From: an uncultured Pelagibacteraceae bacterium
Lineage (GTDB): Bacteria > Pseudomonadota > Alphaproteobacteria > Pelagibacterales > Pelagibacteraceae
DNA length: 64,000 nucleotides
NCBI GenBank assembly: GCA_902622545.1
Contig: CACNQD010000003.1
Coordinates: 62,001 to 126,000, forward strand
Direction: 5' to 3'
This document shows positions 1 through 64,000 of the stretch, piece by piece; the stretch's first letter is position 1, and the number at the start of each line of letters is the position of its first letter. A model generated the notes under the pieces. It ran no database searches and had not been told where the DNA came from. It saw only the letters and a list, made by a program, of their open reading frames with translations. A program made the position numbers and the translations under genes.

Positions 1-899
1 GTTTAATGTTTGGAGTAGATAAAAAACTTAAAAATAATAAATTTGTAGGTGCTGCAATTAGATATGGCCAAGGAAATACTTATAACAAAACATCTGATGG
101 TTTTAAATTAGACTCAGAAACATTAACTTTAAATTTATACAGCACAAACCAATTAGACAGTAAATTAAATTTGAACACACTTTTAGGACTAAGTTTTTTA
201 AAAATTGATCAACTAAACTCATCTGACCAAGTAACTGGCAATCGAAATGGTAAGCAAATATTTACGGCTATAAACATGAACAGTGATGGTGGTTATGGAG
301 AATTTAACATTAGACCTACTGGCGGATTTATGTTTGGGATTACTAATCTTTCTAGTTATACAGACTTTAATACATCATCAGTTCAAGATATTTACGAGTC
401 TTTAGTTTTTAATACAGGAAACATCACTGCAGGTTTAAAATTTGATAAACTAGTTCAAAATAACGACTTTAATATATTTAGAAATGGAAGTATTGAATAT
501 ATACAAGATTTATCTTCTAACATTAGCTATAAAGTAAAAAGTCATAGTGATCTTACATCTCAACTTAGATCTGTTAAGAGACACTCATTACATAATCTTA
601 AAGTCAATTTTGGAGTGGAAAGTGTATCTGAGAGTGGTCACACGTTTGGATTAAATTTTGAAAGACTTCAAGGACTTGATGAAAGCAGCCATCTTCAAAG
701 TCTTTTCTTTAAGTTTGGATATTTAAGAGAGAATAACACCGATATTGCTTTTAACTTTGACCCATTATCAAGTAACACTGCTAATTTAAGTTATCTTAAA
801 AATTACAACTACTTTGACTTAAAATTTGATACCAATTATTCTTTCATGAATGAAAATCCTGAATATGGCTTAAATCTCCAATTATCTAATAGCTTTTAA
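1..899 (+). CDS. Autotransporter-like outer-membrane beta-barrel protein, 3' part only
   Basis: The reading frame is open from the first base (a Leu codon precedes the first Met), so this is the C-terminal part of a longer gene cut by the window edge. The roughly 298 visible residues are rich in alternating polar and aromatic positions, as in beta-barrel strands, and end in Phe, the usual last residue of outer-membrane barrels. The last ~50 residues (DLKFDTNYSF ... LQLSNSF) are nearly the same as the end of the next gene, so the two are tandem paralogues. The passenger domain is outside the window. A role as a surface-exposed or secreted protein is inferred from architecture only. Confidence 0.7.
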   Translation, partial: LMFGVDKKLKNNKFVGAAIRYGQGNTYNKTSDGFKLDSETLTLNLYSTNQLDSKLNLNTLLGLSFLKIDQLNSSDQVTGNRNGKQIFTAINMNSDGGYGEFNIRPTGGFMFGITNLSSYTDFNTSSVQDIYESLVFNTGNITAGLKFDKLVQNNDFNIFRNGSIEYIQDLSSNISYKVKSHSDLTSQLRSVKRHSLHNLKVNFGVESVSESGHTFGLNFERLQGLDESSHLQSLFFKFGYLRENNTDIAFNFDPLSSNTANLSYLKNYNYFDLKFDTNYSFMNENPEYGLNLQLSNSF

Positions 900-972
900 T
901 ATCTAGATATAATCTCTTTTTTTGTTAAAAATTCTATAAATTAATTAATAAAATAAAATCAATTAATAAAGT

Positions 973-3381
973 TTGAAGCTGTTTATGTTTTTTACGCGTT
1001 TAAAAATAGTTACTTTGTGCACTAATATTTATTTTCTTTTATTTGGAATTTATTTTTTATCCATAACGCAAGCCAACGCTTTAACAGTTAAACATGTATA
1101 TGATGAAATTCCTCAAGGTAAAGCTGGTTGTTATAGTTATCATTATCCAAATAATCCGTATACTCAGCTTACAAGAGATCGAACCCAAGATCCACATGAT
1201 ATATTATTTAGCGATGATGGAAAAACACTTTTTATTGTTAATAAAAATCAGTATGGCACTAATAATAGTCTGGGCGATTACGATCAGAATATATCTATGA
1301 ATAAAGTTGGTACTCCATTTGAATTAAAAACTGTGCTAACAGGTATGGGAAGTGATTCACCATATGCTATACCTTCGACTTCAAAAAGCTGTGAAGATGT
1401 TGATGCTTTCGATCATAGGCATTCAACCTTTGTAGCACAAGGAGCAGACATCTTTGGAGGTATACTTAACAGTATTCATATATCACAAGCTGGTAAAATT
1501 TTTTTTATAATGACTAGTCGGGGTGAAATACTCAGATATGATTTAACTAAACCTAATGATTTTAGAACAGCTAAATATGTTCAAGAAATTGATATAGCGA
1601 CTGATACAAAGACACTTGGTTTTTTTATTAGTAAAGACGGTTCAAGAATGTTTGGTTTGGATAGTGGTTCGGATGATGATACGCCTGTGTTAAAAACTTA
1701 TTCACTATCACCAGCGTTTGATTTAGAATCTGCTACTGAAATACATAGCGTAGATCTAAGCGGTCCACTAGGCAATAGTGAAGCTGGAATTCAATCAGCT
1801 AGAGATGTTGAATTTAGTAGAGATGGTGGTGAAATGTTTATCTCAGTTATGAATGGTAATGATTTCAATAATAATAAAATACATCAATTTAGTTTAGGTA
1901 AAAATTATGATGTTTCAACAGCAACTCATTTAGGACACCATCAAATCGTTTATCCTGGAATAACATCTGGGATACCACGTGGTTTTTCTTTTTCACCCGA
2001 TGGTATGAAAATATATATGGTACAATTAGCAACGTCTGAACGTCCTGGTAAAGATGGAGTTGTAGATCATGTTTTTCAATACGACCTTGAATGTCCTTAT
2101 GGATTAGTTAAATGTTCTTCAGACACATCTTCATCAATTGAAGCCCAAGTTGAGCTTGCTAAACAAAATATTAGTTTAAACGTTAATACTATTTTTAAAA
2201 GATTTGAATGGATAAGAAGAAATCGTGACAATGAAAATTTATCTGCTCATAACTTCAAAATAAACTACGAAGATCCTTTATTGAAAACTTTAGCTAATAA
2301 ATTTGAACCATCTGTTAGAAATAACGTTGCATCTTTTATTAGCAAACATAAAACAGAAAATAAAAAATCAAAGTGGTCTAGTTGGAGTTTAGCAGATATA
2401 TCTTTAAGTATTTTCGAAAAAGGAAATTCAATAAAAGCAAAAGATCTAAATACTAGAGGTTTAACTTTAGGAGCAGATAGGAAATTTGGAGATAATAAAT
2501 TTTTTGGACTAGCACTAAGATATGGTGATAGTAGTTCTGATATCAAATCCTCCGTACAAGATGTAACTATGGAGTCTTTAACTTTAAATTTATATGGAAT
2601 TTTGCCCACTAAAAATAACCAATACCTAAATGCTGTTTTAGGCTTGAGTCACTTAAAATATGATCATAGATATGTGGGTAATCTATCGGGTGAGAGAAAA
2701 GGAAAGCAAGCGTTTGCAACAATAAATTATAGAACTGAAGATAAGTATGGAATTTTTAATGTAACACCAACAGGCAAATTTACATATGGCGTAACAAGAC
2801 TTTCAGAATTTACAGATTTCTTATCTAAAGCCTCAGGGTTACCAGCGAGAGATGTGATATATAAAGAGGATACTTTTACTAGCGGAGAGCTGGCAGCTGG
2901 TTTTTTATTTGAAACTGACATAATTGAAACTGATCAAGGAACACTTCAGCCGATGGGTGGGATAGAGATGTTATTTGATCTAACATCAGATGTTGATTAT
3001 AAATATGTTTATCAAGGTGATACTCCTGTCAATAAAGATACAATTCAATCACCATTTTCAAGAGAAAATTTAAAGACATCAATTGGTTTTGAAGCTATTC
3101 ACTTAAATGGTTTTACAGTATCAACAGAGTACCAAAGAATAATAGGTAATAACGGTGGCGAGTCTCCTATGTTTAGCACTGATACTTTTATAATGAAATT
3201 TAGTCGTTCAAAAGAAGATACTCAGTTTGCCTTTAATTTTGATCCATTAATAAATAATACAGGCAACTTAAGCTATCTTAAACATTACAACTATTTTGAT
3301 TTAAAACTGGATACCAATTATTCTTTCGAGAATGAAAATCCTGACTATGGCCTAAATATTCAGTTATCTAATACCTTTTAA
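973..3381 (+). CDS. Autotransporter-like protein with beta-propeller-like passenger
   Basis: 802 residues from a TTG start at 973; an in-frame ATG at 985 is an equally good start. A signal peptide is visible, with likely cleavage after TQANA. Residues ~60-375 contain repeated strands of the type FSDDGKTLFIV, ISKDGSRMFGL, FSRDGGEMFIS and FSPDGMKIYMV, which look like blades of a beta-propeller (YVTN/WD40-like). A linker follows, then a C-terminal barrel of about 300 residues ending in Phe and paralogous to the barrels of the genes on both sides. The likely fate is export by Sec and display at the outer membrane by a type V-like route. The ligand is unknown. Confidence 0.7.
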   Translation: MKLFMFFTRLKIVTLCTNIYFLLFGIYFLSITQANALTVKHVYDEIPQGKAGCYSYHYPNNPYTQLTRDRTQDPHDILFSDDGKTLFIVNKNQYGTNNSLGDYDQNISMNKVGTPFELKTVLTGMGSDSPYAIPSTSKSCEDVDAFDHRHSTFVAQGADIFGGILNSIHISQAGKIFFIMTSRGEILRYDLTKPNDFRTAKYVQEIDIATDTKTLGFFISKDGSRMFGLDSGSDDDTPVLKTYSLSPAFDLESATEIHSVDLSGPLGNSEAGIQSARDVEFSRDGGEMFISVMNGNDFNNNKIHQFSLGKNYDVSTATHLGHHQIVYPGITSGIPRGFSFSPDGMKIYMVQLATSERPGKDGVVDHVFQYDLECPYGLVKCSSDTSSSIEAQVELAKQNISLNVNTIFKRFEWIRRNRDNENLSAHNFKINYEDPLLKTLANKFEPSVRNNVASFISKHKTENKKSKWSSWSLADISLSIFEKGNSIKAKDLNTRGLTLGADRKFGDNKFFGLALRYGDSSSDIKSSVQDVTMESLTLNLYGILPTKNNQYLNAVLGLSHLKYDHRYVGNLSGERKGKQAFATINYRTEDKYGIFNVTPTGKFTYGVTRLSEFTDFLSKASGLPARDVIYKEDTFTSGELAAGFLFETDIIETDQGTLQPMGGIEMLFDLTSDVDYKYVYQGDTPVNKDTIQSPFSRENLKTSIGFEAIHLNGFTVSTEYQRIIGNNGGESPMFSTDTFIMKFSRSKEDTQFAFNFDPLINNTGNLSYLKHYNYFDLKLDTNYSFENENPDYGLNIQLSNTF

Positions 3382-3431
3382 AAAGATAGTAATAACTGGC
3401 TTTATCTCAAATACTCATAACAAATATACAT

Positions 3432-3465
3432 TTTTCTAATACCTTCGGTTTTCTAATACCTTCGG
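3432..3465 (+). repeat. 17-bp perfect tandem duplication
   Basis: The unit TTTTCTAATACCTTCGG occurs twice head to tail (3432-3448 and 3449-3465) in the spacer between two autotransporter-like genes. Part of it (TCTAATACCTT) also matches the last codons of the upstream gene at about 3367-3377, so it may come from local duplication of the gene end. Confidence 0.8.
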
Positions 3466-3517
3466 TAGCAGTTTATAATTTTACATATGTGTCTTTTTAA
3501 ATTAAAAATAGCCTAAA

Positions 3518-6421
3518 ATGGACATTAAGAACTCAATTAGCAATTTTATCAAAATTATTTTTTTTTTAGTAATTTTTGGATGGTGGAGCAACCAAGCCCA
3601 AGCTTATACGGTTTTAGGAACTGGTACTAGTGCTTTACTTGGTGGAGACCTCACAGATCCTGAAAATAATGGTATTGATGGATCAAATACAAATTGGAAT
3701 TGGTCGTCAATAGATGCAAGTTCTGAAAAATATTGGGGAAGTGAAGGTTCTTACAACGTATTTGATAACATTGTTGGTTCTGGTAATGCTAAATGGTGTT
3801 GTAACGGACCAACACAATGGATATCGGTAGGATTTTCACAATCGTATGTCTTAACTCATTTTACAATTACCTCAGGTAATGATGTTCCAGACAGAGATCC
3901 AGATATTTTTAAAATACAAGGTTCAAACAATGGTAGTGATTGGACTGATATTTATTCATATAGTAATAACGGAACCTCTCCATGGGGTTCAGATAGATAT
4001 GAAGTAATCAAATGGACTGGCGGTGGTGATGACTTTGATACTCCTGCTCCTTACTCTTATTTTAGATATTACGCTACCTCGGTTGTAAATGGTAGTATGC
4101 ACCAAATCAATGAAATTGAATTTTTTGGAACAGCAGATGCTATTCCGACTTTAAGCTCATCAACTCCAGCTGATGATGCAACAGACGTAACAGTATCAGA
4201 TAATATAGTTTTAAATTTTAGTGAAAATGTTGATGCAGAGAGTGGAAATATTACTATAAAAAAAACTACCGATAATAGTACGGTTGAAACAATTGATGTT
4301 ACAGGAGGTCAAGTTACTGGATCTGGCTCAACTCAAATAACAGTCAACCCCTCATCTGACTTAACAGGATCGACAGAATATTATGTATTAATTGATGCAA
4401 CAGCTTTTGATGATGCAACAGGTAATTCTTATGCAGGTATAAGCTCTACCACGGCCTTAAGTTTTACAACTGAGGATAATATCGCGCCAACTCTTTCTTC
4501 TTCTGTACCAGCTGACAATGCTACTGGAGTTGCAGTCAATGCTAATATCGTTCTTACGTTCAGTGAGAGTGTTAGTGCAACATCTGGAAATGTAACTATT
4601 AAAAAAACATCTGATGACAGCACAGTTGAACAAATAGGTGTTACAAGTGGTCAGGTTACAGGTAATGGAGCTCAAGGTCCAATGGGTCAAGCAGGCGGAG
4701 ATCAAATTACAATAAATCCCTCAAGTGATTTTGATAGTTCCACTGAATATTATTTATTAATTGATGCGACTGCGTTCGAAGACGGTTCAAATAATGCTTA
4801 TGCTGGAATAAGTTCCACAACAGCATTAAGTTTTACTTCAGTTGATAATGCTAATCCTACACTTTCATCTTCTACACCTGCAGATGATGCAACGGACGTG
4901 GAACTAGATGCTAACATTATTTTAAATTTTAATGAAAGTGTTGATGCAGAGACTGGAAATATTACAATTAAAAAGACATCCGATGATAGTACAGTTGAGC
5001 AAATTGATGTTACAAGTGGTCAGGTGACAGGGTCAGGCTCAAGTCAAATAACAGTTAATCCTTCATCTGATTTTGATCCAGGTATAGAATATTATGTTTT
5101 AATAGATGCAACAGCTTTTGATGATGCGTCGAGTAATTCTTATGCAGGAATTAGCTCAACAACTGCTTTAAGTTTTACAACAAATTCAAAAACTGATCCA
5201 ACAACGGATAAAAATGTAACTGGTTCAATCAAATCACTCACAGAACAAGTTAAAACTTCATTTAGGACATCAGTTGGAATAGTTACTAGTAGACTTAGTT
5301 ATTTAAGACATAATAGAACTAGTAATAATTTTACAAGCAATAATATAAAATTAGATTTTAATAACGCTATATTAGCTTCTTTGATGGAAACTATACCAAT
5401 ATCAACTTATACACAGCCTAATTTTATACCTGATGATTGGTCTTTGTGGAGTGAAGGTTCTATAAGTGTCTCTAGAATTGGTGATGGCGGTAGTTCAGAA
5501 AACTCTCCAAGAGAAATTGACAGTCAAAATATAGCCTTTGGTTTTGATAAAAAAATAAATGAGAGTGATCTTTTAGGTTTTGCGTTTCAATATGGATTAA
5601 GTGACACTGATGTCGGAAGTGTCGGGACAGGTATTGATACTGAAAGTTTAAGCTTAACTATATATAGAACAAAACCTTTTAGTAATAAAAACTTTATACA
5701 AGGTTTAATTGGATTTGGAATAATCGAGTCTGATAGTGTGAGAAAGAGTTCTGGAAATACATTAACAGGCTCAAGAAACGGTAATCAATTATTTGGATCA
5801 ATTAATTATGGCAAAACTTATGTTCAAGGTGAATTTAATGCAACACCAATTGTAAGGCTTGATTTAGGTTATACTGAACTAGACTCTTATACTGAAACAG
5901 GTACAGATGCATTATCTTATTCTAAACAAACTTTTGAAAGTGCACTTGGATCAATTGGAATGGAGATTAATGATGTAATTAAGTTTTCTGATAGTTCATT
6001 AAAACCATTTGGAGTAATTGAATATAGTTTAGATTTTAGTAATTCTTCTGATGTAAAAATGAATTATGTTTCTGATACAGCAACGACATATACATTCGTA
6101 CAAGGAGTTAGTTCTACACATTTAGCATCATCAGAAATAGGGTTTTATTATGAGGCCAGGGATAATATTAAACTAACATCAAGCTATAAACGAATACAAG
6201 GAAATGAGAGCGAAAGAACAGACTCTTTAAGATTTGGTTTTAATTATAGATCAATGAGAAAAACAGATTATTCACTTAATATTGGCGGAAATAATGATTT
6301 AGCCGCTATTATTGATGTAACAAGAAATGTAAATGGATTGCATCTAAATTTCAATGCAAAACAAGCATTTAATGAATCTTCTGATAAAAATGCTCATTTT
6401 TCTATATCTAAAAAGTTTTAA
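3518..6421 (+). CDS. Autotransporter-like protein with discoidin-like domain and three Ig-like repeats
   Basis: 967 residues. A signal peptide with likely cleavage after NQAQA (residue 29) is followed by a domain (~30-205) resembling F5/8 type C (discoidin) carbohydrate-binding folds: YNVFDN, WISVGFSQ, IQGSNNGSDW and INEIEFFG near its end. Three ~112-residue repeats follow (209-322, 323-445, 446-557), each starting PTLSSS(T/V)PADxAT and ending ALSFT, like the bacterial Ig-like Big_5 / SwmB type. A linker and a barrel (~640-967) ending in Phe complete the protein. It shares the barrel style of the two upstream genes but has a different passenger. It is probably a surface adhesin; the ligand cannot be told from sequence. 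Confidence 0.72.
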   Translation: MDIKNSISNFIKIIFFLVIFGWWSNQAQAYTVLGTGTSALLGGDLTDPENNGIDGSNTNWNWSSIDASSEKYWGSEGSYNVFDNIVGSGNAKWCCNGPTQWISVGFSQSYVLTHFTITSGNDVPDRDPDIFKIQGSNNGSDWTDIYSYSNNGTSPWGSDRYEVIKWTGGGDDFDTPAPYSYFRYYATSVVNGSMHQINEIEFFGTADAIPTLSSSTPADDATDVTVSDNIVLNFSENVDAESGNITIKKTTDNSTVETIDVTGGQVTGSGSTQITVNPSSDLTGSTEYYVLIDATAFDDATGNSYAGISSTTALSFTTEDNIAPTLSSSVPADNATGVAVNANIVLTFSESVSATSGNVTIKKTSDDSTVEQIGVTSGQVTGNGAQGPMGQAGGDQITINPSSDFDSSTEYYLLIDATAFEDGSNNAYAGISSTTALSFTSVDNANPTLSSSTPADDATDVELDANIILNFNESVDAETGNITIKKTSDDSTVEQIDVTSGQVTGSGSSQITVNPSSDFDPGIEYYVLIDATAFDDASSNSYAGISSTTALSFTTNSKTDPTTDKNVTGSIKSLTEQVKTSFRTSVGIVTSRLSYLRHNRTSNNFTSNNIKLDFNNAILASLMETIPISTYTQPNFIPDDWSLWSEGSISVSRIGDGGSSENSPREIDSQNIAFGFDKKINESDLLGFAFQYGLSDTDVGSVGTGIDTESLSLTIYRTKPFSNKNFIQGLIGFGIIESDSVRKSSGNTLTGSRNGNQLFGSINYGKTYVQGEFNATPIVRLDLGYTELDSYTETGTDALSYSKQTFESALGSIGMEINDVIKFSDSSLKPFGVIEYSLDFSNSSDVKMNYVSDTATTYTFVQGVSSTHLASSEIGFYYEARDNIKLTSSYKRIQGNESERTDSLRFGFNYRSMRKTDYSLNIGGNNDLAAIIDVTRNVNGLHLNFNAKQAFNESSDKNAHFSISKKF
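4142..5188 (+). repeat. Three tandem Ig-like domain repeats inside the autotransporter gene
   Basis: The repeats start near 4142, 4484 and 4853 and are similar in both DNA and protein. The third resembles the first at its start (PADDATDV) and the second in its middle (KKTSDDSTVEQI), suggesting past recombination among copies. The second repeat carries a short Gly-rich insertion that the others lack. Confidence 0.8.
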
Positions 6422-6434
6422 AATAAGACACAAA

Positions 6435-6462
6435 TTGATCTCGCTTTATATTGAATTATATT
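6435..6462 (+). promoter_or_regulatory. Candidate sigma-70-type promoter for the small lipoprotein
   Basis: TTGATC (6435-6440) and TATATT (6457-6462) are separated by 16 nt, and the -10 lies about 22 nt before the ATG at 6485. The region is AT-rich, so chance matches are common. Confidence 0.35.
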
Positions 6463-6484
6463 TTAAAATGTTTTAAATAACTAC

Positions 6485-6853
6485 ATGTTCAAAAACATTG
6501 GTAAATTTACAATTTTAATCTTGTTAACTTCATGTGCTACTATAGTTAACGATGCCAATGTGCCTGTGACTCTTTCATTTAGTGATGGAAGTTCGGGAAG
6601 CTGCAAACTTTCAAATAAAAGAATGCAATATCAAGTAGATGTACCAGGTACACATCAAATTAGACGATCTGATGATGCCTTAAAATATGATTGTAAAACT
6701 GATAATGGCAAAACAGCATTTGGAAGTATTCCAAGTGAAATTGAAGATGGTAAACTTGCAGGAAGTGTTATTTTCTTTGATTTAGGAATCACAGACTCTA
6801 TTACTGATAAACACAGAACATATACACCTAATTTTACGATACCTGTAAAATAA
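6485..6853 (+). CDS. Small putative lipoprotein
   Basis: 122 residues with a hydrophobic N-terminal signal and a lipobox LTSC, so residue 17 is the likely acylated cysteine. The start of the mature part (CATIVND) resembles a common class of small envelope lipoproteins. The mature part has two further cysteines (in SGSCKLS and YDCKTD) that could form a disulfide. It has its own candidate promoter and precedes the first pilin-like gene by 53 nt. No function can be assigned; envelope location is inferred from the signal. Confidence 0.65.
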   Translation: MFKNIGKFTILILLTSCATIVNDANVPVTLSFSDGSSGSCKLSNKRMQYQVDVPGTHQIRRSDDALKYDCKTDNGKTAFGSIPSEIEDGKLAGSVIFFDLGITDSITDKHRTYTPNFTIPVK

Positions 6854-6893
6854 TATTTATCAAACTAGACTAGAACCAATATAGGTAAACTTG

Positions 6894-6899
6894 TATACT
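6894..6899 (+). promoter_or_regulatory. Candidate -10 element of the first pilin pair
   Basis: TATACT ends 7 nt before the ATG at 6907, so transcription from it would start at or next to the start codon and give a leaderless mRNA. No convincing -35 is seen. The position is suggestive, not proven. Confidence 0.3.
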
Positions 6900-6906
6900 C
6901 TATTTA

Positions 6907-7410
6907 ATGAGGAATAGAGGTTTCACCCTAATAGAACTCTTAGTTGTTGTAGCAATCATCGGTATTTTAGCTGCAGTAGGAGTGGTTGCTTATAACGGGT
7001 ACACAAGTAGCGCTAAAAAGAAAACGATGGAAAGTAATTCTAAAACAATTCAAAAATATGCAATGGCTGAAATTGCAAAATGTCAGTTGGGTACAAATCT
7101 TACCGAGGGGCCAACTGTAAGTAAACATATAACTTCATGTTCAACTGGAGGTGCTGGAAATTTAAACAGCAATGTTTGGGCACAGTATTTTATTGATGTT
7201 TTTCAAAGCAAGATAAAAAACCCTTATGGCGGATCTTCAAGTAATCCAAGCGGTTTATTAAATAGTGGCCCGACTAGAAATGCAGGAGAAATAGTTTTAG
7301 TTGGATGGAACCAATGTAAAACCGATCCATGTTTTTTGATAAGAGCGGCTTATGACGAGAATGGTTCAAAAAAAGATTTATCTGACCTTCAAGTACCAAC
7401 TGGATTTTAA
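6907..7410 (+). CDS. Type IV pilin-like protein, array member 1
   Basis: 167 residues. A short prepilin leader MRNRG is followed by the class III signal FTLIELLVVVAIIGILAA with the conserved Glu at mature position 5, so a prepilin peptidase should cut after Gly5. The block G5-T33 is shared by all pilin-like genes in the window. The rest is divergent but keeps KC at 58-59, KNPYG in the middle, and CKTDPC near the C-terminus, which could close a disulfide loop. It lies 2 nt before the second pilin gene, so the pair is likely co-transcribed. No assembly machinery is encoded nearby. Confidence 0.88.
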   Translation: MRNRGFTLIELLVVVAIIGILAAVGVVAYNGYTSSAKKKTMESNSKTIQKYAMAEIAKCQLGTNLTEGPTVSKHITSCSTGGAGNLNSNVWAQYFIDVFQSKIKNPYGGSSSNPSGLLNSGPTRNAGEIVLVGWNQCKTDPCFLIRAAYDENGSKKDLSDLQVPTGF

Positions 7411-7412
7411 AC

Positions 7413-7955
7413 ATGAAGCTTTCCGGTTTCACACTCATAGAACTTCTAGTCGTTGTAGCAATCATTGGTATTTTAGCTGCTGTGGGAGTGGTGGCTTATA
7501 ATGGGTATACATCTTCAGCAAAAAAAGCAGTTGTAAAACAAAATTTTAGAACAACTGTTAGTTATATGCAGGGTGAATTTGCTAAATGTGGAATCGATAG
7601 TTCAAGTAGAATTTTTGGTGATCCAGGTGTTCCATGTAATGATATATATATTAGTAAGCAATGGAGCTGTGCAGCAATAACACTTTCACATAAATTTAAA
7701 TTAGCTAATCCTCTTGATACAGCAAAACAAGCACACTTTGGCACAACTTATAATCATCCATTAGGAAATTGTAAAGTTACCAGAACTAACTCTAAAGGTG
7801 TTGGTGCCGGTGATGGACAAGATGATGGGGAAGTTACAATGGTCATTTGTCCAAGAAATCCATATTGTTCCGGTAACACTGGCAAATTTAAAATAATGTG
7901 GTGGTGGGATAACAAACAAATGCAAGATTCCGCAATTATTGATCCAAATTTTTAA
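7413..7955 (+). CDS. Type IV pilin-like protein, array member 2
   Basis: 180 residues with leader MKLSG, the common N-terminal helix block and Glu at mature position 5. In the ungapped alignment to its neighbours it keeps E55 and KC at 58-59. The C-terminal part has extra cysteines and a CPRNPYC motif, a C-x5-C version of the C-x4-C loop of its paralogues, and the NPY-like block is ANPLD. The tail is unusually Trp-rich (IMWWWDN). This pair is separated from the other nine pilin genes by the dehydrogenase-like gene, the mcrBC island, tRNA-Leu and nadK. Confidence 0.88.
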   Translation: MKLSGFTLIELLVVVAIIGILAAVGVVAYNGYTSSAKKAVVKQNFRTTVSYMQGEFAKCGIDSSSRIFGDPGVPCNDIYISKQWSCAAITLSHKFKLANPLDTAKQAHFGTTYNHPLGNCKVTRTNSKGVGAGDGQDDGEVTMVICPRNPYCSGNTGKFKIMWWWDNKQMQDSAIIDPNF

Positions 7956-7965
7956 ATGAAACATA

Positions 7966-7999
7966 TAGATTATTTTGTCGCAGATTATTTAATAATCTA
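7966..7999 (+). other. Inverted repeat after the first pilin pair
   Basis: TAGATTATT (7966-7974) can pair with AATAATCTA (7991-7999), and the inner AGATTATTTAATAATCT (7982-7998) is itself palindromic. There is no T-run after it, so a Rho-independent terminator is not supported. It could be an mRNA 3'-end stabiliser or an operator, or simply AT-rich chance. Confidence 0.3.
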
Positions 8000-8025
8000 A
8001 TATTAAATTTGTAATAAGATATTAA

Positions 8026-9309
8026 ATGAAAAAAAAATACATAGTACTAGTTATATTAGTAATATTATCATCTGTTCTTTTTTACAAATCAGATATATTT
8101 TTATCTAAAGTCAAACAATATTTGCCTCAAACAATAAAAACAACAATCAAAGAATTTTTTGTTGGTAAAGAGACATTGAGTGATTTAAAAAAATTTAGCA
8201 GAATGAATTATAATCAAAAATTACTGCCAAAAGTAGAGTTCACAAATATGAACTTCAAAGAAGTTTTTTTAAACGATTTAGAAGATATATCAAATAAATT
8301 TTTTATGGAGCTATTTGAGGATAAATTAATCATTATTGATAATAAAGGAAAAACATTCTTTATTAAGAAAAAATTTATTACAAACTCTGAAAGTCTTAAC
8401 TGGACTAAAGTTAATACAAATTTAAATCCAGATAATGTTAGAATAACCGATGTTTTAGTTTTAAAGAATGAAATTTATATTTCTTATCAAAAGTTAGATC
8501 TTAAAAACGAATGTAATACAGTAAATATTTCAAAGGCAAGCCTCTTAAATAAAAAACTAAATTTTGAAATTTTTTTCACATCCAGTGAGTGCATAGACTT
8601 TAAAGCAGGTAGAATGGCTTCGTATAACCACAATGGTAAAGAAGGAATTCTGTTAACAACTAATAGCTTTTGTAATGTGAAAGAATTAGCTCAAGACAAT
8701 AATTCATTAATAGGAAAAATATTATTTATAGAATTAGAAACTAGTAATTATATAATTTTTTCTAAGGGCCATAGAAACCCGCAAGGTTTAACAACTGTTA
8801 ACAATTTAATCCTTTCAGCAGAACATGGTCCTACTGGTGGGGATGAAATTAATTTAATTCAGTTTGGTCAAAATTATGGATGGCCTATCTCTTCTTATGG
8901 AGAACCGGATAATAATTGTTCAAGAGAGACTTCAAGAACATACGAATATTTTAAAAGCCATAGTAAATATGGATTTATTGAACCCATTTACGCTTTTGTG
9001 CCATCCATAGGAATAAATCAGATCATAGAAGTTCCAGACAATTTTTCTGAATATTGGAAAAATAATTTTTTAGTAACATCTCTTGCAAATGGAACAATTT
9101 ATAGAATTTTGTTAGACAAAAATTATGAAAAATTATTTTATCATGAAAAAATTTTTATAGGAAAAAGGATGAGAGATATAATATATTCAGACGAATTTAA
9201 TGTTTTTTTAATTGCACTAGAGGGTGAAGGAAAGATTTCATTTCCTAGCAAAGGATCCTATGGAACTGGTAAAAATCCATATCCTAGCATAGGTATTTTA
9301 AGCAATTAA
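8026..9309 (+). CDS. Membrane-anchored PQQ-type sugar dehydrogenase-like protein
   Basis: 427 residues. An N-terminal hydrophobic segment (~4-22) suggests a signal anchor with the rest in the periplasm. The family hallmark is GHRNPQGL followed by AEHGPTGGDEINLI and NYGWP, typical of the glucose/sorbosone dehydrogenase (GSDH) beta-propeller family, whose members oxidise sugars with PQQ as cofactor. The N-terminal half is poorly conserved, so substrate and even catalytic activity are uncertain. It sits between the pilin pair and the tRNA-Leu island, inside the variable region. Many bacterial homologues have no known substrate. Confidence 0.7.
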   Translation: MKKKYIVLVILVILSSVLFYKSDIFLSKVKQYLPQTIKTTIKEFFVGKETLSDLKKFSRMNYNQKLLPKVEFTNMNFKEVFLNDLEDISNKFFMELFEDKLIIIDNKGKTFFIKKKFITNSESLNWTKVNTNLNPDNVRITDVLVLKNEIYISYQKLDLKNECNTVNISKASLLNKKLNFEIFFTSSECIDFKAGRMASYNHNGKEGILLTTNSFCNVKELAQDNNSLIGKILFIELETSNYIIFSKGHRNPQGLTTVNNLILSAEHGPTGGDEINLIQFGQNYGWPISSYGEPDNNCSRETSRTYEYFKSHSKYGFIEPIYAFVPSIGINQIIEVPDNFSEYWKNNFLVTSLANGTIYRILLDKNYEKLFYHEKIFIGKRMRDIIYSDEFNVFLIALEGEGKISFPSKGSYGTGKNPYPSIGILSN

Positions 9310-9337
9310 TTTTTAGTTTCTTGAATCATTCTCAGAT

Positions 9338-9460
9338 CTAGAGAGATAAAATAAAAAAAATTTACTTATTCATCTTGTTCAATTATAAATATTAGCATAA
9401 ACACTCATGAAAATAAGTCATGCCCTCGTGGTGAAATTGGTAGACACAAAGGACTTAAAA
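9338..9460 (+). repeat. Left 123-bp direct repeat of the tRNA-Leu island
   Basis: It matches 13458-13580 with six mismatches by eye (about 95%), four of them clustered at 9413-9419 just before the tRNA start. It contains a copy of the tRNA promoter (TTTACT 9361-9366, 17 nt, TATAAA 9384-9389) and the tRNA-Leu 5' part from 9422. The duplicated promoter now points into the island. Confidence 0.88.
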
Positions 9461-9468
9461 GCCGAGGG
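9422..9468 (+). pseudogene. Truncated tRNA-Leu(UAA) remnant
   Basis: Bases 9422-9460 equal the first 39 nt of the intact tRNA-Leu (13542-13580), up to the end of the anticodon loop (CTTAAAA). The next eight bases, GCCGAGGG, equal the 3' acceptor-arm segment of the intact gene (13616-13622 region), after which the sequence is unrelated and there is no CCA. The anticodon 3' stem, variable arm and T arm are missing, so no functional tRNA can form, although CCCTCG and CGAGGG could still pair. Confidence 0.8.
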
Positions 9469-9516
9469 ATTCACTTTTTAGTCAGTCCATAGTAGTCTCT
9501 AATAGTCCAAATCCTT

Positions 9517-9529
9517 TAAAATCCTATAA
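9517..9529 (+). repeat. Left 13-bp inverted repeat of the island cargo
   Basis: TAAAATCCTATAA is the exact reverse complement of TTATAGGATTTTA at 13419-13431, immediately after the mcrC stop. The pair encloses all three cargo genes. Confidence 0.55.
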
Positions 9530-9585
9530 GTTTTAAAAAGATAAAGATTATTTTGTTTAAAACTCACATTAATTATTTTTGTCAA

Positions 9586-9605
9586 ACTAGTACTAAACTA
9601 GTACC
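9586..9605 (+). other. 20-bp candidate recombination or operator site, left copy
   Basis: ACTAGTAC-TAA-ACTAGTAC-C is an 8-bp word repeated with an 11-bp period, so both halves face the same side of the helix. A copy with one difference lies at 13439-13458 in the same orientation. It is 23 nt upstream of the first cargo gene, so it could be a site-specific recombination core or an operator controlling the island. Confidence 0.5.
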
Positions 9606-9628
9606 TTAAGAGATAATAAAATAAAATT

Positions 9629-10429
9629 ATGGGTTTAAAAAGAGATAGCAAAGGTAATTTAGCTGAAGTTAGTCCTTTAAGAAGTCGAAAGGGAAGTATC
9701 TATAAAAAAGGAACTAATGAAACTTTTAAAATTAGTCGATCTAAATTTAGTAGTTTTTTAGACTGCAAAAGGTGTTTTTACTTAGATAGAGTTAAGGGAT
9801 TGAAAGATCCAGGTATGCCAGGTTGGTCACTTAATGTTGCAGTTGATGAACTTCTAAAAAAAGAATTTGATTTGCTCAGAGCTCAAAAAAAACCACATCC
9901 AATATTTAAAAAATATAATCTAAATTTTATTCCATATCAGCATAAAGAATTAGATCGTTGGAGAAATTCCTTAACCGGTGGAATTTCTTATTTAGATGAA
10001 GATACAAATCTTCAGATTCATGGTGGAGTAGACGACATTTGGTATGATCTTGATAATAAAGAATTGGTTGTGGTAGATTATAAAGCCCAATCAAGTAATA
10101 CTAAGGTAGAAACAGATGTGTATCTAGAGAGCATATATCATCAAGGATATAAAATTCAGATGGATATATATGTTCACATCTTAAGAAAGATGGGTTTTCA
10201 AGTTTCAGACACTTCATATTTTTATGTGTGTAACGCTGAAAAAAGCTTTGATAACTTTGAGGGAAAATTAAACTTTACCATAACATTAGTTCCATATGTT
10301 ACTGATACTTCTTGGGTAGAAAGCAATATTAAAGAAATGAAAAAAACATTAGAACTTGATAGTGTTCCTAAAATTAATAAAAGTTGTGAACAATGTATGT
10401 ATTTAGATGCAGGTAAGGAATTTATTTAA
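9629..10429 (+). CDS. PD-(D/E)XK nuclease-family protein, Cas4/RecB-like
   Basis: 266 residues. The core has HGGVDDIWYD followed by VVVDYKAQ, matching motifs II and III (D ... D-x-K) of PD-(D/E)XK nucleases, with a Q-x3-Y-like helix further on (YKIQMDIYVHIL). Near the N-terminus is SFLDCKRCFYL and near the C-terminus CEQCMYL. These two Cys-x2-Cys pairs are placed like the iron-sulfur ligands of Cas4/AddB-type nucleases. It lies 2 nt before mcrB and is probably part of the same operon. It may be an accessory nuclease of the McrBC system or an independent defence gene. No CRISPR array or other cas gene is present. Confidence 0.7.
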   Translation: MGLKRDSKGNLAEVSPLRSRKGSIYKKGTNETFKISRSKFSSFLDCKRCFYLDRVKGLKDPGMPGWSLNVAVDELLKKEFDLLRAQKKPHPIFKKYNLNFIPYQHKELDRWRNSLTGGISYLDEDTNLQIHGGVDDIWYDLDNKELVVVDYKAQSSNTKVETDVYLESIYHQGYKIQMDIYVHILRKMGFQVSDTSYFYVCNAEKSFDNFEGKLNFTITLVPYVTDTSWVESNIKEMKKTLELDSVPKINKSCEQCMYLDAGKEFI

Positions 10430-10431
10430 CT

Positions 10432-12369
10432 ATGAGAGCAATTTCCTCAGTATTCAAAGATATTTTTGAAAATTATCAAAAAGATTATGAAGGTCCATTC
10501 GACTCATCAAAAACATCTTATTCATTATTCAAAGAGCTTGATGAACATATTAAAGAAATGGTTAACAGTGATGATAATTTGGAAACGCATTGGAGTGTTG
10601 GTAAAGGGAATTGGACACAAGTACCTTGGTTTGCTGTTAGAGATAGAAGAACTAAGTCATCAGCACAAAAGGGCATAGGTATTGTTGGATTATTTAAAAA
10701 AGATATGTCAGGTTTATATCTTTGTATAGCCCAAGGTACAACTCAGCCACTTAAAGATTATGGAAAAAAAGGTGGAGAAGAATTTTTGTTGGAACAAGCT
10801 GAAAAAGTAAGAGATATTGTAAAATATTTAAAAGATAAACAATTTAAATTAGATAACGAAATCGATTTAAAAGCTACAGGTGGAGTTGCATTAACATATA
10901 AACCAAGTGTTTGTGTTCATAAGTACATGAGTGCTGGATATGATTTTAATGGCCAATTTATTGAAGACTTATTAGATTTGGTTAAGGCTTATAAAGATGT
11001 AGTTGCTAAAAATTTAGACTTCACCTCAGAAAATAATCTTAAAAAAAATCATTGGGTTATAGCTTGTGGAATAAATAGTAATCAGTGGGATAATTTTAAA
11101 GATAATAATTTAATAGCTATTGGATGGGATAGTCTAGGAGATTTATCAAAGTTTAAATCAAAGCAAGAAATATTTGAAAAATTAAAAGATGAAAGATCTG
11201 AAAACGACCCAGATCCAAGAAATGATGCTCTATGTTGTTATGATTTTGTAAATTCTATGAAGGTTAATGATATTGTTTTTGTAAAAAAAGGAACTTCTAA
11301 ATTGGTTGCCTATGGTAAAATAATTGGTGATTATAAGTACGATGAAAATTTAAGTGAATATAGAAATATTAGATCAGTGGAATGGATAAACATTAAAGAA
11401 AATGATATAGATCCCATTACAGGTAAAACGCTAACAAACTTTAATAAGTATCCTGATACAGTTGAGAAATATTTAAAACTAATGGCAAATGATAATAACA
11501 AAGATTTAGAATTTAACGAATTGAAAGATACTTTTTTTTCTGAAGAATTTTTTAATAATATTATAGATACGCTAAAAGTAAAAAAAAATATTATTTTACA
11601 AGGTCCACCAGGAACAGGAAAAACATTTATTTCAAAAAAAATCGCCGAAAGAATAACTGGAAAAAAAGAAAATATTTTTTCAATTCAATTCCATCAGTCA
11701 TATTCTTATGAGGAATTTGTAGTTGGTTACAAGCCTAACAGTGAAGGTAATTTTGCTTTACAAAAGGGTTCATTAATTCAAGTTTGTGAAAGAGCTAAGC
11801 AAAATGAAAATGAAAATTTTGTAATGTTCATTGATGAAATTAATAGAGCAAACATTAGTAAAGTTTTTGGAGAATTATTAAGTTTAATAGAGAATGATAA
11901 AAGAGGTCCTGAGAATGCAGTAAAAATCCTATATTCAGAAAATGACATTAATTTTTATATTCCCAGCAACCTATATTTTGTTTGCGCAATGAATACAGCA
12001 GATAGATCTTTAAAAATGGTAGATTACGCATTGAGAAGAAGATTTTCTTTTTTTGAATTTAAACCAGAGTTCGATAAACCAGAATTCAAAAATTTCCTAA
12101 AAGATAAAAATGTAAATGCAAAAACTATAGATAGAATTGTAAATAATATATCTAAAGTAAATCAACAAATTTCAGATGATAATTTTGAGCTTGGAGATGG
12201 GTATTGTATTGGTCATAGTTATTTTTGTCCAAAAGGTAATTCGTCAGATAGTTTTGGTGATCAATGGTATGAACAGATAATTGAATATGAAATAAAACCA
12301 TTAATCAATGAATATTATTTTGATAAACCTGATCAAGCAGCTGAATTAATTGACACTCTTTACGATTAA
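10432..12369 (+). CDS. mcrB: McrB-type AAA+ GTPase of a methyl-directed restriction system
   Basis: 645 residues. The N-terminal region (~1-185) resembles the MrcB/DUF3578 DNA-recognition domain. The middle (~207-325) has the look of an EVE-type modified-base reader (HWVIACG, IAIGWDSLGDL, VKKGTSKLVAYGKI). The AAA+ module has Walker A GPPGTGKT (391-398), Walker B FIDEINRA (466-473) and the McrB signature MNTADRS (520-526). McrB hexamers hydrolyse GTP and translocate DNA, and with McrC cut DNA carrying modified cytosines. The stop overlaps the mcrC start. Having two candidate reader domains in one protein is noteworthy; the target modification is unknown. Confidence 0.88.
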   Translation: MRAISSVFKDIFENYQKDYEGPFDSSKTSYSLFKELDEHIKEMVNSDDNLETHWSVGKGNWTQVPWFAVRDRRTKSSAQKGIGIVGLFKKDMSGLYLCIAQGTTQPLKDYGKKGGEEFLLEQAEKVRDIVKYLKDKQFKLDNEIDLKATGGVALTYKPSVCVHKYMSAGYDFNGQFIEDLLDLVKAYKDVVAKNLDFTSENNLKKNHWVIACGINSNQWDNFKDNNLIAIGWDSLGDLSKFKSKQEIFEKLKDERSENDPDPRNDALCCYDFVNSMKVNDIVFVKKGTSKLVAYGKIIGDYKYDENLSEYRNIRSVEWINIKENDIDPITGKTLTNFNKYPDTVEKYLKLMANDNNKDLEFNELKDTFFSEEFFNNIIDTLKVKKNIILQGPPGTGKTFISKKIAERITGKKENIFSIQFHQSYSYEEFVVGYKPNSEGNFALQKGSLIQVCERAKQNENENFVMFIDEINRANISKVFGELLSLIENDKRGPENAVKILYSENDINFYIPSNLYFVCAMNTADRSLKMVDYALRRRFSFFEFKPEFDKPEFKNFLKDKNVNAKTIDRIVNNISKVNQQISDDNFELGDGYCIGHSYFCPKGNSSDSFGDQWYEQIIEYEIKPLINEYYFDKPDQAAELIDTLYD

Positions 12370-13418
12370 TGAGTAAGAATATTCCAATAAAGAACATCTA
12401 TTATTTATTAATTTATGCATGGGATAGATATCAAGAAGGAAAATCTGTTAATCTTGAAATAGAAAAAGCTCCAGACTTACCTAATTTACTTTCAAATTTA
12501 TTATTTAAGTTGATGTGTAGAGTGATTAAAAAAGGTCTAGATAAAGATTATTTTGAAGAAAATGAAATTTCAAGTTTTATTAAAGGAAAAATATTATTCA
12601 ATGATGTCATAAAAAAAAATCTTATTAAACAAGGAAAATTATCTGTTCAAATTGATAATCTGGGTAATGATACTCAGGTCAATAGGTATATTAAAGCAAC
12701 TCTACTGAAACTAAAGAAAAATAAAAACTTAGAAATAAACAATAAAAAAAATCTTTCTTTAATTCTAAGATTTTTGGATGACGTTAAATCAACAAATAAT
12801 TTTAGTGAGATGGAAAAATCTATCAAATTGAATAAAAATAATAGTTACTACGTATTCCCATTACAAGTTTGCAAAATGATAAATAATATCACCATTCCAT
12901 CTAAAAATGCAGGTGAGTTTGTTTTTAAAGATTTTAGAGATGATGAATTAAGAATGTCTGAAGTCTTTGAAAAATTTGTTAGGAATTTTTATGCAACTGA
13001 ACAAAAAATTTTTAGAGTAAAGAAAGAAAAAATTAAAATTGATGCTCAAGGAGAACAAAAATTTATGGATTTAATGCCTTCAAAAGAAACTGATGTCACT
13101 TTGCGAAGTAAAAATAAAACAATAGTTATAGATACAAAATATTATAAAGAACCTCTTAAAGAACATTATGGTAAATTCAAACCTAAGTCTGACAATATTA
13201 ATCAAGTATCTGATTATTTAAAAAATATGGAAAAGCTTAATTATCCAGACAATAAAGCCGAGGGAATATTACTTTACCCAGTTGTAAGTACCCAAAAAAG
13301 AATCGAAAGAACATCTGGAATGTATCAAGGTCATAAGCTTACTCTATATAGTTTGAACCTAAATCAAGATTGGAAGAAAATTCATAATGATTTATTAAAT
13401 CTTGTAGATTTAAATTAG
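12369..13418 (+). CDS. mcrC: McrC-type endonuclease subunit
   Basis: 349 residues, starting on the last base of the mcrB stop, so the two are translationally coupled. The N-terminus NIPIKNIYYLLIYAWDR is typical of McrC proteins. The C-terminal PD-(D/E)XK nuclease part shows LMPSKETDVTLRSKNKTIVIDTKYYKE, where the Asp of DVTL and the Asp and Lys of IDTKY are the likely metal and catalytic residues. McrC stimulates McrB GTPase and supplies the cleavage activity. Its stop at 13416-13418 touches the right inverted repeat. Confidence 0.85.
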   Translation: MSKNIPIKNIYYLLIYAWDRYQEGKSVNLEIEKAPDLPNLLSNLLFKLMCRVIKKGLDKDYFEENEISSFIKGKILFNDVIKKNLIKQGKLSVQIDNLGNDTQVNRYIKATLLKLKKNKNLEINNKKNLSLILRFLDDVKSTNNFSEMEKSIKLNKNNSYYVFPLQVCKMINNITIPSKNAGEFVFKDFRDDELRMSEVFEKFVRNFYATEQKIFRVKKEKIKIDAQGEQKFMDLMPSKETDVTLRSKNKTIVIDTKYYKEPLKEHYGKFKPKSDNINQVSDYLKNMEKLNYPDNKAEGILLYPVVSTQKRIERTSGMYQGHKLTLYSLNLNQDWKKIHNDLLNLVDLN

Positions 13419-13431
13419 TTATAGGATTTTA
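13419..13431 (+). repeat. Right 13-bp inverted repeat of the island cargo
   Basis: TTATAGGATTTTA is the exact reverse complement of 9517-9529. It is followed directly by a partial second copy (TATAGGAT at 13430-13437). Confidence 0.55.
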
Positions 13432-13438
13432 TAGGATA

Positions 13439-13458
13439 ACTAGTACCAAACTAGTACC
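13439..13458 (+). other. 20-bp candidate recombination or operator site, right copy
   Basis: ACTAGTAC-CAA-ACTAGTAC-C differs from the left copy (9586-9605) at one base and has the same orientation. It abuts the right 123-bp repeat. An AGAGATAA-like stretch follows both copies. Confidence 0.5.
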
Positions 13459-13580
13459 TAGAGAGATAAAATAAAAAAAATTTACTTATTCCTCTTGTTC
13501 AATTATAAATATTGGCATAAACACTCATGAAATTCATTAATGCCCTCGTGGTGAAATTGGTAGACACAAAGGACTTAAAA
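13458..13580 (+). repeat. Right 123-bp direct repeat of the tRNA-Leu island
   Basis: This is the copy that continues into the intact tRNA-Leu. It pairs with 9338-9460 at an offset of 4,120 bp. Confidence 0.88.
13481..13509 (+). promoter_or_regulatory. Candidate promoter of tRNA-Leu and nadK
   Basis: TTTACT (13481-13486), a 17-nt spacer and TATAAA (13504-13509) lie 32 nt upstream of the mature tRNA 5' end. The same elements are conserved in the left repeat copy (9361-9389). Confidence 0.5.
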
Positions 13581-13627
13581 TCCTTGCCCTTTTGGGAGTG
13601 CCAGTTCGAGTCTGGCCGAGGGCACCA
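13542..13627 (+). tRNA. tRNA-Leu(UAA)
   Basis: 86 nt with encoded CCA. The acceptor GCCCTCG pairs with CGAGGGC. The anticodon stem AAGGA/TCCTT encloses loop CTTAAAA, giving anticodon UAA. A long variable arm (CCCTTTTGGGAG region) and T loop TTCGAGT are present. It is the functional copy next to the truncated duplicate at 9422. The nadK start codon lies 3 nt after the CCA. Confidence 0.95.
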
Positions 13628-13630
13628 CAA

Positions 13631-14392
13631 ATGAACAAAATTATATCTGATACAAATAAAAAATCTCAAAAGATTAAGTCCTTTTTAATTAAAAAATTAA
13701 AAAATAATAAATTAAAAAATAATTTGATTGTTGTGATAGGAGGAGATGGCTTCATGCTTAAAACACTGAAGAAAAATATAAAAAGTTCTAGAGCATTTTA
13801 CGGAATTAACTCTGGTAACTATGGTTTTCTAATGAACAAGTTTTCTCCAAATAATATAATTAAAAATTTATCAAAAGCTAAAATGATATCAATTTCTCCA
13901 TTAGAAATGAAAGTTATAACCAAAAATAGAGTATCAAAAAAATATTTAGCTATCAATGAAGTATCTATTTTAAGACAAAGTAGACAAGCAGCCTCATTAC
14001 AAGTTGTTTCAGGAAAAAAATATATTATAAAAAAACTAATTTCAGATGGAATTTTAATTTCAACACCTGCTGGAAGTACTGCATATAATATGTCAGTGCA
14101 TGGTCCGATATTAAGTTTAAATTCAAAAAAGTTATCAGTGTCTCCAATTAGTGCTTTTAGACCTAGAAGGTGGAGAGGTAAAATTATTAGTGATAAATCT
14201 ATTATTCAAATTAAAAACCTAAATCCTTTGAAAAGACCAGTTAGTGCGGTTGCAGATAACGTTGAAATACGTAATGCAAAAAAAATAGTTATAAACACAA
14301 ATAAGAAAATTAAATTTAATCTTCTGTACGATTCAAATAGAAGCCTACAAAAAAAAATTAAATTAGAACAATTAAGAAGAGAAATAAATTAG
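13631..14392 (+). CDS. nadK: NAD kinase
   Basis: 253 residues from ATG 13631. The longer open frame from 13592 would start inside tRNA-Leu and is rejected. The protein phosphorylates NAD to NADP. The family motifs are all visible: GGDG (37-40), GINSGNYGFL, AINEVSI, and the TPAGSTAY stretch. It is a short NAD kinase, as in other alphaproteobacteria. Only 3 nt separate it from the tRNA CCA, so tRNA 3' processing would release an almost leaderless mRNA. The first gene of the nine-pilin array begins 2 nt after its stop, so pilin expression may depend on the same transcript. Confidence 0.9.
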   Translation: MNKIISDTNKKSQKIKSFLIKKLKNNKLKNNLIVVIGGDGFMLKTLKKNIKSSRAFYGINSGNYGFLMNKFSPNNIIKNLSKAKMISISPLEMKVITKNRVSKKYLAINEVSILRQSRQAASLQVVSGKKYIIKKLISDGILISTPAGSTAYNMSVHGPILSLNSKKLSVSPISAFRPRRWRGKIISDKSIIQIKNLNPLKRPVSAVADNVEIRNAKKIVINTNKKIKFNLLYDSNRSLQKKIKLEQLRREIN

Positions 14393-14394
14393 TG

Positions 14395-14937
14395 ATGAAA
14401 CAAAAAGGCTTTACGCTTATAGAACTCTTAGTAGTTGTAGCAATCATTGGTATTCTAGCTGCAGTAGGAGTTATTGCATATAATGGGTATACGAGTAGTG
14501 CTAAAGCTAATGCGGTGAAACAAAATCACAAACAAGCAATGAAATATACCAAAAATGAATTAATGAAATGCTCAATTGGTGAAACATCTATTATGGAAGG
14601 ACATGTTATATGTAATAATACATATGGACAGAATGTTTTTCATCCACCGGGACTTGGTGCACAAAAAGTATCAGAGGCTCTTGTTAATATTAAAGCTTAT
14701 AGATCAGGGAGATACGATTGGGGTGTTTTAAGGAATTTTAAAAATCCTTATAATACAAATGCTCCTGGTGTTAGATCTGGTTTTGGTTACACAGTTGGAC
14801 AAGTTAACATAAGCTCAACAGGTGCTAAACAAAACACCAATAAAACTGATTATGCTAGAATAAATTTTATGACTTGTGTTAAAGAACCATGCTCTGGAGA
14901 TAATATAATTGAGGAGTTTGTATATTTTCAAGAATGA
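14395..14937 (+). CDS. Type IV pilin-like protein, array member 3
   Basis: 180 residues from ATG 14395; the overlapping GTG at 14392 is possible but less likely, since MKQKG is the leader of most paralogues. It is the only member with Ile instead of Val near the end of the N-terminal helix (VGVIAYNGYT). It keeps E55, KC at 58-59, a GE pair after it, KNPYNT in the middle and CVKEPC near the end. The predicted mature protein begins FTLIE after Gly5. It directly follows nadK. Confidence 0.88.
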   Translation: MKQKGFTLIELLVVVAIIGILAAVGVIAYNGYTSSAKANAVKQNHKQAMKYTKNELMKCSIGETSIMEGHVICNNTYGQNVFHPPGLGAQKVSEALVNIKAYRSGRYDWGVLRNFKNPYNTNAPGVRSGFGYTVGQVNISSTGAKQNTNKTDYARINFMTCVKEPCSGDNIIEEFVYFQE

Positions 14938-15419
14938 TAAAACAAAAAGGCTTTACATTAATAGAACTTTTAGTCGTTGTAGCAATCATTGGTATCCTTG
15001 CTGCTGTAGGTGTTGTTGCTTATAATGGGTATACAGCGAGTGCAAAAAAAAACGCAGTGAAATCAAATCATAAGAATGTAGTCAAATACATAGTTAACGA
15101 AACTATGAAATGTATTACAGGAGAGGATACAGCAATGGGTGGTGAATTAGATTGTACTAAACAATCTCAAAGTAATTGGAAAGATTTTGTGGCAAAAGCT
15201 GTTGAAAAATCACTGAGTGATTTTAAAAATCCATATGACACTTCCAGAAAAGCTCTTACCCATGGAGGGGACATAACCAATGACAATGATGTCGGTTATA
15301 TAAGGATGAGATCACCAGGATCAAAAATTGAAGTCATGAGTTGTATCCAAACACCTTGTTCAGCCACAAGATGCTCATCTGATAATCATATTTGTAGTGG
15401 AGACATAAACCTTAATTAA
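14934..15419 (+). CDS. Type IV pilin-like protein, array member 4
   Basis: 161 residues. The start overlaps the previous stop (ATGA), which implies translational coupling. The leader is MIKQKG. Landmarks are MKCITGE, FKNPYDT and CIQTPC, followed by an extra cysteine-containing tail (TRCSSDNHICSG). The KNPYDT block and its surroundings resemble array member 11 (18490) more than the immediate neighbours, which suggests shuffling or duplication across the array. Confidence 0.88.
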   Translation: MIKQKGFTLIELLVVVAIIGILAAVGVVAYNGYTASAKKNAVKSNHKNVVKYIVNETMKCITGEDTAMGGELDCTKQSQSNWKDFVAKAVEKSLSDFKNPYDTSRKALTHGGDITNDNDVGYIRMRSPGSKIEVMSCIQTPCSATRCSSDNHICSGDINLN

Positions 15420-15937
15420 TGAAACATAAAGGCTTCACTCTAATAGAACTTCTAGTCGTAGTAGCAATTATCGGTATTTTAGCTGCGGTAGGGGTGGTTG
15501 CTTATAATGGGTATACAAGTAGCGCGAAAGCAGGTGCAACAAAGGCCAATTTTAAAATGATGCAAAAATATATGTCTGCAGAAATAGCAAAATGTGACTT
15601 GGGTGAAACACAAATCATGAAGAGAGATAATGGGACTGGACTAAAATGTTCTGGCATTACATATGGATTAATCATTCCTCATTTACAACAACTATTTAAC
15701 ACTGACAAAAAGCTGGTTAGCACTTATACAGATTTAACTTATGTTAGAAATACTGGACCATCAACAAATTCTAGCAGTATAGGTTCAATTCATTTAAATG
15801 GAATATCGCATGATAAAACATTTAATCCAGGAGCCTCGCCACCTCTTGATAAAAATGATATAAGATTAACTTCATGTTTTAAGGAACCATGTACTGATGC
15901 AAACAACAACTTATCCGCTGTCATCAACATCGACTGA
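15419..15937 (+). CDS. Type IV pilin-like protein, array member 5
   Basis: 172 residues, starting on the last base of the previous stop. Leader MKHKG, standard N-terminal helix, then EIAKCDLGE, like the first pilin of the distant pair (EIAKCQLG). CFKEPC occurs near the C-terminus. The NPYD block is not seen; the middle is instead Thr/Ser-rich. The 3' end overlaps the next gene by 41 nt in another frame. Confidence 0.87.
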   Translation: MKHKGFTLIELLVVVAIIGILAAVGVVAYNGYTSSAKAGATKANFKMMQKYMSAEIAKCDLGETQIMKRDNGTGLKCSGITYGLIIPHLQQLFNTDKKLVSTYTDLTYVRNTGPSTNSSSIGSIHLNGISHDKTFNPGASPPLDKNDIRLTSCFKEPCTDANNNLSAVINID

Positions 15938-16430
15938 AAACAAAGGCTTTACGCTAATTGAACTTTTAGTCGTTGTAGCAATCATAGGTATTCTTGCGGC
16001 AGTAGGAGTGGTTGCTTATAATGGTTATACGGCTAGTGCTAAAAGAAATGCTACGCTTCAACAACATGAACAAGCAGTCAAATTTATAAATCAATCACTT
16101 AAACTTTGTGATGTTGAGGGAACAGCTACGTTAAAGTTAAGTGATAAAAGAACTATTAACTGCAATGTAACAAATAATGCATCAGGAATTAATTCTTTAA
16201 ATGCTGTTTTTATTCAATATTTTTTGGATCAAGGGTACACAAATCCTTATGATAAGGATGTTGTTGTTGTACACACTGCTAGAAACGGAAGTAATGATAC
16301 TGACGGAAGGATGAGATTTGATGAAACAGAATGTTCTTCGGGCTCTTCAAATAAAAAAATAGCTCTTTGGGTAAAAACTCACAAAGAATACTATAATGTA
16401 ACAATAGCTAAAGATGGTTGGTGTAATTAA
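15897..16430 (+). CDS. Type IV pilin-like protein, array member 6, with long leader
   Basis: 177 residues from ATG 15897, the only standard in-frame start upstream of the helix. The leader is therefore 17 residues (ending STENKG) instead of 5-6 and is encoded inside the 3' end of the previous gene. The usual ATGAAACAAAAAGGC-like start has been lost here. Cysteines are KLCDVEG, TINC, TECSSG and a C-terminal GWCN, and the central block is YTNPYDK. The C-x4-C motif is absent, so its disulfide pattern must differ from most paralogues. Confidence 0.83.
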   Translation: MQTTTYPLSSTSTENKGFTLIELLVVVAIIGILAAVGVVAYNGYTASAKRNATLQQHEQAVKFINQSLKLCDVEGTATLKLSDKRTINCNVTNNASGINSLNAVFIQYFLDQGYTNPYDKDVVVVHTARNGSNDTDGRMRFDETECSSGSSNKKIALWVKTHKEYYNVTIAKDGWCN

Positions 16431-16926
16431 ACAAAAAGGCTTCACTCTAATAGAACTCTTAGTCGTAGTAGCAATCATCGGTATTCTTGCTGCAGTAGGG
16501 GTTGTTGCATATAATGGATATACAAATAGTGCCAAATCCTCAAACATAAAATCTACATGTAAATCAATTGAAAAATTTATACGTCTTGAAACTATGAAAT
16601 GTAACACAGGGATGACAGATTATATATTTGATCAAACCAATAGTTTAAACTTTCTCTGTCCTCTAAGAGTACAAAATCCTGGAAGAATTGCGAAAAATGC
16701 ATTTATTAATTACGTTGGTTATTCCAGATGTTCTTTTTGCACAATGAAAAATCCTTTTAAGCAGGAAAAATCCTTGGTTGTATTTAATAATTGGGGAACA
16801 ATTAACGACAATCATCTGGGTTATGTGTTTATAAGCGATAACAATACAGGAATAGATTTATATTGTTGTCATACTACTCCTTGTAAAGATAGTGCAAATC
16901 ATACAAGATTAAATATAATTCCTTAA
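16414..16926 (+). CDS. Type IV pilin-like protein, array member 7
   Basis: 170 residues. ATG 16414 lies 17 nt inside the previous gene and gives leader MVGVIKQKG; no closer standard start exists. Landmarks are MKCNTGM, MKNPFKQ and CCHTTPC. It has additional cysteines in the middle (FLCPL, SRCSFC), making it one of the most cysteine-rich members. Confidence 0.86.
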   Translation: MVGVIKQKGFTLIELLVVVAIIGILAAVGVVAYNGYTNSAKSSNIKSTCKSIEKFIRLETMKCNTGMTDYIFDQTNSLNFLCPLRVQNPGRIAKNAFINYVGYSRCSFCTMKNPFKQEKSLVVFNNWGTINDNHLGYVFISDNNTGIDLYCCHTTPCKDSANHTRLNIIP

Positions 16927-16927
16927 A

Positions 16928-17374
16928 ATGAAACAAAAGGGCTTTACGCTAATTGAACTTTTAGTTGTTGTAGCAATCATTGGTATTCTCGCTGCTGTGG
17001 GAGTGGTTGCTTATAATGGGTATACGATAGCTGCAAAGAAAAACGCTAGCAATTCCCAACATAAAGCTGTAGCCAATTTAATAAGAAATAACATTCAATT
17101 ATGCGAAATTACTGGAGAAAACATTCAGCTGAATGGAACCACTCATGTTTGTGGTGAACCTGGTGGTACACTCATGTATAAATATGTAAATCACTTTACA
17201 AATGAAGGATGGAAGTGCCCTTACGATAAATCTTTAATTATGGATAGTTTTAAATGCAAGCCTGGAAGAACAGGAATCTCTGTAAGAGTTATAAATGGAA
17301 TAAAACATATGGACGTTCATACTTACGATACAGCAACAACCGTTTACAGAACTTTTATTGAATATGATAAATGA
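16928..17374 (+). CDS. Type IV pilin-like protein, array member 8
   Basis: 148 residues, the shortest member, starting 1 nt after the previous stop with leader MKQKG. Landmarks are QLCEITGE and WKCPYDKS (a Cys replaces the Asn of NPYD). It lacks the C-terminal C-x4-C loop, so the Cys of KCPYD or FKCKPG may be the disulfide partner. The C-terminal third is basic and contains RTGISVRVING, a strand-like stretch. Confidence 0.87.
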   Translation: MKQKGFTLIELLVVVAIIGILAAVGVVAYNGYTIAAKKNASNSQHKAVANLIRNNIQLCEITGENIQLNGTTHVCGEPGGTLMYKYVNHFTNEGWKCPYDKSLIMDSFKCKPGRTGISVRVINGIKHMDVHTYDTATTVYRTFIEYDK

Positions 17375-17385
17375 TATAATTTTTT

Positions 17386-17970
17386 ATGAAACGTAATGGC
17401 TTCACCCTAATAGAACTCTTAGTTGTTGTAGCAATTATCGGTATCCTCGCTGCAGTTGGAGTAGTTGCTTATAATGGGTATACAAAGAACGCTAGTTGTT
17501 CAGGATTTAAGTCTCAACATAAAAATGTAGTTAAGTTAGCCCAAACAACTTATACAATGTGTTCAATAGATGGATCTACTTATATGAATGTTCCTCCAGG
17601 ATTTGGCTGTAGTAATCAACCTAGATCAGGCATGACAAAGATTAGTGGTGGAGGTTCTACGAAATGTATAAGGAAATGGGATTGTAAATCTCATTGGGCA
17701 GGACAATCACAAAACGCTGGCTTATCAAGCGGTCATTTTGTTTCTCATGCAAGAGCTGAGTTTAATACTCCTCCAAACACAAGCGGATTTATTAGAGAAG
17801 ACCAATGGCAAAACTTTTTAAAAGCTAACTATCCAGCTAGACCTGGTATTACAAATATTAGAGATAAAGGTGTTAACATGCACATTGCTACCTATCTTGG
17901 AGATTGTTCAGGAGGAGATTTCACAAATGCAAGTGGCTCTTATCTTATTGATGAGATAGTATGGCCTTAA
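17386..17970 (+). CDS. Type IV pilin-like protein, array member 9
   Basis: 194 residues, the longest and most divergent member after the helix. Leader MKRNG, then the standard block but with TKNASC directly after it, adding an early cysteine. It has TMCSIDG, GFGCSN, TKCIRKWDCK and LGDCSGG but neither NPYD nor C-x4-C. Because it lacks the shared C-terminal blocks it may be a minor pilin or a tip-like variant. It is separated by 11 nt from the gene before and 4 nt from the gene after. Confidence 0.87.
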   Translation: MKRNGFTLIELLVVVAIIGILAAVGVVAYNGYTKNASCSGFKSQHKNVVKLAQTTYTMCSIDGSTYMNVPPGFGCSNQPRSGMTKISGGGSTKCIRKWDCKSHWAGQSQNAGLSSGHFVSHARAEFNTPPNTSGFIREDQWQNFLKANYPARPGITNIRDKGVNMHIATYLGDCSGGDFTNASGSYLIDEIVWP

Positions 17971-17974
17971 GACT

Positions 17975-18490
17975 ATGAGACAAAAAGGCTTCACACTAAT
18001 AGAACTTTTAGTCGTAGTAGCCATCATCGGTATTCTTGCTGCTGTAGGAGTTGTTGCTTATAATGGGTATACGAGTAGCGCTAAAGCAAAGCAGTCTCAA
18101 GCAAATATGGAAGTAGTATATAAAACTTGGCTTAATGAAAAGGCACTTTGCACAGTTAAAGATGGAAGAGAAAATGCTTTATGGAATAAAACAACTTGCC
18201 AAGTTCTGTTAAGCTCAACTACCAGTGATGTGAGTAGAGTTTCTGGTATTTTAATGACATATTTTGGAGCAAATAATAACTATGGTTTTGGACAACCAAT
18301 TCTAAATACTTATAGACCTATGAAAAATTTCTTTACAACAAATTGTTTTGTAAATACCACTCAAGATGCAAACATTGGCGAACTAACTGCTTGTTGGGAT
18401 AATAATAGAGGTGATCTTGTTTTTAATGGTTGTTTTAAATCACCTTGCTCTGAGGCATCTAATAGATTTCAGAAAAGAATTGGTTATTAA
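17975..18490 (+). CDS. Type IV pilin-like protein, array member 10
   Basis: 171 residues, leader MRQKG. Landmarks are ALCTVKDG, TTCQVL, TACWDN and CFKSPC near the end. The NPYD block is replaced by NNYGFGQP. The stop overlaps the start of the next gene by one base. Confidence 0.87.
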   Translation: MRQKGFTLIELLVVVAIIGILAAVGVVAYNGYTSSAKAKQSQANMEVVYKTWLNEKALCTVKDGRENALWNKTTCQVLLSSTTSDVSRVSGILMTYFGANNNYGFGQPILNTYRPMKNFFTTNCFVNTTQDANIGELTACWDNNRGDLVFNGCFKSPCSEASNRFQKRIGY

Positions 18491-18969
18491 TGAAACAAAA
18501 AGGCTTTACGTTAATAGAACTTTTAGTCGTTGTAGCAATCATCGGTATTCTGGCTGCAGTAGGAGTGGTTGCTTATAATGGGTATACTAAAAGTGCTAAA
18601 AGATCAGCATCAATCTCAAATTTTAAACAAGTCGTAAAGTATATCACTAATGAAGTAATGAAATGTTCAACTGGTGAAAGATTTGCAATGAAGGGAAATT
18701 TAAATTGTTCCTATCAAGGTAGATATCAGTGGAAAGATGATGTTGCAGATGCTGCTGTTAAGGCACTAGATAATTTTAAAAATCCTTATGATACAAGAGC
18801 AGCTAATCCAGTAACCAAAGGTGGTCAATATTGGTACGATAAAGATGTTGGCTATGTTAGAATACACACAGAGTCTAATACAAAATTACAAATATGGGTC
18901 TGTGCAGCAACACCTTGCGGAAGTAAACCGCATCCCAATATTTATGATGCCTATACACCGATCCAATAA
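18490..18969 (+). CDS. Type IV pilin-like protein, array member 11
   Basis: 159 residues, leader MKQKG, last intact member. Landmarks are MKCSTGE, FKNPYDT and CAATPC. It resembles array member 4 across its length (TNEVMKCSTGE versus VNETMKCITGE; WKDDVADAAVKALDNFKNPYD versus the WKDFVAKAVEKSLSDFKNPYD region), so the two are recent relatives although six genes apart. Confidence 0.88.
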   Translation: MKQKGFTLIELLVVVAIIGILAAVGVVAYNGYTKSAKRSASISNFKQVVKYITNEVMKCSTGERFAMKGNLNCSYQGRYQWKDDVADAAVKALDNFKNPYDTRAANPVTKGGQYWYDKDVGYVRIHTESNTKLQIWVCAATPCGSKPHPNIYDAYTPIQ

Positions 18970-18975
18970 TATTAC

Positions 18976-19032
18976 ATGGGTAAAGCTTTCACCCTAATAA
19001 ACCTTTTACAGATAAGGTTTTGTAATATTTAG
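18976..19032 (+). pseudogene. Broken pilin start: remnant of a twelfth array member
   Basis: Seven bases after the last pilin stop, an 18-codon frame reads MGKAFTLINLLQIRFCNI and then stops. It matches the pilin start (KGFTLIELL) in protein and in DNA (GCTTTCACCCTAATAAACCTTTTA against GGCTTCACCCTAATAGAACTTTTA-like copies). Glu5 is changed to Asn, and the helix is lost after about 11 codons. It looks like a degraded or truncated array member left at the array end. Confidence 0.65.
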
Positions 19033-19071
19033 ATAAAATCGTTAGTAATCTCGACACAGACACGACATAAT
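19031..19071 (+). repeat. Left ~40-bp direct repeat flanking a lipoprotein gene
   Basis: It starts AGATAAA and ends CACGACATAAT, and aligns with 19544-19583 over its whole length with a few mismatches and one gap. It overlaps the stop of the pilin remnant and lies 14 nt upstream of the lipoprotein start. Confidence 0.6.
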
Positions 19072-19085
19072 GATAAGAATTAACT

Positions 19086-19556
19086 ATGAAAAGAATTTTA
19101 GGAACTATAGTTATTGGTTTATTATTATCAGGATGTATACCCAAAGTCACACCAACGGGTGGAACGTTTTCAGGATTAAAAATTGAACCTGACAAATCAA
19201 GAATTATAATTTTAAGAAAAGGTGGTTCATTGATCAGTCTTGATACTCCAGCTGTGAATATAAATGGAAATACATCATCAAGTTATTTTCTTCCAAGCAA
19301 AGCATTTATTCAAGAAGATGTAATTGCTGGAATGTATGTATTAGAAGTTAAAAAACCAGTTGGTACACCTTTAGTTTGGCGATTGGATCCAATTAGTATT
19401 GAAATTGTTGCAAAAAAAAATAAAACTGTTTATTTGGAGCTTACAGCCACATCAATAGGATATGTACATAGTGCAAAAATTGAAGTTATTGACGAAGCAT
19501 ACGCTTTAGAAACAGTTAAAAATTTTCAAAGAGTTTTAAGATCAGATAAACCTTAA
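19086..19556 (+). CDS. Small putative lipoprotein
   Basis: 156 residues. The signal MKRILGTIVIGLLLSGC carries a lipobox (LSGC, Cys17). The mature part has LKIEPDKSRIIILRKGGSL, a pattern also seen in DUF2846-like envelope lipoproteins (IYRP/RxG ... INGxxxxxLxxGxY), followed by a strand-rich region (INGNTSSSYFLPSKAFIQEDVIAGMY). It faces the same way as the pilin genes but has its own 50-nt leader. Location in the envelope is inferred; function is unknown. Confidence 0.62.
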   Translation: MKRILGTIVIGLLLSGCIPKVTPTGGTFSGLKIEPDKSRIIILRKGGSLISLDTPAVNINGNTSSSYFLPSKAFIQEDVIAGMYVLEVKKPVGTPLVWRLDPISIEIVAKKNKTVYLELTATSIGYVHSAKIEVIDEAYALETVKNFQRVLRSDKP

Positions 19557-19583
19557 TTAATCTCTACACACTCACGACATAAT
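19544..19583 (+). repeat. Right ~40-bp direct repeat flanking a lipoprotein gene
   Basis: It begins within the last codons of the lipoprotein gene (AGATAAA) and ends CACGACATAAT, paired with 19031-19071. The two copies define a unit of about 510 bp containing one gene. Confidence 0.6.
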
Positions 19584-19637
19584 AGTTTGAAGTCTTTAGA
19601 CTTAGTAAAAATAATAGGTCTTGATTTTATAGAATAA

Positions 19638-19713
19638 TGGTGCCCCCGCACGGATTCGAACCGCGGACCTATTGATTACAAATCAATTGCTCTACCAGCT
19701 GAGCTACAAGGGC
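19638..19713 (-). tRNA. tRNA-Thr(UGU)
   Basis: On the minus strand: acceptor GCCCTTG against the G-rich 3' arm with several G-U pairs, D arm AGCTCAGCTGGTAGAGC, anticodon stem ATTGA/TCAAT with loop TTTGTAA (anticodon UGU), T loop TTCGAAT, and encoded CCA. 76 nt. Confidence 0.95.
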
Positions 19714-19742
19714 ATTGAGTGCTTTTAATAATATATTTAATA

Positions 19743-20489
19743 CTAATCAACATTTTTTTTTACTTTGTTTATATGAAAAAAAACTATTGATGCACTATTA
19801 GATATATTTAAACTTTCTAAATCTTTATTTATTTTGATTTTAACGAAATAATCGACATACTTTTCAGTCTTTTCATTCAATCCATAGCCTTCAGAACCAA
19901 ATAAAAGAACATTGTCTCCTTTCCATTCAACGTCTGAAAAATCTTTCTTTGCATGTGTATCGAAGCCATAAACCCAAAAATTTTTCTCTCTTAGAAATTT
20001 TAATGTTGTATTAATATTAGATACTTTAAATATATTCATGTATTCAATACTTCCACTACTAGCTTTATACATGGCCTTACTAGTTTCAGGGTAATGTCTT
20101 TCTTTAACTATTATACCATCAATTTTGAATGCTAAAGCACTTCTAATAATTGAACCTATATTTCTTGGATCTGAAACCCCTTGTAGACATAAAAGAGTTT
20201 TATTTCTTTTAATTTTAATAAATTCTTTCAAAGTTATGCTTTCTAGTTTTTCTATTTCAGCAACGTAACCTTGATGCAAAATATTTTCATTCTTGCAATA
20301 TTTATCTAGTTCCTTCTTAGTTTTAAAATAGACTTTAATATCTTTGAGAAGATTTACCCTATTGTTTTCTCTGTGAATTGTTTTTTTGCTTTCCTCAGTC
20401 AAAAAAAGTTTAATAACTTTCCTGTTAGGATTTTTTAAAGCTTCAACAACCGGGTGTTTTCCAACTATATAAAAGTTTGAATTTGTCAT
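19743..20489 (-). CDS. rlmB: TrmH/SpoU-family RNA 2'-O-methyltransferase (RlmB-like)
   Basis: 248 residues. An N-terminal substrate-binding part (YIVGKHPVVEALKNPNRKVIKLFL) is typical of RlmB. The SPOUT catalytic domain shows motif 1 (RNIGSIIRSALAF), motif 2 (LLFGSEGYGLNE) and motif 3 (INKDLESLNISNSASIVFF), which form the trefoil-knot SAM site. RlmB methylates 23S rRNA at G2251, while close relatives act on tRNA, so the exact target is inferred. It is transcribed divergently from the tRNA-Tyr/tuf cluster. Confidence 0.82.
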   Translation of the reverse strand: MTNSNFYIVGKHPVVEALKNPNRKVIKLFLTEESKKTIHRENNRVNLLKDIKVYFKTKKELDKYCKNENILHQGYVAEIEKLESITLKEFIKIKRNKTLLCLQGVSDPRNIGSIIRSALAFKIDGIIVKERHYPETSKAMYKASSGSIEYMNIFKVSNINTTLKFLREKNFWVYGFDTHAKKDFSDVEWKGDNVLLFGSEGYGLNEKTEKYVDYFVKIKINKDLESLNISNSASIVFFHINKVKKNVD

Positions 20490-20542
20490 TATTTTCCTTA
20501 ATTTTACTTAATTTTTTAGTCATTTTCTTGTTATTTCTGATA

Positions 20543-20570
20543 TTGCATTTGTTCAATAAAAATATATAAA
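20543..20570 (+). promoter_or_regulatory. Candidate promoter of the tRNA-Tyr/tRNA-Gly/tuf transcript
   Basis: TTGCAT (20543-20548), 16 nt, TATAAA (20565-20570), about 57 nt upstream of tRNA-Tyr. A perfect 6-bp hairpin (AAGGGT 20600-20605 with ACCCTT 20614-20619) lies in the presumed leader just before the tRNA. Confidence 0.45.
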
Positions 20571-20626
20571 ACCCCTGTTGTTTAAAGCTTTAATTGAACA
20601 AGGGTTGGTCGTTACCCTTACTAATA

Positions 20627-20712
<86 letters not shown>

Positions 20713-20755
20713 TTCAATTGAGAAATTAAATAACTTGGAGTAGTAACTTGGTTAT

Positions 20756-20829
20756 GCGGGTGTAGTTCAATGGTAGAACGCTAGCCTTCCAAGCTGGATG
20801 TAAGGGTTCGATTCCCTTTACCCGCTCCA
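20756..20829 (+). tRNA. tRNA-Gly(UCC)
   Basis: 74 nt. Acceptor GCGGGTG pairs with the TACCCGC arm, D arm AGTTCAATGGTAGAAC, anticodon loop CTTCCAA (UCC), T loop TTCGATT, CCA encoded. It lies 33 nt before the tuf start. Confidence 0.95.
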
Positions 20830-20862
20830 AAATATTAAAAATTAAAGTGAGGTACAATAGTA

Positions 20863-22053
20863 ATGTCGAAGGAAAAATTTAATAGGTCTAAACCACATTG
20901 TAACATTGGTACAATTGGACACGTAGACCATGGTAAAACTACATTAACTGCTGCGATAACAAAAGTACTATCGGAGACTGGTGGAGCTCAATTCACAGCT
21001 TATGATCAAATCGATAAAGCTCCTGAAGAAAAAGAGAGGGGAATTACGATTTCAACTGCGCACGTTGAATATGAAACAGAAAAAAGGCATTACGCTCACG
21101 TAGATTGTCCAGGTCACGCTGACTACGTTAAAAATATGATCACTGGCGCAGCACAAATGGATGGTGCAATTTTAGTAGTAAACGCTGCAGATGGTCCAAT
21201 GCCTCAAACTAGGGAACATATTCTTTTAGCAAGACAAGTTGGTGTTCCGGCTATAGTTGTTTTCTTAAACAAAGTCGATCAAGTTAAAGATAAGGAATTA
21301 ATTGAACTCGTAGAAGAGGAAATTAAAGAATTACTAACATCTTATAAATTTCCAGGTGACAAAACACCAATTATCAAAGGCTCAGCCCTAGCTGCAGTTG
21401 AAGGTAAAGATGAGGAAATTGGAAAAAAAGCAATAATGGATCTTATGAAAGCTGTAGATGAGCATATCCCACAACCGGATAGACCTAAGGATAAACCTTT
21501 CTTAATGCCAGTAGAAGACGTATTTTCAATTTCAGGAAGAGGTACTGTTGTTACAGGGAGAGTTGAGCAAGGTGTCGTTAAAACTGGCGAGGAAATAGAG
21601 ATAGTGGGAATACGAGATACAAAAAAAACAGTTTGTACTGGTGTGGAGATGTTTAGAAAAATTTTAGATACTGGTGAAGCAGGAGACAATATCGGAGCTC
21701 TTTTGAGAGGTGTTGAAAGAACAGATGTTGAAAGAGGTCAAGTACTAGCGAAACCTGGTTCAGTAACTCCGCATACTGAATTTGAGGCACAAGCATATGT
21801 CCTTAAGAAAGAAGAGGGTGGAAGGCACACACCATTCTTTACAAAATATAGACCACAGTTTTATTTTAGAACAACTGATGTTACTGGTGAGGTAGAACTG
21901 CCTTCGGGAACAGAAATGGTTATGCCAGGTGATGATGCTAAATTTACTGTTAAATTAATTACACCTATTGCAATGAGTGAAAAATTAAATTTTGCTATCC
22001 GTGAAGGAGGAAAAACAGTAGGTGCAGGAGTAGTAACAAAGATAATTAAGTAA
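20863..22053 (+). CDS. tuf: Elongation factor Tu
   Basis: 396 residues, the normal length. EF-Tu carries aminoacyl-tRNA to the ribosomal A site using GTP. G motifs are GHVDHGKT (P-loop), [12 protein letters not shown] (G3) and NKVD (G4), followed by the two beta-barrel domains ([28 protein letters not shown]). An SD-like GTGAGG precedes the ATG. It sits between tRNA-Gly and tRNA-Trp, the common bacterial tRNA-tuf-tRNA-secE-nusG arrangement. No second tuf follows fusA in this window. Confidence 0.97.
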
Positions 22054-22061
22054 GCTACCAT

Positions 22062-22137
22062 AGGAGTGTAGCTCAATTGGTAGAGCGCCGGTCTCCAAAA
22101 CCGGAGGTTGGGGGTTCAAGTCCCTCCGCTCCTGCCA
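22062..22137 (+). tRNA. tRNA-Trp(CCA)
   Basis: 76 nt. Acceptor AGGAGTG pairs with CGCTCCT, anticodon stem CCGGT/ACCGG with loop CTCCAAA (anticodon CCA), T loop TTCAAGT, CCA encoded. It begins 8 nt after the tuf stop and ends 13 nt before secE, so it is co-transcribed. Confidence 0.95.
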
Positions 22138-22150
22138 CTTAGATTGAATT

Positions 22151-22342
22151 ATGAAAAACCCAATTAAATTTATACAAGAAGTTAAGCAAGAAGCTTTTAA
22201 AGTTACATGGCCAACCGGTAAGGAAACTTTACAAGGAACACTTATGGTTGCAGCTATGGCTATTATTGCATCTATTTTCTTTTTACTGTTAGATCAACTT
22301 TTTCAATTTGTTTTGGAGCTAATACTAAAAATAGGATTTTAA
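22151..22342 (+). CDS. secE: Preprotein translocase subunit SecE
   Basis: 63 residues, the short single-helix form. The conserved cytosolic amphipathic segment ends in KVTWPTGKET, followed by one membrane helix (~30-55). SecE clamps SecY in the translocon; secY lies at 45272. The stop overlaps the nusG start. Confidence 0.93.
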   Translation: MKNPIKFIQEVKQEAFKVTWPTGKETLQGTLMVAAMAIIASIFFLLLDQLFQFVLELILKIGF

Positions 22343-22872
22343 TGAAAAACTGGTATATAGTGCAATCACATTCAAGTTTTGAGAACAAAGTCGCTCAATT
22401 AATTAAAGAGGAAGCCGATAAAGCAAAAATATCTGAAAAAATAGAGGAGATAGTGGTTCCAACTCATGATGTTACAGAGGTAAAAAGAGGCAAAAGAGTA
22501 CAGAGGAAAAAAAAATATTTTCCTGGTTATGTATTAATAAAAAGTGAGATGGATGATAATATTTATCATATGATTAAAGGTATTAAAAAAGTAAGTGGTT
22601 TTTTAGGATCAAAAGGAATTCCTGTACCTGTATCTGATAAGGAAATTGAAAAAATTTTAGGTCAGATGAAGGATGGTGTGGCGCAAACCAAATCTACAAT
22701 TGATTATTCTGTAGGTGAAAAGGTTCAAGTTGTAGACGGTCCTTTTGCGTCATTTTCAGGATTAATTGAAGATATTGACGAGGAAAAATTAAGAGTTAAA
22801 GTATCAGTATCTATTTTTGGTAGACCAACTCCAGTTGATCTTGAATTTAATCAAATTGAAAAGGCAAGTTAA
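22342..22872 (+). CDS. nusG: Transcription antitermination protein NusG
   Basis: 176 residues. The NGN domain begins [12 protein letters not shown] and contains [13 protein letters not shown] linker is followed by a KOW domain ([23 protein letters not shown]). NusG binds RNA polymerase and couples it to the ribosome or Rho. It overlaps secE and rplK by one base each. Confidence 0.95.
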
Positions 22873-23300
22873 TGGCAAAAAAAGAAATTAGTGGATATGT
22901 AAAATTACAAATCAAAGGGGGTCAAGCTAATCCAGCCCCACCTGTTGGACCAGCATTAGGACAAAGAGGAATAAATATTATGGAATTTTGTAAAGCTTTT
23001 AACGATAAAACAAAAAATTTTATGGGTAAACCAGTGCCTGTAATTATCACAGTCTATAAAGATAAAAAATTTGACTTTGTTATAAAATCTCCTCCAGCAT
23101 CACATTTTATTAAAGAAGCAGCAAAATTAAAAAGCGGCTCTCAGGAGCCAGGAAGAAATATTGTTGCGTCTATTACAAAAAAACAGGCTGAAGAAATAGC
23201 AAAAAAGAAAATGGAAGATCTCAATGCTCATGACATTGAAGAAGCTGTTAAAATTATTGCAGGTTCAGCTAGATCAATGGGAATAGAGGTAAAAGATTAA
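22872..23300 (+). CDS. rplK: 50S ribosomal protein L11
   Basis: 142 residues, typical length. The N-terminal domain has the Pro-rich [20 protein letters not shown] used in factor and thiopeptide interactions, and the C-terminal domain binds 23S rRNA ([10 protein letters not shown] end). It overlaps nusG and rplA by one base. Confidence 0.96.
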
Positions 23301-23989
23301 TGAAATCAAAAAGATATAAAAAATTACCTGAAAAAACAAATTTAGAGAAGCCAGATACAATTAATAATCTAATATCAATAGTTAAAAAAAATTGTACAAC
23401 TAAATTCGATGAATCTATTGATCTTAATATATTAATTAATAATAAGCAAAAAAAAAGTGAAGTTAACATAAGGACTTCAGTCAATCTTCCTAGTGGCACT
23501 GGTAAGAAAATTAAAGTCGCTGTTGTAGCTGAGGAAAATAAACAGAAGGATTCAAAAGATGCAGGTGCTGATCTGGTAGGTGCCGATGATTTAATTGATA
23601 AGATTAAAAATGGAGAACTAAAATTTGAAAAATTAATTTGCACAACAACAATGATGTTAAAATTGTCAAAACTTGGTAAAATTTTGGGTCCAAAAGGTTT
23701 AATGCCTAATCCAAAGTTAGGAACAGTAACTGATGACGTTGCAACAGCAGTTAAATCTGCAAAAGCTGGACAAATAGAACTTAAAAACGACAAAGATGGA
23801 AATATTGGTTTAAGTTTTGGAAAGAAATCTTTTTCAGATGATAATTTGATTAAAAATTTTAATACTATTTTAGATTCATTAGAAAAAGAAAAAACTAATA
23901 TAACAATCAAAGGAGATTTAATAAAAAGTATTTTTATAACCTCAACTATGGGAGTATCTTATAAAGTAAAAATAGGTAAAAGTATTTAA
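23300..23989 (+). CDS. rplA: 50S ribosomal protein L1
   Basis: 229 residues. Family signature GADLVGADDLIDKI, and KILGPKGLMPNPKLGTV in the centre. L1 forms the L1 stalk of the ribosome and often represses its own operon by binding mRNA. It abuts rplJ with no spacer. Confidence 0.96.
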   Translation: MKSKRYKKLPEKTNLEKPDTINNLISIVKKNCTTKFDESIDLNILINNKQKKSEVNIRTSVNLPSGTGKKIKVAVVAEENKQKDSKDAGADLVGADDLIDKIKNGELKFEKLICTTTMMLKLSKLGKILGPKGLMPNPKLGTVTDDVATAVKSAKAGQIELKNDKDGNIGLSFGKKSFSDDNLIKNFNTILDSLEKEKTNITIKGDLIKSIFITSTMGVSYKVKIGKSI

Positions 23990-24499
23990 ATGATTAGTAA
24001 GGAAAAAAAACAATCTTATATAAAAGAAATGACCACCCAGTTTGAAAAAACTGAGGCTGTAATAGTTGCTCATTATCAGGGTTTAACAGTCAAACAATTG
24101 GATGAGTTGAGAAAAAAAATGAGAGATCATGGTATTCAATTTAAGATAACTAAAAATAGAATTACTAAATTAGCTCTAGAAAAAACAAGATGCAAAGAAT
24201 TATCAAAGCTATTTACTGGACCAACAGCAGTAGCGCTATCGTCAGACGCAATCACGTCAGCTAAAATTTTAACTAATTTTTCGAAAGAAAATACTAATTT
24301 AAAAATTCTTGGTGGAATCATGGGTGAAGATATTTTAGATGTTGCAGGAGTAAAAAATGTTGCAACTTTACCTTCCTTAGACGAAGCAAGAGCTAAAATA
24401 GTAGGTATATTGCGCTCTCCAGCACAAAAAATCGCAAGTATTTTACTTGCACCAGCCTCAAAAATCGCTATTTTAGCGCTCGAAAAATCAAAAAAATAA
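23990..24499 (+). CDS. rplJ: 50S ribosomal protein L10
   Basis: 169 residues. [22 protein letters not shown] is the conserved N-terminal rRNA-binding part. A C-terminal helix ([17 protein letters not shown]) is where L7/L12 dimers attach. It lies directly after rplA and 13 nt before rplL. Confidence 0.95.
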
Positions 24500-24512
24500 C
24501 CTTGGAAGAAGT

Positions 24513-24887
24513 ATGGCAGACTTGAATAAAATCATAGATGAATTATCAAAGCTTACTGTTGTTGAAGCAGCAGAGCTATCTAAACAACTAGAAGAAAAGT
24601 GGGGTGTTAGTGCAGCAGCAGCTGTAGCAGCACCAGCAGCTGGAGCAGCAGCTGGAGGAGCCCCAGCAGAGGAAAAAGACGAATTTACAATTGTTTTAGC
24701 TTCAGCAGGAGATAAAAAAATAAATGTAATTAAAGAAGTTAGAGCGATTACAACATTAGGTTTAAAAGAAGCTAAAGACTTAGTTGAGGGAGCTCCAAAA
24801 GAGATTAAATCAGGCGTTAATAAAAAAGATGCTGAAGAGATGAAGAAAAAACTCGAAGCAGCTGGCGCTAAAGTAGAACTTAAGTAA
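24513..24887 (+). CDS. rplL: 50S ribosomal protein L7/L12
   Basis: 124 residues. An N-terminal dimerisation helix pair is followed by an Ala/Gly/Pro-rich hinge (~34-56) and the factor-binding C-terminal domain ([24 protein letters not shown]). It forms the ribosome stalk that recruits translation GTPases. A GGAAGA purine stretch precedes the ATG. Confidence 0.96.
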
Positions 24888-24901
24888 ACAAAATTTAAAT
24901 A

Positions 24902-24929
24902 GGCTGTTAACTAGAGATAGCTGACAGCT
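24902..24929 (+). promoter_or_regulatory. Hairpin in the rplL-rpoB spacer
   Basis: CTGTTAACTA and TAGCTGACAG pair with one mismatch around a GAGA loop, extended by one or two pairs at the base. No T-run follows, so it is not an intrinsic terminator. By analogy with the rplL-rpoB spacer of other bacteria it could be an RNA-processing or attenuation site; this is inference. Confidence 0.4.
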
Positions 24930-24944
24930 AAAAGTTAGTGGTTA

Positions 24945-27900
24945 ATGCAATTATCTTTTACTAAAAAAAAGAACATTAGAAAAAACTTTGGAAAATTAAA
25001 AGAAGGTTTATCAATACCCAACTTAATAGAAGTACAAAAAAATTCTTATAAACAACTGACTGAGTTTAAACCTAATATAGACCAGCAACTGGTAAAGGGT
25101 TTCGACAGAGTTTTTAAAAGTATTTTTCCAATTGAAGATTTAAATGATAAAGCAACACTTGAATATGTAAGCTACAAACTTGAAAAACCAAAATTTGACG
25201 TAGAAGAATGTATACAAAGGGGTTTAACTTACTCCTCAGCTCTTAAATGTAATTTAAGATTGGTCGTTTACGAAATAAACCAAGAAACTAATACTAAAGA
25301 TATATTATCTGCTAAAGAACAAGAAGTCTATATGGGAGAAGTTCCAATGATGACTAATAGTGGTACTTTTATAACTAATGGAGTTCAAAGAGTTGTTGTA
25401 AATCAAATGCATCGTAGTCCAGGAGTATTTTTTGACCATGACAAAGGCAAATCTCATGCTAGCGGTAAACTACTTTTTAATTGCCGAGTTATACCAAATA
25501 GAGGATCTTGGCTTGATTTTGAATTTGATGTAAAAGATTTATTATATTTCAGAGTAGATAGAAAAAAGAAAATACTTGTTTCAACTTTATTACTTGCATT
25601 AGGTTTCACTAAATCAGATATGGTAAATGAATTTTATGATAAAGAAATTTATAATTATGATTCTAAATCAAAAAAATGGAAAACAAAGTTTAACCCTGAA
25701 AATTATAAATCTAAAAATTTTTCTGAAGAAATAATTGATGCTAAAACTAACAAAATAATTATTAAAAAGGGTGAAAAAATAAATTACCTAAAAGCAAAAA
25801 AACTTCATACAGAGGGCTTAAAAGAGATTTATGTTTCTAACCAATTTTTATATGGCAAATATCTTGTTAAACAGTTTTCAATTTCAGAGGATGTTTTTAA
25901 AATAGGCACAGAATTAAATGAAACAATTATAAATAAAGCAATAGATGAGAATATAAATATTCTTGAAACCGCATATACGAATTCAATAAATAAAGGTCCA
26001 TATTTGTTACAAACAATTTTTAATGATAAAAATCAAACCAAAAACGAAGCCATTAATGAAATTTATAAAGTCCTAAGACCTGGTGAACCTCCTACTATTG
26101 AAATAGCCTCTCAGATATTTAATAACTTGTTTTTTAGTTCTGATAGATATGATTTATCAGATGTTGGTAGAGTTAAATTAAATTCAAGGCTTAATCTTAA
26201 TTGCTCTGATAAAATAACAATTTTGAGAAACGATGACATAATCTCAATTATAAAAAAAATGTTAGATCTTAGAGATGGCAAAGACGAAGTTGATGATATC
26301 GATCATTTAGGAAATAGAAGAGTTAGATCTGTTGGTGAATTAGTGGAAAATCAAGCCAGAATAGGCGTTTATAGAATGGAGAGAGCAATAAAAGAAAAGA
26401 TGACAACATTAGACGTTGAGTCTGCTATGCCTCAAGATTTAATAAACGCAAAACCTCTGACAATTTCGCTAAAAGATTTTTTTGCGACTTCACAACTTTC
26501 ACAATTTATGGATCAAACAAATCCTCTTTCAGAAATAACACATAAAAGAAGAGTGTCTGCACTAGGTCCTGGTGGATTAACTAGAGAAAGAGCCGGTTTT
26601 GAAGTGAGAGATGTTCATCCTACTCATTATGGAAGAATATGTCCAATAGAAACACCAGAGGGCCCAAACATTGGTTTAATAAATAGTTTATCAACTTATT
26701 CAAAAATTAACAAATACGGTTTTATAGAGTCTCCTTATAGAAAAGTTATTGATGGTGTAGTTCAAGATAAAATAGAATATTTGTCAGCTATGGAAGAGAC
26801 TAAATACACAATTGCTCAAGCCAACTCTAAAATTGACAAAAATGGAAAGCTAATGGAAGATTTAGTATCAAGCCGACAAAACTTAAATTTCATTCTATCT
26901 AAACCAGAGAACATAGATTATATAGATGTATCTCCAAAACAATTAGTTTCAGTCGCAGCTTCACTAATACCTTTTCTAGAAAATGATGACGCAAACAGAG
27001 CTTTGATGGGATCAAACATGATGAGGCAAGCAGTACCCTTGCTAAAACCAGAATCACCTTTAGTAGGTACAGGTATTGAAAGTGATGTTGCATTAGACTC
27101 AGGGGTAACAATCGTTGCTAAGAGAGATGGTGTTGTTGATAAAATTGACGGCAAAAGAATAGTTATAAAAGCCACAAGTGAAACTGACTACTCAAAATCT
27201 GGAGTTGACATTTACAATTTACAAAAATTTAAAAGATCAAATCAAAATACTTGTATAAATCAAAAACCTTTAGTCAGGGTAGGCGACAAAGTAAAAAATG
27301 GTGACATAATTGCTGATGGCCCATCTACAAAAATAGGTGAGTTGGCGCTTGGAAAAAATGTGACAGTAGCCTTCATGCCATGGCAAGGATATAATTTTGA
27401 GGACTCGATCTTGATTTCAGAAAGATGTGTAACTGATGATGTCTTCACATCTGTACACATTGAAGAGTACGAAGTAATGGCAAGAGATACAAAACTTGGT
27501 GAGGAAGATATCACTAGAGACATTCCAAATGTTAACGAGGAAGCCTTAAAAAATCTAGACGAGTCTGGAATTGTATATATTGGTGCTGAGGTGAAACCAG
27601 GAGATATTTTAGTAGGCAAAGTTACACCAAAAGGTGATACGGCTTCAGGACCTGAAGAAAAATTATTAAGATCAATTTTCGGAGAAAAAGCTATTGATGT
27701 AACAGATACATCATTAAAAATGCCGAGTGGTAGTGGAGGAACAGTAATCGACGTCAGGGTGTTTAATAGACACGGAATTGAAAAAGATGAGAGATCTATA
27801 ACTATTGAGAGAGCAGAAATAGACTTAGTTCAACAAGATCGAATTGTAGAGGAGGAAATTTTAAATAGAAGTATAAAACAACGAGCTCTTCAAATTCTTG

Positions 27901-29027
27901 ATGGCCATAAAATTACAAAAAAAATTAAAAATCTAAATCAAGGAGATGAAATAAATCATAGTAATATTTCAGAAATTTCTATTTCAGATATTTTTAAAAT
28001 TGACTTAAATGATGAAAAGAAAAATGAAATTTTAAATAAATTGAAAGATCAATTTGATAAAGCTAACCTTGATATAAAAGAGAGGTTTGAGGATAAAGTA
28101 TTAAAAATTAGACAGGGAGATGATCTTTTACCAAGCGTTATGAAAATGGTAAAAGTATTTGTTGCCATTAAAAGAAGGTTAAGACCTGGAGATAAAATGT
28201 CAGGAAGGCATGGAAACAAGGGTGTGGTGAGTAAAATAGTTCCTGTTGAGGATATGCCTTACAGACAGAACGGTAAACCTGTTGATATTGTTTTAAACCC
28301 ATTGGGAGTTCCAAGTAGAATGAACGTTGGTCAAATACTTGAAACACATTTAGGTTGGGCATGTACGGAATTAGGAGATAAATTAAAGCATTTAATATAC
28401 GAAAATCAAAAAAAATTAGAATTAAGCACTAAAATAAAAGATTTTTTAAAATCTGTTTATGGTCAAGAAATACTTGGTAATTCAATAGAGAAATTATCAA
28501 AAAACGAATTCTCAGATCTTTGTGAAAACTTAATGAATGGTGTACCTATATCCACACCAGTGTTTGATGGAGCTAAAGAAAAAGATGTTACAGAAATGCT
28601 TGATTTAGCAAAACTGCCAAAATCTGGTCAAACTGAATTATGGGATGGAAGAACTGGAGAAAAATTTGATAGAGCTGTGACAGTTGGGACCATTTATATG
28701 CTTAAACTTCATCATTTAGTTGAGGATAAAATTCATGCTAGATCAACAGGGCCATATAGTTTAGTTACTCAACAACCATTAGGCGGAAAAGCTCAACTTG
28801 GTGGCCAAAGATTTGGAGAAATGGAAGTATGGGCATTAGAAGCTTATGGTGCATCTTATACATTGCAAGAAATATTAACTGTAAAATCTGACGATGTTGC
28901 GGGAAGGGTTAAAGTTTACGAAACTATAGTTAAGGGTGAGGAAAATTTTGAATCGGGTATACCAGAATCTTTCAACGTTCTTGTTAAAGAAATAAAGTCA
29001 CTCGCGTTAAACGTGGAGCTTAATTAA
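24945..29027 (+). CDS. rpoB: RNA polymerase beta subunit
   Basis: 1360 residues, normal for an alphaproteobacterium. The rifampicin region is intact ([25 protein letters not shown], split here only by the reader's eye: [13 protein letters not shown] then [11 protein letters not shown]). The C-terminal half has [38 protein letters not shown] and [24 protein letters not shown] in adjoining pieces, which form the active-site wall and the clamp contact with beta'. It starts 57 nt after rplL and is followed after 2 nt by a cytochrome c gene instead of rpoC. Confidence 0.97.
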
Positions 29028-29029
29028 TT

Positions 29030-29338
29030 ATGAAAAAGGTAACATTATTGATATCTCTTTTCTTCGCAAATATTTCTTATGCAGAGGAACTAATAAAAAT
29101 TGGTGAAAACATTTTCTATAACAAAGAGGCTTGCGTAAATTGTCATATATTAAATGCAGCAGATGGTGGGAATAATCAATTATCTATAGATCACGTTATA
29201 AATATAGTAACAAATGGTTATGGTGTTATGCCAGCATATAAAGATAAATTAACCAAAAAGGAAATAGAAGCAGTAGCTATATTTGTTTCAACAGAGGGTA
29301 AAAATTGGAAAAATAAACTAAGCTCATTTGTACAATAA
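29030..29338 (+). CDS. Small exported c-type cytochrome inside the rpoB-rpoC operon
   Basis: 102 residues. A signal peptide ([18 protein letters not shown], cut before EE) leads to a class I cytochrome c domain: haem motif CVNCH at 35-39, a Gly/Asn-rich turn, and [13 protein letters not shown], where Met67 is the likely distal haem ligand, then a C-terminal helix with [10 protein letters not shown]. It should be a periplasmic electron carrier or a cytochrome domain partner of an oxidase or dehydrogenase. It lies 2 nt after rpoB and 2 nt before rpoC, so it must be co-transcribed with RNA polymerase genes. This location is unusual. Confidence 0.88.
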
Positions 29339-29340
29339 CT

Positions 29341-32300
29341 ATGAAAAAAGATTTAAGCAACATATTCAAAACTAGTGAAATTTCTGATGCACAGAATTTT
29401 AATAGTATAAAAATTTCTCTCGCAAGTCCTGAAAAAATTAAATCCTGGACTTACGGAGAAATTAAAAAACCTGAAACTATAAATTATAGAACTTTCAGAC
29501 CTGAAAAAGATGGTTTATTTTGTGCGAGAATTTTTGGTCCAATAAAAGATTACGAGTGTTTATGTGGCAAATACAAAAGAATGAAATTTAGAGGTATAAT
29601 TTGTGAAAAATGTGGCGTAGAGGTAACCAAATCTAATGTCAGACGTGAAAGAATGGGTCATATTAATCTAGCAACACCAGTTGCACATATATGGTTTTTA
29701 AAGTCACTACCAAGCAGAATATCACTAGCTATTGACATGAAACTAAAAGAAGTTGAAAGAGTTTTGTATTTCGAAAATTTCATAGTTATAGAACCTGGAT
29801 TAACTGGCCTTAAAAAAAATCAGTTATTGTCTGAAGAGGAATTAATTAAATATCAAGATGAATTCGGTGACGAAGCATTTACAGCTGGTATCGGTGCTGA
29901 GGCGATTTTAGAAATTTTAAAATCAATTGATCTTGAAAAGGAAAAAGAATTATTGGTTAAAACTATTAATGAGACAAAATCAAAAGTTTCTGAAGAAAGA
30001 TCAATTAAACGTTTGAAGCTCATAGATTCATTTATTAAAACTGGAAATAAGCCAGAGTGGATGATTTTAACTGTAATTCCAGTTATCCCACCTGAATTGA
30101 GACCGTTAGTACCTTTAGATGGAGGTAGATTTGCTACATCTGATTTAAACGATCTATATAGAAGAGTTATAAATAGAAATAATCGTTTAAAAAGATTAAT
30201 GGATTTAAAAGCTCCAGATATAATAGTTAGAAATGAGAAAAGAATGTTACAAGAGTCAGTTGACGCTCTTTTTGATAATGGAAGAAGAGGTAGAGTAATA
30301 ACTGGCACCGGTAAAAGACCATTAAAATCCTTAGCTGAAATGTTAAAAGGTAAACAAGGTAGGTTTAGACAAAATCTACTTGGAAAAAGAGTTGATTACT
30401 CTGGTAGATCAGTAATCGTAGTCGGCCCTGATCTAAAATTACATGAGTGCGGTTTACCAAAAAAAATGGCATTAGAATTATTTAAACCTTTTTTATATGC
30501 AAGATTAAATAAATTAGGTTTAGCCTCAACAATTAAACAAGCAAAAAAATTAGTGGAAAGAGAGACTAATGCTGTTTGGGATGCATTAGAACTTATTGTT
30601 AGAGAACATCCTGTTATACTTAATAGAGCTCCAACATTACACAGACTTGGTGTTCAAGCTTTTGAGCCTAAGTTAATAGAGGGAGATGCTATTGAATTAC
30701 ATCCATTAACCTGTGCAGCTTTTAATGCTGACTTTGATGGTGATCAGATGGCCGTACACATACCTTTAAGTTTAGAGGCGCAACTTGAGGCAAGAGTGTT
30801 AATGATGTCAACAAATAACATTTTAAGTCCATCTAATGGAAAACCTATAATTGTGCCTAGTCAAGATATGATATTAGGAATTTATTATTTGTCTTTACCA
30901 CCATACCAAGAAAAAAAAGTTGAAGGTTATTTTGTGAATAATTCTGAAATTGAACAAGCTTTAGAGTCTGGCAGTATAAAAATTCATTCAAGGATTATAT
31001 CTAGATTTGAAACTGTTGATGAAAATGGAAAAATTAAAATCGAAAAACATACAAGTACAGCTGGAAGATTCTTATTAGCCAATCTATTACCTAAAGATAA
31101 AGACTTAACTTTCAGTTTAATCGATAGAATACTTCCAAAAAAAGTTGTTTCTGAAATAATAGATATTGTTTTCAGATTTACTGGCCAAAAAAGCACAGTT
31201 ATATTTTGCGATAAACTTAAAGACCTAGGATTTAAGCATGCTTTTAAAGCAGGAATATCTTTTGGTAAAGATGATTTGATTATCCCAAATAGCAAAGAGT
31301 CATTAATAGAGGAAACAAAAAAATTAATAAAAGACTATGAAAATCAATATTCAGAGGGTTTAATTACAAGAGGGGAAAAATATAATAAAGTTGTCGATGC
31401 ATGGTCAAAATGTACAGACAAAGTTGCATCTGAGATGATGAAAGGTATATCGGCTACGGAAAAAACTGATGAAGGACTTAATATAAATTCTGTATTTATG
31501 ATGGCGGATTCGGGTGCCAGAGGTTCTGCAGCTCAAATGAAACAGTTAGCAGGAATGAGAGGATTGATAGCAAAACCATCTGGTGAAATTATTGAGTCAC
31601 CGATCACATCTAATTTTAAAGAAGGCCTAACAGCGCTTGAATATTTCAACTCTACACACGGTGCTAGAAAAGGTCTAGCAGATACTGCATTAAAAACAGC
31701 CAACTCAGGTTATTTAACAAGAAGATTATGTGATGTTGCTCAGGATTTAACAATTACAAAAAAAGATTGTGATTGTAAAAGTAAAGGAAGTATTACTTTA
31801 TCTGAAATAATTGAAGGTGGAAATATTATTGTCAGTTTATCAGAAAGAGCACTTGGAAGAGTAGTTGCTGATAATGTCAAAAATCCAATATCTGGTGAAG
31901 TAATAATTAAAAAAGGTGAAATGATTGATGAGGCGGGATGTGAAAAAATTGATTCAGCTGGTGTAAAAGCTATTAATGTATACTCAGTTATAACTTGTGG
32001 ATCAAAAGAAGGTGTTTGTGCAATGTCTTATGGAAGAGATCTTTCTAGAGGTCACATGGTAAATGTTGGAGAGGCAATCGGAATGATTTCTGCCCAATCC
32101 ATTGGTGAACCTGGTACGCAGTTAACGATGAGAACATTTCACGTTGGAGGTACAGCTCAAATTAAACAAGATTCTCAAATTGTAGTTAAAAATGATGGAT
32201 TATTAAAAATAATCAATACAAATTTATTAGAAGACTCTAAAAAAAATCAGATAGTTATGGGAAGAAATACACAAATATCTTTAGAAGATGAGAAAGGTAT

Positions 32301-33510
32301 GCAGATAGCGATCTATAAAGTTCCTTATGGTTCAAAACTTTTTTTTAAAAATGGTGATAAAGTTAAAAAGAATTCAAAAGTTTGTGAGTGGGATCCTTAT
32401 ACAACACCAGTTATTGCTGAAAAAAGTGGTATAGTTAATTTTGTTGATTTAATTGACGGAGTTTCACTTTCTGAAACTCAAGATGACACAACAGGAATAT
32501 CATCAAAATCAGTTATTGACTGGAGATCACAATCCAAAAATACTGAACTCAAACCAAGAATTACTCTAAGAGATGAAAAAGGTAATGTCGTTAAAAAGGC
32601 GGATGATAATGAAGCTAGGTATTATTTAGTTCCTGACTCTATTTTATCTGTAAAAGATGGACAAAAAATTAGCGCCGGTGATGTAATTGCAAGATTACCA
32701 AAAGAAACCTCAAAGACAAAAGACATTACTGGTGGATTACCACGAGTAGCTGAGTTATTTGAAGCAAGGAAAGCCAAAGATAGCGCTATCATAGCCGAAA
32801 ACGATGGTAAAGTTATGTTTGGAAAAGAAGTGAGAGGAAAACAAAAAGTTTCAATTGTTTCTGACTCTGGCGAAACATCAAATTATCTAATACCAAAAGG
32901 AAAACATATCAATTTTAATCCTGGTGAAGAGATTAAAAAGGGAGAATATCTACTAGATGGACAACCATTACCGCATGATATATTAAGAATTCTTGGCATA
33001 AAAGAGCTAACTGAGTATTTTGTTAATCAAGTTCAAGAAGTTTATAGATTACAAGGTGTTATAATTAATGATAAACATATCGAGACAATTTTGAGACAAA
33101 TGCTTAAAAAAGTTGAAATTAAAAACTCTGGTGATTCAGAATATCTACCAGGTGAAATAATAGATAGGTTTAGATTAGAAAATGTGAATGAAGAATTAGT
33201 TAAAAATGGAAAAAAACCTGCTGTTGGAGAGAGAGTATTAATGGGAATTACAAAAGCTTCTTTACAAACAGAGTCGTTTATATCAGCTGCCTCTTTTCAA
33301 GAAACAACCAGAGTTCTTACAGATGCTGCAATAAAAGGAAAAGTTGATACATTAGCTGGATTAAAAGAAAACGTAATTGTAGGAAGATTAGTTCCAGCAG
33401 GAACAGGCTCAATTAAAAATAAATGGAATAAAAAAGCTCTAGAAGATGATCAAAAATTTTTATCTGAGCAAGAAAAAGTCGAACAAGCAGAAACCCCTGC
33501 AAATCCATAA
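29341..33510 (+). CDS. rpoC: RNA polymerase beta' subunit
   Basis: 1389 residues. The N-terminal zinc finger has CLCGKYK and CEKCGVEV. The Mg-binding active-site loop [12 protein letters not shown] begins at residue 462. The trigger-loop/bridge region ([21 protein letters not shown], written here as [15 protein letters not shown] then LAGMRG) and the second zinc site (CDCKSKG ... [14 protein letters not shown]) are present. The C-terminal tail is short and acidic. It ends the secE-rpoC block; a 153-nt gap with a candidate promoter follows. Confidence 0.97.
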
Positions 33511-33539
33511 TAATAGAGCGTTATTTTAATTGTTTTAAT

Positions 33540-33567
33540 TTGACAAATTCAAAAACTATAGTATTTT
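33540..33567 (+). promoter_or_regulatory. Candidate promoter for the rpsL-rpsG-fusA operon
   Basis: TTGACA (33540-33545), 16 nt, TATTTT (33562-33567), within the 153-nt rpoC-rpsL spacer, the largest gap in the ribosomal region. The -35 is perfect and the -10 weak. About 95 nt of leader would precede rpsL. Confidence 0.4.
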
Positions 33568-33663
33568 CTCCAAGATTTTGGTTGGATAGTAGTACTATTT
33601 AGGTACTAAACGCGACCACAGACATTAGACTACTTTAATTTCTTCCTTAATCACTATTATATT

Positions 33664-34035
33664 ATGCCAACGATAAACCAATTGTTAAAAAAAAAAAGGA
33701 CTAGACCAAAGGCTAGAGACAGAGTTCCTGCGCTTGAAAAATCTCCTCAAAAAAGAGGTGTTTGTTTAAAAGTTTATACAACAACACCCAAGAAGCCAAA
33801 TTCTGCACTAAGAAAAGTAGCGAGAGTAAGATTATCTAATGGACACGAGGTTACTTCGTATATACCTGGAGAAGGTCATAATTTACAAGAACACTCAGTT
33901 GTTCTTATTAGAGGTGGAAGAGTAAAAGATTTACCTGGTGTTAGATATCATATCTTAAGAGGTAACTTAGATACGCAAGGTGTAACAGCAAGAAAACAGC
34001 AAAGATCCAAATACGGTGCAAAAAAAGGTAAATAA
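33664..34035 (+). CDS. rpsL: 30S ribosomal protein S12
   Basis: 123 residues. The decoding-centre loops [17 protein letters not shown] and [10 protein letters not shown] are intact, with Lys at the positions linked to streptomycin response in other bacteria. It is the first gene of the str-type block and lies 2 nt before rpsG. Confidence 0.97.
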
Positions 34036-34037
34036 TC

Positions 34038-34508
34038 ATGTCTCGTAAAAAAAGCTCTTCAAAAAAAAATATTTCATTAGACTCAAGATATAAATCTCCA
34101 ATAATTCCAAAATTAATAAATTCTCTTATGTATGATGGAAAAAAAACCATCGCAGAAAAAATTGTGTATGATGCTATTGAAAAAATTAAATCTAAATCTA
34201 AAGATGAACCTATAACAATTTTTAATCAAGCAATTACAAATATAAAACCAACCGTTGAAGTTCGATCAAGAAGAGTGGGAGGAGCGACTTACCAAGTACC
34301 AGTTGAAGTAAAATCGAAAAGATCACAAGCTTTGGCAATTAGATGGTTGATAGATGCATCAAGAAAAAGAAAAGATAAAAAAATGTCAGATAAAATTTTT
34401 AATGAAATTTTTGATGCATATCAAAATAGAGGATCAGCAATTAAAAAAAAAGAGGACACTCATAAAATGGCAGAGTCTAACAAAGCTTTTGCACATTTTA
34501 GATGGTAA
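34038..34508 (+). CDS. rpsG: 30S ribosomal protein S7
   Basis: 156 residues, normal. It shows the family stretch VEVRSRRVGGATYQVPVEV and the C-terminal RGSAIKKKEDTHKMAESNKAFAHFRW in pieces. S7 nucleates assembly of the 30S head and in many bacteria represses the str operon. 6 nt separate it from fusA. Confidence 0.97.
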   Translation: MSRKKSSSKKNISLDSRYKSPIIPKLINSLMYDGKKTIAEKIVYDAIEKIKSKSKDEPITIFNQAITNIKPTVEVRSRRVGGATYQVPVEVKSKRSQALAIRWLIDASRKRKDKKMSDKIFNEIFDAYQNRGSAIKKKEDTHKMAESNKAFAHFRW

Positions 34509-34514
34509 TATTAA

Positions 34515-36593
34515 ATGGCACGAACACACAATTTAGATAAATATAGAAATATCGGCATCATGGCACATATCGATGCTGGCAAAACAACAACGACTGAAAG
34601 AATTTTATACTATACTGGAAAGAGTCATAAAATTGGTGAGGTGCATGATGGTGCTGCAACTATGGATTGGATGGAACAGGAACAAGAAAGAGGAATCACA
34701 ATTACTTCTGCTGCAACTACTTGTTTTTGGAAAGATCATAGAATTAATATCATCGACACACCAGGTCATGTAGATTTTACAATTGAAGTTGAGAGATCTC
34801 TAAAAGTACTAGATGGTGCAGTTGCTGTTTTTGACGGAGTCGCAGGTGTTGAACCTCAATCAGAGACAGTATGGAGACAGGCAGACAAATATAAAGTACC
34901 AAGAATATGTTTTGTAAATAAACTTGATAGAACTGGAGCAGATTTCTTTAGATGTGTTGATATGATTAAAGATAGGTTAGGAGCTAAACCTTTGGTTATG
35001 CAAATTCCAATTGGTATTGAAGCTTCACTTCAAGGTGTGGTTGACCTAGTAAAGATGAAAGCAATTGTATGGAAAAATGAGGATCTAGGTGCTGCCTGGG
35101 AAGAACAAGATATCCCTGCTGATCTAAAAGAAATCACAGATAAATACAGACAAGAATTAGTTGAGACAGCTGTTGAGCAAGATGAAAAACTTATGGAAAG
35201 TTATTTAAATGGAGATGAAATAAAAAATGAGGATCTAAAAAAATGCATAAGGAAAGGCTGTTTAAGTTTTAATTTTGTTCCTGTTTTAACAGGATCAGCT
35301 TTTAAAAATAAAGGAGTACAGCCCTTATTAGATGCAGTAGTAGATTATTTACCGAGTCCTGTAGATATTGGTTCAATCAATGGAACTAAACCAAACTCCG
35401 AGGATGTTGTAGAAATGAAATTTGAGGATAATGCACCTTTTTCTGCTTTGGCGTTTAAAGTTGCAAATGATCCTTTTGTTGGATCTCTAACTTTTATAAG
35501 AATTTATTCTGGAACAGTAAAGTCTGGAACTGGAATTTACAATACATCTAAAGATAAAGAGGAGAGAGTTGGCAGAATGTTGTTAATGCACGCTAACTCA
35601 AGGGAAGATATAAAAGAGGCAAACGCTGGGGATATAGTCGCTTTGGCAGGCTTAAAATATACAATCACAGGACATACTCTTGCAAATGAAGATAGTCCGG
35701 TATTACTGGAGCCAATGGAATTTCCTGATCCAGTAATAGAAATAGCCGTAGAACCAAAAACTAAAGGTGATCAAGAAAAAATGGGAGAAGCATTAGGCAG
35801 ATTGGCAAAAGAGGATCCATCGTTTCGAGTTACTTCAGATGAGGAGTCTGGACAAACTATAATAAAGGGTATGGGTGAGCTACATTTAGATATTATAGTT
35901 GATAGAATGAAAAGAGAATTTAAAGTGGAAGCAAATATTGGCGCTCCACAAGTTGCTTATAGAGAAACAATTTTAAAAAGTTCTGAATTTGATTACACCC
36001 ATAAAAAACAAAGTGGTGGGGCTGGACAATTTGCAAGGGTAAAACTATCGATAGAACCTTTAGAACCAGGAAAGGGTAGAGAAGTTGAAAGCAAAATTAA
36101 AGGTGGAGCAATTCCAAAAGAATTTATTCCAGGAGTTGAAAAAGGAATAGAAAGTGTTTCAGATTCAGGAATTTTAGCAGGTTTTCCAATAATTGATTAC
36201 AAGGTAACTATTTTAGATGGGTTACATCATGATGTTGATTCAAGTGTGTTGGCTTTTGAATTAGCATCAAGACAATGTTTTAAAGAGGCATGCAATAGAG
36301 CAACATTAAAATTATTAGAACCTATTATGAGAGTTGAAGTTGTTACTCCAGAAGATTATATGGGAGATGTTATTGGAGACCTAAATAGTAGAAGAGGTCA
36401 AATAAATACTCAAGAACAGAGAGGTAATGCAACAGTCATTACAGCGATGGTTCCACTGGCAAACATGTTTGGTTACATCAACGCTTTAAGATCCATGTCT
36501 CAAGGTAGAGCGCAGTATTCGATGTTCTTTGATCATTACGATAAAGTTCCTCAAAATGTTCAAGATGAAGTAACTAAAAAAACGGGATCTTAA
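34515..36593 (+). CDS. fusA: Elongation factor G
   Basis: 692 residues. G motifs [24 protein letters not shown] and NKLDRTGAD are followed by domains II to V, including the domain IV region ([21 protein letters not shown], seen as YRETI ... [11 protein letters not shown]). It drives translocation of tRNA and mRNA. It is followed by rpsJ after 3 nt without an intervening tuf, so the str and S10 blocks are fused. Confidence 0.97.
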
Positions 36594-36596
36594 TAA

Positions 36597-36905
36597 ATGG
36601 AAAAACAAAACATAAGAATTAAACTAAGAGCATACGATAATAAGGTTTTAGACCAGTCCACTGAGGAAATTGTCAATACAGTAAAAAGAACTGGAGCTAA
36701 TATAAAAGGGCCAATTCCACTCCCGACTAAAATTGAGAGATATACAGTATTACGTTCTCCACATATTGATAAAAAAAGTAGAGAACAATTTGAAACTAGA
36801 ACACACAAAAGACTAATAGATATAATTGAACCTACACCTCAAACTGTTGAGGCATTAATGAAACTAGATCTTGCCTCAGGTGTAGATGTGGAGATTAAAA
36901 TTTAA
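36597..36905 (+). CDS. rpsJ: 30S ribosomal protein S10
   Basis: 102 residues. [18 protein letters not shown] start and [20 protein letters not shown] core are typical. It belongs to the 30S head and also serves as NusE in antitermination. The stop overlaps the rplC start by one base. Confidence 0.96.
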
Positions 36906-37615
36906 TGATTGAAATTGGCTTAATTGGTAAAAAAATTGGTATGACTAGAGAATTCTATAAATCAGGACATTCCGTTCCTGTAACTGTAATTAAATTTGAT
37001 ACTGGTAGAGTAATAAACCTAATATCAAAGGAAAAAAATGGATACAACGCTGTTCAAATAGGTTTTGGAAAAATAAAAAACTCAAAACTATCAAAGCAAA
37101 TGAAAGGATATTTTGCAAAAAAAAATACAGAGCCAAAAAAAGTATTAAAAGAATTTAGGGTTAAAAGTTTAGAAAATTTTAAAGAAGGAAATGAGATCGG
37201 TATAGAAATATTCAAAGATACAAAATTTGTAGACATTAAATCAAAAACAATTGGAAAAGGTTTTGCAGGGGCAATGAAAAGACATAACTTTGCTGGTTTA
37301 AGAGCATCACACGGGGTTTCAATATCACACAGAGCACATGGATCAACAGGTCAAAACCAAGATCCAGGCAAAGTATTTAAAAATAAAAAGATGGCAGGTC
37401 ATATGGGTGACAAAATAAGAACAATGCAAAATATTGAAATAATTAAATCTGATCCAGAAAATAATTTATTATATTTAAAAGGATCTATACCAGGTTCAAA
37501 AAATACTCAAGTGGTAGTAAGAGAGTCAGTTAAAAATGTAAGAAAACTTACAATGGCTGAAAAAATTGAGAAAATTGAAAAATTAAAAAAAATACCTGAG
37601 AAAAAGAAGAAATAA
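36905..37615 (+). CDS. rplC: 50S ribosomal protein L3
   Basis: 236 residues, longer than the ~210 of many bacterial L3 proteins because of a Lys/Glu-rich C-terminal tail (from about residue 215). The core has IGKKIGMTREF at the start and the extended loop with HGVSISHRAHGSTGQNQDPG in pieces, near the Gln that is methylated in E. coli. It abuts rplD. Confidence 0.95.
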   Translation: MIEIGLIGKKIGMTREFYKSGHSVPVTVIKFDTGRVINLISKEKNGYNAVQIGFGKIKNSKLSKQMKGYFAKKNTEPKKVLKEFRVKSLENFKEGNEIGIEIFKDTKFVDIKSKTIGKGFAGAMKRHNFAGLRASHGVSISHRAHGSTGQNQDPGKVFKNKKMAGHMGDKIRTMQNIEIIKSDPENNLLYLKGSIPGSKNTQVVVRESVKNVRKLTMAEKIEKIEKLKKIPEKKKK

Positions 37616-38239
37616 ATGAAGATAGATAAGTTAAGTATAGATGGAAAAAAAACCTCAATTGAGGTCAAAGATAATATTTTTTCCTCAAAAATTAATGAAA
37701 CTTTAATTAGTGAAGTAATATATAAAACCAATTCAAATTACAAAGGTAGAAAATCAAAAACAAAACAAAAGAATGAGATTATTGGATCCACATCCAAAAT
37801 TTATGCTCAAAAGGGTACAGGTAATGCTAGACACGCGAGTAGAAAGGCCCCAATATTTGTTGGCGGAGGTGTGGCTCATGGTCCAAAAGGTGAGACTAAA
37901 TATAAAAAAAGAAAGTTAAATAAAAATGAAAAAAGATTAAGTATTGCTTCAATATTAACAAAAAAACATAAATTGAATGATTTAATTATATTTAATGATT
38001 TTTCAAAAGAAATCAAAAAAACTAAAGAAATGAACTTAATTTTAAAAAAATTTCATGCTGTAGATAGTATTCTTATTTTAGATAAATCATCAAAAAACAA
38101 TATTGATAAAGCTGTTAGGAATATTCCAAATGTAAAATGCACTGATGTAAATCATTTTAGTGCATTTGATATAGTTAAATATAAAAAAATAATATTTACT
38201 GAGAGTTCATTAAAAGAACTAGAAAAAAGGTATAATTAA
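37616..38239 (+). CDS. rplD: 50S ribosomal protein L4
   Basis: 207 residues. The exit-tunnel loop KGTGNARHASRKAPIFVGGG is conserved. In some bacteria L4 also autoregulates the S10 operon. No spacer to either neighbour. Confidence 0.95.
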   Translation: MKIDKLSIDGKKTSIEVKDNIFSSKINETLISEVIYKTNSNYKGRKSKTKQKNEIIGSTSKIYAQKGTGNARHASRKAPIFVGGGVAHGPKGETKYKKRKLNKNEKRLSIASILTKKHKLNDLIIFNDFSKEIKKTKEMNLILKKFHAVDSILILDKSSKNNIDKAVRNIPNVKCTDVNHFSAFDIVKYKKIIFTESSLKELEKRYN

Positions 38240-38533
38240 ATGGGTAAAATAAATTTATATGACACAATTGTTGGTCCAGTAATAACTGAAAAATCTACTA
38301 ATTTATCGTCATTTAATAAAGTTGTTTTTAAAGTTATTGACACCGCAAATAAAAAGAGCCTTAAAAAAAATATAGAAAAAATATTTAAGGTTAATGTTAC
38401 AAAAATAAATATTATTAATAAAAAAAACAGAACTAAGTTTACGAGAGGAAGGACTGTAAAAATTAAAGGCTACAAAAAGGCAATCGTTACCCTAAAAAAG
38501 GGACAGAGCATTGATTTAACAACAGGAATATAA
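38240..38533 (+). CDS. rplW: 50S ribosomal protein L23
   Basis: 97 residues. VGPVITEKSTNLS start and VTKINIINKKNRTKFTRGR core. L23 sits at the tunnel exit and docks trigger factor and SRP. The stop overlaps rplB by one base. Confidence 0.94.
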   Translation: MGKINLYDTIVGPVITEKSTNLSSFNKVVFKVIDTANKKSLKKNIEKIFKVNVTKINIINKKNRTKFTRGRTVKIKGYKKAIVTLKKGQSIDLTTGI

Positions 38534-39366
38534 TGAGTTTAAAAACATTCAAACCTTATACAAAATCTACTAGAGGAACAATTCTAGTTGATAGAAGTAA
38601 AGTTTGGAAAGGCAAACCTTACAAACCTCTTACTTCTGTAAAATACTCCTCAAGTGGAAGAAATAATCAAGGGAGAATTACGGCTAGAAATATTGGTGGT
38701 GGTCATAAACAAAAATATAGAATAATAGATTTTTATAGAAAAAAGAAAGGATTAAAGGGTGAGGTAGAAAGAATCGAATACGATCCAAATAGATCTTGTC
38801 ATATAATGTTAGTAAAATTTGATGATGGTGAAAAATATTATTATTTAGCTCCACAGGGAATAAATATTGGAGATAAAATATCAAATGGAGAGGACTCGGA
38901 AGTCAAAATTGGTAACTGTCTACCATTGTCTGAAATACCAGTTGGTATTGATATACATAATGTAGAAATAAATCCTGGTGGAGGAGGAAAAATAGCACGG
39001 TCAGCCGGTACCTCAGTATCAATTTCTGGTACAGATGGAAATTATTCAATAATAAAAATGGCTTCTGGTGAAATCAGAAAAATTGACTCCAGATCATTGG
39101 CTACAATAGGTGTTCTGTCAAACCCTGATCAAAAAAACATTAAAATAGGTAAAGCTGGTAGATCAAGATGGTTGGGTAGAAGACCTCATACAAGAGGTGT
39201 TGTAATGAACCCAGTTGATCATCCTCATGGTGGAGGTGAAGGAAAAACTGCTGGTGGAAGGCATCCAGTATCAAGAACGGGACAATCTGCTAAAGGATTA
39301 AAAACAAGAGATAATAAAAGAACAGATAAATATATAATTAGAAGAAGAAAGAAGAAGAAGGGATAA
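38533..39366 (+). CDS. rplB: 50S ribosomal protein L2
   Basis: 277 residues. NQGRITARNIGGGHKQKYR and the peptidyl-transferase-proximal HPRGV-type loop (VVMNPVDHPHGGGEGKTAGG in pieces) with the conserved His are present. The C-terminus is Arg/Lys-rich. Confidence 0.97.
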   Translation: MSLKTFKPYTKSTRGTILVDRSKVWKGKPYKPLTSVKYSSSGRNNQGRITARNIGGGHKQKYRIIDFYRKKKGLKGEVERIEYDPNRSCHIMLVKFDDGEKYYYLAPQGINIGDKISNGEDSEVKIGNCLPLSEIPVGIDIHNVEINPGGGGKIARSAGTSVSISGTDGNYSIIKMASGEIRKIDSRSLATIGVLSNPDQKNIKIGKAGRSRWLGRRPHTRGVVMNPVDHPHGGGEGKTAGGRHPVSRTGQSAKGLKTRDNKRTDKYIIRRRKKKKG

Positions 39367-39369
39367 TTT

Positions 39370-39669
39370 ATGGCTAGATCAGTCTGGAAAGGTCCATTTG
39401 TTGAAGAAAGCTTAATTAAAAAAGCTGAAAAACAAAAAAATGAAACTAATAAAAAACCTATAAAAACATGGTCAAGAAAATCGACTATAATACCAGACTT
39501 TATAGGATTAAGTTTTCTAATATATAACGGTAAAAAATTTATTCCACTAACAGTATCAGAGGATATGGTTGGTCATAAATTTGGAGAATTTGCACCAACA
39601 AGACAATTTTTTGGACATACACCAGCAGATAAAAAAGCTAAAGAGGAAGTCACAAAAGATAAAAAATAA
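39370..39669 (+). CDS. rpsS: 30S ribosomal protein S19
   Basis: 99 residues. [18 protein letters not shown] start, [17 protein letters not shown] near the end. It has a slightly extended Lys-rich C-terminus. S19 pairs with S13 in the 30S head. Confidence 0.95.
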
Positions 39670-39672
39670 TAT

Positions 39673-40071
39673 ATGAGTAAAACAAAGAAAAATAACGAAC
39701 AAAATTTGGTAAGATCTGTAAACAAGAACGTTAGGTCAAGCACTAGGAAACTGAAACCAATTTTAAAAGCACTTGTTGGAAAAAAAGTAGATTTTGCATT
39801 AAGAGATCTTGAATTTTCAAATAAGAGAATATGTGGCGATGTAAAAAAAACTCTTGCTTCAGCAATTGCTAATGCAGAAAATAATTATCAATACGATATA
39901 GATAAACTTGTTATAAAAGAAGCCTACTGTGGAAAACAAGTGATAATGAAGAGATTCAGACCAAGAGCCAAAGGTAGAGCAGCTCCAATAATAAAACCTT
40001 ACTCAAATTTAACTATTATATTATGGGAACAAAAACTTAACCAAAAGGAGAAACATGGGTCAAAAGGTTAA
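39673..40071 (+). CDS. rplV: 50S ribosomal protein L22
   Basis: 132 residues with an extra Asn/Lys-rich N-terminus before the usual core. The tunnel beta-hairpin ([20 protein letters not shown]) is conserved. Its last 17 nt overlap rpsC in another frame, which implies translational coupling. Confidence 0.93.
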
Positions 40072-40714
40072 TCCAGTTGGTTACAGACTTGGCGTTAATA
40101 GAGGATGGGACTCTGTTTGGTATGCCAAGAAAAAAGACTTTGGAAGGTTCTTAATTGAAGATTTTAAAATAAGAGATTACATAAAAAAAAATGTAATTAA
40201 TTCCGGCGTATCCAAAGTGATGATTGAAAGAACTTCTAAAAAATGTTTTGTCACAATTTACACATCAAGACCAGGTTTTGTTATTGGAAAAAAAGGAAGT
40301 GATATAGAGAAAATTAAAAATAAACTTTCAGCTTTGACTACTAACGAGGTTAATTTAAATATTAAAGAAGTAAAAAAACCAGAAACCAACAGTTTTTTAG
40401 TAGCTGAGAATATAGCACAGCAACTAGTAAAAAGAGTGTCCTATAGACGAGCTATGAAAAGAGCTATGCAATCTGCTTTAAGACTTGGTGCAAAGGGTAT
40501 AAAGGTTTCTGTTAGTGGAAGATTGGGTGGAAATGAGATTGCAAGAACAGAATGGTTAAGAGAGGGTAGTATACCTTCACATACACTTAGAGCCGACATT
40601 GATTATGCTGAATCAGAAGCCTTAACAACTTATGGCATTATAGGTATTAAAGTATGGATTTATAAAGGAGAAATATTCTCAAAAGAATTTAGTCAGGAGA
40701 CAAATAAAAAATAA
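40055..40714 (+). CDS. rpsC: 30S ribosomal protein S3
   Basis: 219 residues. [20 protein letters not shown] start, KH-domain motif [13 protein letters not shown], and C-terminal [18 protein letters not shown]. It forms part of the mRNA entry channel. A strong AAGGAGAAAC Shine-Dalgarno precedes this start inside rplV, which supports ATG 40055. Confidence 0.96.
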
Positions 40715-40716
40715 TT

Positions 40717-41127
40717 ATGCTACAGCCAACTAGAACAAAATTTAGAAAAGCGCACAAAGGAAGAATTCATGGAAATGCATCAAGATGTAATATTATGAAT
40801 TATGGCTCGTTTGGTCTTAAAGCTTTGCAACCAGACAGAGTTATATCGAAACAAATAGAGGCAGCTAGAGTTGCATTAACGAGACATATGAAAAGACAGG
40901 GAAGAGTATGGACTAGAGTTTTCCCTAATATACCTGTATCAAAAAAACCCACAGAAGTTAGAATGGGTAAAGGAAAAGGATCACCAGAGTTCTGGGCTTG
41001 TAGGGTTAAACCAGGTAGGATTTTATTTGAGGTAGATGGCGTTTCAGAGCAAATTGCTAAAGAAGCACTTTATAAAGCTTCTGCAAAACTACCTATTAAA
41101 ACAAAATTTATTAGGAGATTTTCTTAA
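40717..41127 (+). CDS. rplP: 50S ribosomal protein L16
   Basis: 136 residues. [19 protein letters not shown] start and [19 protein letters not shown] core (E-V-RMGKGKG). It binds near the A site of the large subunit. One-base overlap with rpmC. Confidence 0.96.
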
Positions 41128-41318
41128 TGAAAAAAAGTGAATTTAAAAAACTAACTTTAGATAAAGCTAAAAAAGATTTGGAAAAAAATAAAAAAGATTT
41201 ATTTAATTTAAGATTCCAACAAATAAACGGACAGCTTACTAACACTTCAAAATTTAACCAAATTAAAAAAACTATAGCAAAATTACTAACTTTTATAGAA
41301 AGGAAAAACAATGCCTAA
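41127..41318 (+). CDS. rpmC: 50S ribosomal protein L29
   Basis: 63 residues. Two predicted helices with [15 protein letters not shown], the family signature. It is located at the tunnel exit near L23. It overlaps rpsQ by 8 nt. Confidence 0.92.
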
Positions 41319-41547
41319 AAAAATTCTAAGTGGAATAGTTGTAAGCAACAAACCAAATAAAACAATTACTGTTCTGGTTGAGCGAAAATATCAACATCCT
41401 TTATTTAAAAAAGTAATTAAAGTTAAGAAAAAATTTAGTGCCCATGATGAAAATAATAAATTTAAAAATGGTGATAAAGTAAAAATTATAGAGTGCAGAC
41501 CTTATTCAAAGACAAAAAAATTTCAAGTTATGGAGGACAACAAGTGA
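41311..41547 (+). CDS. rpsQ: 30S ribosomal protein S17
   Basis: 78 residues. The OB-fold has [20 protein letters not shown] and [18 protein letters not shown]. The stop (41545-41547) overlaps the rplN GTG start by two bases. It starts 8 nt inside rpmC, with an AAAGGAAAAAC purine stretch upstream. Confidence 0.94.
41532..41536 (+). promoter_or_regulatory. Shine-Dalgarno site that fixes the rplN start
   Basis: GGAGG lies 7 nt before GTG 41544 inside the rpsQ coding sequence. It favours the GTG start ([15 protein letters not shown]) over the longer frame from 41493. Confidence 0.7.
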
Positions 41548-41912
41548 TACAAGTTCAAACAGAGCTGAATGTAGCAGACAATACTGGTGCTAAAAGAATA
41601 GAATGCATAAAGGTTCTAGGAGGTTCTAAAAGAAGATATGCAAGCATTGGTGATACAATCGTTGTAGCTGTTAAGGAAGCCATACCAAAAGGAAAAGTTA
41701 AAAAGGGCTCTGTTCATAAAGCTGTAGTCGTAAGAGTTAAAAAAGGAATTCATAGAGATGATGGGTCAAAAGTAAAATTTGATAATAATGCGGCTGTATT
41801 AACTGATGATAAAGGTGAACCAATCGGTACCAGAATATTTGGACCTGTCACTAGAGAACTAAGAAGTAGAGGACAAATGAAAATAATATCGCTAGCACCG
41901 GAGGTAATTTAA
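41544..41912 (+). CDS. rplN: 50S ribosomal protein L14
   Basis: 122 residues from GTG 41544, the exact usual length of L14. The protein begins [18 protein letters not shown] and contains [20 protein letters not shown] in pieces and [21 protein letters not shown] longer frame from 41493 would add a non-homologous N-terminus. L14 lies at the subunit interface. It is followed directly by rplX. Confidence 0.95.
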
Positions 41913-42158
41913 ATGATTAAAAAAGGATCAGATGTAAAAATATTAACAGGTAAAGATAAAAATAAAACTGGTGAGGTAATCGAAGTAGATGTGAACAATG
42001 ACAGAATTAAAGTTAAAGGTGCAAACATGATAAAAAAACATGTAAAAACTACAAAAGATAAAAAAGGTGGAATATTTGAAAAAGAAAATTTTATACATGT
42101 TTCAAATGTTGTTATTTTAAAAAAAGAAAATAAAAAAGAAACTGGTAAACAAAAATGA
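41913..42158 (+). CDS. rplX: 50S ribosomal protein L24
   Basis: 81 residues. The KOW motif ([20 protein letters not shown]) and [15 protein letters not shown] are characteristic. It is shorter than many L24 proteins (~100) because the C-terminus is reduced to a Lys-rich tail. It overlaps rplE by 4 nt. Confidence 0.92.
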
Positions 42159-42709
42159 TACCAAGATTAAAAGAGCTATATAAAAATGAAATCAAAAATT
42201 CTCTTAAAGAGAAGTATGGTTTTAAAAATCTGAACATGTCCCCAGAACTAGAAAAAATTGTGATAAACATGGGACTAGGTATAGATGGTAACGATAGCAA
42301 AATTATGAAATCCTGTGAAGAGGATTTATCCAAAATTACTGGTCAAAAGCCTGTCATGACTAAGTTTAAAAAATCTATTTCAAACTTTAAAACGAGAAAA
42401 GATACTAAAGCTGGTTTAAAAGTAACTCTAAGAAAAAATAAAATGTATGAATTTATTGATAGACTTGTGAATATTGCTTTACCACGTATTAAAGACTTTA
42501 GAGGGTTATCATTAAATGGTTTTGATAGATTTGGCAATTATACTTTTGGTGTGAAAGAACATATAATCTTTCCTGAGGTTAATTTTGATAAAGTAGATAA
42601 AATTAGAGGTCTGGATATTTCAATTGTTATAAGATCAATTTCTAATGAACATAGTTTGGAATTATTAAAAAAATTTAATTTTCCATTCAGAGCTGAAAGG
42701 AGTAACTAA
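42155..42709 (+). CDS. rplE: 50S ribosomal protein L5
   Basis: 184 residues. [15 protein letters not shown] start of the core, [20 protein letters not shown], and [15 protein letters not shown] are family signatures. L5 binds 5S rRNA and the P-site tRNA elbow. One-base overlap with rpsN. Confidence 0.96.
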
Positions 42710-43014
42710 TGGCAAAACTAAGTTCAGTAAATAAAAATAACAGAAGGATCAAACTTTCAGACAAATTTTTTAAAAAAAGAGAAAAATTAAAAAAAATAAT
42801 AATGAATAAAAAATTAACTTTAGAGGAAAGGTTTAAAGCACAACAAAAATTGTCTAAATTACCAAGGAACTCTGCAAAAAATAGAGTTAGAAATAGATGT
42901 CAGATTACTGGCAGACCACATGGTGTATATAGAAAACTAAAAATTTCTAGAATTGCTTTAAGACAATTGGGTCTACAAGGCAAAATTCCAGGAATGGTAA
43001 AATCAAGTTGGTAG
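42709..43014 (+). CDS. rpsN: 30S ribosomal protein S14
   Basis: 101 residues: the long, zinc-independent form (only one Cys in the C-terminal NRCQITGRPHGVYRKLKISR). An insert-bearing N-terminal half separates it from the short 61-residue zinc type. Confidence 0.95.
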   Translation: MAKLSSVNKNNRRIKLSDKFFKKREKLKKIIMNKKLTLEERFKAQQKLSKLPRNSAKNRVRNRCQITGRPHGVYRKLKISRIALRQLGLQGKIPGMVKSSW

Positions 43015-43026
43015 AAAGGGTATATT

Positions 43027-43422
43027 ATGAGTTTAAGTGATCCAATAGGAGATATGTTAACTAGAATTAAAAATTCACAGATGAGAAATCATAAAAAAGT
43101 AGAAATGCCATCATCAAATTTTAAAGCTAAAATAGCTGATGTTTTAAAAAACGAGGGTTATATAAATAATTTTAATGTAGCAAATAATGATAATAAAAAT
43201 ATTTTAACAATAGATTTAAAATATAATTCAGGTTCCCCAGTTATTTCCGTAATCGAAAGAGTTTCAAGACCTGGTAGAAGAATATTTTCTAGTGCAGAAA
43301 GTTTACCAAAAATAAATAATGGTCTTGGTATTGCAATTGTTTCAACACCAAAAGGTGTGATGACGGATATTGAGGCAAGAAAGCAAAAAATTGGCGGAGA
43401 AGTAATTTGTAAGGTTTTTTAA
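43027..43422 (+). CDS. rpsH: 30S ribosomal protein S8
   Basis: 131 residues. SDPIGDMLTRIKNSQMRNHK start; C-terminal GLGIAIVSTPKGVMTDIEAR and GGEVICKVF. S8 is a central-domain assembly protein and the spc operon autoregulator in E. coli. One-base overlap with rplF. Confidence 0.96.
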   Translation: MSLSDPIGDMLTRIKNSQMRNHKKVEMPSSNFKAKIADVLKNEGYINNFNVANNDNKNILTIDLKYNSGSPVISVIERVSRPGRRIFSSAESLPKINNGLGIAIVSTPKGVMTDIEARKQKIGGEVICKVF

Positions 43423-43961
43423 TGTCTAAAATAGGAAAAATAAATATCTCAATACCTGAAAAAGTAAAAGTGATACTTTCAGGTTCTGATATAAATATAG
43501 AAGGTCCTTTAGGAAAACAGTCTGTAAAAATTAATTTAGATGTTTTCGATTTAAAAGTGAATGAAGGAAAAGATATATCTATTAAACCAAAAAAATTAGA
43601 CGATACAACTAAAAGACTTTGGGGAATGAATAGAAGTTTAATAAATAATGCTATTATAGGATCAAGTGTAGGGTTTGAAAAAATTCTTGAATTAAATGGT
43701 GTGGGATATAGAGCTACTTTAAAAGGAAATCAATTAAACCTTCAGCTAGGTTTTAGTCATGATATCAATTTTGATATACCAAGTGATATTAAAATTGCTG
43801 TTGAAAAACAAACTACAATAAAGATTTCAGGCATGAATAAACAAAAAGTTGGTATGACAGCCTCACAGATAAAATCTTTTAGACCACCAGAACCTTACAA
43901 AGGAAAAGGAATAAGAGAAAAAGGTCAATATGTTCTAAAAAAAGAAGGAAAAAAGAAATAA
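43422..43961 (+). CDS. rplF: 50S ribosomal protein L6
   Basis: 179 residues. Two similar domains; the second carries [20 protein letters not shown], and the end reads [20 protein letters not shown]. It sits near the factor-binding site. One-base overlap with rplR. Confidence 0.96.
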
Positions 43962-44317
43962 TGAAATTGAACACTATTCAAAGAAAAAAATTCAGAATTA
44001 GAAACAAGCTTAAAAGAAACGCAGGAAAAGATAGGTATAGATTAAGTGTTTCAAGAAGTTTGAAAAACTTTTCAGCTCAAATTATTGATGATATGAATAA
44101 TAAGACTTTGTTATCAGCCTCTTCAATCGAAAAAGAGATTAAAAGTGGTGCTAAAATAAATAAAATATCAACTTCTAAAATTGTTGCAGAAAAATTAGCT
44201 AAAAAAGCTTTAGACAAGAACATAAAGAAAATTTACTTTGATAGAGGTAAATTAAAATATCACGGTAGAGTTAAAGTGTTTGCAGAAACTTTAAGAAAAA
44301 ATGGAATGGAATTTTAA
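43961..44317 (+). CDS. rplR: 50S ribosomal protein L18
   Basis: 118 residues. [18 protein letters not shown] and the C-terminal [21 protein letters not shown] are typical. L18 binds 5S rRNA with L5. Confidence 0.95.
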
Positions 44318-44815
44318 ATGCAAAAAGATGATTTTATAGAAAAATTAGTTCACGTTAATAGAATAACCAAAGTTGTAAAAGGTGGAAGAAGATTTGGATT
44401 TTCAGCTTTAGTGGTAGTTGGAAATCAAAATGGAAAAATCGGTATAGCTCATGCTAAGGCAAAACAAGTACCTGATGCAATTAAAAAGGCAAATGAATTA
44501 GCTAGACGAAATTTAGTACAAATACCACTAAGAGAAGGTAGAACAATCCATCATGATATATTTGGAAAGGATGGTGCTGGTAGAATTAAGATGAGAGCTG
44601 CGCCTAAAGGCACTGGAATTATAGCTGGAGGACCCGTTAGAGCTGTTTGTGAAGTTTTAGGTATAAGAGATGTTGTTGCGAAATCTTTAGGAACAGCTAA
44701 TCCACATAACGTAATAAGAGCTTGTTTAAAAGCTTTAAAAAGACAAAATTCACCTAAACAAATCTCCATTATTAGAAATAAAAAAATTTCAGAGATAATA
44801 GAGAAAAGAGGATAA
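44318..44815 (+). CDS. rpsE: 30S ribosomal protein S5
   Basis: 165 residues. The double-stranded-RNA-like N-terminal domain ([20 protein letters not shown]) and the [19 protein letters not shown] part are present. It is directly followed by rplO with no rpmD between them. Confidence 0.96.
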
Positions 44816-45265
44816 ATGTTAAATAATTTAAAAAAAATTAAACAAAAAAAAATAAGAGTTGGAAGAGGAATTGGATCTGGCAAAGGCAAAACATCTGGTA
44901 GAGGAGTTAAAGGACAAAAATCAAGATCTGGTGTTGCTATAAAAAGTTTTGAGGGAGGTCAAATGCCTCTATATAGAAGATTACCTAAAAGAGGTTTTAA
45001 TATTATTGGCAAAAAAAAGACAGGTTCATTAAACCTAGCTGAAATTCAGTCTTTTATACAATCAAAAAAAATTAAAAATACAGACAAAATTGATTTAGCT
45101 CTTTTAAAAAAACTAAATATAGTCAAAAAAAAATTTAAAAAACTTAAAGTTCTTGGTAAGGGTGAAATAAAAGAAAAATTAAATCTTGAAGTTAATTATC
45201 TATCTAAATCTGCAAAAGCTAAATTAGAAAAATCAGGCTCAATTATCAAAATTATTAATAAGTAA
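44816..45265 (+). CDS. rplO: 50S ribosomal protein L15
   Basis: 149 residues. RVGRGIGSGKGKTSGRGVKG and FEGGQMPLYRRLPKRGF are the family signatures. It starts on the base after the rpsE stop; the position usually held by rpmD (L30) is absent. Confidence 0.96.
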   Translation: MLNNLKKIKQKKIRVGRGIGSGKGKTSGRGVKGQKSRSGVAIKSFEGGQMPLYRRLPKRGFNIIGKKKTGSLNLAEIQSFIQSKKIKNTDKIDLALLKKLNIVKKKFKKLKVLGKGEIKEKLNLEVNYLSKSAKAKLEKSGSIIKIINK

Positions 45266-45271
45266 TTTAAC

Positions 45272-46552
45272 ATGAGTTCAATCGCCCAATCTGGAGATCT
45301 AAAAAATCGTATAATTTTCACAATTTTAATTTTAGCTATATATAGATTTGGTACTTTTGTTCCTTTACCAGGAATAGATCCTGATCAATTAAAAATAATG
45401 ATGGAAGGCAATCAAAAAGGCCTATTAGGAATGTTTAATGTTTTTGCTGGAGGTGCAGTAAGCAGAATGGCAATTTTTGCTCTTGGAATTATGCCATACA
45501 TATCTTCAGCTATTATTGTTCAATTATTAACAGGTGTTTCTGATTATTTTAAAAATTTAAAGAGTCAAGGCGAAATTGGAAGAAAAAAGATTACTCAAAT
45601 TACTAGATACGGAACTGTATTGCTTGCTACTATCCAAGGATATGGTCTTTCTGTAGGTCTAGAAGCTTCGGCTGGTCTAGTAATTAATCCAGGAATTTTT
45701 TTTAAAATTTCAACAGTTACTACAATTGTTGCAGGAACTGTTTTTCTTATGTGGTTAGGTGAACAAATAACGCAAAGAGGTATAGGTAATGGAATTTCTT
45801 TAATTATATTTTCAGGTATTGTTGCAGAGATACCACGTGCATTAGTTACAACATTTGAGCTAGGAAGGACTGGAGCGATTTCAACGGTAATGATAATATT
45901 TATATTTGTATTATTGATTGCAACAATCATGTTTGTAGTCTTTATGGAAAGAGCTCTCAGAAAAATACTAATTAATTATCCTAAAAGACAGATGGGAAAT
46001 AAGATGTATGGTGGAGAGTCATCTCATTTACCTTTAAAAATTAATACAGCAGGGGTTATACCTGCAATATTTGCATCCGCTTTGTTACTTTTACCCGTCA
46101 CGATGTCAAATTTTAATTTTTCATCAAATGATACAGTTACATCATTTGCATCTTATTTCACCCAGGGTCAACCTTTATATATGCTACTTTATGCAGCTGG
46201 TATTATTTTTTTTACTTTTTTTTATACTTCGATTACATTTAATCCAGTTGAGACTGCAGAAAATCTTAGAAAATATGGTGGCTTTGTACCTGGTATTAGA
46301 CCTGGTGAAAGCACGGCAATATACATAGAACAAATTTTAACAAGATTAACAACTATCGGAGCTTTATATTTAACATTAGTATGTTTGATGCCTGAATTTT
46401 TAATTTCTAAATATCCAATACCTTTTTATTTAGGTGGCGCATCAATTTTAATTGTTGTTGTTGTTGCTATAGATACTGTTACACAAATTCAAACTAGATT
46501 AATGAGTGCACAGTATGAACAATTAATAAAAAAAACTAAATTCGGTAAATAA
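45272..46552 (+). CDS. secY: Protein translocase channel SecY
   Basis: 426 residues with ten predicted membrane helices. The plug and pore region includes LLGMFNVFAGGAVSRMAIFALGIMPYI in pieces. Cytosolic loops contain TRYGTVLLA and ENLRKYGGFVPGIRPGE, the latter a SecA and ribosome contact. It works with SecE (22151). It lies between rplO and adk in the spc block. Confidence 0.97.
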   Translation: MSSIAQSGDLKNRIIFTILILAIYRFGTFVPLPGIDPDQLKIMMEGNQKGLLGMFNVFAGGAVSRMAIFALGIMPYISSAIIVQLLTGVSDYFKNLKSQGEIGRKKITQITRYGTVLLATIQGYGLSVGLEASAGLVINPGIFFKISTVTTIVAGTVFLMWLGEQITQRGIGNGISLIIFSGIVAEIPRALVTTFELGRTGAISTVMIIFIFVLLIATIMFVVFMERALRKILINYPKRQMGNKMYGGESSHLPLKINTAGVIPAIFASALLLLPVTMSNFNFSSNDTVTSFASYFTQGQPLYMLLYAAGIIFFTFFYTSITFNPVETAENLRKYGGFVPGIRPGESTAIYIEQILTRLTTIGALYLTLVCLMPEFLISKYPIPFYLGGASILIVVVVAIDTVTQIQTRLMSAQYEQLIKKTKFGK

Positions 46553-46554
46553 AA

Positions 46555-47118
46555 GTGAATATTATATTATTTGGTCCCCCTGGTGCAGGGAAAGGAACAC
46601 AAGCAAAAAATCTAGAAAAAAAATTGAATAATTTTCAGGTATCCACAGGCGATATGTTAAGAGAAGAAATTAAAAAAGAAAGTGATATAGGAAAGAAAAT
46701 AATTGATTATATGAACGAAGGTAAATTTGTTGACGATGATATTGTAAACAATCTTATGAGAAAAATTGTTTTTGATCCAAAAAAAAAAAATAAACTTATT
46801 TTTGATGGCTATCCAAGAACACTAGAGCAAGCAAAAAATCTAGACTTATTATTAGAATCGAGTAATCAAAAAATAGATTTTATTTTTTTCTTAAACGTAA
46901 ACAAAGAGACAATAGTACAAAGAATCAAAAAAAGAAAAATTATTGAAAAAAGATCTGATGATGATTTAAATACTACTTTAAAAAGATATGATACTTATAT
47001 GTTAACAACAAAACCAGTTTTAGAATATTACTCTTCTAAACCTAATTTTAATGAAATTGATGGTGCGTTAAAAATCACTGAAATTACTAGTAAAATCAAC
47101 GATATTTTGGGGGTTTAA
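46555..47118 (+). CDS. adk: Adenylate kinase
   Basis: 187 residues from a GTG start 2 nt after secY. P-loop GPPGAGKGTQ (residues 6-15), STGDMLREE and FDGYPRTLEQA (AMP-binding) are present. The LID is the short form without zinc cysteines. It catalyses AMP + ATP to 2 ADP. The secY-adk-rpsM order is common in bacteria. Confidence 0.96.
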   Translation: MNIILFGPPGAGKGTQAKNLEKKLNNFQVSTGDMLREEIKKESDIGKKIIDYMNEGKFVDDDIVNNLMRKIVFDPKKKNKLIFDGYPRTLEQAKNLDLLLESSNQKIDFIFFLNVNKETIVQRIKKRKIIEKRSDDDLNTTLKRYDTYMLTTKPVLEYYSSKPNFNEIDGALKITEITSKINDILGV

Positions 47119-47121
47119 AAG

Positions 47122-47149
47122 TTGACATTAAATTAACTTCTTATATAAA
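47122..47149 (+). promoter_or_regulatory. Candidate internal promoter for rpsM-rpsK-rpoA-rplQ
   Basis: TTGACA (47122-47127), 16 nt, TATAAA (47144-47149), in the 54-nt adk-rpsM spacer, 24 nt before the rpsM ATG. It is the best consensus match noticed in the ribosomal region. Confidence 0.6.
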
Positions 47150-47172
47150 AGGCTAGATTTTATCACTTAATT

Positions 47173-47556
47173 ATGGCTCGTATCGCAGGTGTAAACATTC
47201 CACAAAATAAGATTGTCCAAGTAGGCCTAACCTACATATATGGAATTGGTGATAGATTTTCTAAACAAATTTGTAATGATTTAAATATTACAAAACCTAC
47301 TAGAGTTAATCAATTAACTGATGATCAAATTTTAAAGATAAGAGAATATATCGATAAACATTTTTCTGTTGAAGGAGACTTGAGAAGAGAAAACTCAATG
47401 AGTATTAAAAGATTGATTGATTTGGCTTGTTATAGAGGCTCGAGACATAAAAAAAAACTACCAGTTCGTGGTCAAAGGACTCGATGTAATGCAAGAACTA
47501 GAAAAGGTAAAGCTATAGCAATAGCTGGTAAAAAATTAACACCATTAAAAAAATAG
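47173..47556 (+). CDS. rpsM: 30S ribosomal protein S13
   Basis: 127 residues. [20 protein letters not shown] start, [20 protein letters not shown] and TRKGK near the end. It contacts the large subunit and P-site tRNA from the 30S head. Confidence 0.96.
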
Positions 47557-47559
47557 TTT

Positions 47560-48003
47560 ATGGCAAAAATTAAAGAAACTGAAAATAAAAATGAAAATAA
47601 AGAACAAAAAGAAATAAAAAAAAGTTCTTACTCAAAAAAAAAAAAAATTAAAAAAAATATACCTAACGGTATAGCATACGTGCAATCTAGTTTTAATAAT
47701 ACTATAATTTCAATAGCAGACACCCAAGGAAATATAATCTCATGGTCATCTGCAGGACAGAAAGGTTTTAAAGGGTCAAGAAAATCTACACCTTATGCAG
47801 CACAAATAGCCGCAGACTCTGCTGCAACTAAAGCATTAGAATATGGAATGAAAACATTAACAGTTGAAATTAAGGGCCCTGGCTCTGGTAGAGAAACAGC
47901 TTTAAGAGCATTACAAGCGAGAGGTTTTAAAATTTTATCAATTAAAGACACAACACCAATGCCCCACAACGGAACAAGGCCACCAAAAAAAAGGAGAGTT
48001 TAA
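47560..48003 (+). CDS. rpsK: 30S ribosomal protein S11
   Basis: 147 residues, longer than the usual ~129 because of a Lys/Glu-rich N-terminal extension (first ~25 residues). The core has [20 protein letters not shown] and the C-terminal [18 protein letters not shown]. One-base overlap with rpoA. Confidence 0.95.
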
Positions 48004-49031
48004 TGGAAAACACAGAAGTAAATATAAAGAATTGGAAGTCACTAATTAAACCTGGTAAGATAGATGTTAACCTTAGTGATGATAAATCTTACGCTAAGAT
48101 TGTTGCCGAACCGTTAGAGAAAGGTTATGGTTTAACTTTAGGAAACTCATTAAGAAGAATATTGCTTTCTTCCATTAGAGGTACAGCTGTCACATCTATT
48201 CAAATTGATGGTGTTCTTCACGAATTTACATCAATTAAAGGTGTTAGAGAGGATGTAACTGACATTGTTTTAAACGTAAAATCTTTGGCGCTAAAAAGTA
48301 ATTCTGAAGGACCAAAAAAATTAATTTTAGATGCAAAAGGTCCAGGCATCATAAAAGCTTCAAATATAACACCTGTTAATGAAATAGAAATATTAAATCC
48401 AGATTTAGTAATTTGTAACTTAGATGAAAATACAAACTTTCATATGGAGATGTCAGTTGGAAATGGGAAAGGATATGTCTCTGCCGATTTAAATAAACCA
48501 GAAGAACCACCATTAGGGCTTATACCAATTGACTCTTTATTCAGTCCAGTGAAAAAAGTTTCATATTCTGTGAGTACAGCAAGAGAAGGTAAAGCTTTAG
48601 ATTACGACAAACTTACTATGGAAGTTGAAACGAATGGATCGATATCTGCAGAGGATGCACTAGCTTATTCAGCAAGAATCTTTCAAGATCAACTTTCAAT
48701 GTTTGTAAATTTTGATGAACCACAAGAAGTCAAAATCTCTGAAGCTCCAAAAGAACCAGAATTTAACAGAAACCTTTTAAGAAAAGTCGATGAATTAGAA
48801 CTTTCAGTTAGATCAATGAATTGTTTAAAAAATGATAATATTATCTATATTGGAGATTTAGTTCAAAAGTCAGAAGGTGAGATGCTAAGAACTCCTAATT
48901 TTGGAAGGAAGTCTTTAAATGAAATTAAAGAAATCTTAAATGGAATGTCTTTATATCTTGGAATGGAAATACCAAATTGGCCTCCTGAAAATATAGCTGA
49001 ATTGTCTAAAAAGTTAGAAGAAAGTATGTAA
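48003..49031 (+). CDS. rpoA: RNA polymerase alpha subunit
   Basis: 342 residues. The dimerisation NTD has [20 protein letters not shown] and [12 protein letters not shown]. The CTD (~265-330) has [20 protein letters not shown] and [14 protein letters not shown], the DNA UP-element-binding fold. It overlaps rpsK by one base and lies 1 nt before rplQ. Confidence 0.97.
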
Positions 49032-49032
49032 A

Positions 49033-49473
49033 ATGAGACATAAATTAGGTTACAAAAAACTTAATAGAACATCAGAACATAGAAAAGCTTTAATTAAAAA
49101 TATGCTTAATTCGCTCATTAAATACGAGCAAATTATAACAACTTTACCAAAAGCAAAACTCATAAAGCCTCAAGCAGAAAAGCTAATAACTTTAGGAAAA
49201 AAAAAAAATTTAACAAACACAAGAGTTTTAATTTCTAAATTGCAAGACAAAACAAACGCTAATAAAATCTTAAATACCCTATCAAAAAGATATGAGAAAA
49301 GAGCTGGTGGTTATACTAGAATAGTTAAAGCTGGTTATAGATATGGAGATAAATCACCTATGGCAGTTATAGAATTTGTAGATAGAGATGTTGAGGCTAA
49401 AAGAAAATTTAAAAAGAAAAAAAAAGAAGACCCCAAAGCAGAAGATAAAAACAGAAAACAAATACCTGCATAA
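49033..49473 (+). CDS. rplQ: 50S ribosomal protein L17
   Basis: 146 residues. MRHKLGYKKLNRTSEHRKAL start and GGYTRIVKAGYRYGDKSPMA core. The C-terminus is extended by a highly charged Lys/Glu tail. Last gene of the ribosomal super-operon. Confidence 0.96.
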   Translation: MRHKLGYKKLNRTSEHRKALIKNMLNSLIKYEQIITTLPKAKLIKPQAEKLITLGKKKNLTNTRVLISKLQDKTNANKILNTLSKRYEKRAGGYTRIVKAGYRYGDKSPMAVIEFVDRDVEAKRKFKKKKKEDPKAEDKNRKQIPA

Positions 49474-49487
49474 CCAATCTAAGATAA

Positions 49488-50390
49488 ATGAATAGGTCTT
49501 ATAAAATAAAACCAATTCATGCAACTATGCGTTTAGATAGATGGATTAAAAATAATATAGGTAAATATCCCCAATCATTATTAGAAAAATCAATTAGAAA
49601 AGGGAAAATCAAGTTAAATAAAAAAAAAACAAACTCCTCCCACAAACTTAAAATTGGCGATGAAGTAAGTTTTTATAATTTCAATTATGAATTCAAAACA
49701 ATAAAAAACACCAAGTATACACCTTCAAAAAAAAATTTGGATGAAAATGAGAAATCATTAATTGAAGATAATGATGAATTTATAGTAATAAATAAAAAGG
49801 CCGGCATTTCTGTGCAAGGTGGAACAAAATCAAAAAATAATTTGATAGACATCTTTTCTAATAGTAATGTATTTAAAGATACTAAACCCTATTCAGTTCA
49901 TCGTTTAGACAAAGAAACATCAGGTGTTATGATTATAGCTAAAAATTATAGTAGTGCAAAAATATTAACTTCATTATTTAGGTTAAGAAAAGTTTACAAA
50001 ACATATCTTGCTATTTGTCATGGCGTATTTAAAAATAAAAAAGGTGAAATAAGAAGTAACTTAGTTAAATATGAAAAAGAAAAAAAAATTTCAGAACTGG
50101 CAATTACTAATTACAATGTAATTAATTCTAACAATTTTTTTAGTTTTGTTGAACTAAAGCCAATTACTGGCAGAAAACATCAACTAAGAAAACAACTTTC
50201 TTTTATGGGTAATCCTATAGTTGGAGATACTAAATATAATATTATTAAATCTAGAAATAAAGATCAAAAAAAATTAATGCTTCATTCTTATAAGATAAAA
50301 TTTTTAATAAATAATAAGAAATTTTATTTTAAAGCCAAACTCCCTTATTATTTTGACAATTATTTAAATAAAAAAAGATTAATAATCTAA
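49488..50390 (+). CDS. rluC: RluC-type 23S rRNA pseudouridine synthase
   Basis: 300 residues. An N-terminal S4 RNA-binding domain (MRLDRWIKNNIGKYPQSLLE) precedes a catalytic domain with PYSVHRLDKETSGVMIIAKN, whose Asp is the nucleophile of RluA-family enzymes. Later motifs LKPITGRKHQLRKQL and GNPIVGDTKY are typical. RluC modifies 23S rRNA positions 955, 2504 and 2580 in E. coli; the choice of RluC over RluD is by overall look. It starts 14 nt after rplQ and converges with lipB with a 12-nt overlap. Confidence 0.82.
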   Translation: MNRSYKIKPIHATMRLDRWIKNNIGKYPQSLLEKSIRKGKIKLNKKKTNSSHKLKIGDEVSFYNFNYEFKTIKNTKYTPSKKNLDENEKSLIEDNDEFIVINKKAGISVQGGTKSKNNLIDIFSNSNVFKDTKPYSVHRLDKETSGVMIIAKNYSSAKILTSLFRLRKVYKTYLAICHGVFKNKKGEIRSNLVKYEKEKKISELAITNYNVINSNNFFSFVELKPITGRKHQLRKQLSFMGNPIVGDTKYNIIKSRNKDQKKLMLHSYKIKFLINNKKFYFKAKLPYYFDNYLNKKRLII

Positions 50391-50999
50391 ATTAATTAAT
50401 AGATTCTTTTTTAATTTTTTCAAAATACTTTCTTTACTTACTTTTTTGATATTAAATATGTTTATAATACCTTTATCATGTATTCCGCATGGAACAATTT
50501 TTTTATATTCTTCTAAACTGTTCCTATAGTTTATAGAAAATCCGTGAAATGCAATCCATTTTTTTACCCTAATACCTATAGCTGCGACTTTTTTAATTTT
50601 ATTATTATGATTTATCCATATTCCAACATTTTTTCTGTCATTAAAAGATTTCATATCCAATTCCTTTAAAGTATTGATAATACTTTTTTCAATTGCTGAT
50701 ATAAATTTTCTAATGTCTTTTTTTCTTTTATTTAGATCTATAACCAAATAACAAATTATTTGACCTGGCCCATGCCATGTAATTTTTCCACCTCTGTTTG
50801 TTTTAAAAATTTTTATTGATTTTTCAATAATCTCATTTTCTTTATAACTTGTACCTGCTGTAAAAATTGATTTATGTTCCAAAAACCAAATGAGCTCTCT
50901 TCCTTTATTTAGTGCTAAATTATGAACTCTTTTTTCTAATATATTAATTGCTGTTTTATAATTTACTGGTTTTATTGATTTTTTGATCTCTATGTCCAT
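50379..50999 (-). CDS. lipB: Octanoyl-[acyl carrier protein]:protein transferase
   Basis: 206 residues. It transfers octanoyl from ACP to lipoyl domains, the first step of lipoate synthesis. RGGKITWHGPGQIICYLVID is the signature. Catalytic Cys lies in KIVPCGI and the Lys in KKVAAIGIRV. Divergent from mgtE and convergent with the pseudouridine synthase gene. Confidence 0.92.
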   Translation of the reverse strand: MDIEIKKSIKPVNYKTAINILEKRVHNLALNKGRELIWFLEHKSIFTAGTSYKENEIIEKSIKIFKTNRGGKITWHGPGQIICYLVIDLNKRKKDIRKFISAIEKSIINTLKELDMKSFNDRKNVGIWINHNNKIKKVAAIGIRVKKWIAFHGFSINYRNSLEEYKKIVPCGIHDKGIINIFNIKKVSKESILKKLKKNLLINLDY

Positions 51000-51062
51000 T
51001 TAAAAATTGTATTATATGTATTTTGCATTAATAGTTCTAATAAATTTTTAAAAAGTAAGAAA

Positions 51063-52442
51063 ATGTCCACTTTAAAAAAAAAAAAAGATCAAAAAGTAAA
51101 TTTTGAATTTAATAAAGAATATATAAAAGTTATTGTAGAAAAAATTCAAAATAATGATGTGGATTTCCTTTCAAATTCCTTTAAGGAAATGCACCCTGCT
51201 GACGCTGCTGATATTATCGAACATTTAAATCAGAGTGATCGTGAAAATTTGATCAAGTTAAACAATTTTAATATCAACCCTGAGATATTCGTTGAATTAA
51301 ACGAAAATATTCAATCCGAGATAGTAAAAATGCTATCTTCTGAGTCGATTGTTTTTATACTTAAAAATTTAGAGTCAGATAACGCTATTAAAATATTAGA
51401 AAATATAGAGGAAGAAAATAAAAACCAAATTCTATCTTCTCTTCCTCCTAAAGACCGATTTGTACTTTTAGAAAGTTTAAGTTACCCAGAAGATACTGCA
51501 GCTAGAATTATGCAAAGAGAATTCACAGCTATTCCTAGTAATTGGTCTGTGGGTCAAACAATTGATTATCTTAGAGAGAACAAAGATTTACCAGATCAAT
51601 TTTTAGAAATCTATATAATTGACAGTGAATTTAAACCACTCGGAACTGTTCCTTCATCTAAGGTTTTGCGAACTTCAAGAGAAACAAAAATGATTAACAT
51701 AATGCTTGAGTCACAAGTTACAATACCAGTAGAAATGGACAAAGAAGAAGTTGGAAGGTTATTTGAAAACTATAATTTAAATTCTGCTGCTGTTATAGAT
51801 AAAAACGGTAAATTAGTAGGCATGATTACAAGTGATGATATATTAACTGTTTTGAAAGAGGAAGCAGAAGAAGATACTTTAAGATTAGCAGGGGTAGGCG
51901 ATGAAGAAATTACTGATGGAGTAATTAAAAAAACACAAAGACGCTTCAATTGGTTATTACTAAATTTATTTACTGCTTTTCTAGCAACATGGGTAATTAG
52001 TAAATTTGGTGCAACTATAGAACAAATGGTTGCTTTAGCATTTTTGATGCCAATAGTTGCTTCAATGGGTGGTAATGCTGGTATGCAAACTTTAGCTGTA
52101 ACAATAAGAGGAATTGCTACGAATGACTTAACAGATAGTAATTTTTTAAAGATTGTTTTAAAAGAATTTAATATCGGAGTTCTTAATGGAATAATTTTTG
52201 CAATTATCAGTGCTTTAATTGTACAGTTATGGTTTAAAGATTATGTATTATCTATAATTATTTCTGTATCTATGATCTTAAATATGATTGTTGCTGGCTT
52301 ATTTGGAATTTTGATACCAGTTACACTAAAAAAATTTAATATAGATCCTGCAATAGCTTCTAGTGTTTTCGTAACAACTATTACAGATGTTATTGGCTTT
52401 CTCTCATTTTTAGGAATAGGTGCTTATTTTTTTTATAACTAA
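51063..52442 (+). CDS. mgtE: MgtE-family magnesium transporter
   Basis: 459 residues. The acidic cytosolic N domain (HPADAADIIEHLNQ) is followed by two CBS domains (TAIPSNWSVGQTIDYLREN; AAVIDKNGKLVGMITSDDIL) and five membrane helices (~285-459). The pore region has FLMPIVASMGGNAGMQTLAV in which GGNAGMQ is typical. CBS and N domains gate the channel by intracellular Mg. It converges with panC with a 4-nt overlap. Confidence 0.92.
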   Translation: MSTLKKKKDQKVNFEFNKEYIKVIVEKIQNNDVDFLSNSFKEMHPADAADIIEHLNQSDRENLIKLNNFNINPEIFVELNENIQSEIVKMLSSESIVFILKNLESDNAIKILENIEEENKNQILSSLPPKDRFVLLESLSYPEDTAARIMQREFTAIPSNWSVGQTIDYLRENKDLPDQFLEIYIIDSEFKPLGTVPSSKVLRTSRETKMINIMLESQVTIPVEMDKEEVGRLFENYNLNSAAVIDKNGKLVGMITSDDILTVLKEEAEEDTLRLAGVGDEEITDGVIKKTQRRFNWLLLNLFTAFLATWVISKFGATIEQMVALAFLMPIVASMGGNAGMQTLAVTIRGIATNDLTDSNFLKIVLKEFNIGVLNGIIFAIISALIVQLWFKDYVLSIIISVSMILNMIVAGLFGILIPVTLKKFNIDPAIASSVFVTTITDVIGFLSFLGIGAYFFYN

Positions 52443-53242
52443 AAGTTATCAATTAACCGTATTCCATTAATATAGAAAGCAATAAAAATTTTTACATTTT
52501 TTTTACTTATTTTTTTACTTAAGTTATCTTTATTTCTTAATTCTAAATACTCAATATTAAATTCTTTATTTTTATTTAAAAAATTATTTATTATAATTTT
52601 ATTATTTAAATTTTTTCTTAAAAAAATAAATAATTTTCTCAATTTTGAAATAAGCAAAGCAGATTTATTTATAGAGCTTCGATTTAATAATCCATTTCTC
52701 GATGAATAAGCTAGCCCATTATTCATTCTAATTGTTTTGCACAATATGGTTTTTACATTTGTTTTTTTTTTTAAAAAATCTCTAATAAGTATGTATTGTT
52801 GATAGTCTTTTTCACCTAAAAATATTTTATTTATTTCTAATTTTTTTATAAATTGATCTATTACTCCTAAAACCCCTTCAAAATGACCAGGTCTATACTT
52901 GGCACATAATATTTTATTTGATTTGCTTATTTTAAATTTTTTTTTACTCTTATTTCCATATACATCTTTAACAGTAGGTATTAAAACATAGTCTACTTTG
53001 AGGTTTTTTAACAATTTAAGATCTTTTTGAATATTTTTTGGGTATTTTTTATAATCTTTTTTATTATTAAATTGAGCAGGGTTAACAAATATACTTACTA
53101 ATGTTTTTTTACATTTTTTTTGTGATTTCTTTATTAAACTCACGTGTCCTTGATGCAAGGCTCCCATGGTTGGTACAAAACCAATATCTGCCTTAAAATT
53201 AACTTCTTTGTTAAGTTTATTAATGCTTTTAAAAATAATCAT
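52439..53242 (-). CDS. panC: Pantothenate synthetase
   Basis: 267 residues. It joins pantoate and beta-alanine with ATP. FVPTMGALHQGHVSLIKKS (HxGH nucleotide site), SIFVNPAQFN and FLGEKDYQQ are diagnostic, and NGLAYSSRN lies in the C-terminal half. It is slightly shorter than the typical 280. Divergent from galU over 29 nt. Confidence 0.92.
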   Translation of the reverse strand: MIIFKSINKLNKEVNFKADIGFVPTMGALHQGHVSLIKKSQKKCKKTLVSIFVNPAQFNNKKDYKKYPKNIQKDLKLLKNLKVDYVLIPTVKDVYGNKSKKKFKISKSNKILCAKYRPGHFEGVLGVIDQFIKKLEINKIFLGEKDYQQYILIRDFLKKKTNVKTILCKTIRMNNGLAYSSRNGLLNRSSINKSALLISKLRKLFIFLRKNLNNKIIINNFLNKNKEFNIEYLELRNKDNLSKKISKKNVKIFIAFYINGIRLIDNF

Positions 53243-53271
53243 TTATGGTACTTCACTAATAATAGTTATTT

Positions 53272-54087
53272 ATGATTAGACAAGCAATAATACCTTTAGC
53301 AGGTCTTGGTACAAGACTACTGCCATTAACTAGCGTTTTTGCAAAAGAATTGTTACCAATGAACGGTAAAGCTGGCATTGAATATATACTAGATGAATGT
53401 ATTGATGCCGGCATTAAAGAAGTTGTATTTATAATTTCCAAAAAAAAAATGATGTTAAAAGATTATTTTTATAAGGATAGTTTTTATAAAAAGATTATAA
53501 AAAAAAAGAAAGATAAAAGAATAATTAACGAGTATAAAAAAATCCTAAAATACAAAAAAATGATAAAATTTGTATATCAAAATAAACCTTTGGGTACTGG
53601 TGATGCCGTACTTAAGACAAAAAAAATTATAAAAGATAAATATTTTTTAATGTTGTTACCTGATGATTTAATCGTAAAAAATAATTGTTCAAAAGATATG
53701 ATTAGCATAAGTATGAAAAATAATTGCTCTGTGATGGCTAGTATGAAGGTTAAAAAAAATAATGTAAGTAGATGGGGTATATATTCGCTATCTAAAAGAC
53801 TTAATAAGAATAATTTTTTTATTAAAGATGTTATTGAAAAACCAACTATTAAAAGTGCACCTTCAACAAATGCTGTTATAGGTAGATATATCCTTCCAAA
53901 AAAAATATTTTCTAAACTAAAAAATCTTAAACCAGGCAAAGGTGGTGAAATTCATATTACTGACGCAATCAAAAAGTTAATAAATGAAGGTGATAAATTT
54001 ATTGGACATAAATTCCGTGGAAAATATTTAGATTGCGGGAGTATGTCCGGGTATATTAAATCAGGAATAGAAATATCAAAGTTATGA
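53272..54087 (+). CDS. galU: UTP-glucose-1-phosphate uridylyltransferase
   Basis: 271 residues. GLGTRLLPLTSVFAKELLPM is the nucleotide-binding motif with the catalytic Arg and Lys region. GTGDAVL and MLLPDDL follow, and the C-terminus has FRGKYLDCGSMSGYIKSGIE. It makes UDP-glucose, the substrate of the next gene, with which it overlaps by 4 nt. Confidence 0.9.
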   Translation: MIRQAIIPLAGLGTRLLPLTSVFAKELLPMNGKAGIEYILDECIDAGIKEVVFIISKKKMMLKDYFYKDSFYKKIIKKKKDKRIINEYKKILKYKKMIKFVYQNKPLGTGDAVLKTKKIIKDKYFLMLLPDDLIVKNNCSKDMISISMKNNCSVMASMKVKKNNVSRWGIYSLSKRLNKNNFFIKDVIEKPTIKSAPSTNAVIGRYILPKKIFSKLKNLKPGKGGEIHITDAIKKLINEGDKFIGHKFRGKYLDCGSMSGYIKSGIEISKL

Positions 54088-55382
54088 AATTATGTATGAT
54101 AGGAACAGGCTATGTTGGCTTGGTTAGTGGAGTTTGTTTTTCAGATCTAGGAAATACTGTTTATTGTGTAGATAATGATATTGAAAAAATTAATGCACTT
54201 AATAAAGGAATACTCCCAATATATGAACCAGGTCTAGAGGAAATTTTAAAACGTAATTATAAACAAAAAAGATTAATTTTTACAAATAATCTAAAAGAGG
54301 CAGTAGAAAACTCTGATATTATATTTATTTGCGTAGGTACTCCTACTAAAAAAAATAGTAACTCAGCTGATTTGAAATATGTTTTTGATGTTGCCAATAA
54401 TTTAAAAAAATTTATAAAAAAATACAAAGTTGTTATCACAAAGTCTACAGTACCTGTCACTACTGGTGATAAAATTGAAAAAATTTTGATAAAACAAAAA
54501 AGAAAAAAATTAGTAGATGTTGTTTCTAATCCTGAATTTTTAAGAGAGGGTGAAGCAATAAGAGATTTTTTGAGCCCTGATAGAGTTGTAGTTGGAACTG
54601 ATAGTAATAGGGCAAATAAATATCTTAAAAACCTTTATTTACCTATAGTTAAAAAGACAAGCAGATATTTTAGAACTTCAAGACGTGGAGCTGAACTAAT
54701 TAAATATGCATCAAATGCTTTTCTAGCCACAAAGATATCCTATATCAATGAATTAGCAAATCTTTGTGAAAAAACGAATGTTGATATTAAAGAAATTTCT
54801 CAAGGTATGGGCTCAGATCAACGAATAGGGGATAGATTTTTAAGAGCAGGCCCAGCTTATGGTGGTTCTTGTTTTCCTAAAGATACTAGAGCAATAATAG
54901 ATACCTCAAATAAGTTTAAATCAAATTTATCAATTATAAAAGCTGTAATTAAATCAAATGAAGATAGAAAAAAATTACTAACAGAAAAAGTATACAAAAT
55001 TTTAAATAATAATCTTAAAAATAAATTAATAACTTTTTTAGGGGTTACTTTTAAGCCTAACACTGACGATATGAGAGAAGCATCAAGTTTATATATGATA
55101 CCAAAATTATTAAAAAAAGGGGCTATTATTAATTATTTTGATCCATCAGGTAAAAAAAATGAATTCAAAAAATTTAAAAGAGTTAAATATTGTAAAAATG
55201 TATCTCAAGCATGCCTTAGATCAGATTTAATATTGCTTCACACTGAATGGAATGAATTTAAGACTTTAAATTTCAAAAAATTAATTAAAAAGAGCAATTT
55301 TAAGGTATTTGATATGCGTAATCTATATTCTCCAAAATCAATGAAAAAAAAAGGTATTATTTATTTTGGTGTAGGAAGATAG
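54084..55382 (+). CDS. ugd: UDP-glucose 6-dehydrogenase
   Basis: 432 residues. It oxidises UDP-glucose to UDP-glucuronate with two NAD. N-terminal Rossmann MIGTGYVGLVSGVCFSDLGN, FICVGTPT, STVPVTTGD, and the catalytic-Cys motif GPAYGGSCFPKDTRA are all present, and the C-terminal domain has LGVTFKPNTDDMREASS. With galU it forms a two-gene pathway toward acidic surface polysaccharide. It converges with the RidA-like gene with no gap. Confidence 0.95.
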   Translation: MKLCMIGTGYVGLVSGVCFSDLGNTVYCVDNDIEKINALNKGILPIYEPGLEEILKRNYKQKRLIFTNNLKEAVENSDIIFICVGTPTKKNSNSADLKYVFDVANNLKKFIKKYKVVITKSTVPVTTGDKIEKILIKQKRKKLVDVVSNPEFLREGEAIRDFLSPDRVVVGTDSNRANKYLKNLYLPIVKKTSRYFRTSRRGAELIKYASNAFLATKISYINELANLCEKTNVDIKEISQGMGSDQRIGDRFLRAGPAYGGSCFPKDTRAIIDTSNKFKSNLSIIKAVIKSNEDRKKLLTEKVYKILNNNLKNKLITFLGVTFKPNTDDMREASSLYMIPKLLKKGAIINYFDPSGKKNEFKKFKRVKYCKNVSQACLRSDLILLHTEWNEFKTLNFKKLIKKSNFKVFDMRNLYSPKSMKKKGIIYFGVGR

Positions 55383-55844
55383 TCATTTTATTTCAAAAAT
55401 TGCATCAATCTCAACTGCAACACCTAACGGTAAACTATTTACACTAACTGCTGCCCTAGTATGCATACCTTTATCTTCAAGAATCTTCACCAACATATCA
55501 GATGCACCATTAATAACCTTTGGTTGCTCTATAAAATTATCTGTTGAATTAACAAAACCTACAATTTTTATACAAGATTTTATTTCGTCTAGATTTCCAG
55601 ATAATATTTTCTTTGCTTGAGCTAAAATACTTAGTGCGCATCTTTCTGCTGCTTTATATCCATCTTCGGTATTTAAATCTTTACCCAATTTACCTTTTAT
55701 CAACTCACCTTTTGAGTTCATAGAGATTTGCCCTGAAATATATAATAATTTTCCAACAATTTTACTTGCTACGTATGATCCTACTGGCGCGGGCGCTTCA
55801 GGTAAAACAATGTTATTTTCTTTTAATCTTTTATCAGCACTCAT
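55383..55844 (-). CDS. RidA/YjgF-family protein
   Basis: 153 residues. GKLLYISGQISMNSKGELIKG and the C-terminal RAAVSVNSLPLGVAVEIDAIF match the longer branch of the YjgF/YER057c family. Classical RidA deaminates reactive enamine intermediates, and its key Arg (here RAAV) is retained. Other members of this longer branch have unknown roles. It overlaps the topA start side by 4 nt and is probably co-transcribed with it. Confidence 0.8.
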   Translation of the reverse strand: MSADKRLKENNIVLPEAPAPVGSYVASKIVGKLLYISGQISMNSKGELIKGKLGKDLNTEDGYKAAERCALSILAQAKKILSGNLDEIKSCIKIVGFVNSTDNFIEQPKVINGASDMLVKILEDKGMHTRAAVSVNSLPLGVAVEIDAIFEIK

Positions 55845-58426
55845 TTATTTTTTTTCTTTTTACTTCTATCGTATTCTTTTCTTTTCTCAATCAAAATCAA
55901 TGCCTCTTCCATTGTAAGTTCAGCTGGATCTTTCTCTTCAGGAATTGTAGCGTTTAATGATTTGTATTTAATGTAAGGACCGTACTGACCCTTCATAATT
56001 CTAACTGGTTTTTTGTCTTCTGGATGCTCACCTAAATCTTTTATCATAGAAGATGAAATTCTTCCTGGTTTAGCTTCTGATATTAAAGTTATTGCTCTAT
56101 TTAATCCTATGTTAAATAATTCATCGATACTTTCTAATCTTGCAGATTTATTATCACATTTTAAATATGGACCAAATCGTCCAACGTTAATTGTAATGTC
56201 TTTATCTAAGTCTGGATGTTTACCTATTATTTTAGGAAGTGAACATAAATATTTTGCTTTTTCTAAATCAATATTTTCTATATCTAAACCTTTTGGTATT
56301 GATACATTTTTAAAGTTACTTTCTTCTTTCTTTTTCTTTTTGGTTTTAGTTCTCGGTTTTTTAATATTTTCTATTTCTTCATCGCTTAGTTCGTATTGTA
56401 AATAAGGTCCAAATCTTCCATTTTTTAAATAAATATCCTTACCGATATCATTTTTTCCTATTAATTTAGGTTCCGACAGATTTGCTTGAGCAGCAGCTTT
56501 TGCTTTTGATAATGGTCTTGTATATTTACAGTCTGGGTAATTAGAACATCCAATAAATGCGCCGCCTCTAAAGCTATTTTTTAAGCTTAATGTTCCTTCA
56601 ACTGAAAACTTACAATCTTTATTATATAATTTACAGCTTCTATCCACCTTACCATTACTATTTTTGTCAAAAATTAAACTTCCTAAACTATCATTAAGTA
56701 AATCTAAAACTTCTCTAGTCCTTTTCTCTTTAACATTAGAGACATTTTCGTTAAAATCTTTCCAAAATTGATCTAAAACTTTTATCCAGTTTTCTTTCCC
56801 TGATGTAATATCGTCTAATTGATCTTCAAGTTTTGCAGTAAAATCATAGTCAACATATCTGGAAAAAAGTTTCTCCAAGAAGGCAGATAGTAATTTTCCT
56901 CTATCAGTTGGAAAAAATCTCTTATTTACTATATCAGCATATCCTCTATTAGATATAACAGAGATTATACTTGCATATGTTGAGGGACGACCAATTCCTA
57001 ATTCTTCTAATTTTTTAACTAAACTTGCTTCTGAAAAACGTGGGGGTGGTTGTGTAAAATGTTGCTCATCATTAAATTCTTTTATTTCGATTGGTCCTTT
57101 AGATACTTCAGGTAATATTTTTTCATCATCATTTTCATCAATTTTTTGAAGTTTTAAAAACCCATCAAATTTTATAGTTGAACCACTAGATTTTAATATG
57201 TTCTTTCCATCTTCTGAGGTAATTAATATAGTTTTTCTATCAAATTTAGCTGGTTGCATTTGAGATGATAGAGCTCTCGACCAAATAAGATCATATAATT
57301 TATACTGATCTGTACTTAAATATTTTTTTATACCTTCAGGTGAATTTTTTATTTCCGTTGGTCTGATTGCTTCATGCGCTTCTTGTGCATTTTTTGCTTT
57401 TTTACCAGAATAATTATTAGCTTGTTCAGGAAGATAATCGTTACCATAATTTTCCTCTATATATTTTCTAAATAATGGAATAGCTTCTTTAGATATATTG
57501 GTACCATCGGTCCTCATATAAGTTATTAAACCTTTGGTATCCCCATCTATCTCAATACCTTGATAGAGTCTTTGTGCAATTTGCATTGTTCTTGAAGCAC
57601 CAAAACCTAATTTACTTGAAGCAGATTGCTGGAGAGTTGAAGTTGTGAAAGGACCTGACGGGTTCCTTGTATATATTTTTGAAGTTATATCTTTAATTAA
57701 ATATTTTTTTTCTTTAATTTTTGATATAGCATTATTTATATCTTCTTTATTTCTAAAACTAAATTTTTCAATTTTTTCTCCGTTTAATTCAGATATTGAC
57801 GAAGTTAAAATATTTTTTGAAGAAGTAATAAAATTTACATTTATTGTCCAAAATTCTTCTGGATTAAATACTTCTATTTCATGCTCTCTTTCAGTTAACA
57901 ATCTTAAGGCTACTGATTGAACTCTACCAGCAGATTTAGAGCCTGGTAATTTAGTCCATAATATTGGTGAAATGTTAAAACCTACTAAATAATCTAAAGC
58001 TCTTCTTGCCATGTATGCGTCAACAAGTTGACCTTCAAGCGATCTAGGATTTTCTATACCATTTATAACTGCTTTTTTTGTGATTTCGTTAAATACTACT
58101 CTTTCAATTTTTTTATCTTTAAGTATTTTTTTTTCATCTAAAAATTCTTTAACATGCCACGCTATTGCTTCTCCTTCACGATCAGGGTCGGTAGCTAAAA
58201 TAATTTTATTAGAATCTTTTGCAACATCTGTAATTTCTTTTAAATATTTTTTCGAAAAACTATCTACTTCCCATATCATTTTAAATTTATTTTCTGGATC
58301 TACAGATCCATTTTTAGATGGCAAATCTCTTATATGACCGTAGCTTGCAAGAACTGTGTAATCTTTTCCTAAATACTTATTTATTGTTTTTGCTTTAGCT
58401 GGACTTTCAACAATGACTAAATTCAT
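55841..58426 (-). CDS. topA: DNA topoisomerase I
   Basis: 861 residues. TOPRIM domain MNLVIVESPAKAKTINKYLG and ATDPDREGEAIAWH; catalytic Tyr in GLITYMRTDGTNIS; RPSTYASIISVISNRGY in the C-terminal core. A zinc-finger-like element (CKLYNKDCKF ... CSNYPDCKYTRPL) and Topo C-terminal repeats (GRFGPYLQYE, GRFGPYLKCD, GQYGPYIKYK) follow. It relaxes negative supercoils. Confidence 0.96.
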   Translation of the reverse strand: MNLVIVESPAKAKTINKYLGKDYTVLASYGHIRDLPSKNGSVDPENKFKMIWEVDSFSKKYLKEITDVAKDSNKIILATDPDREGEAIAWHVKEFLDEKKILKDKKIERVVFNEITKKAVINGIENPRSLEGQLVDAYMARRALDYLVGFNISPILWTKLPGSKSAGRVQSVALRLLTEREHEIEVFNPEEFWTINVNFITSSKNILTSSISELNGEKIEKFSFRNKEDINNAISKIKEKKYLIKDITSKIYTRNPSGPFTTSTLQQSASSKLGFGASRTMQIAQRLYQGIEIDGDTKGLITYMRTDGTNISKEAIPLFRKYIEENYGNDYLPEQANNYSGKKAKNAQEAHEAIRPTEIKNSPEGIKKYLSTDQYKLYDLIWSRALSSQMQPAKFDRKTILITSEDGKNILKSSGSTIKFDGFLKLQKIDENDDEKILPEVSKGPIEIKEFNDEQHFTQPPPRFSEASLVKKLEELGIGRPSTYASIISVISNRGYADIVNKRFFPTDRGKLLSAFLEKLFSRYVDYDFTAKLEDQLDDITSGKENWIKVLDQFWKDFNENVSNVKEKRTREVLDLLNDSLGSLIFDKNSNGKVDRSCKLYNKDCKFSVEGTLSLKNSFRGGAFIGCSNYPDCKYTRPLSKAKAAAQANLSEPKLIGKNDIGKDIYLKNGRFGPYLQYELSDEEIENIKKPRTKTKKKKKEESNFKNVSIPKGLDIENIDLEKAKYLCSLPKIIGKHPDLDKDITINVGRFGPYLKCDNKSARLESIDELFNIGLNRAITLISEAKPGRISSSMIKDLGEHPEDKKPVRIMKGQYGPYIKYKSLNATIPEEKDPAELTMEEALILIEKRKEYDRSKKKKNK

Positions 58427-58462
58427 TATAATAAAAGTACATTAAAGACCTAGATAGTCAAA

Positions 58463-59050
58463 TTAATAAATTTTTGTCTTAGATTCTGTCTTATTTATTA
58501 GGCGTTTTATATTTTCCCGATGTGTATAAAAAATCATTATGAACATTATAAAGTAGAAATAATAAAAGGGATCTGAAATAAAAAAAAATTGAAAAATAGG
58601 TATACAAAAACTTGATACAATTGAACTTAAAGAAGAGTATTTAAATATAAAAAAAATTAATAACCAAGTTACACAAAACACTATTCCTGACAAATAATTT
58701 AAACAAAATAAAATTCCAACATAAGTCGCTACACCTTTACCACCTTTAAATTTAAGCCAAACCGGAAAAACATGACCTATAAAAACTGATAAAGAAGCTA
58801 AGTATAATTGATCATTATAATAAAAATTAATAAACAAAATAGGCACTACAGCTTTTGAAATATCAAGAGCTAATGTTAAATATCCTATAAATTTATTTCC
58901 AGATCTTAAAACATTAGTTGCTCCAATATTTCCAGAACCTATTTTTCTTATGTCTTTACCGATAAAAGTTTTAGTTAAGATAAGTCCGAATGGAATAGAA
59001 CCAAACAAATAAGAGATTATAATAATCGAAGTAATTTCTAAATTTAGCAT
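58463..59050 (-). CDS. plsY: Acyl-phosphate:glycerol-3-phosphate acyltransferase
   Basis: 195 residues, a polytopic membrane protein. SYLFGSIPFGLILTK, IGSGNIGATNVLR and FKGGKGVATYVG are the conserved loops that bind acyl phosphate and glycerol-3-phosphate. It starts phospholipid synthesis. It overlaps the pyrC-like gene by 7 nt. Confidence 0.93.
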   Translation of the reverse strand: MLNLEITSIIIISYLFGSIPFGLILTKTFIGKDIRKIGSGNIGATNVLRSGNKFIGYLTLALDISKAVVPILFINFYYNDQLYLASLSVFIGHVFPVWLKFKGGKGVATYVGILFCLNYLSGIVFCVTWLLIFFIFKYSSLSSIVSSFCIPIFQFFFISDPFYYFYFIMFIMIFYTHRENIKRLINKTESKTKIY

Positions 59051-60333
59051 TTAAATAACTCTACTCCATTAATAAAAGTGCTTAACACTTTGCCTTGTAG
59101 TTTTTTGTCCTCTATACAAGTATTCTTAGATTTTGATATCATTTTTTCTTTTTTAACTACCCATGGCTTATATATATCAACAATACATAAGTCAGCATCA
59201 CTTCCTACAGAAAGATTTCCTTTATTAATTTTTAGAATTTTAGCTGGATTGCTTGTCAGACACTCAATTATCTTATTTAATTTTATTGATCCATTGTGAA
59301 ATAATTCTAATGCAAGTGGTAAAAGAGTTTCTATACCAGAGGCACCTGTAGCAGCTTGTGAAAATGTTAATCTTTTTGACTCCTCATCTTCAGGTTTATG
59401 ATCTGATACAATTACATCTATCAAATTTTGGTTTATACCCTTTATTAGAGACAATCTGTCCTCTTCTGTCCTTAGAGGAGGGGATAATTTAAGGAAAGTA
59501 CGAAAGTCTCCTATATCATTTTGGTTTAATGATAAATTATTAATTGAAGCACCAGTTGTAAATTTTACAATTTCTTTTCTATTTTTAATTATTTCAACAG
59601 ACTTTTCTGATGATATTTGAGCAATATGATATCTACAATTGAAATCCTCTAGCAAAGTTAAATCTCTTTCGATAATAATTTTTTCTGCGTAGTCAGGTAT
59701 GCCTTGAAGACCAAGTTTAGTTGCGATTATCCCGTCATTTACTTGTCCATCTTTTGATAATTCATTATCTTCTGCATGTTGTATTACTAATGCATCTAAA
59801 TCAAAAGCAGATCTCATAATTCTGGACATCAATCTTGTATTTTGAATAGTTTGCGTGCCATCTGTATATCCTATTATTCCTTTTTTATTTAAAAGCCCAA
59901 ATTCATTCATGTTAGTTCCTTCCAGACCTTTTGTTAAACTTGCGGTTGGAAATATATTAATTTTTGATTTATCTCTTCCTCTTCTTTTAAGAAAGTCAAC
60001 CATAGAAACATTATCTATAACAGGAGAAGTATTAGGCATTGTAACAACAGAAGTAACACCTCCAGCTAGAGCTGCGTTACTTAATGTTCTAAAATTTTCC
60101 TTATATTCGTAGCCTGGCTCACCTACAAATACCCTCATATCAACAAGACCAGGAAATATAAATTTTTCTTTAAGATCTATATATTTTTCTCTAGCAGGAA
60201 TATTATTCTGTTTTACTTTTTTACCTATCGCTTCAATTTTTCCATTTTCACCAATAATCAAACCTCCTATCTCATCTATAGAGTTTTTAGGATCTATTAT
60301 TTTTGCATTTAAAAAATATTGTTTTTTCATCAT
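59044..60333 (-). CDS. Dihydroorotase-like protein, probably non-catalytic (PyrC'/PyrX type)
   Basis: 429 residues of the amidohydrolase fold next to pyrB. The usual metal motif DxHxHxREPG reads [19 protein letters not shown], so both His ligands and the substrate Arg are gone. [23 protein letters not shown] and [10 protein letters not shown] are recognisable, but the later APH-type His is also changed (KPE). In Pseudomonas an inactive dihydroorotase homologue (PyrC') is a structural partner of aspartate transcarbamoylase; the overlap with pyrB (4 nt) suggests the same role here. A true dihydroorotase would then be encoded elsewhere. Confidence 0.82.
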
Positions 60334-61268
60334 TCACAAAATAACTTTAGGCAGGCCATTCTTACAGCAACACCTAATTCAACCTGTTCTTTAATTACAC
60401 TTTTATTAATATCATCAGCTAATTTTGTATCTATTTCTATTCCTCTATTCATAGGACCAGGGTGCATAATAATCGCATCACTTTTTGCTTTCTCTAATTT
60501 ATCTGGTGTAAGACCATAATATTCATAATACTCTCTATTTGATGAGAGAAATGAACTTGTCATTCTTTCATTTTGTAATCTTAACATCATCACAATGTCA
60601 CAATCTTTCACTCCTTCTTTCATATTTGTAAAAGTGTTGACACCAAATTTTTCTAGATCTTTTGGCATCAAATTAGATGGTGCAACTATATTTATATCTG
60701 CACCCAACATATTTAATAAATAAATATTTGACCTAGCAACTCTTGAATGAAGTATATCTCCACAAATTGCAATTTTAAGACCTTCTATTTTATTTTTCTT
60801 TTCCATAATTGTTAAAGCATCAAGCAAAGCTTGAGTTGGATGTTCTCTTCTGCCATCGCCTGCATTTAATACCGCACAATTAACTTTTTGTGACAATAAA
60901 TTTGAGGCACCTGAGTCTTGATGCCTTACAACAATAATATCAGGGTGCATTGCATTTAAAGTCATTGCAGTGTCAATTAAAGTTTCTCCTTTTTTAATTG
61001 CTGAATTAGTTATATTCATAGACATAACATCAGCACCCAATCTCTTTCCAGCAAGCTCAAATGAACTTTGAGTTCTAGTAGATGGTTCAAAAAATAAATT
61101 TATTTGTGTTTTACCTCTCAAAATATCTATTTTTTTATTTTTACTTTTGTTCAAAGCTATGAAGTTTTTTGATTCTGAAAGAATAGTCTTTACATCAGAG
61201 ATTGATAGATCTTGAATACCTAGAAGATGTTTTTTAGAAATTTTAACAGCATTTTTTGAATTGGCCAT
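60330..61268 (-). CDS. pyrB: Aspartate carbamoyltransferase catalytic subunit
   Basis: 312 residues. It forms carbamoyl aspartate in pyrimidine synthesis. Carbamoyl-phosphate motif [51 protein letters not shown] and MHPGPMNRG are all intact. It precedes and overlaps the pyrC-like gene. No regulatory pyrI is seen. Confidence 0.95.
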
Positions 61269-61309
61269 TAAAACTAACTCTATAACTTCAAAGCATATTT
61301 AATGCAAGC

Positions 61310-61765
61310 TTAATTATTGAGATAATCGATTGCGCCTTGTAAAATGAATGATGCAGCATTTTCATCAATTTTTTTCTCTCTTTTTGTTACATTAACGTCT
61401 AATTCTTTAGAGATATTAAAAGCGCCTTTGGTTGACATTCTCTCATCCCAAAGTACAACATCGATTTTTAAGTTTTTTGATATCATATTTGCTTTATCTG
61501 CAACAGATTGAGCTGCTCTACCTAACCTGCCATCCATATTAATTGGGAATCCAATTATAATTCCAGACACGTTATTTTCATAAATAATATTTGTTAATTG
61601 ATCCAATAGATATTGCATATTCTTATAATCTATTGTTTTAAAAGGAGTAGATATTTTTCTTTTATCATCACAAATTGCTACACCTATACGTTTTGACCCT
61701 AAATCCAAACCAATTAATCTCGCATTACTGTCAATTTTTTTCTTAAGATGCTCAATAGTGATCAT
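61310..61765 (-). CDS. ruvX: Putative Holliday junction resolvase YqgF/RuvX
   Basis: 151 residues. LIGLDLGSKRIGVAICDD (RNase H-like fold with the first Asp), IIIGFPINMDGRLG and VVLWDERMSTKGA are signatures, and the C-terminus IDENAASFILQGAIDYL has the last acidic site. In E. coli YqgF acts in 16S rRNA 5' maturation, while the resolvase name is historical. Divergent from gatC over 45 nt. Confidence 0.9.
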   Translation of the reverse strand: MITIEHLKKKIDSNARLIGLDLGSKRIGVAICDDKRKISTPFKTIDYKNMQYLLDQLTNIIYENNVSGIIIGFPINMDGRLGRAAQSVADKANMISKNLKIDVVLWDERMSTKGAFNISKELDVNVTKREKKIDENAASFILQGAIDYLNN

Positions 61766-61810
61766 ATTGTATTTTTTAGATTTAATGATAGTTTTTGATA
61801 TTCATATCAT

Positions 61811-62098
61811 ATGACAATTGATCTTAAAACAGTAAAGCACGTATCTAAATTATCTAGGATTTCAATCGATGATAATAAAGCTAAAAAATTAGGTAAAGAT
61901 TTAAATTCAATATTTTCTTTTATTGAAAAATTAAATGAACTAGATACAAAAAATACTGAACCATTAACTTCAATTGCTGAAACTACATTAAAACTACGTA
62001 AAGACGAGATAAAATCTAAAAATATTCGTGAGGATATTTTAAAAAATTCACCAAACAAAAATAAAGATTTTTTTGTTGTACCTAAGGTAGTTGAATAA
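61811..62098 (+). CDS. gatC: Asp-tRNA(Asn)/Glu-tRNA(Gln) amidotransferase subunit C
   Basis: 95 residues. VKHVSKLSRISIDDNKAKKL and the middle LNELDTKNTEPLTSI are typical; the end KDFFVVPKVVE is conserved. It stabilises the GatA-GatB complex. One-base overlap with gatA. Confidence 0.93.
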   Translation: MTIDLKTVKHVSKLSRISIDDNKAKKLGKDLNSIFSFIEKLNELDTKNTEPLTSIAETTLKLRKDEIKSKNIREDILKNSPNKNKDFFVVPKVVE

Positions 62099-63555
62099 TG
62101 AGCAATATAACAGATTTAAAATTAGTTGAACTTGTAGATAAAATTAAAAAAAAAGAATTATCATCAACGGAGGTAACTATTGCTTTTATCGAAAGATCAA
62201 AAAAATCAAAAAAACTTAATGCTTATATTTCTGAAAATTATGAAAATTCAATTAAAAAAGCAAAAATATTTGATCAAAAACCAGACTTTAAAAAAAAATT
62301 ACCTGGCATACCTATTGCTGTAAAAGACTTGTTTTGTACAAAAAATATTAGAACTACAGCTGGAAGTAAAATTCTTGAAAATTTTGTTCCAACTTATGAA
62401 TCAACAGTAACTCAAAATATTCTTGATGAAGGAGGTATTATAATTGGGAAGTTAAACTGTGATGAATTTGCAATGGGTTCTTCAAATGAAACAAGTTATT
62501 TTGGAAACGTTCAAAATCCGATATCTGAGAATTTAGTACCTGGTGGATCTTCTGGTGGATCATCATCAGCACTGGCTGCAAAATTAACTCCAGCAACAAT
62601 AGGTACAGATACAGGTGGATCTATTAGACAACCAGCGTCTTTCACTGGCACAGTTGGTTTAAAACCAACATACGGCAGTTGCTCCAGGTATGGTATAGTA
62701 GCATTTGCATCATCTTTGGATCAAGCAGGACCCATGACTCATGATGTTAAAGATTGTTCTTTGATGTTAGAAATTATGAGTAATTACGATACAAAAGACT
62801 CAACTTCTGTTGAATTCAAAAGAGAAAATTATTTAAATAATTTAAATGAGAATATTAAAGGAAAAAAAATAGGCATACCAAAAGAATATAGAGTTGATGG
62901 AATGCCAAAAGAAATTGATGAGCTATGGGAAAAAGGAATAAAAATTATTAAAGAAAATGGTGGTGAAATTGTTGAGATAAGTTTACCTAATACTAATTAT
63001 GCTTTACCAACATATTACATTGTAGCTCCCGCAGAAGCCTCATCAAATCTTGCTCGATACGATGGTGTAAAATATGGTTTTAGATCAAAAGGTGAAAATC
63101 TTATAGATATGTATGAAAAAACAAGATCAGAGGGCTTTGGTGATGAAGTAAAGCGAAGAATTATGATTGGAACATATGTTTTATCATCTGGTTATTACGA
63201 TGCATATTATTTAAAAGCACAAAAAGTAAGAAGACTAATCAAAAATGATTTTGATGAGGCTTATAAAAAAGTAGATGCTATATTAACTCCATCTACACCA
63301 AGCTCTGCTTTTAAGATTGGAGAGAAATTAAACGATCCAGTATCAATGTATTTGAATGATATTTTCACAGTTCCAATTAATCTTGCAGGCTTACCTGCTA
63401 TATCAATTCCAGCGGGTCATGATAAAAAAGGCTACCCACTAGGTTTACAGGTTATAGGAAAGGCATTTGATGAGCAAAGTATTTTAAATATCGCATTTGC
63501 TTTAGAAAAAAATATAAGCTTTAAAAATAATATAACTGATTGGTGGATTAAGTGA
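62098..63555 (+). CDS. gatA: Asp-tRNA(Asn)/Glu-tRNA(Gln) amidotransferase subunit A
   Basis: 485 residues. Amidase-signature family: catalytic Lys in [12 protein letters not shown], Ser pair in [17 protein letters not shown] and [16 protein letters not shown]. It releases ammonia from glutamine for transamidation. Its stop overlaps the gatB GTG start. Confidence 0.96.
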
Positions 63556-64000
63556 GCAAAAATAATGGTGAATATCTAATAATAAGAAATGATAACAAAT
63601 ATGAAGTTATTATTGGTCTTGAAGTTCATGCACAAGTCTTATCTGAGTCTAAATTATTTTCAACTTCATCAACAAAATTTGGATCAGAACCTAACACCCA
63701 AGTTAGCTTGGTCGATGCAGCATTTCCAGGAATGTTGCCAGTAATTAACGAACATTGTATTAAACAAGCTGTTAAGACAGGTATTGGATTAAAAGCTAAG
63801 ATTAACAAAAGATCAATATTTGATCGAAAAAATTATTTTTATGCTGATTTGCCTCAAGGTTATCAAATTTCTCAATATAAAAATCCAATTGTTGGTGAGG
63901 GATCTGTTACATTAGATATGCCAAATGGGGAAAAAAATATTGGTATTGAAAGACTTCATTTGGAGCAAGATGCAGGAAAAAGTATCCATGATATAGATCC
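63552..64000 (+). CDS. gatB: Asp-tRNA(Asn)/Glu-tRNA(Gln) amidotransferase subunit B, 5' part
   Basis: Open from GTG 63552 to the window edge (149 codons), so the gene continues outside. [52 protein letters not shown] and [13 protein letters not shown] are GatB signatures of the cradle domain with the kinase-like site. GatB activates the misacylated tRNA. Coupled to gatA by a 4-nt overlap (GTGA). Confidence 0.93.

What the first reader, a model, noticed from the sequence alone, without database searches (positions are those of the whole stretch)
9338..13580. McrBC defence island with 123-bp tRNA-Leu direct repeats that can excise cleanly
The island is bracketed by near-identical repeats containing the promoter and 5' half of tRNA-Leu(UAA). 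Recombination between them would delete exactly 4,120 bp and leave a working tRNA-Leu. Duplication of the 5' rather than the 3' half of the tRNA is opposite to most tRNA-targeting integrations. There is no integrase inside. tRNA sites are known targets of temperate phages of marine bacteria, so phage enzymes could act in trans.
Basis: partly seen in the sequence, partly recalled or inferred. Interest (0 to 1): 0.78.

Follow-up and report, generated by a model that had tools for sequence, protein, structure and literature searches.

The report
SAR11 tRNA-Leu cassettes with matched end-codes
The defence genes sit in one of a large family of interchangeable DNA cassettes found at the same tRNA gene in SAR11 ocean bacteria; the cassettes lack an integrase, but share end sequences with small satellite-like elements that carry one.

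Summary
A 126-nt repeat (119/126 identical; promoter plus 39-nt 5' half of tRNA-Leu(UAA)) brackets 4,120 bp with a PDDEXK nuclease, McrB and McrC. Joining the flanks restores an identical tRNA.

It is one of a family. 198 loci of SAR11-type genomes gave 106 distinct elements between successive tRNA halves, often in tandem, with different cargo; near-relatives have empty sites. Most ends share a layout: an 8-mer pair 103 bp upstream of the tRNA, another about 165 bp after the half start, an AGTC array, TATAGGA-type pairs. The 8-mer varies (about 23 kinds) but matches between the two ends of one element: 63 of 90 identical over 16 positions; mean 0.78 mismatches, 5.16 when shuffled.

122 of 125 elements encode no detected tyrosine recombinase. 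Scanning IMG/VR (2.9 million contigs) with part of the layout gave three contigs, each with a 545-aa integrase and a primase-like gene; two have terminal repeats. Related elements sit at the same tRNA in three genomes. In one natural hybrid integrase the N-terminal ~130 residues go with the 8-mer.

Best reading: CIME-like cassettes moved in trans by satellite integrases, the code read by the N-terminal domain. Excision and trans-action are inferred, not shown.

The parts
9338..9463 (+). left copy of the repeat: tRNA-Leu promoter + 5' half (host-side copy, attL)
9422..9460 (+). 39-nt 5' half of tRNA-Leu(UAA), ends in anticodon loop CTTAAAA
   Evidence: identical to 13542-13580
9484..9507 (+). 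three AGTC repeats at 10-bp spacing, starting 23 nt after the half
   Evidence: sequence; same layout in most left ends listed
9511..9529 (-). left TATAGGA-type pair (inverted relative to right end)
   Evidence: sequence; similar in most left ends
9586..9604 (+). left arm: 8-mer pair ACTAGTAC-N3-ACTAGTAC, 164 bp after half start
9629..10429 (+). PD-(D/E)XK nuclease, Cas4-like (cargo)
   Evidence: PF12705 1.1e-9; PADLOC Cas4 6.7e-10
10432..12369 (+). McrB: MrcB_N + AAA_5 (cargo)
   Evidence: PF12102 4.7e-34, PF07728 2e-27
12369..13418 (+). McrC (cargo)
   Evidence: PF10117 2.8e-28
13419..13437 (+). right TATAGGA-type pair TTATAGGATTTTATAGGAT
   Evidence: sequence; similar in many right ends
13439..13457 (+). 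right arm: same 8-mer pair, 103 bp upstream of tRNA
13458..13583 (+). right copy of the repeat: element-borne promoter + 5' half (attR)
13542..13627 (+). intact tRNA-Leu(UAA)
   Evidence: ARAGORN
9319..9337 (+). probable decayed right arm (like TCTCGGAT, intact in L054) of an older upstream cassette
   Evidence: 5/8 pair at -103 of the left half; arm probe 95.7% over 46 nt at 9325-9370, most of it downstream of the pair

Best explanation
A non-autonomous integrative cassette. It recombines in the anticodon loop (CTTAAAA) of tRNA-Leu(UAA) and brings its own copy of promoter + 5' half, so the tRNA stays whole. It has complete attachment-site arms but no recombinase. Integration and excision are inferred to be done in trans by tyrosine integrases of satellite-like elements that use the same site and a similar layout. 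The variable 8-mer pair is inferred to be the specificity code read by the integrase's N-terminal domain. Repeated insertion at the restored site builds tandem arrays. Shown: anatomy, positional constancy, end-to-end code match, alternative cargo, empty sites, integrase-bearing elements at the same site. Inferred: trans-action, present activity, what reads the code, how a cassette moves between cells.
For: 8/8 pair exactly at -103 in 120 of 263 distinct upstream regions, against a mean of 0.19 (max 4) at offsets more than 4 away. 90 of 106 elements have a recognisable pair at both ends: 63 identical over 16 positions, 13 differ once, mean 0.78; 2,000 shuffles mean 5.16, min 4.44. Five empty/occupied pairs compared: upstream kb 94.1% (G097/G119), 94.6% (G127/G105), 92.6, 78.7 and 81.2%; each parts company right after the half. 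23 of 45 genomes at least 95% complete have 2 or more copies of the half. 3 of 125 elements encode a tyrosine recombinase by three HMMs, all three satellites. Layout pattern in IMG/VR: 3 contigs, each with a 545-aa integrase at the attP and a primase-like gene. Elements with related integrase and primase-like gene between half and whole tRNA-Leu(UAA) in G494, G246, G180. Right-end codes shared with cassettes: ACCAGCAC (G494; 13 of the 90), ACTAGAAA (G246; 4 of the 90). L238 hybrid integrase: left of column 133, 41 sites nearer L249 and 7 nearer L234; right of it, 125 nearer L234 and 44 nearer L249; its right 8-mer ACTAGTAA is one change from L249's ACTAGAAA.
Against: No excised circle or empty junction of this cassette was seen; no reads were available. 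No satellite with this cassette's code ACTAGTAC was found (nearest ACTAGTAA). In the satellites the left pair is imperfect and at 12-bp spacing (read), so their own ends do not match as cassette ends do; none of the three integrated ones entered the 90 (mismatches 4, 8, 7). Integrase relatives are rare: 6 of 399 genus genomes besides a weak hit to another integrase of G000, 2 of 112 in full at 90% completeness. Exact cassette-end patterns gave 0 hits in IMG/VR. Over 15 satellite pairs, code distance against N-terminal distance is not significant (rho 0.46, p 0.087; body 0.25), and in that comparison L238 and L249 differ at 4 of 16 positions (L238 and L234 at 8). 14 of 90 elements differ at 2 or more positions. 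The arm-binding fold match is weak (E 0.06-0.13). Elements are not phylogenetically independent.
Confidence: 0.76

Rival explanations
1. Relics: decayed satellites or prophages that captured host genes, now fixed; variation spreads only by RecA homologous recombination between the ~120-bp repeats or by natural transformation.
For: Cassettes lack an integrase; the repeats give homology; some arms look decayed (window 9319-9337).
Against: 63 of 90 elements keep identical pairs at both ends and the position is exact; drift without selection should blur them. Different codes sit side by side in one array.
Confidence: 0.16
2. Mobilised by temperate pelagiphages such as HTVC105P that use the same tRNA half.
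For: 45 bp identical 5' half beside the integrase gene in HTVC105P and a related uncultured phage.
Against: By eye, the phage attP lacks the AGTC array, TATAGGA pairs and 8-mer pairs.
Confidence: 0.08
3. A genus-wide chromosomal tyrosine recombinase (~317 aa) acts on the cassettes, integron-like.
For: 103 of 114 genus genomes at least 90% complete have a Phage_integrase match, in the listing mostly in an open frame of 307-326 aa; one-contig genomes G003 and G035 have arrays and a single match, of that length.
Against: Short for an enzyme with an arm-binding domain; one enzyme would not explain about 23 codes. It may serve as Xer (G000's copy is far below XerC/XerD cut-offs).
Confidence: 0.06
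4. The 8-mer pairs are operators for cargo or tRNA transcription, not recombination sites.
For: In the window the left pair lies 24 bp upstream of the first cargo start codon; direct pairs at 11 bp could bind a regulator.
Against: In satellites the left pair lies inside the integrase coding sequence; the two ends match whatever the cargo.
Confidence: 0.08

Closest known systems
CIMEs (cis-mobilizable elements) and tandem accretion (definition read in passages of PMC5704250)
   Same: attL/attR kept, no integration or transfer genes, tandem structures at one target
   Different: 5' half + promoter duplicated; matched end-codes that vary between elements; the relative with integrase is satellite-like, not shown to be conjugative; integrase-less members far outnumber integrase-bearing ones here (122 to 3)
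Dehalococcoides ssrA genomic islands (passages of PMC3146451)
   Same: tandem islands at one RNA gene; 15 islands without integration module, suggested there to be CIMEs
   Different: serine recombinase, 3' end of tmRNA; no variable paired code in the passages read
Additive flexible islands of marine or streamlined bacteria (Actinomarinales PMC7771536; Methylopumilus fGI-2 PMC10872708; passages)
   Same: small variable cassettes marked by tRNA-fragment direct repeats
   Different: the Methylopumilus repeat is the last 20 bp of tRNA-Lys; no att layout, code or integrase source in the passages read
Tycheposons (Hackl et al. 2023, recalled; paper not in the library)
   Same: as recalled and as cited in PMC10872708: tRNA-targeted tyrosine-recombinase elements carrying cargo in ocean bacteria
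   Different: could not be compared; the cassettes here lack the recombinase
Integron gene cassettes (recalled)
   Same: interchangeable cargo arrays at one site
   Different: layout here is of the arm-site integrase kind; attC was not searched for

Membership tests
CIME | retains attL and attR | tested here: met
CIME | no integration or transfer genes | tested here: met
   window: three cargo genes only; no tyrosine recombinase in 122 of 125 elements; transfer genes were not screened in the other cassettes
CIME | derived from an autonomous element by loss of its module | tested here: inconclusive
   shared ends and right-end codes with satellites; no intermediate looked for
CIME | mobilised in cis by accretion | tested here: inconclusive
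   G180 array has two cassettes followed by a satellite, but the satellite's arms differ; no transfer shown
Prophage or other autonomous integrative element | own integrase inside | tested here: not met
Integron cassette | attC sites and IntI | not tested
   no attC search was run
Tycheposon | hallmark recombinase and satellite genes | not testable with these tools
   reference paper and sequences not held
McrBC type IV restriction | McrB AAA motor + McrC nuclease subunit, adjacent | tested here: met
   dependence on modified DNA untested

The most novel reading that the evidence does not exclude
A population-wide, addressable cassette exchange system in SAR11: one tRNA gene is a shared docking port, satellite integrases are the motors, and each cassette carries an 8-mer code at both ends that decides which integrase lineage may move it, with codes changing by swapping of the integrase's N-terminal arm-binding domain.
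Probability: 0.42. Interest if true: 0.85.

Novelty: new variant of a known kind. Interest (0 to 1): 0.74.

Why it matters
SAR11 is very abundant and streamlined (general knowledge), and a 2007 survey of its hypervariable regions found no clear signature of the integron model (passages of PMC2217521). This gives a concrete, testable mechanism at one hotspot, where 23 of 45 high-quality genomes carry extra copies of the half, and offers a natural set of matched arm codes for studying integrase specificity.

Tried and rejected
Exact window code ACTAGTACNAAACTAGTAC in IMG/VR gave two contigs; no tRNA was found in them, their ends were not studied further, and I take them as chance. Promoter + half and half + type-A flank patterns in IMG/VR: 0 hits. 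Phage records: 167 match, none over 80% or more of the query; in the 40 listed the match covers only the tRNA half. HTVC105P as mobiliser: set back because I did not see the layout around its attP. Core ~317-aa recombinase as motor: kept as a rival. Searches for more satellites gave few close ones; the distant contigs L254-L256 (24-25%) were not followed up. Charybdis elements (PMC12324425, abstract and passages) are about 4.6 kb without such hallmark genes: set aside. I considered this locus to be SAR11 HVR4 and dropped it: the locus of G026, whose size equals the one I recall for HTCC1062 (name unverified), is a single-copy site without an arm pair among core genes. McrC elsewhere in the genus: of 250 genomes, own included, one other has a match, 45% identical, with no tRNA half in the 2.6-kb locus.

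Rows dropped: 16 of 106 elements without a recognisable pair at both ends were left out of the code test. Of 199 distinct non-pilin cargo ORFs in 175 clusters, 114 were scanned (the two largest and the smallest left out for the size cap; 27 pilin ORFs skipped; window and satellites not included). The 40 loci were chosen for strong or double hits and those by a type-A flank; prevalence is taken only from the 45 genomes, chosen by completeness (22 instead of 23 if a 3-mismatch copy in G168 is left out). An earlier count said 10 genomes have three copies; the listing gives 8. The 8-mer count is 26 as read at -103; three of these are one-base frame shifts of others, hence about 23.

Changed on re-checking: the odds of the best explanation went from 0.78 to 0.76 and of the novel case from 0.45 to 0.42, because the satellites' left pairs turned out imperfect and at 12-bp spacing; the gene content of the other satellites, at first assumed from L234, was tested.
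Full report
What is there. Positions 9338-9463 and 13458-13583 are a 126-nt direct repeat, 119 identical, start-to-start 4,120. Each copy holds the tRNA-Leu(UAA) promoter region and the 39-nt 5' half, which is identical in both and ends in the anticodon loop CTTAAAA. Only the right copy runs on into a whole tRNA (13542-13627). Joining the flanks gives the same tRNA letter for letter. Between them lie a PD-(D/E)XK nuclease, McrB and McrC. That the genome is SAR11 is inferred: loci of the same kind fetched with names are titled Pelagibacteraceae or Pelagibacterales.

A hidden layout. The 19-mer ACTAGTACNAAACTAGTAC occurs twice in 64 kb, just inside each end; 0.06 expected. Comparing 43 loci showed a common plan in most ends. 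Left end: half, 23 nt, AGTC three times at 10-bp spacing, an inverted TATAGGA-type pair, then an 8-mer pair at +164 to +166, followed in many by a form of AGAGAGATA. Right end: TATAGGA pair, an 8-mer pair at -103, AGAGAGATAAAAT, promoter, tRNA. Some elements at the same tRNA follow other plans (for example L045, L077, L286).

Statistics. In 198 cellular loci (106 distinct elements, three of them satellites; 263 distinct upstream regions) an 8/8 pair starts at -103 in 120 of 263 regions; at offsets more than 4 away the mean is 0.19 and the maximum 4. Among the 90 of 106 elements with a recognisable pair at both ends, the ends are identical over 16 positions in 63, differ once in 13, twice in 5 and more in 9. 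Observed mean 0.78; 2,000 shuffles of right ends gave mean 5.16 and minimum 4.44. 26 different right 8-mers were read, three of them one-base frame shifts of others, so about 23 kinds. Neighbouring elements in one array often have different codes (for example L056: ACTTGTAC then ACCAGTAC). The elements are related to one another, so the shuffle test is not a strict probability.

Cargo and arrays. 121 elements (window and fetched satellites not in this set) have a median length of 2,013 bp, range 236-11,792. Of 114 cargo representatives scanned, the commonest Pfam families are trypsin-like proteases (7), N6 methylases (3) and caspase-like peptidases (3), then GmrSD, HNH and others with 2 or 1; PADLOC adds Zorya and type IIG models. 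L048 and L056 cassettes hold rows of type IV pilin-like genes. The PDDEXK gene of this window recurs, by eye, in L067 with a different partner gene and a different code. So defence is one cargo among many.

Empty and occupied sites. With the tRNA half as pattern (up to 3 mismatches), 43 of 45 genomes at least 95% complete match: 23 have two or more copies (8 have three), 20 have one, 2 none. All 20 single-copy loci were fetched; 18 lack a pair of 7/8 or better at -103. Five empty/occupied pairs were compared over the 1,000 bp upstream: 94.1% (G097/G119), 94.6% (G127/G105), 92.6% (G278/G105), 78.7% (G063/G119) and 81.2% (G017/G670); in each the sequences part company right after the half.

Where is the enzyme? 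HMMs of three kinds of tyrosine recombinase find one in 3 of 125 distinct elements, the satellites below; 122 have none (positive controls pass). Scanning IMG/VR for core + 23 nt + AGTC array gave three contigs: L234, L235, L236 (the same contig as L237). Each carries a 545-aa integrase starting soon after an attP with the identical 39-nt half and an 8-mer pair within 2 bp of -103. L234, L235 and a fourth relative, L238 (found by the integrase search), end in exact 99-123 bp terminal repeats, as circular DNA would; L236 does not. All seven elements with such an integrase at this half (L234, L235, L237, L238, L248, L249, L251) encode a primase-like protein; L234 and L235 also a RusA-like one. 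Of the 29 proteins of these elements put to PHROGs (9 + 10 + 10, not all their genes) none matched a phage structural family. L237 also has a 966-aa helicase next to the attP, perhaps cargo. Hence satellite-like; a helper phage is not known. Related integrases occur in 6 of 399 genus genomes besides a weak hit to another integrase of G000. In three of these the element sits between a half and the whole tRNA-Leu(UAA): G494 (right code ACCAGCAC), G246 (ACTAGAAA), G180 (divergent arms; it follows two cassettes). Right codes ACCAGCAC, ACTAGAAA and CTAGGAT(C) are shared by satellites and cassettes. Against a simple reading, the satellites' left pairs, which lie in the first codons of the integrase gene, are imperfect and at 12-bp spacing.

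What reads the code? L238's integrase is a natural hybrid: up to alignment column 133 it is nearer L249 (41 to 7 informative sites), after it nearer L234 (125 to 44). Its right 8-mer ACTAGTAA is one change from L249's ACTAGAAA; in the anchored comparison they differ at 4 of 16 positions, and L238 and L234 at 8. L234 and L235 differ 23% in the N-terminal stretch and 6% in the body, with 3 code differences; L234 and L236 differ 3% and 6%, with none. Over all 15 pairs the correlation is not significant (rho 0.46, p 0.087; body 0.25). An AlphaFold model (pLDDT 78.7, pTM 0.44) has a strand-rich N-terminal part and matches XerH, lambda Int and Tn1549 Int (E about 1e-5); solved arm-type binding domains (3ju0, 3jtz, 3rmp) match only weakly (E 0.06-0.13). 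Reading by this domain is an inference.

Mechanism proposed. A satellite integrase binds the arms of a cassette whose code it recognises, recombines in the anticodon loop, and inserts or removes the cassette while the tRNA stays whole because the cassette brings promoter and 5' half. Each insertion recreates the target, hence tandem arrays. How a cassette crosses between cells is not known; exact cassette-end patterns were not found in IMG/VR.

Known or new. The kind is known: CIMEs (PMC5704250), tandem integrase-less islands in Dehalococcoides (PMC3146451), and tRNA-fragment cassettes in other streamlined bacteria (PMC7771536; PMC10872708); I read passages of each. A pelagiphage-like contig with 46 bp of tRNA-Leu was reported in PMC3861242 (passages). 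My searches, judged by their listings, showed no paper on SAR11 tRNA-Leu cassettes or matched end-codes; the library lacks most subscription papers, including the tycheposon paper. I call it a new variant of a known kind.

Noticed in passing
14392-18969 (also 6907-7955): Row of type IV pilin-like genes with an almost identical start (GFTLIELLVVVAIIGILAAVGVVAYNGYT) and different remainders; the same kind fills cassettes L048 and L056.
   Followed up: partly
L045, L286, L290, L193; L077, L281, L284, L248 (left copy): Other ends at the same tRNA half have different arms (CTAGTGTAGTT pairs; GTTAGAC/ACCAG type), so several integrase systems may share this site.
   Followed up: no
L002 (G000:C3:175477) and homologues: Widespread ~317-aa tyrosine recombinase, far below XerC/XerD cut-offs in G000, where only two Phage_integrase genes were found. 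Possible stand-in for Xer.
   Followed up: partly
L066 (minus strand 7705-7941): A 236-bp element between two halves with a code but no ORF of 60 aa or more: a MITE-like minimal cassette or internal deletion.
   Followed up: no
L234:143-214: In satellites the left arm is also the coding sequence of the integrase's first residues, so code and N-terminus are written in the same DNA.
   Followed up: partly
L237:1511-4411: 966-aa helicase-like gene next to the attP of a 13.8-kb satellite contig; may be cargo carried by a satellite.
   Followed up: partly
L001 (G000:C3:252685): A second, different integrase (326 aa) elsewhere in the window's genome, with small neighbouring ORFs not identified.
   Followed up: no
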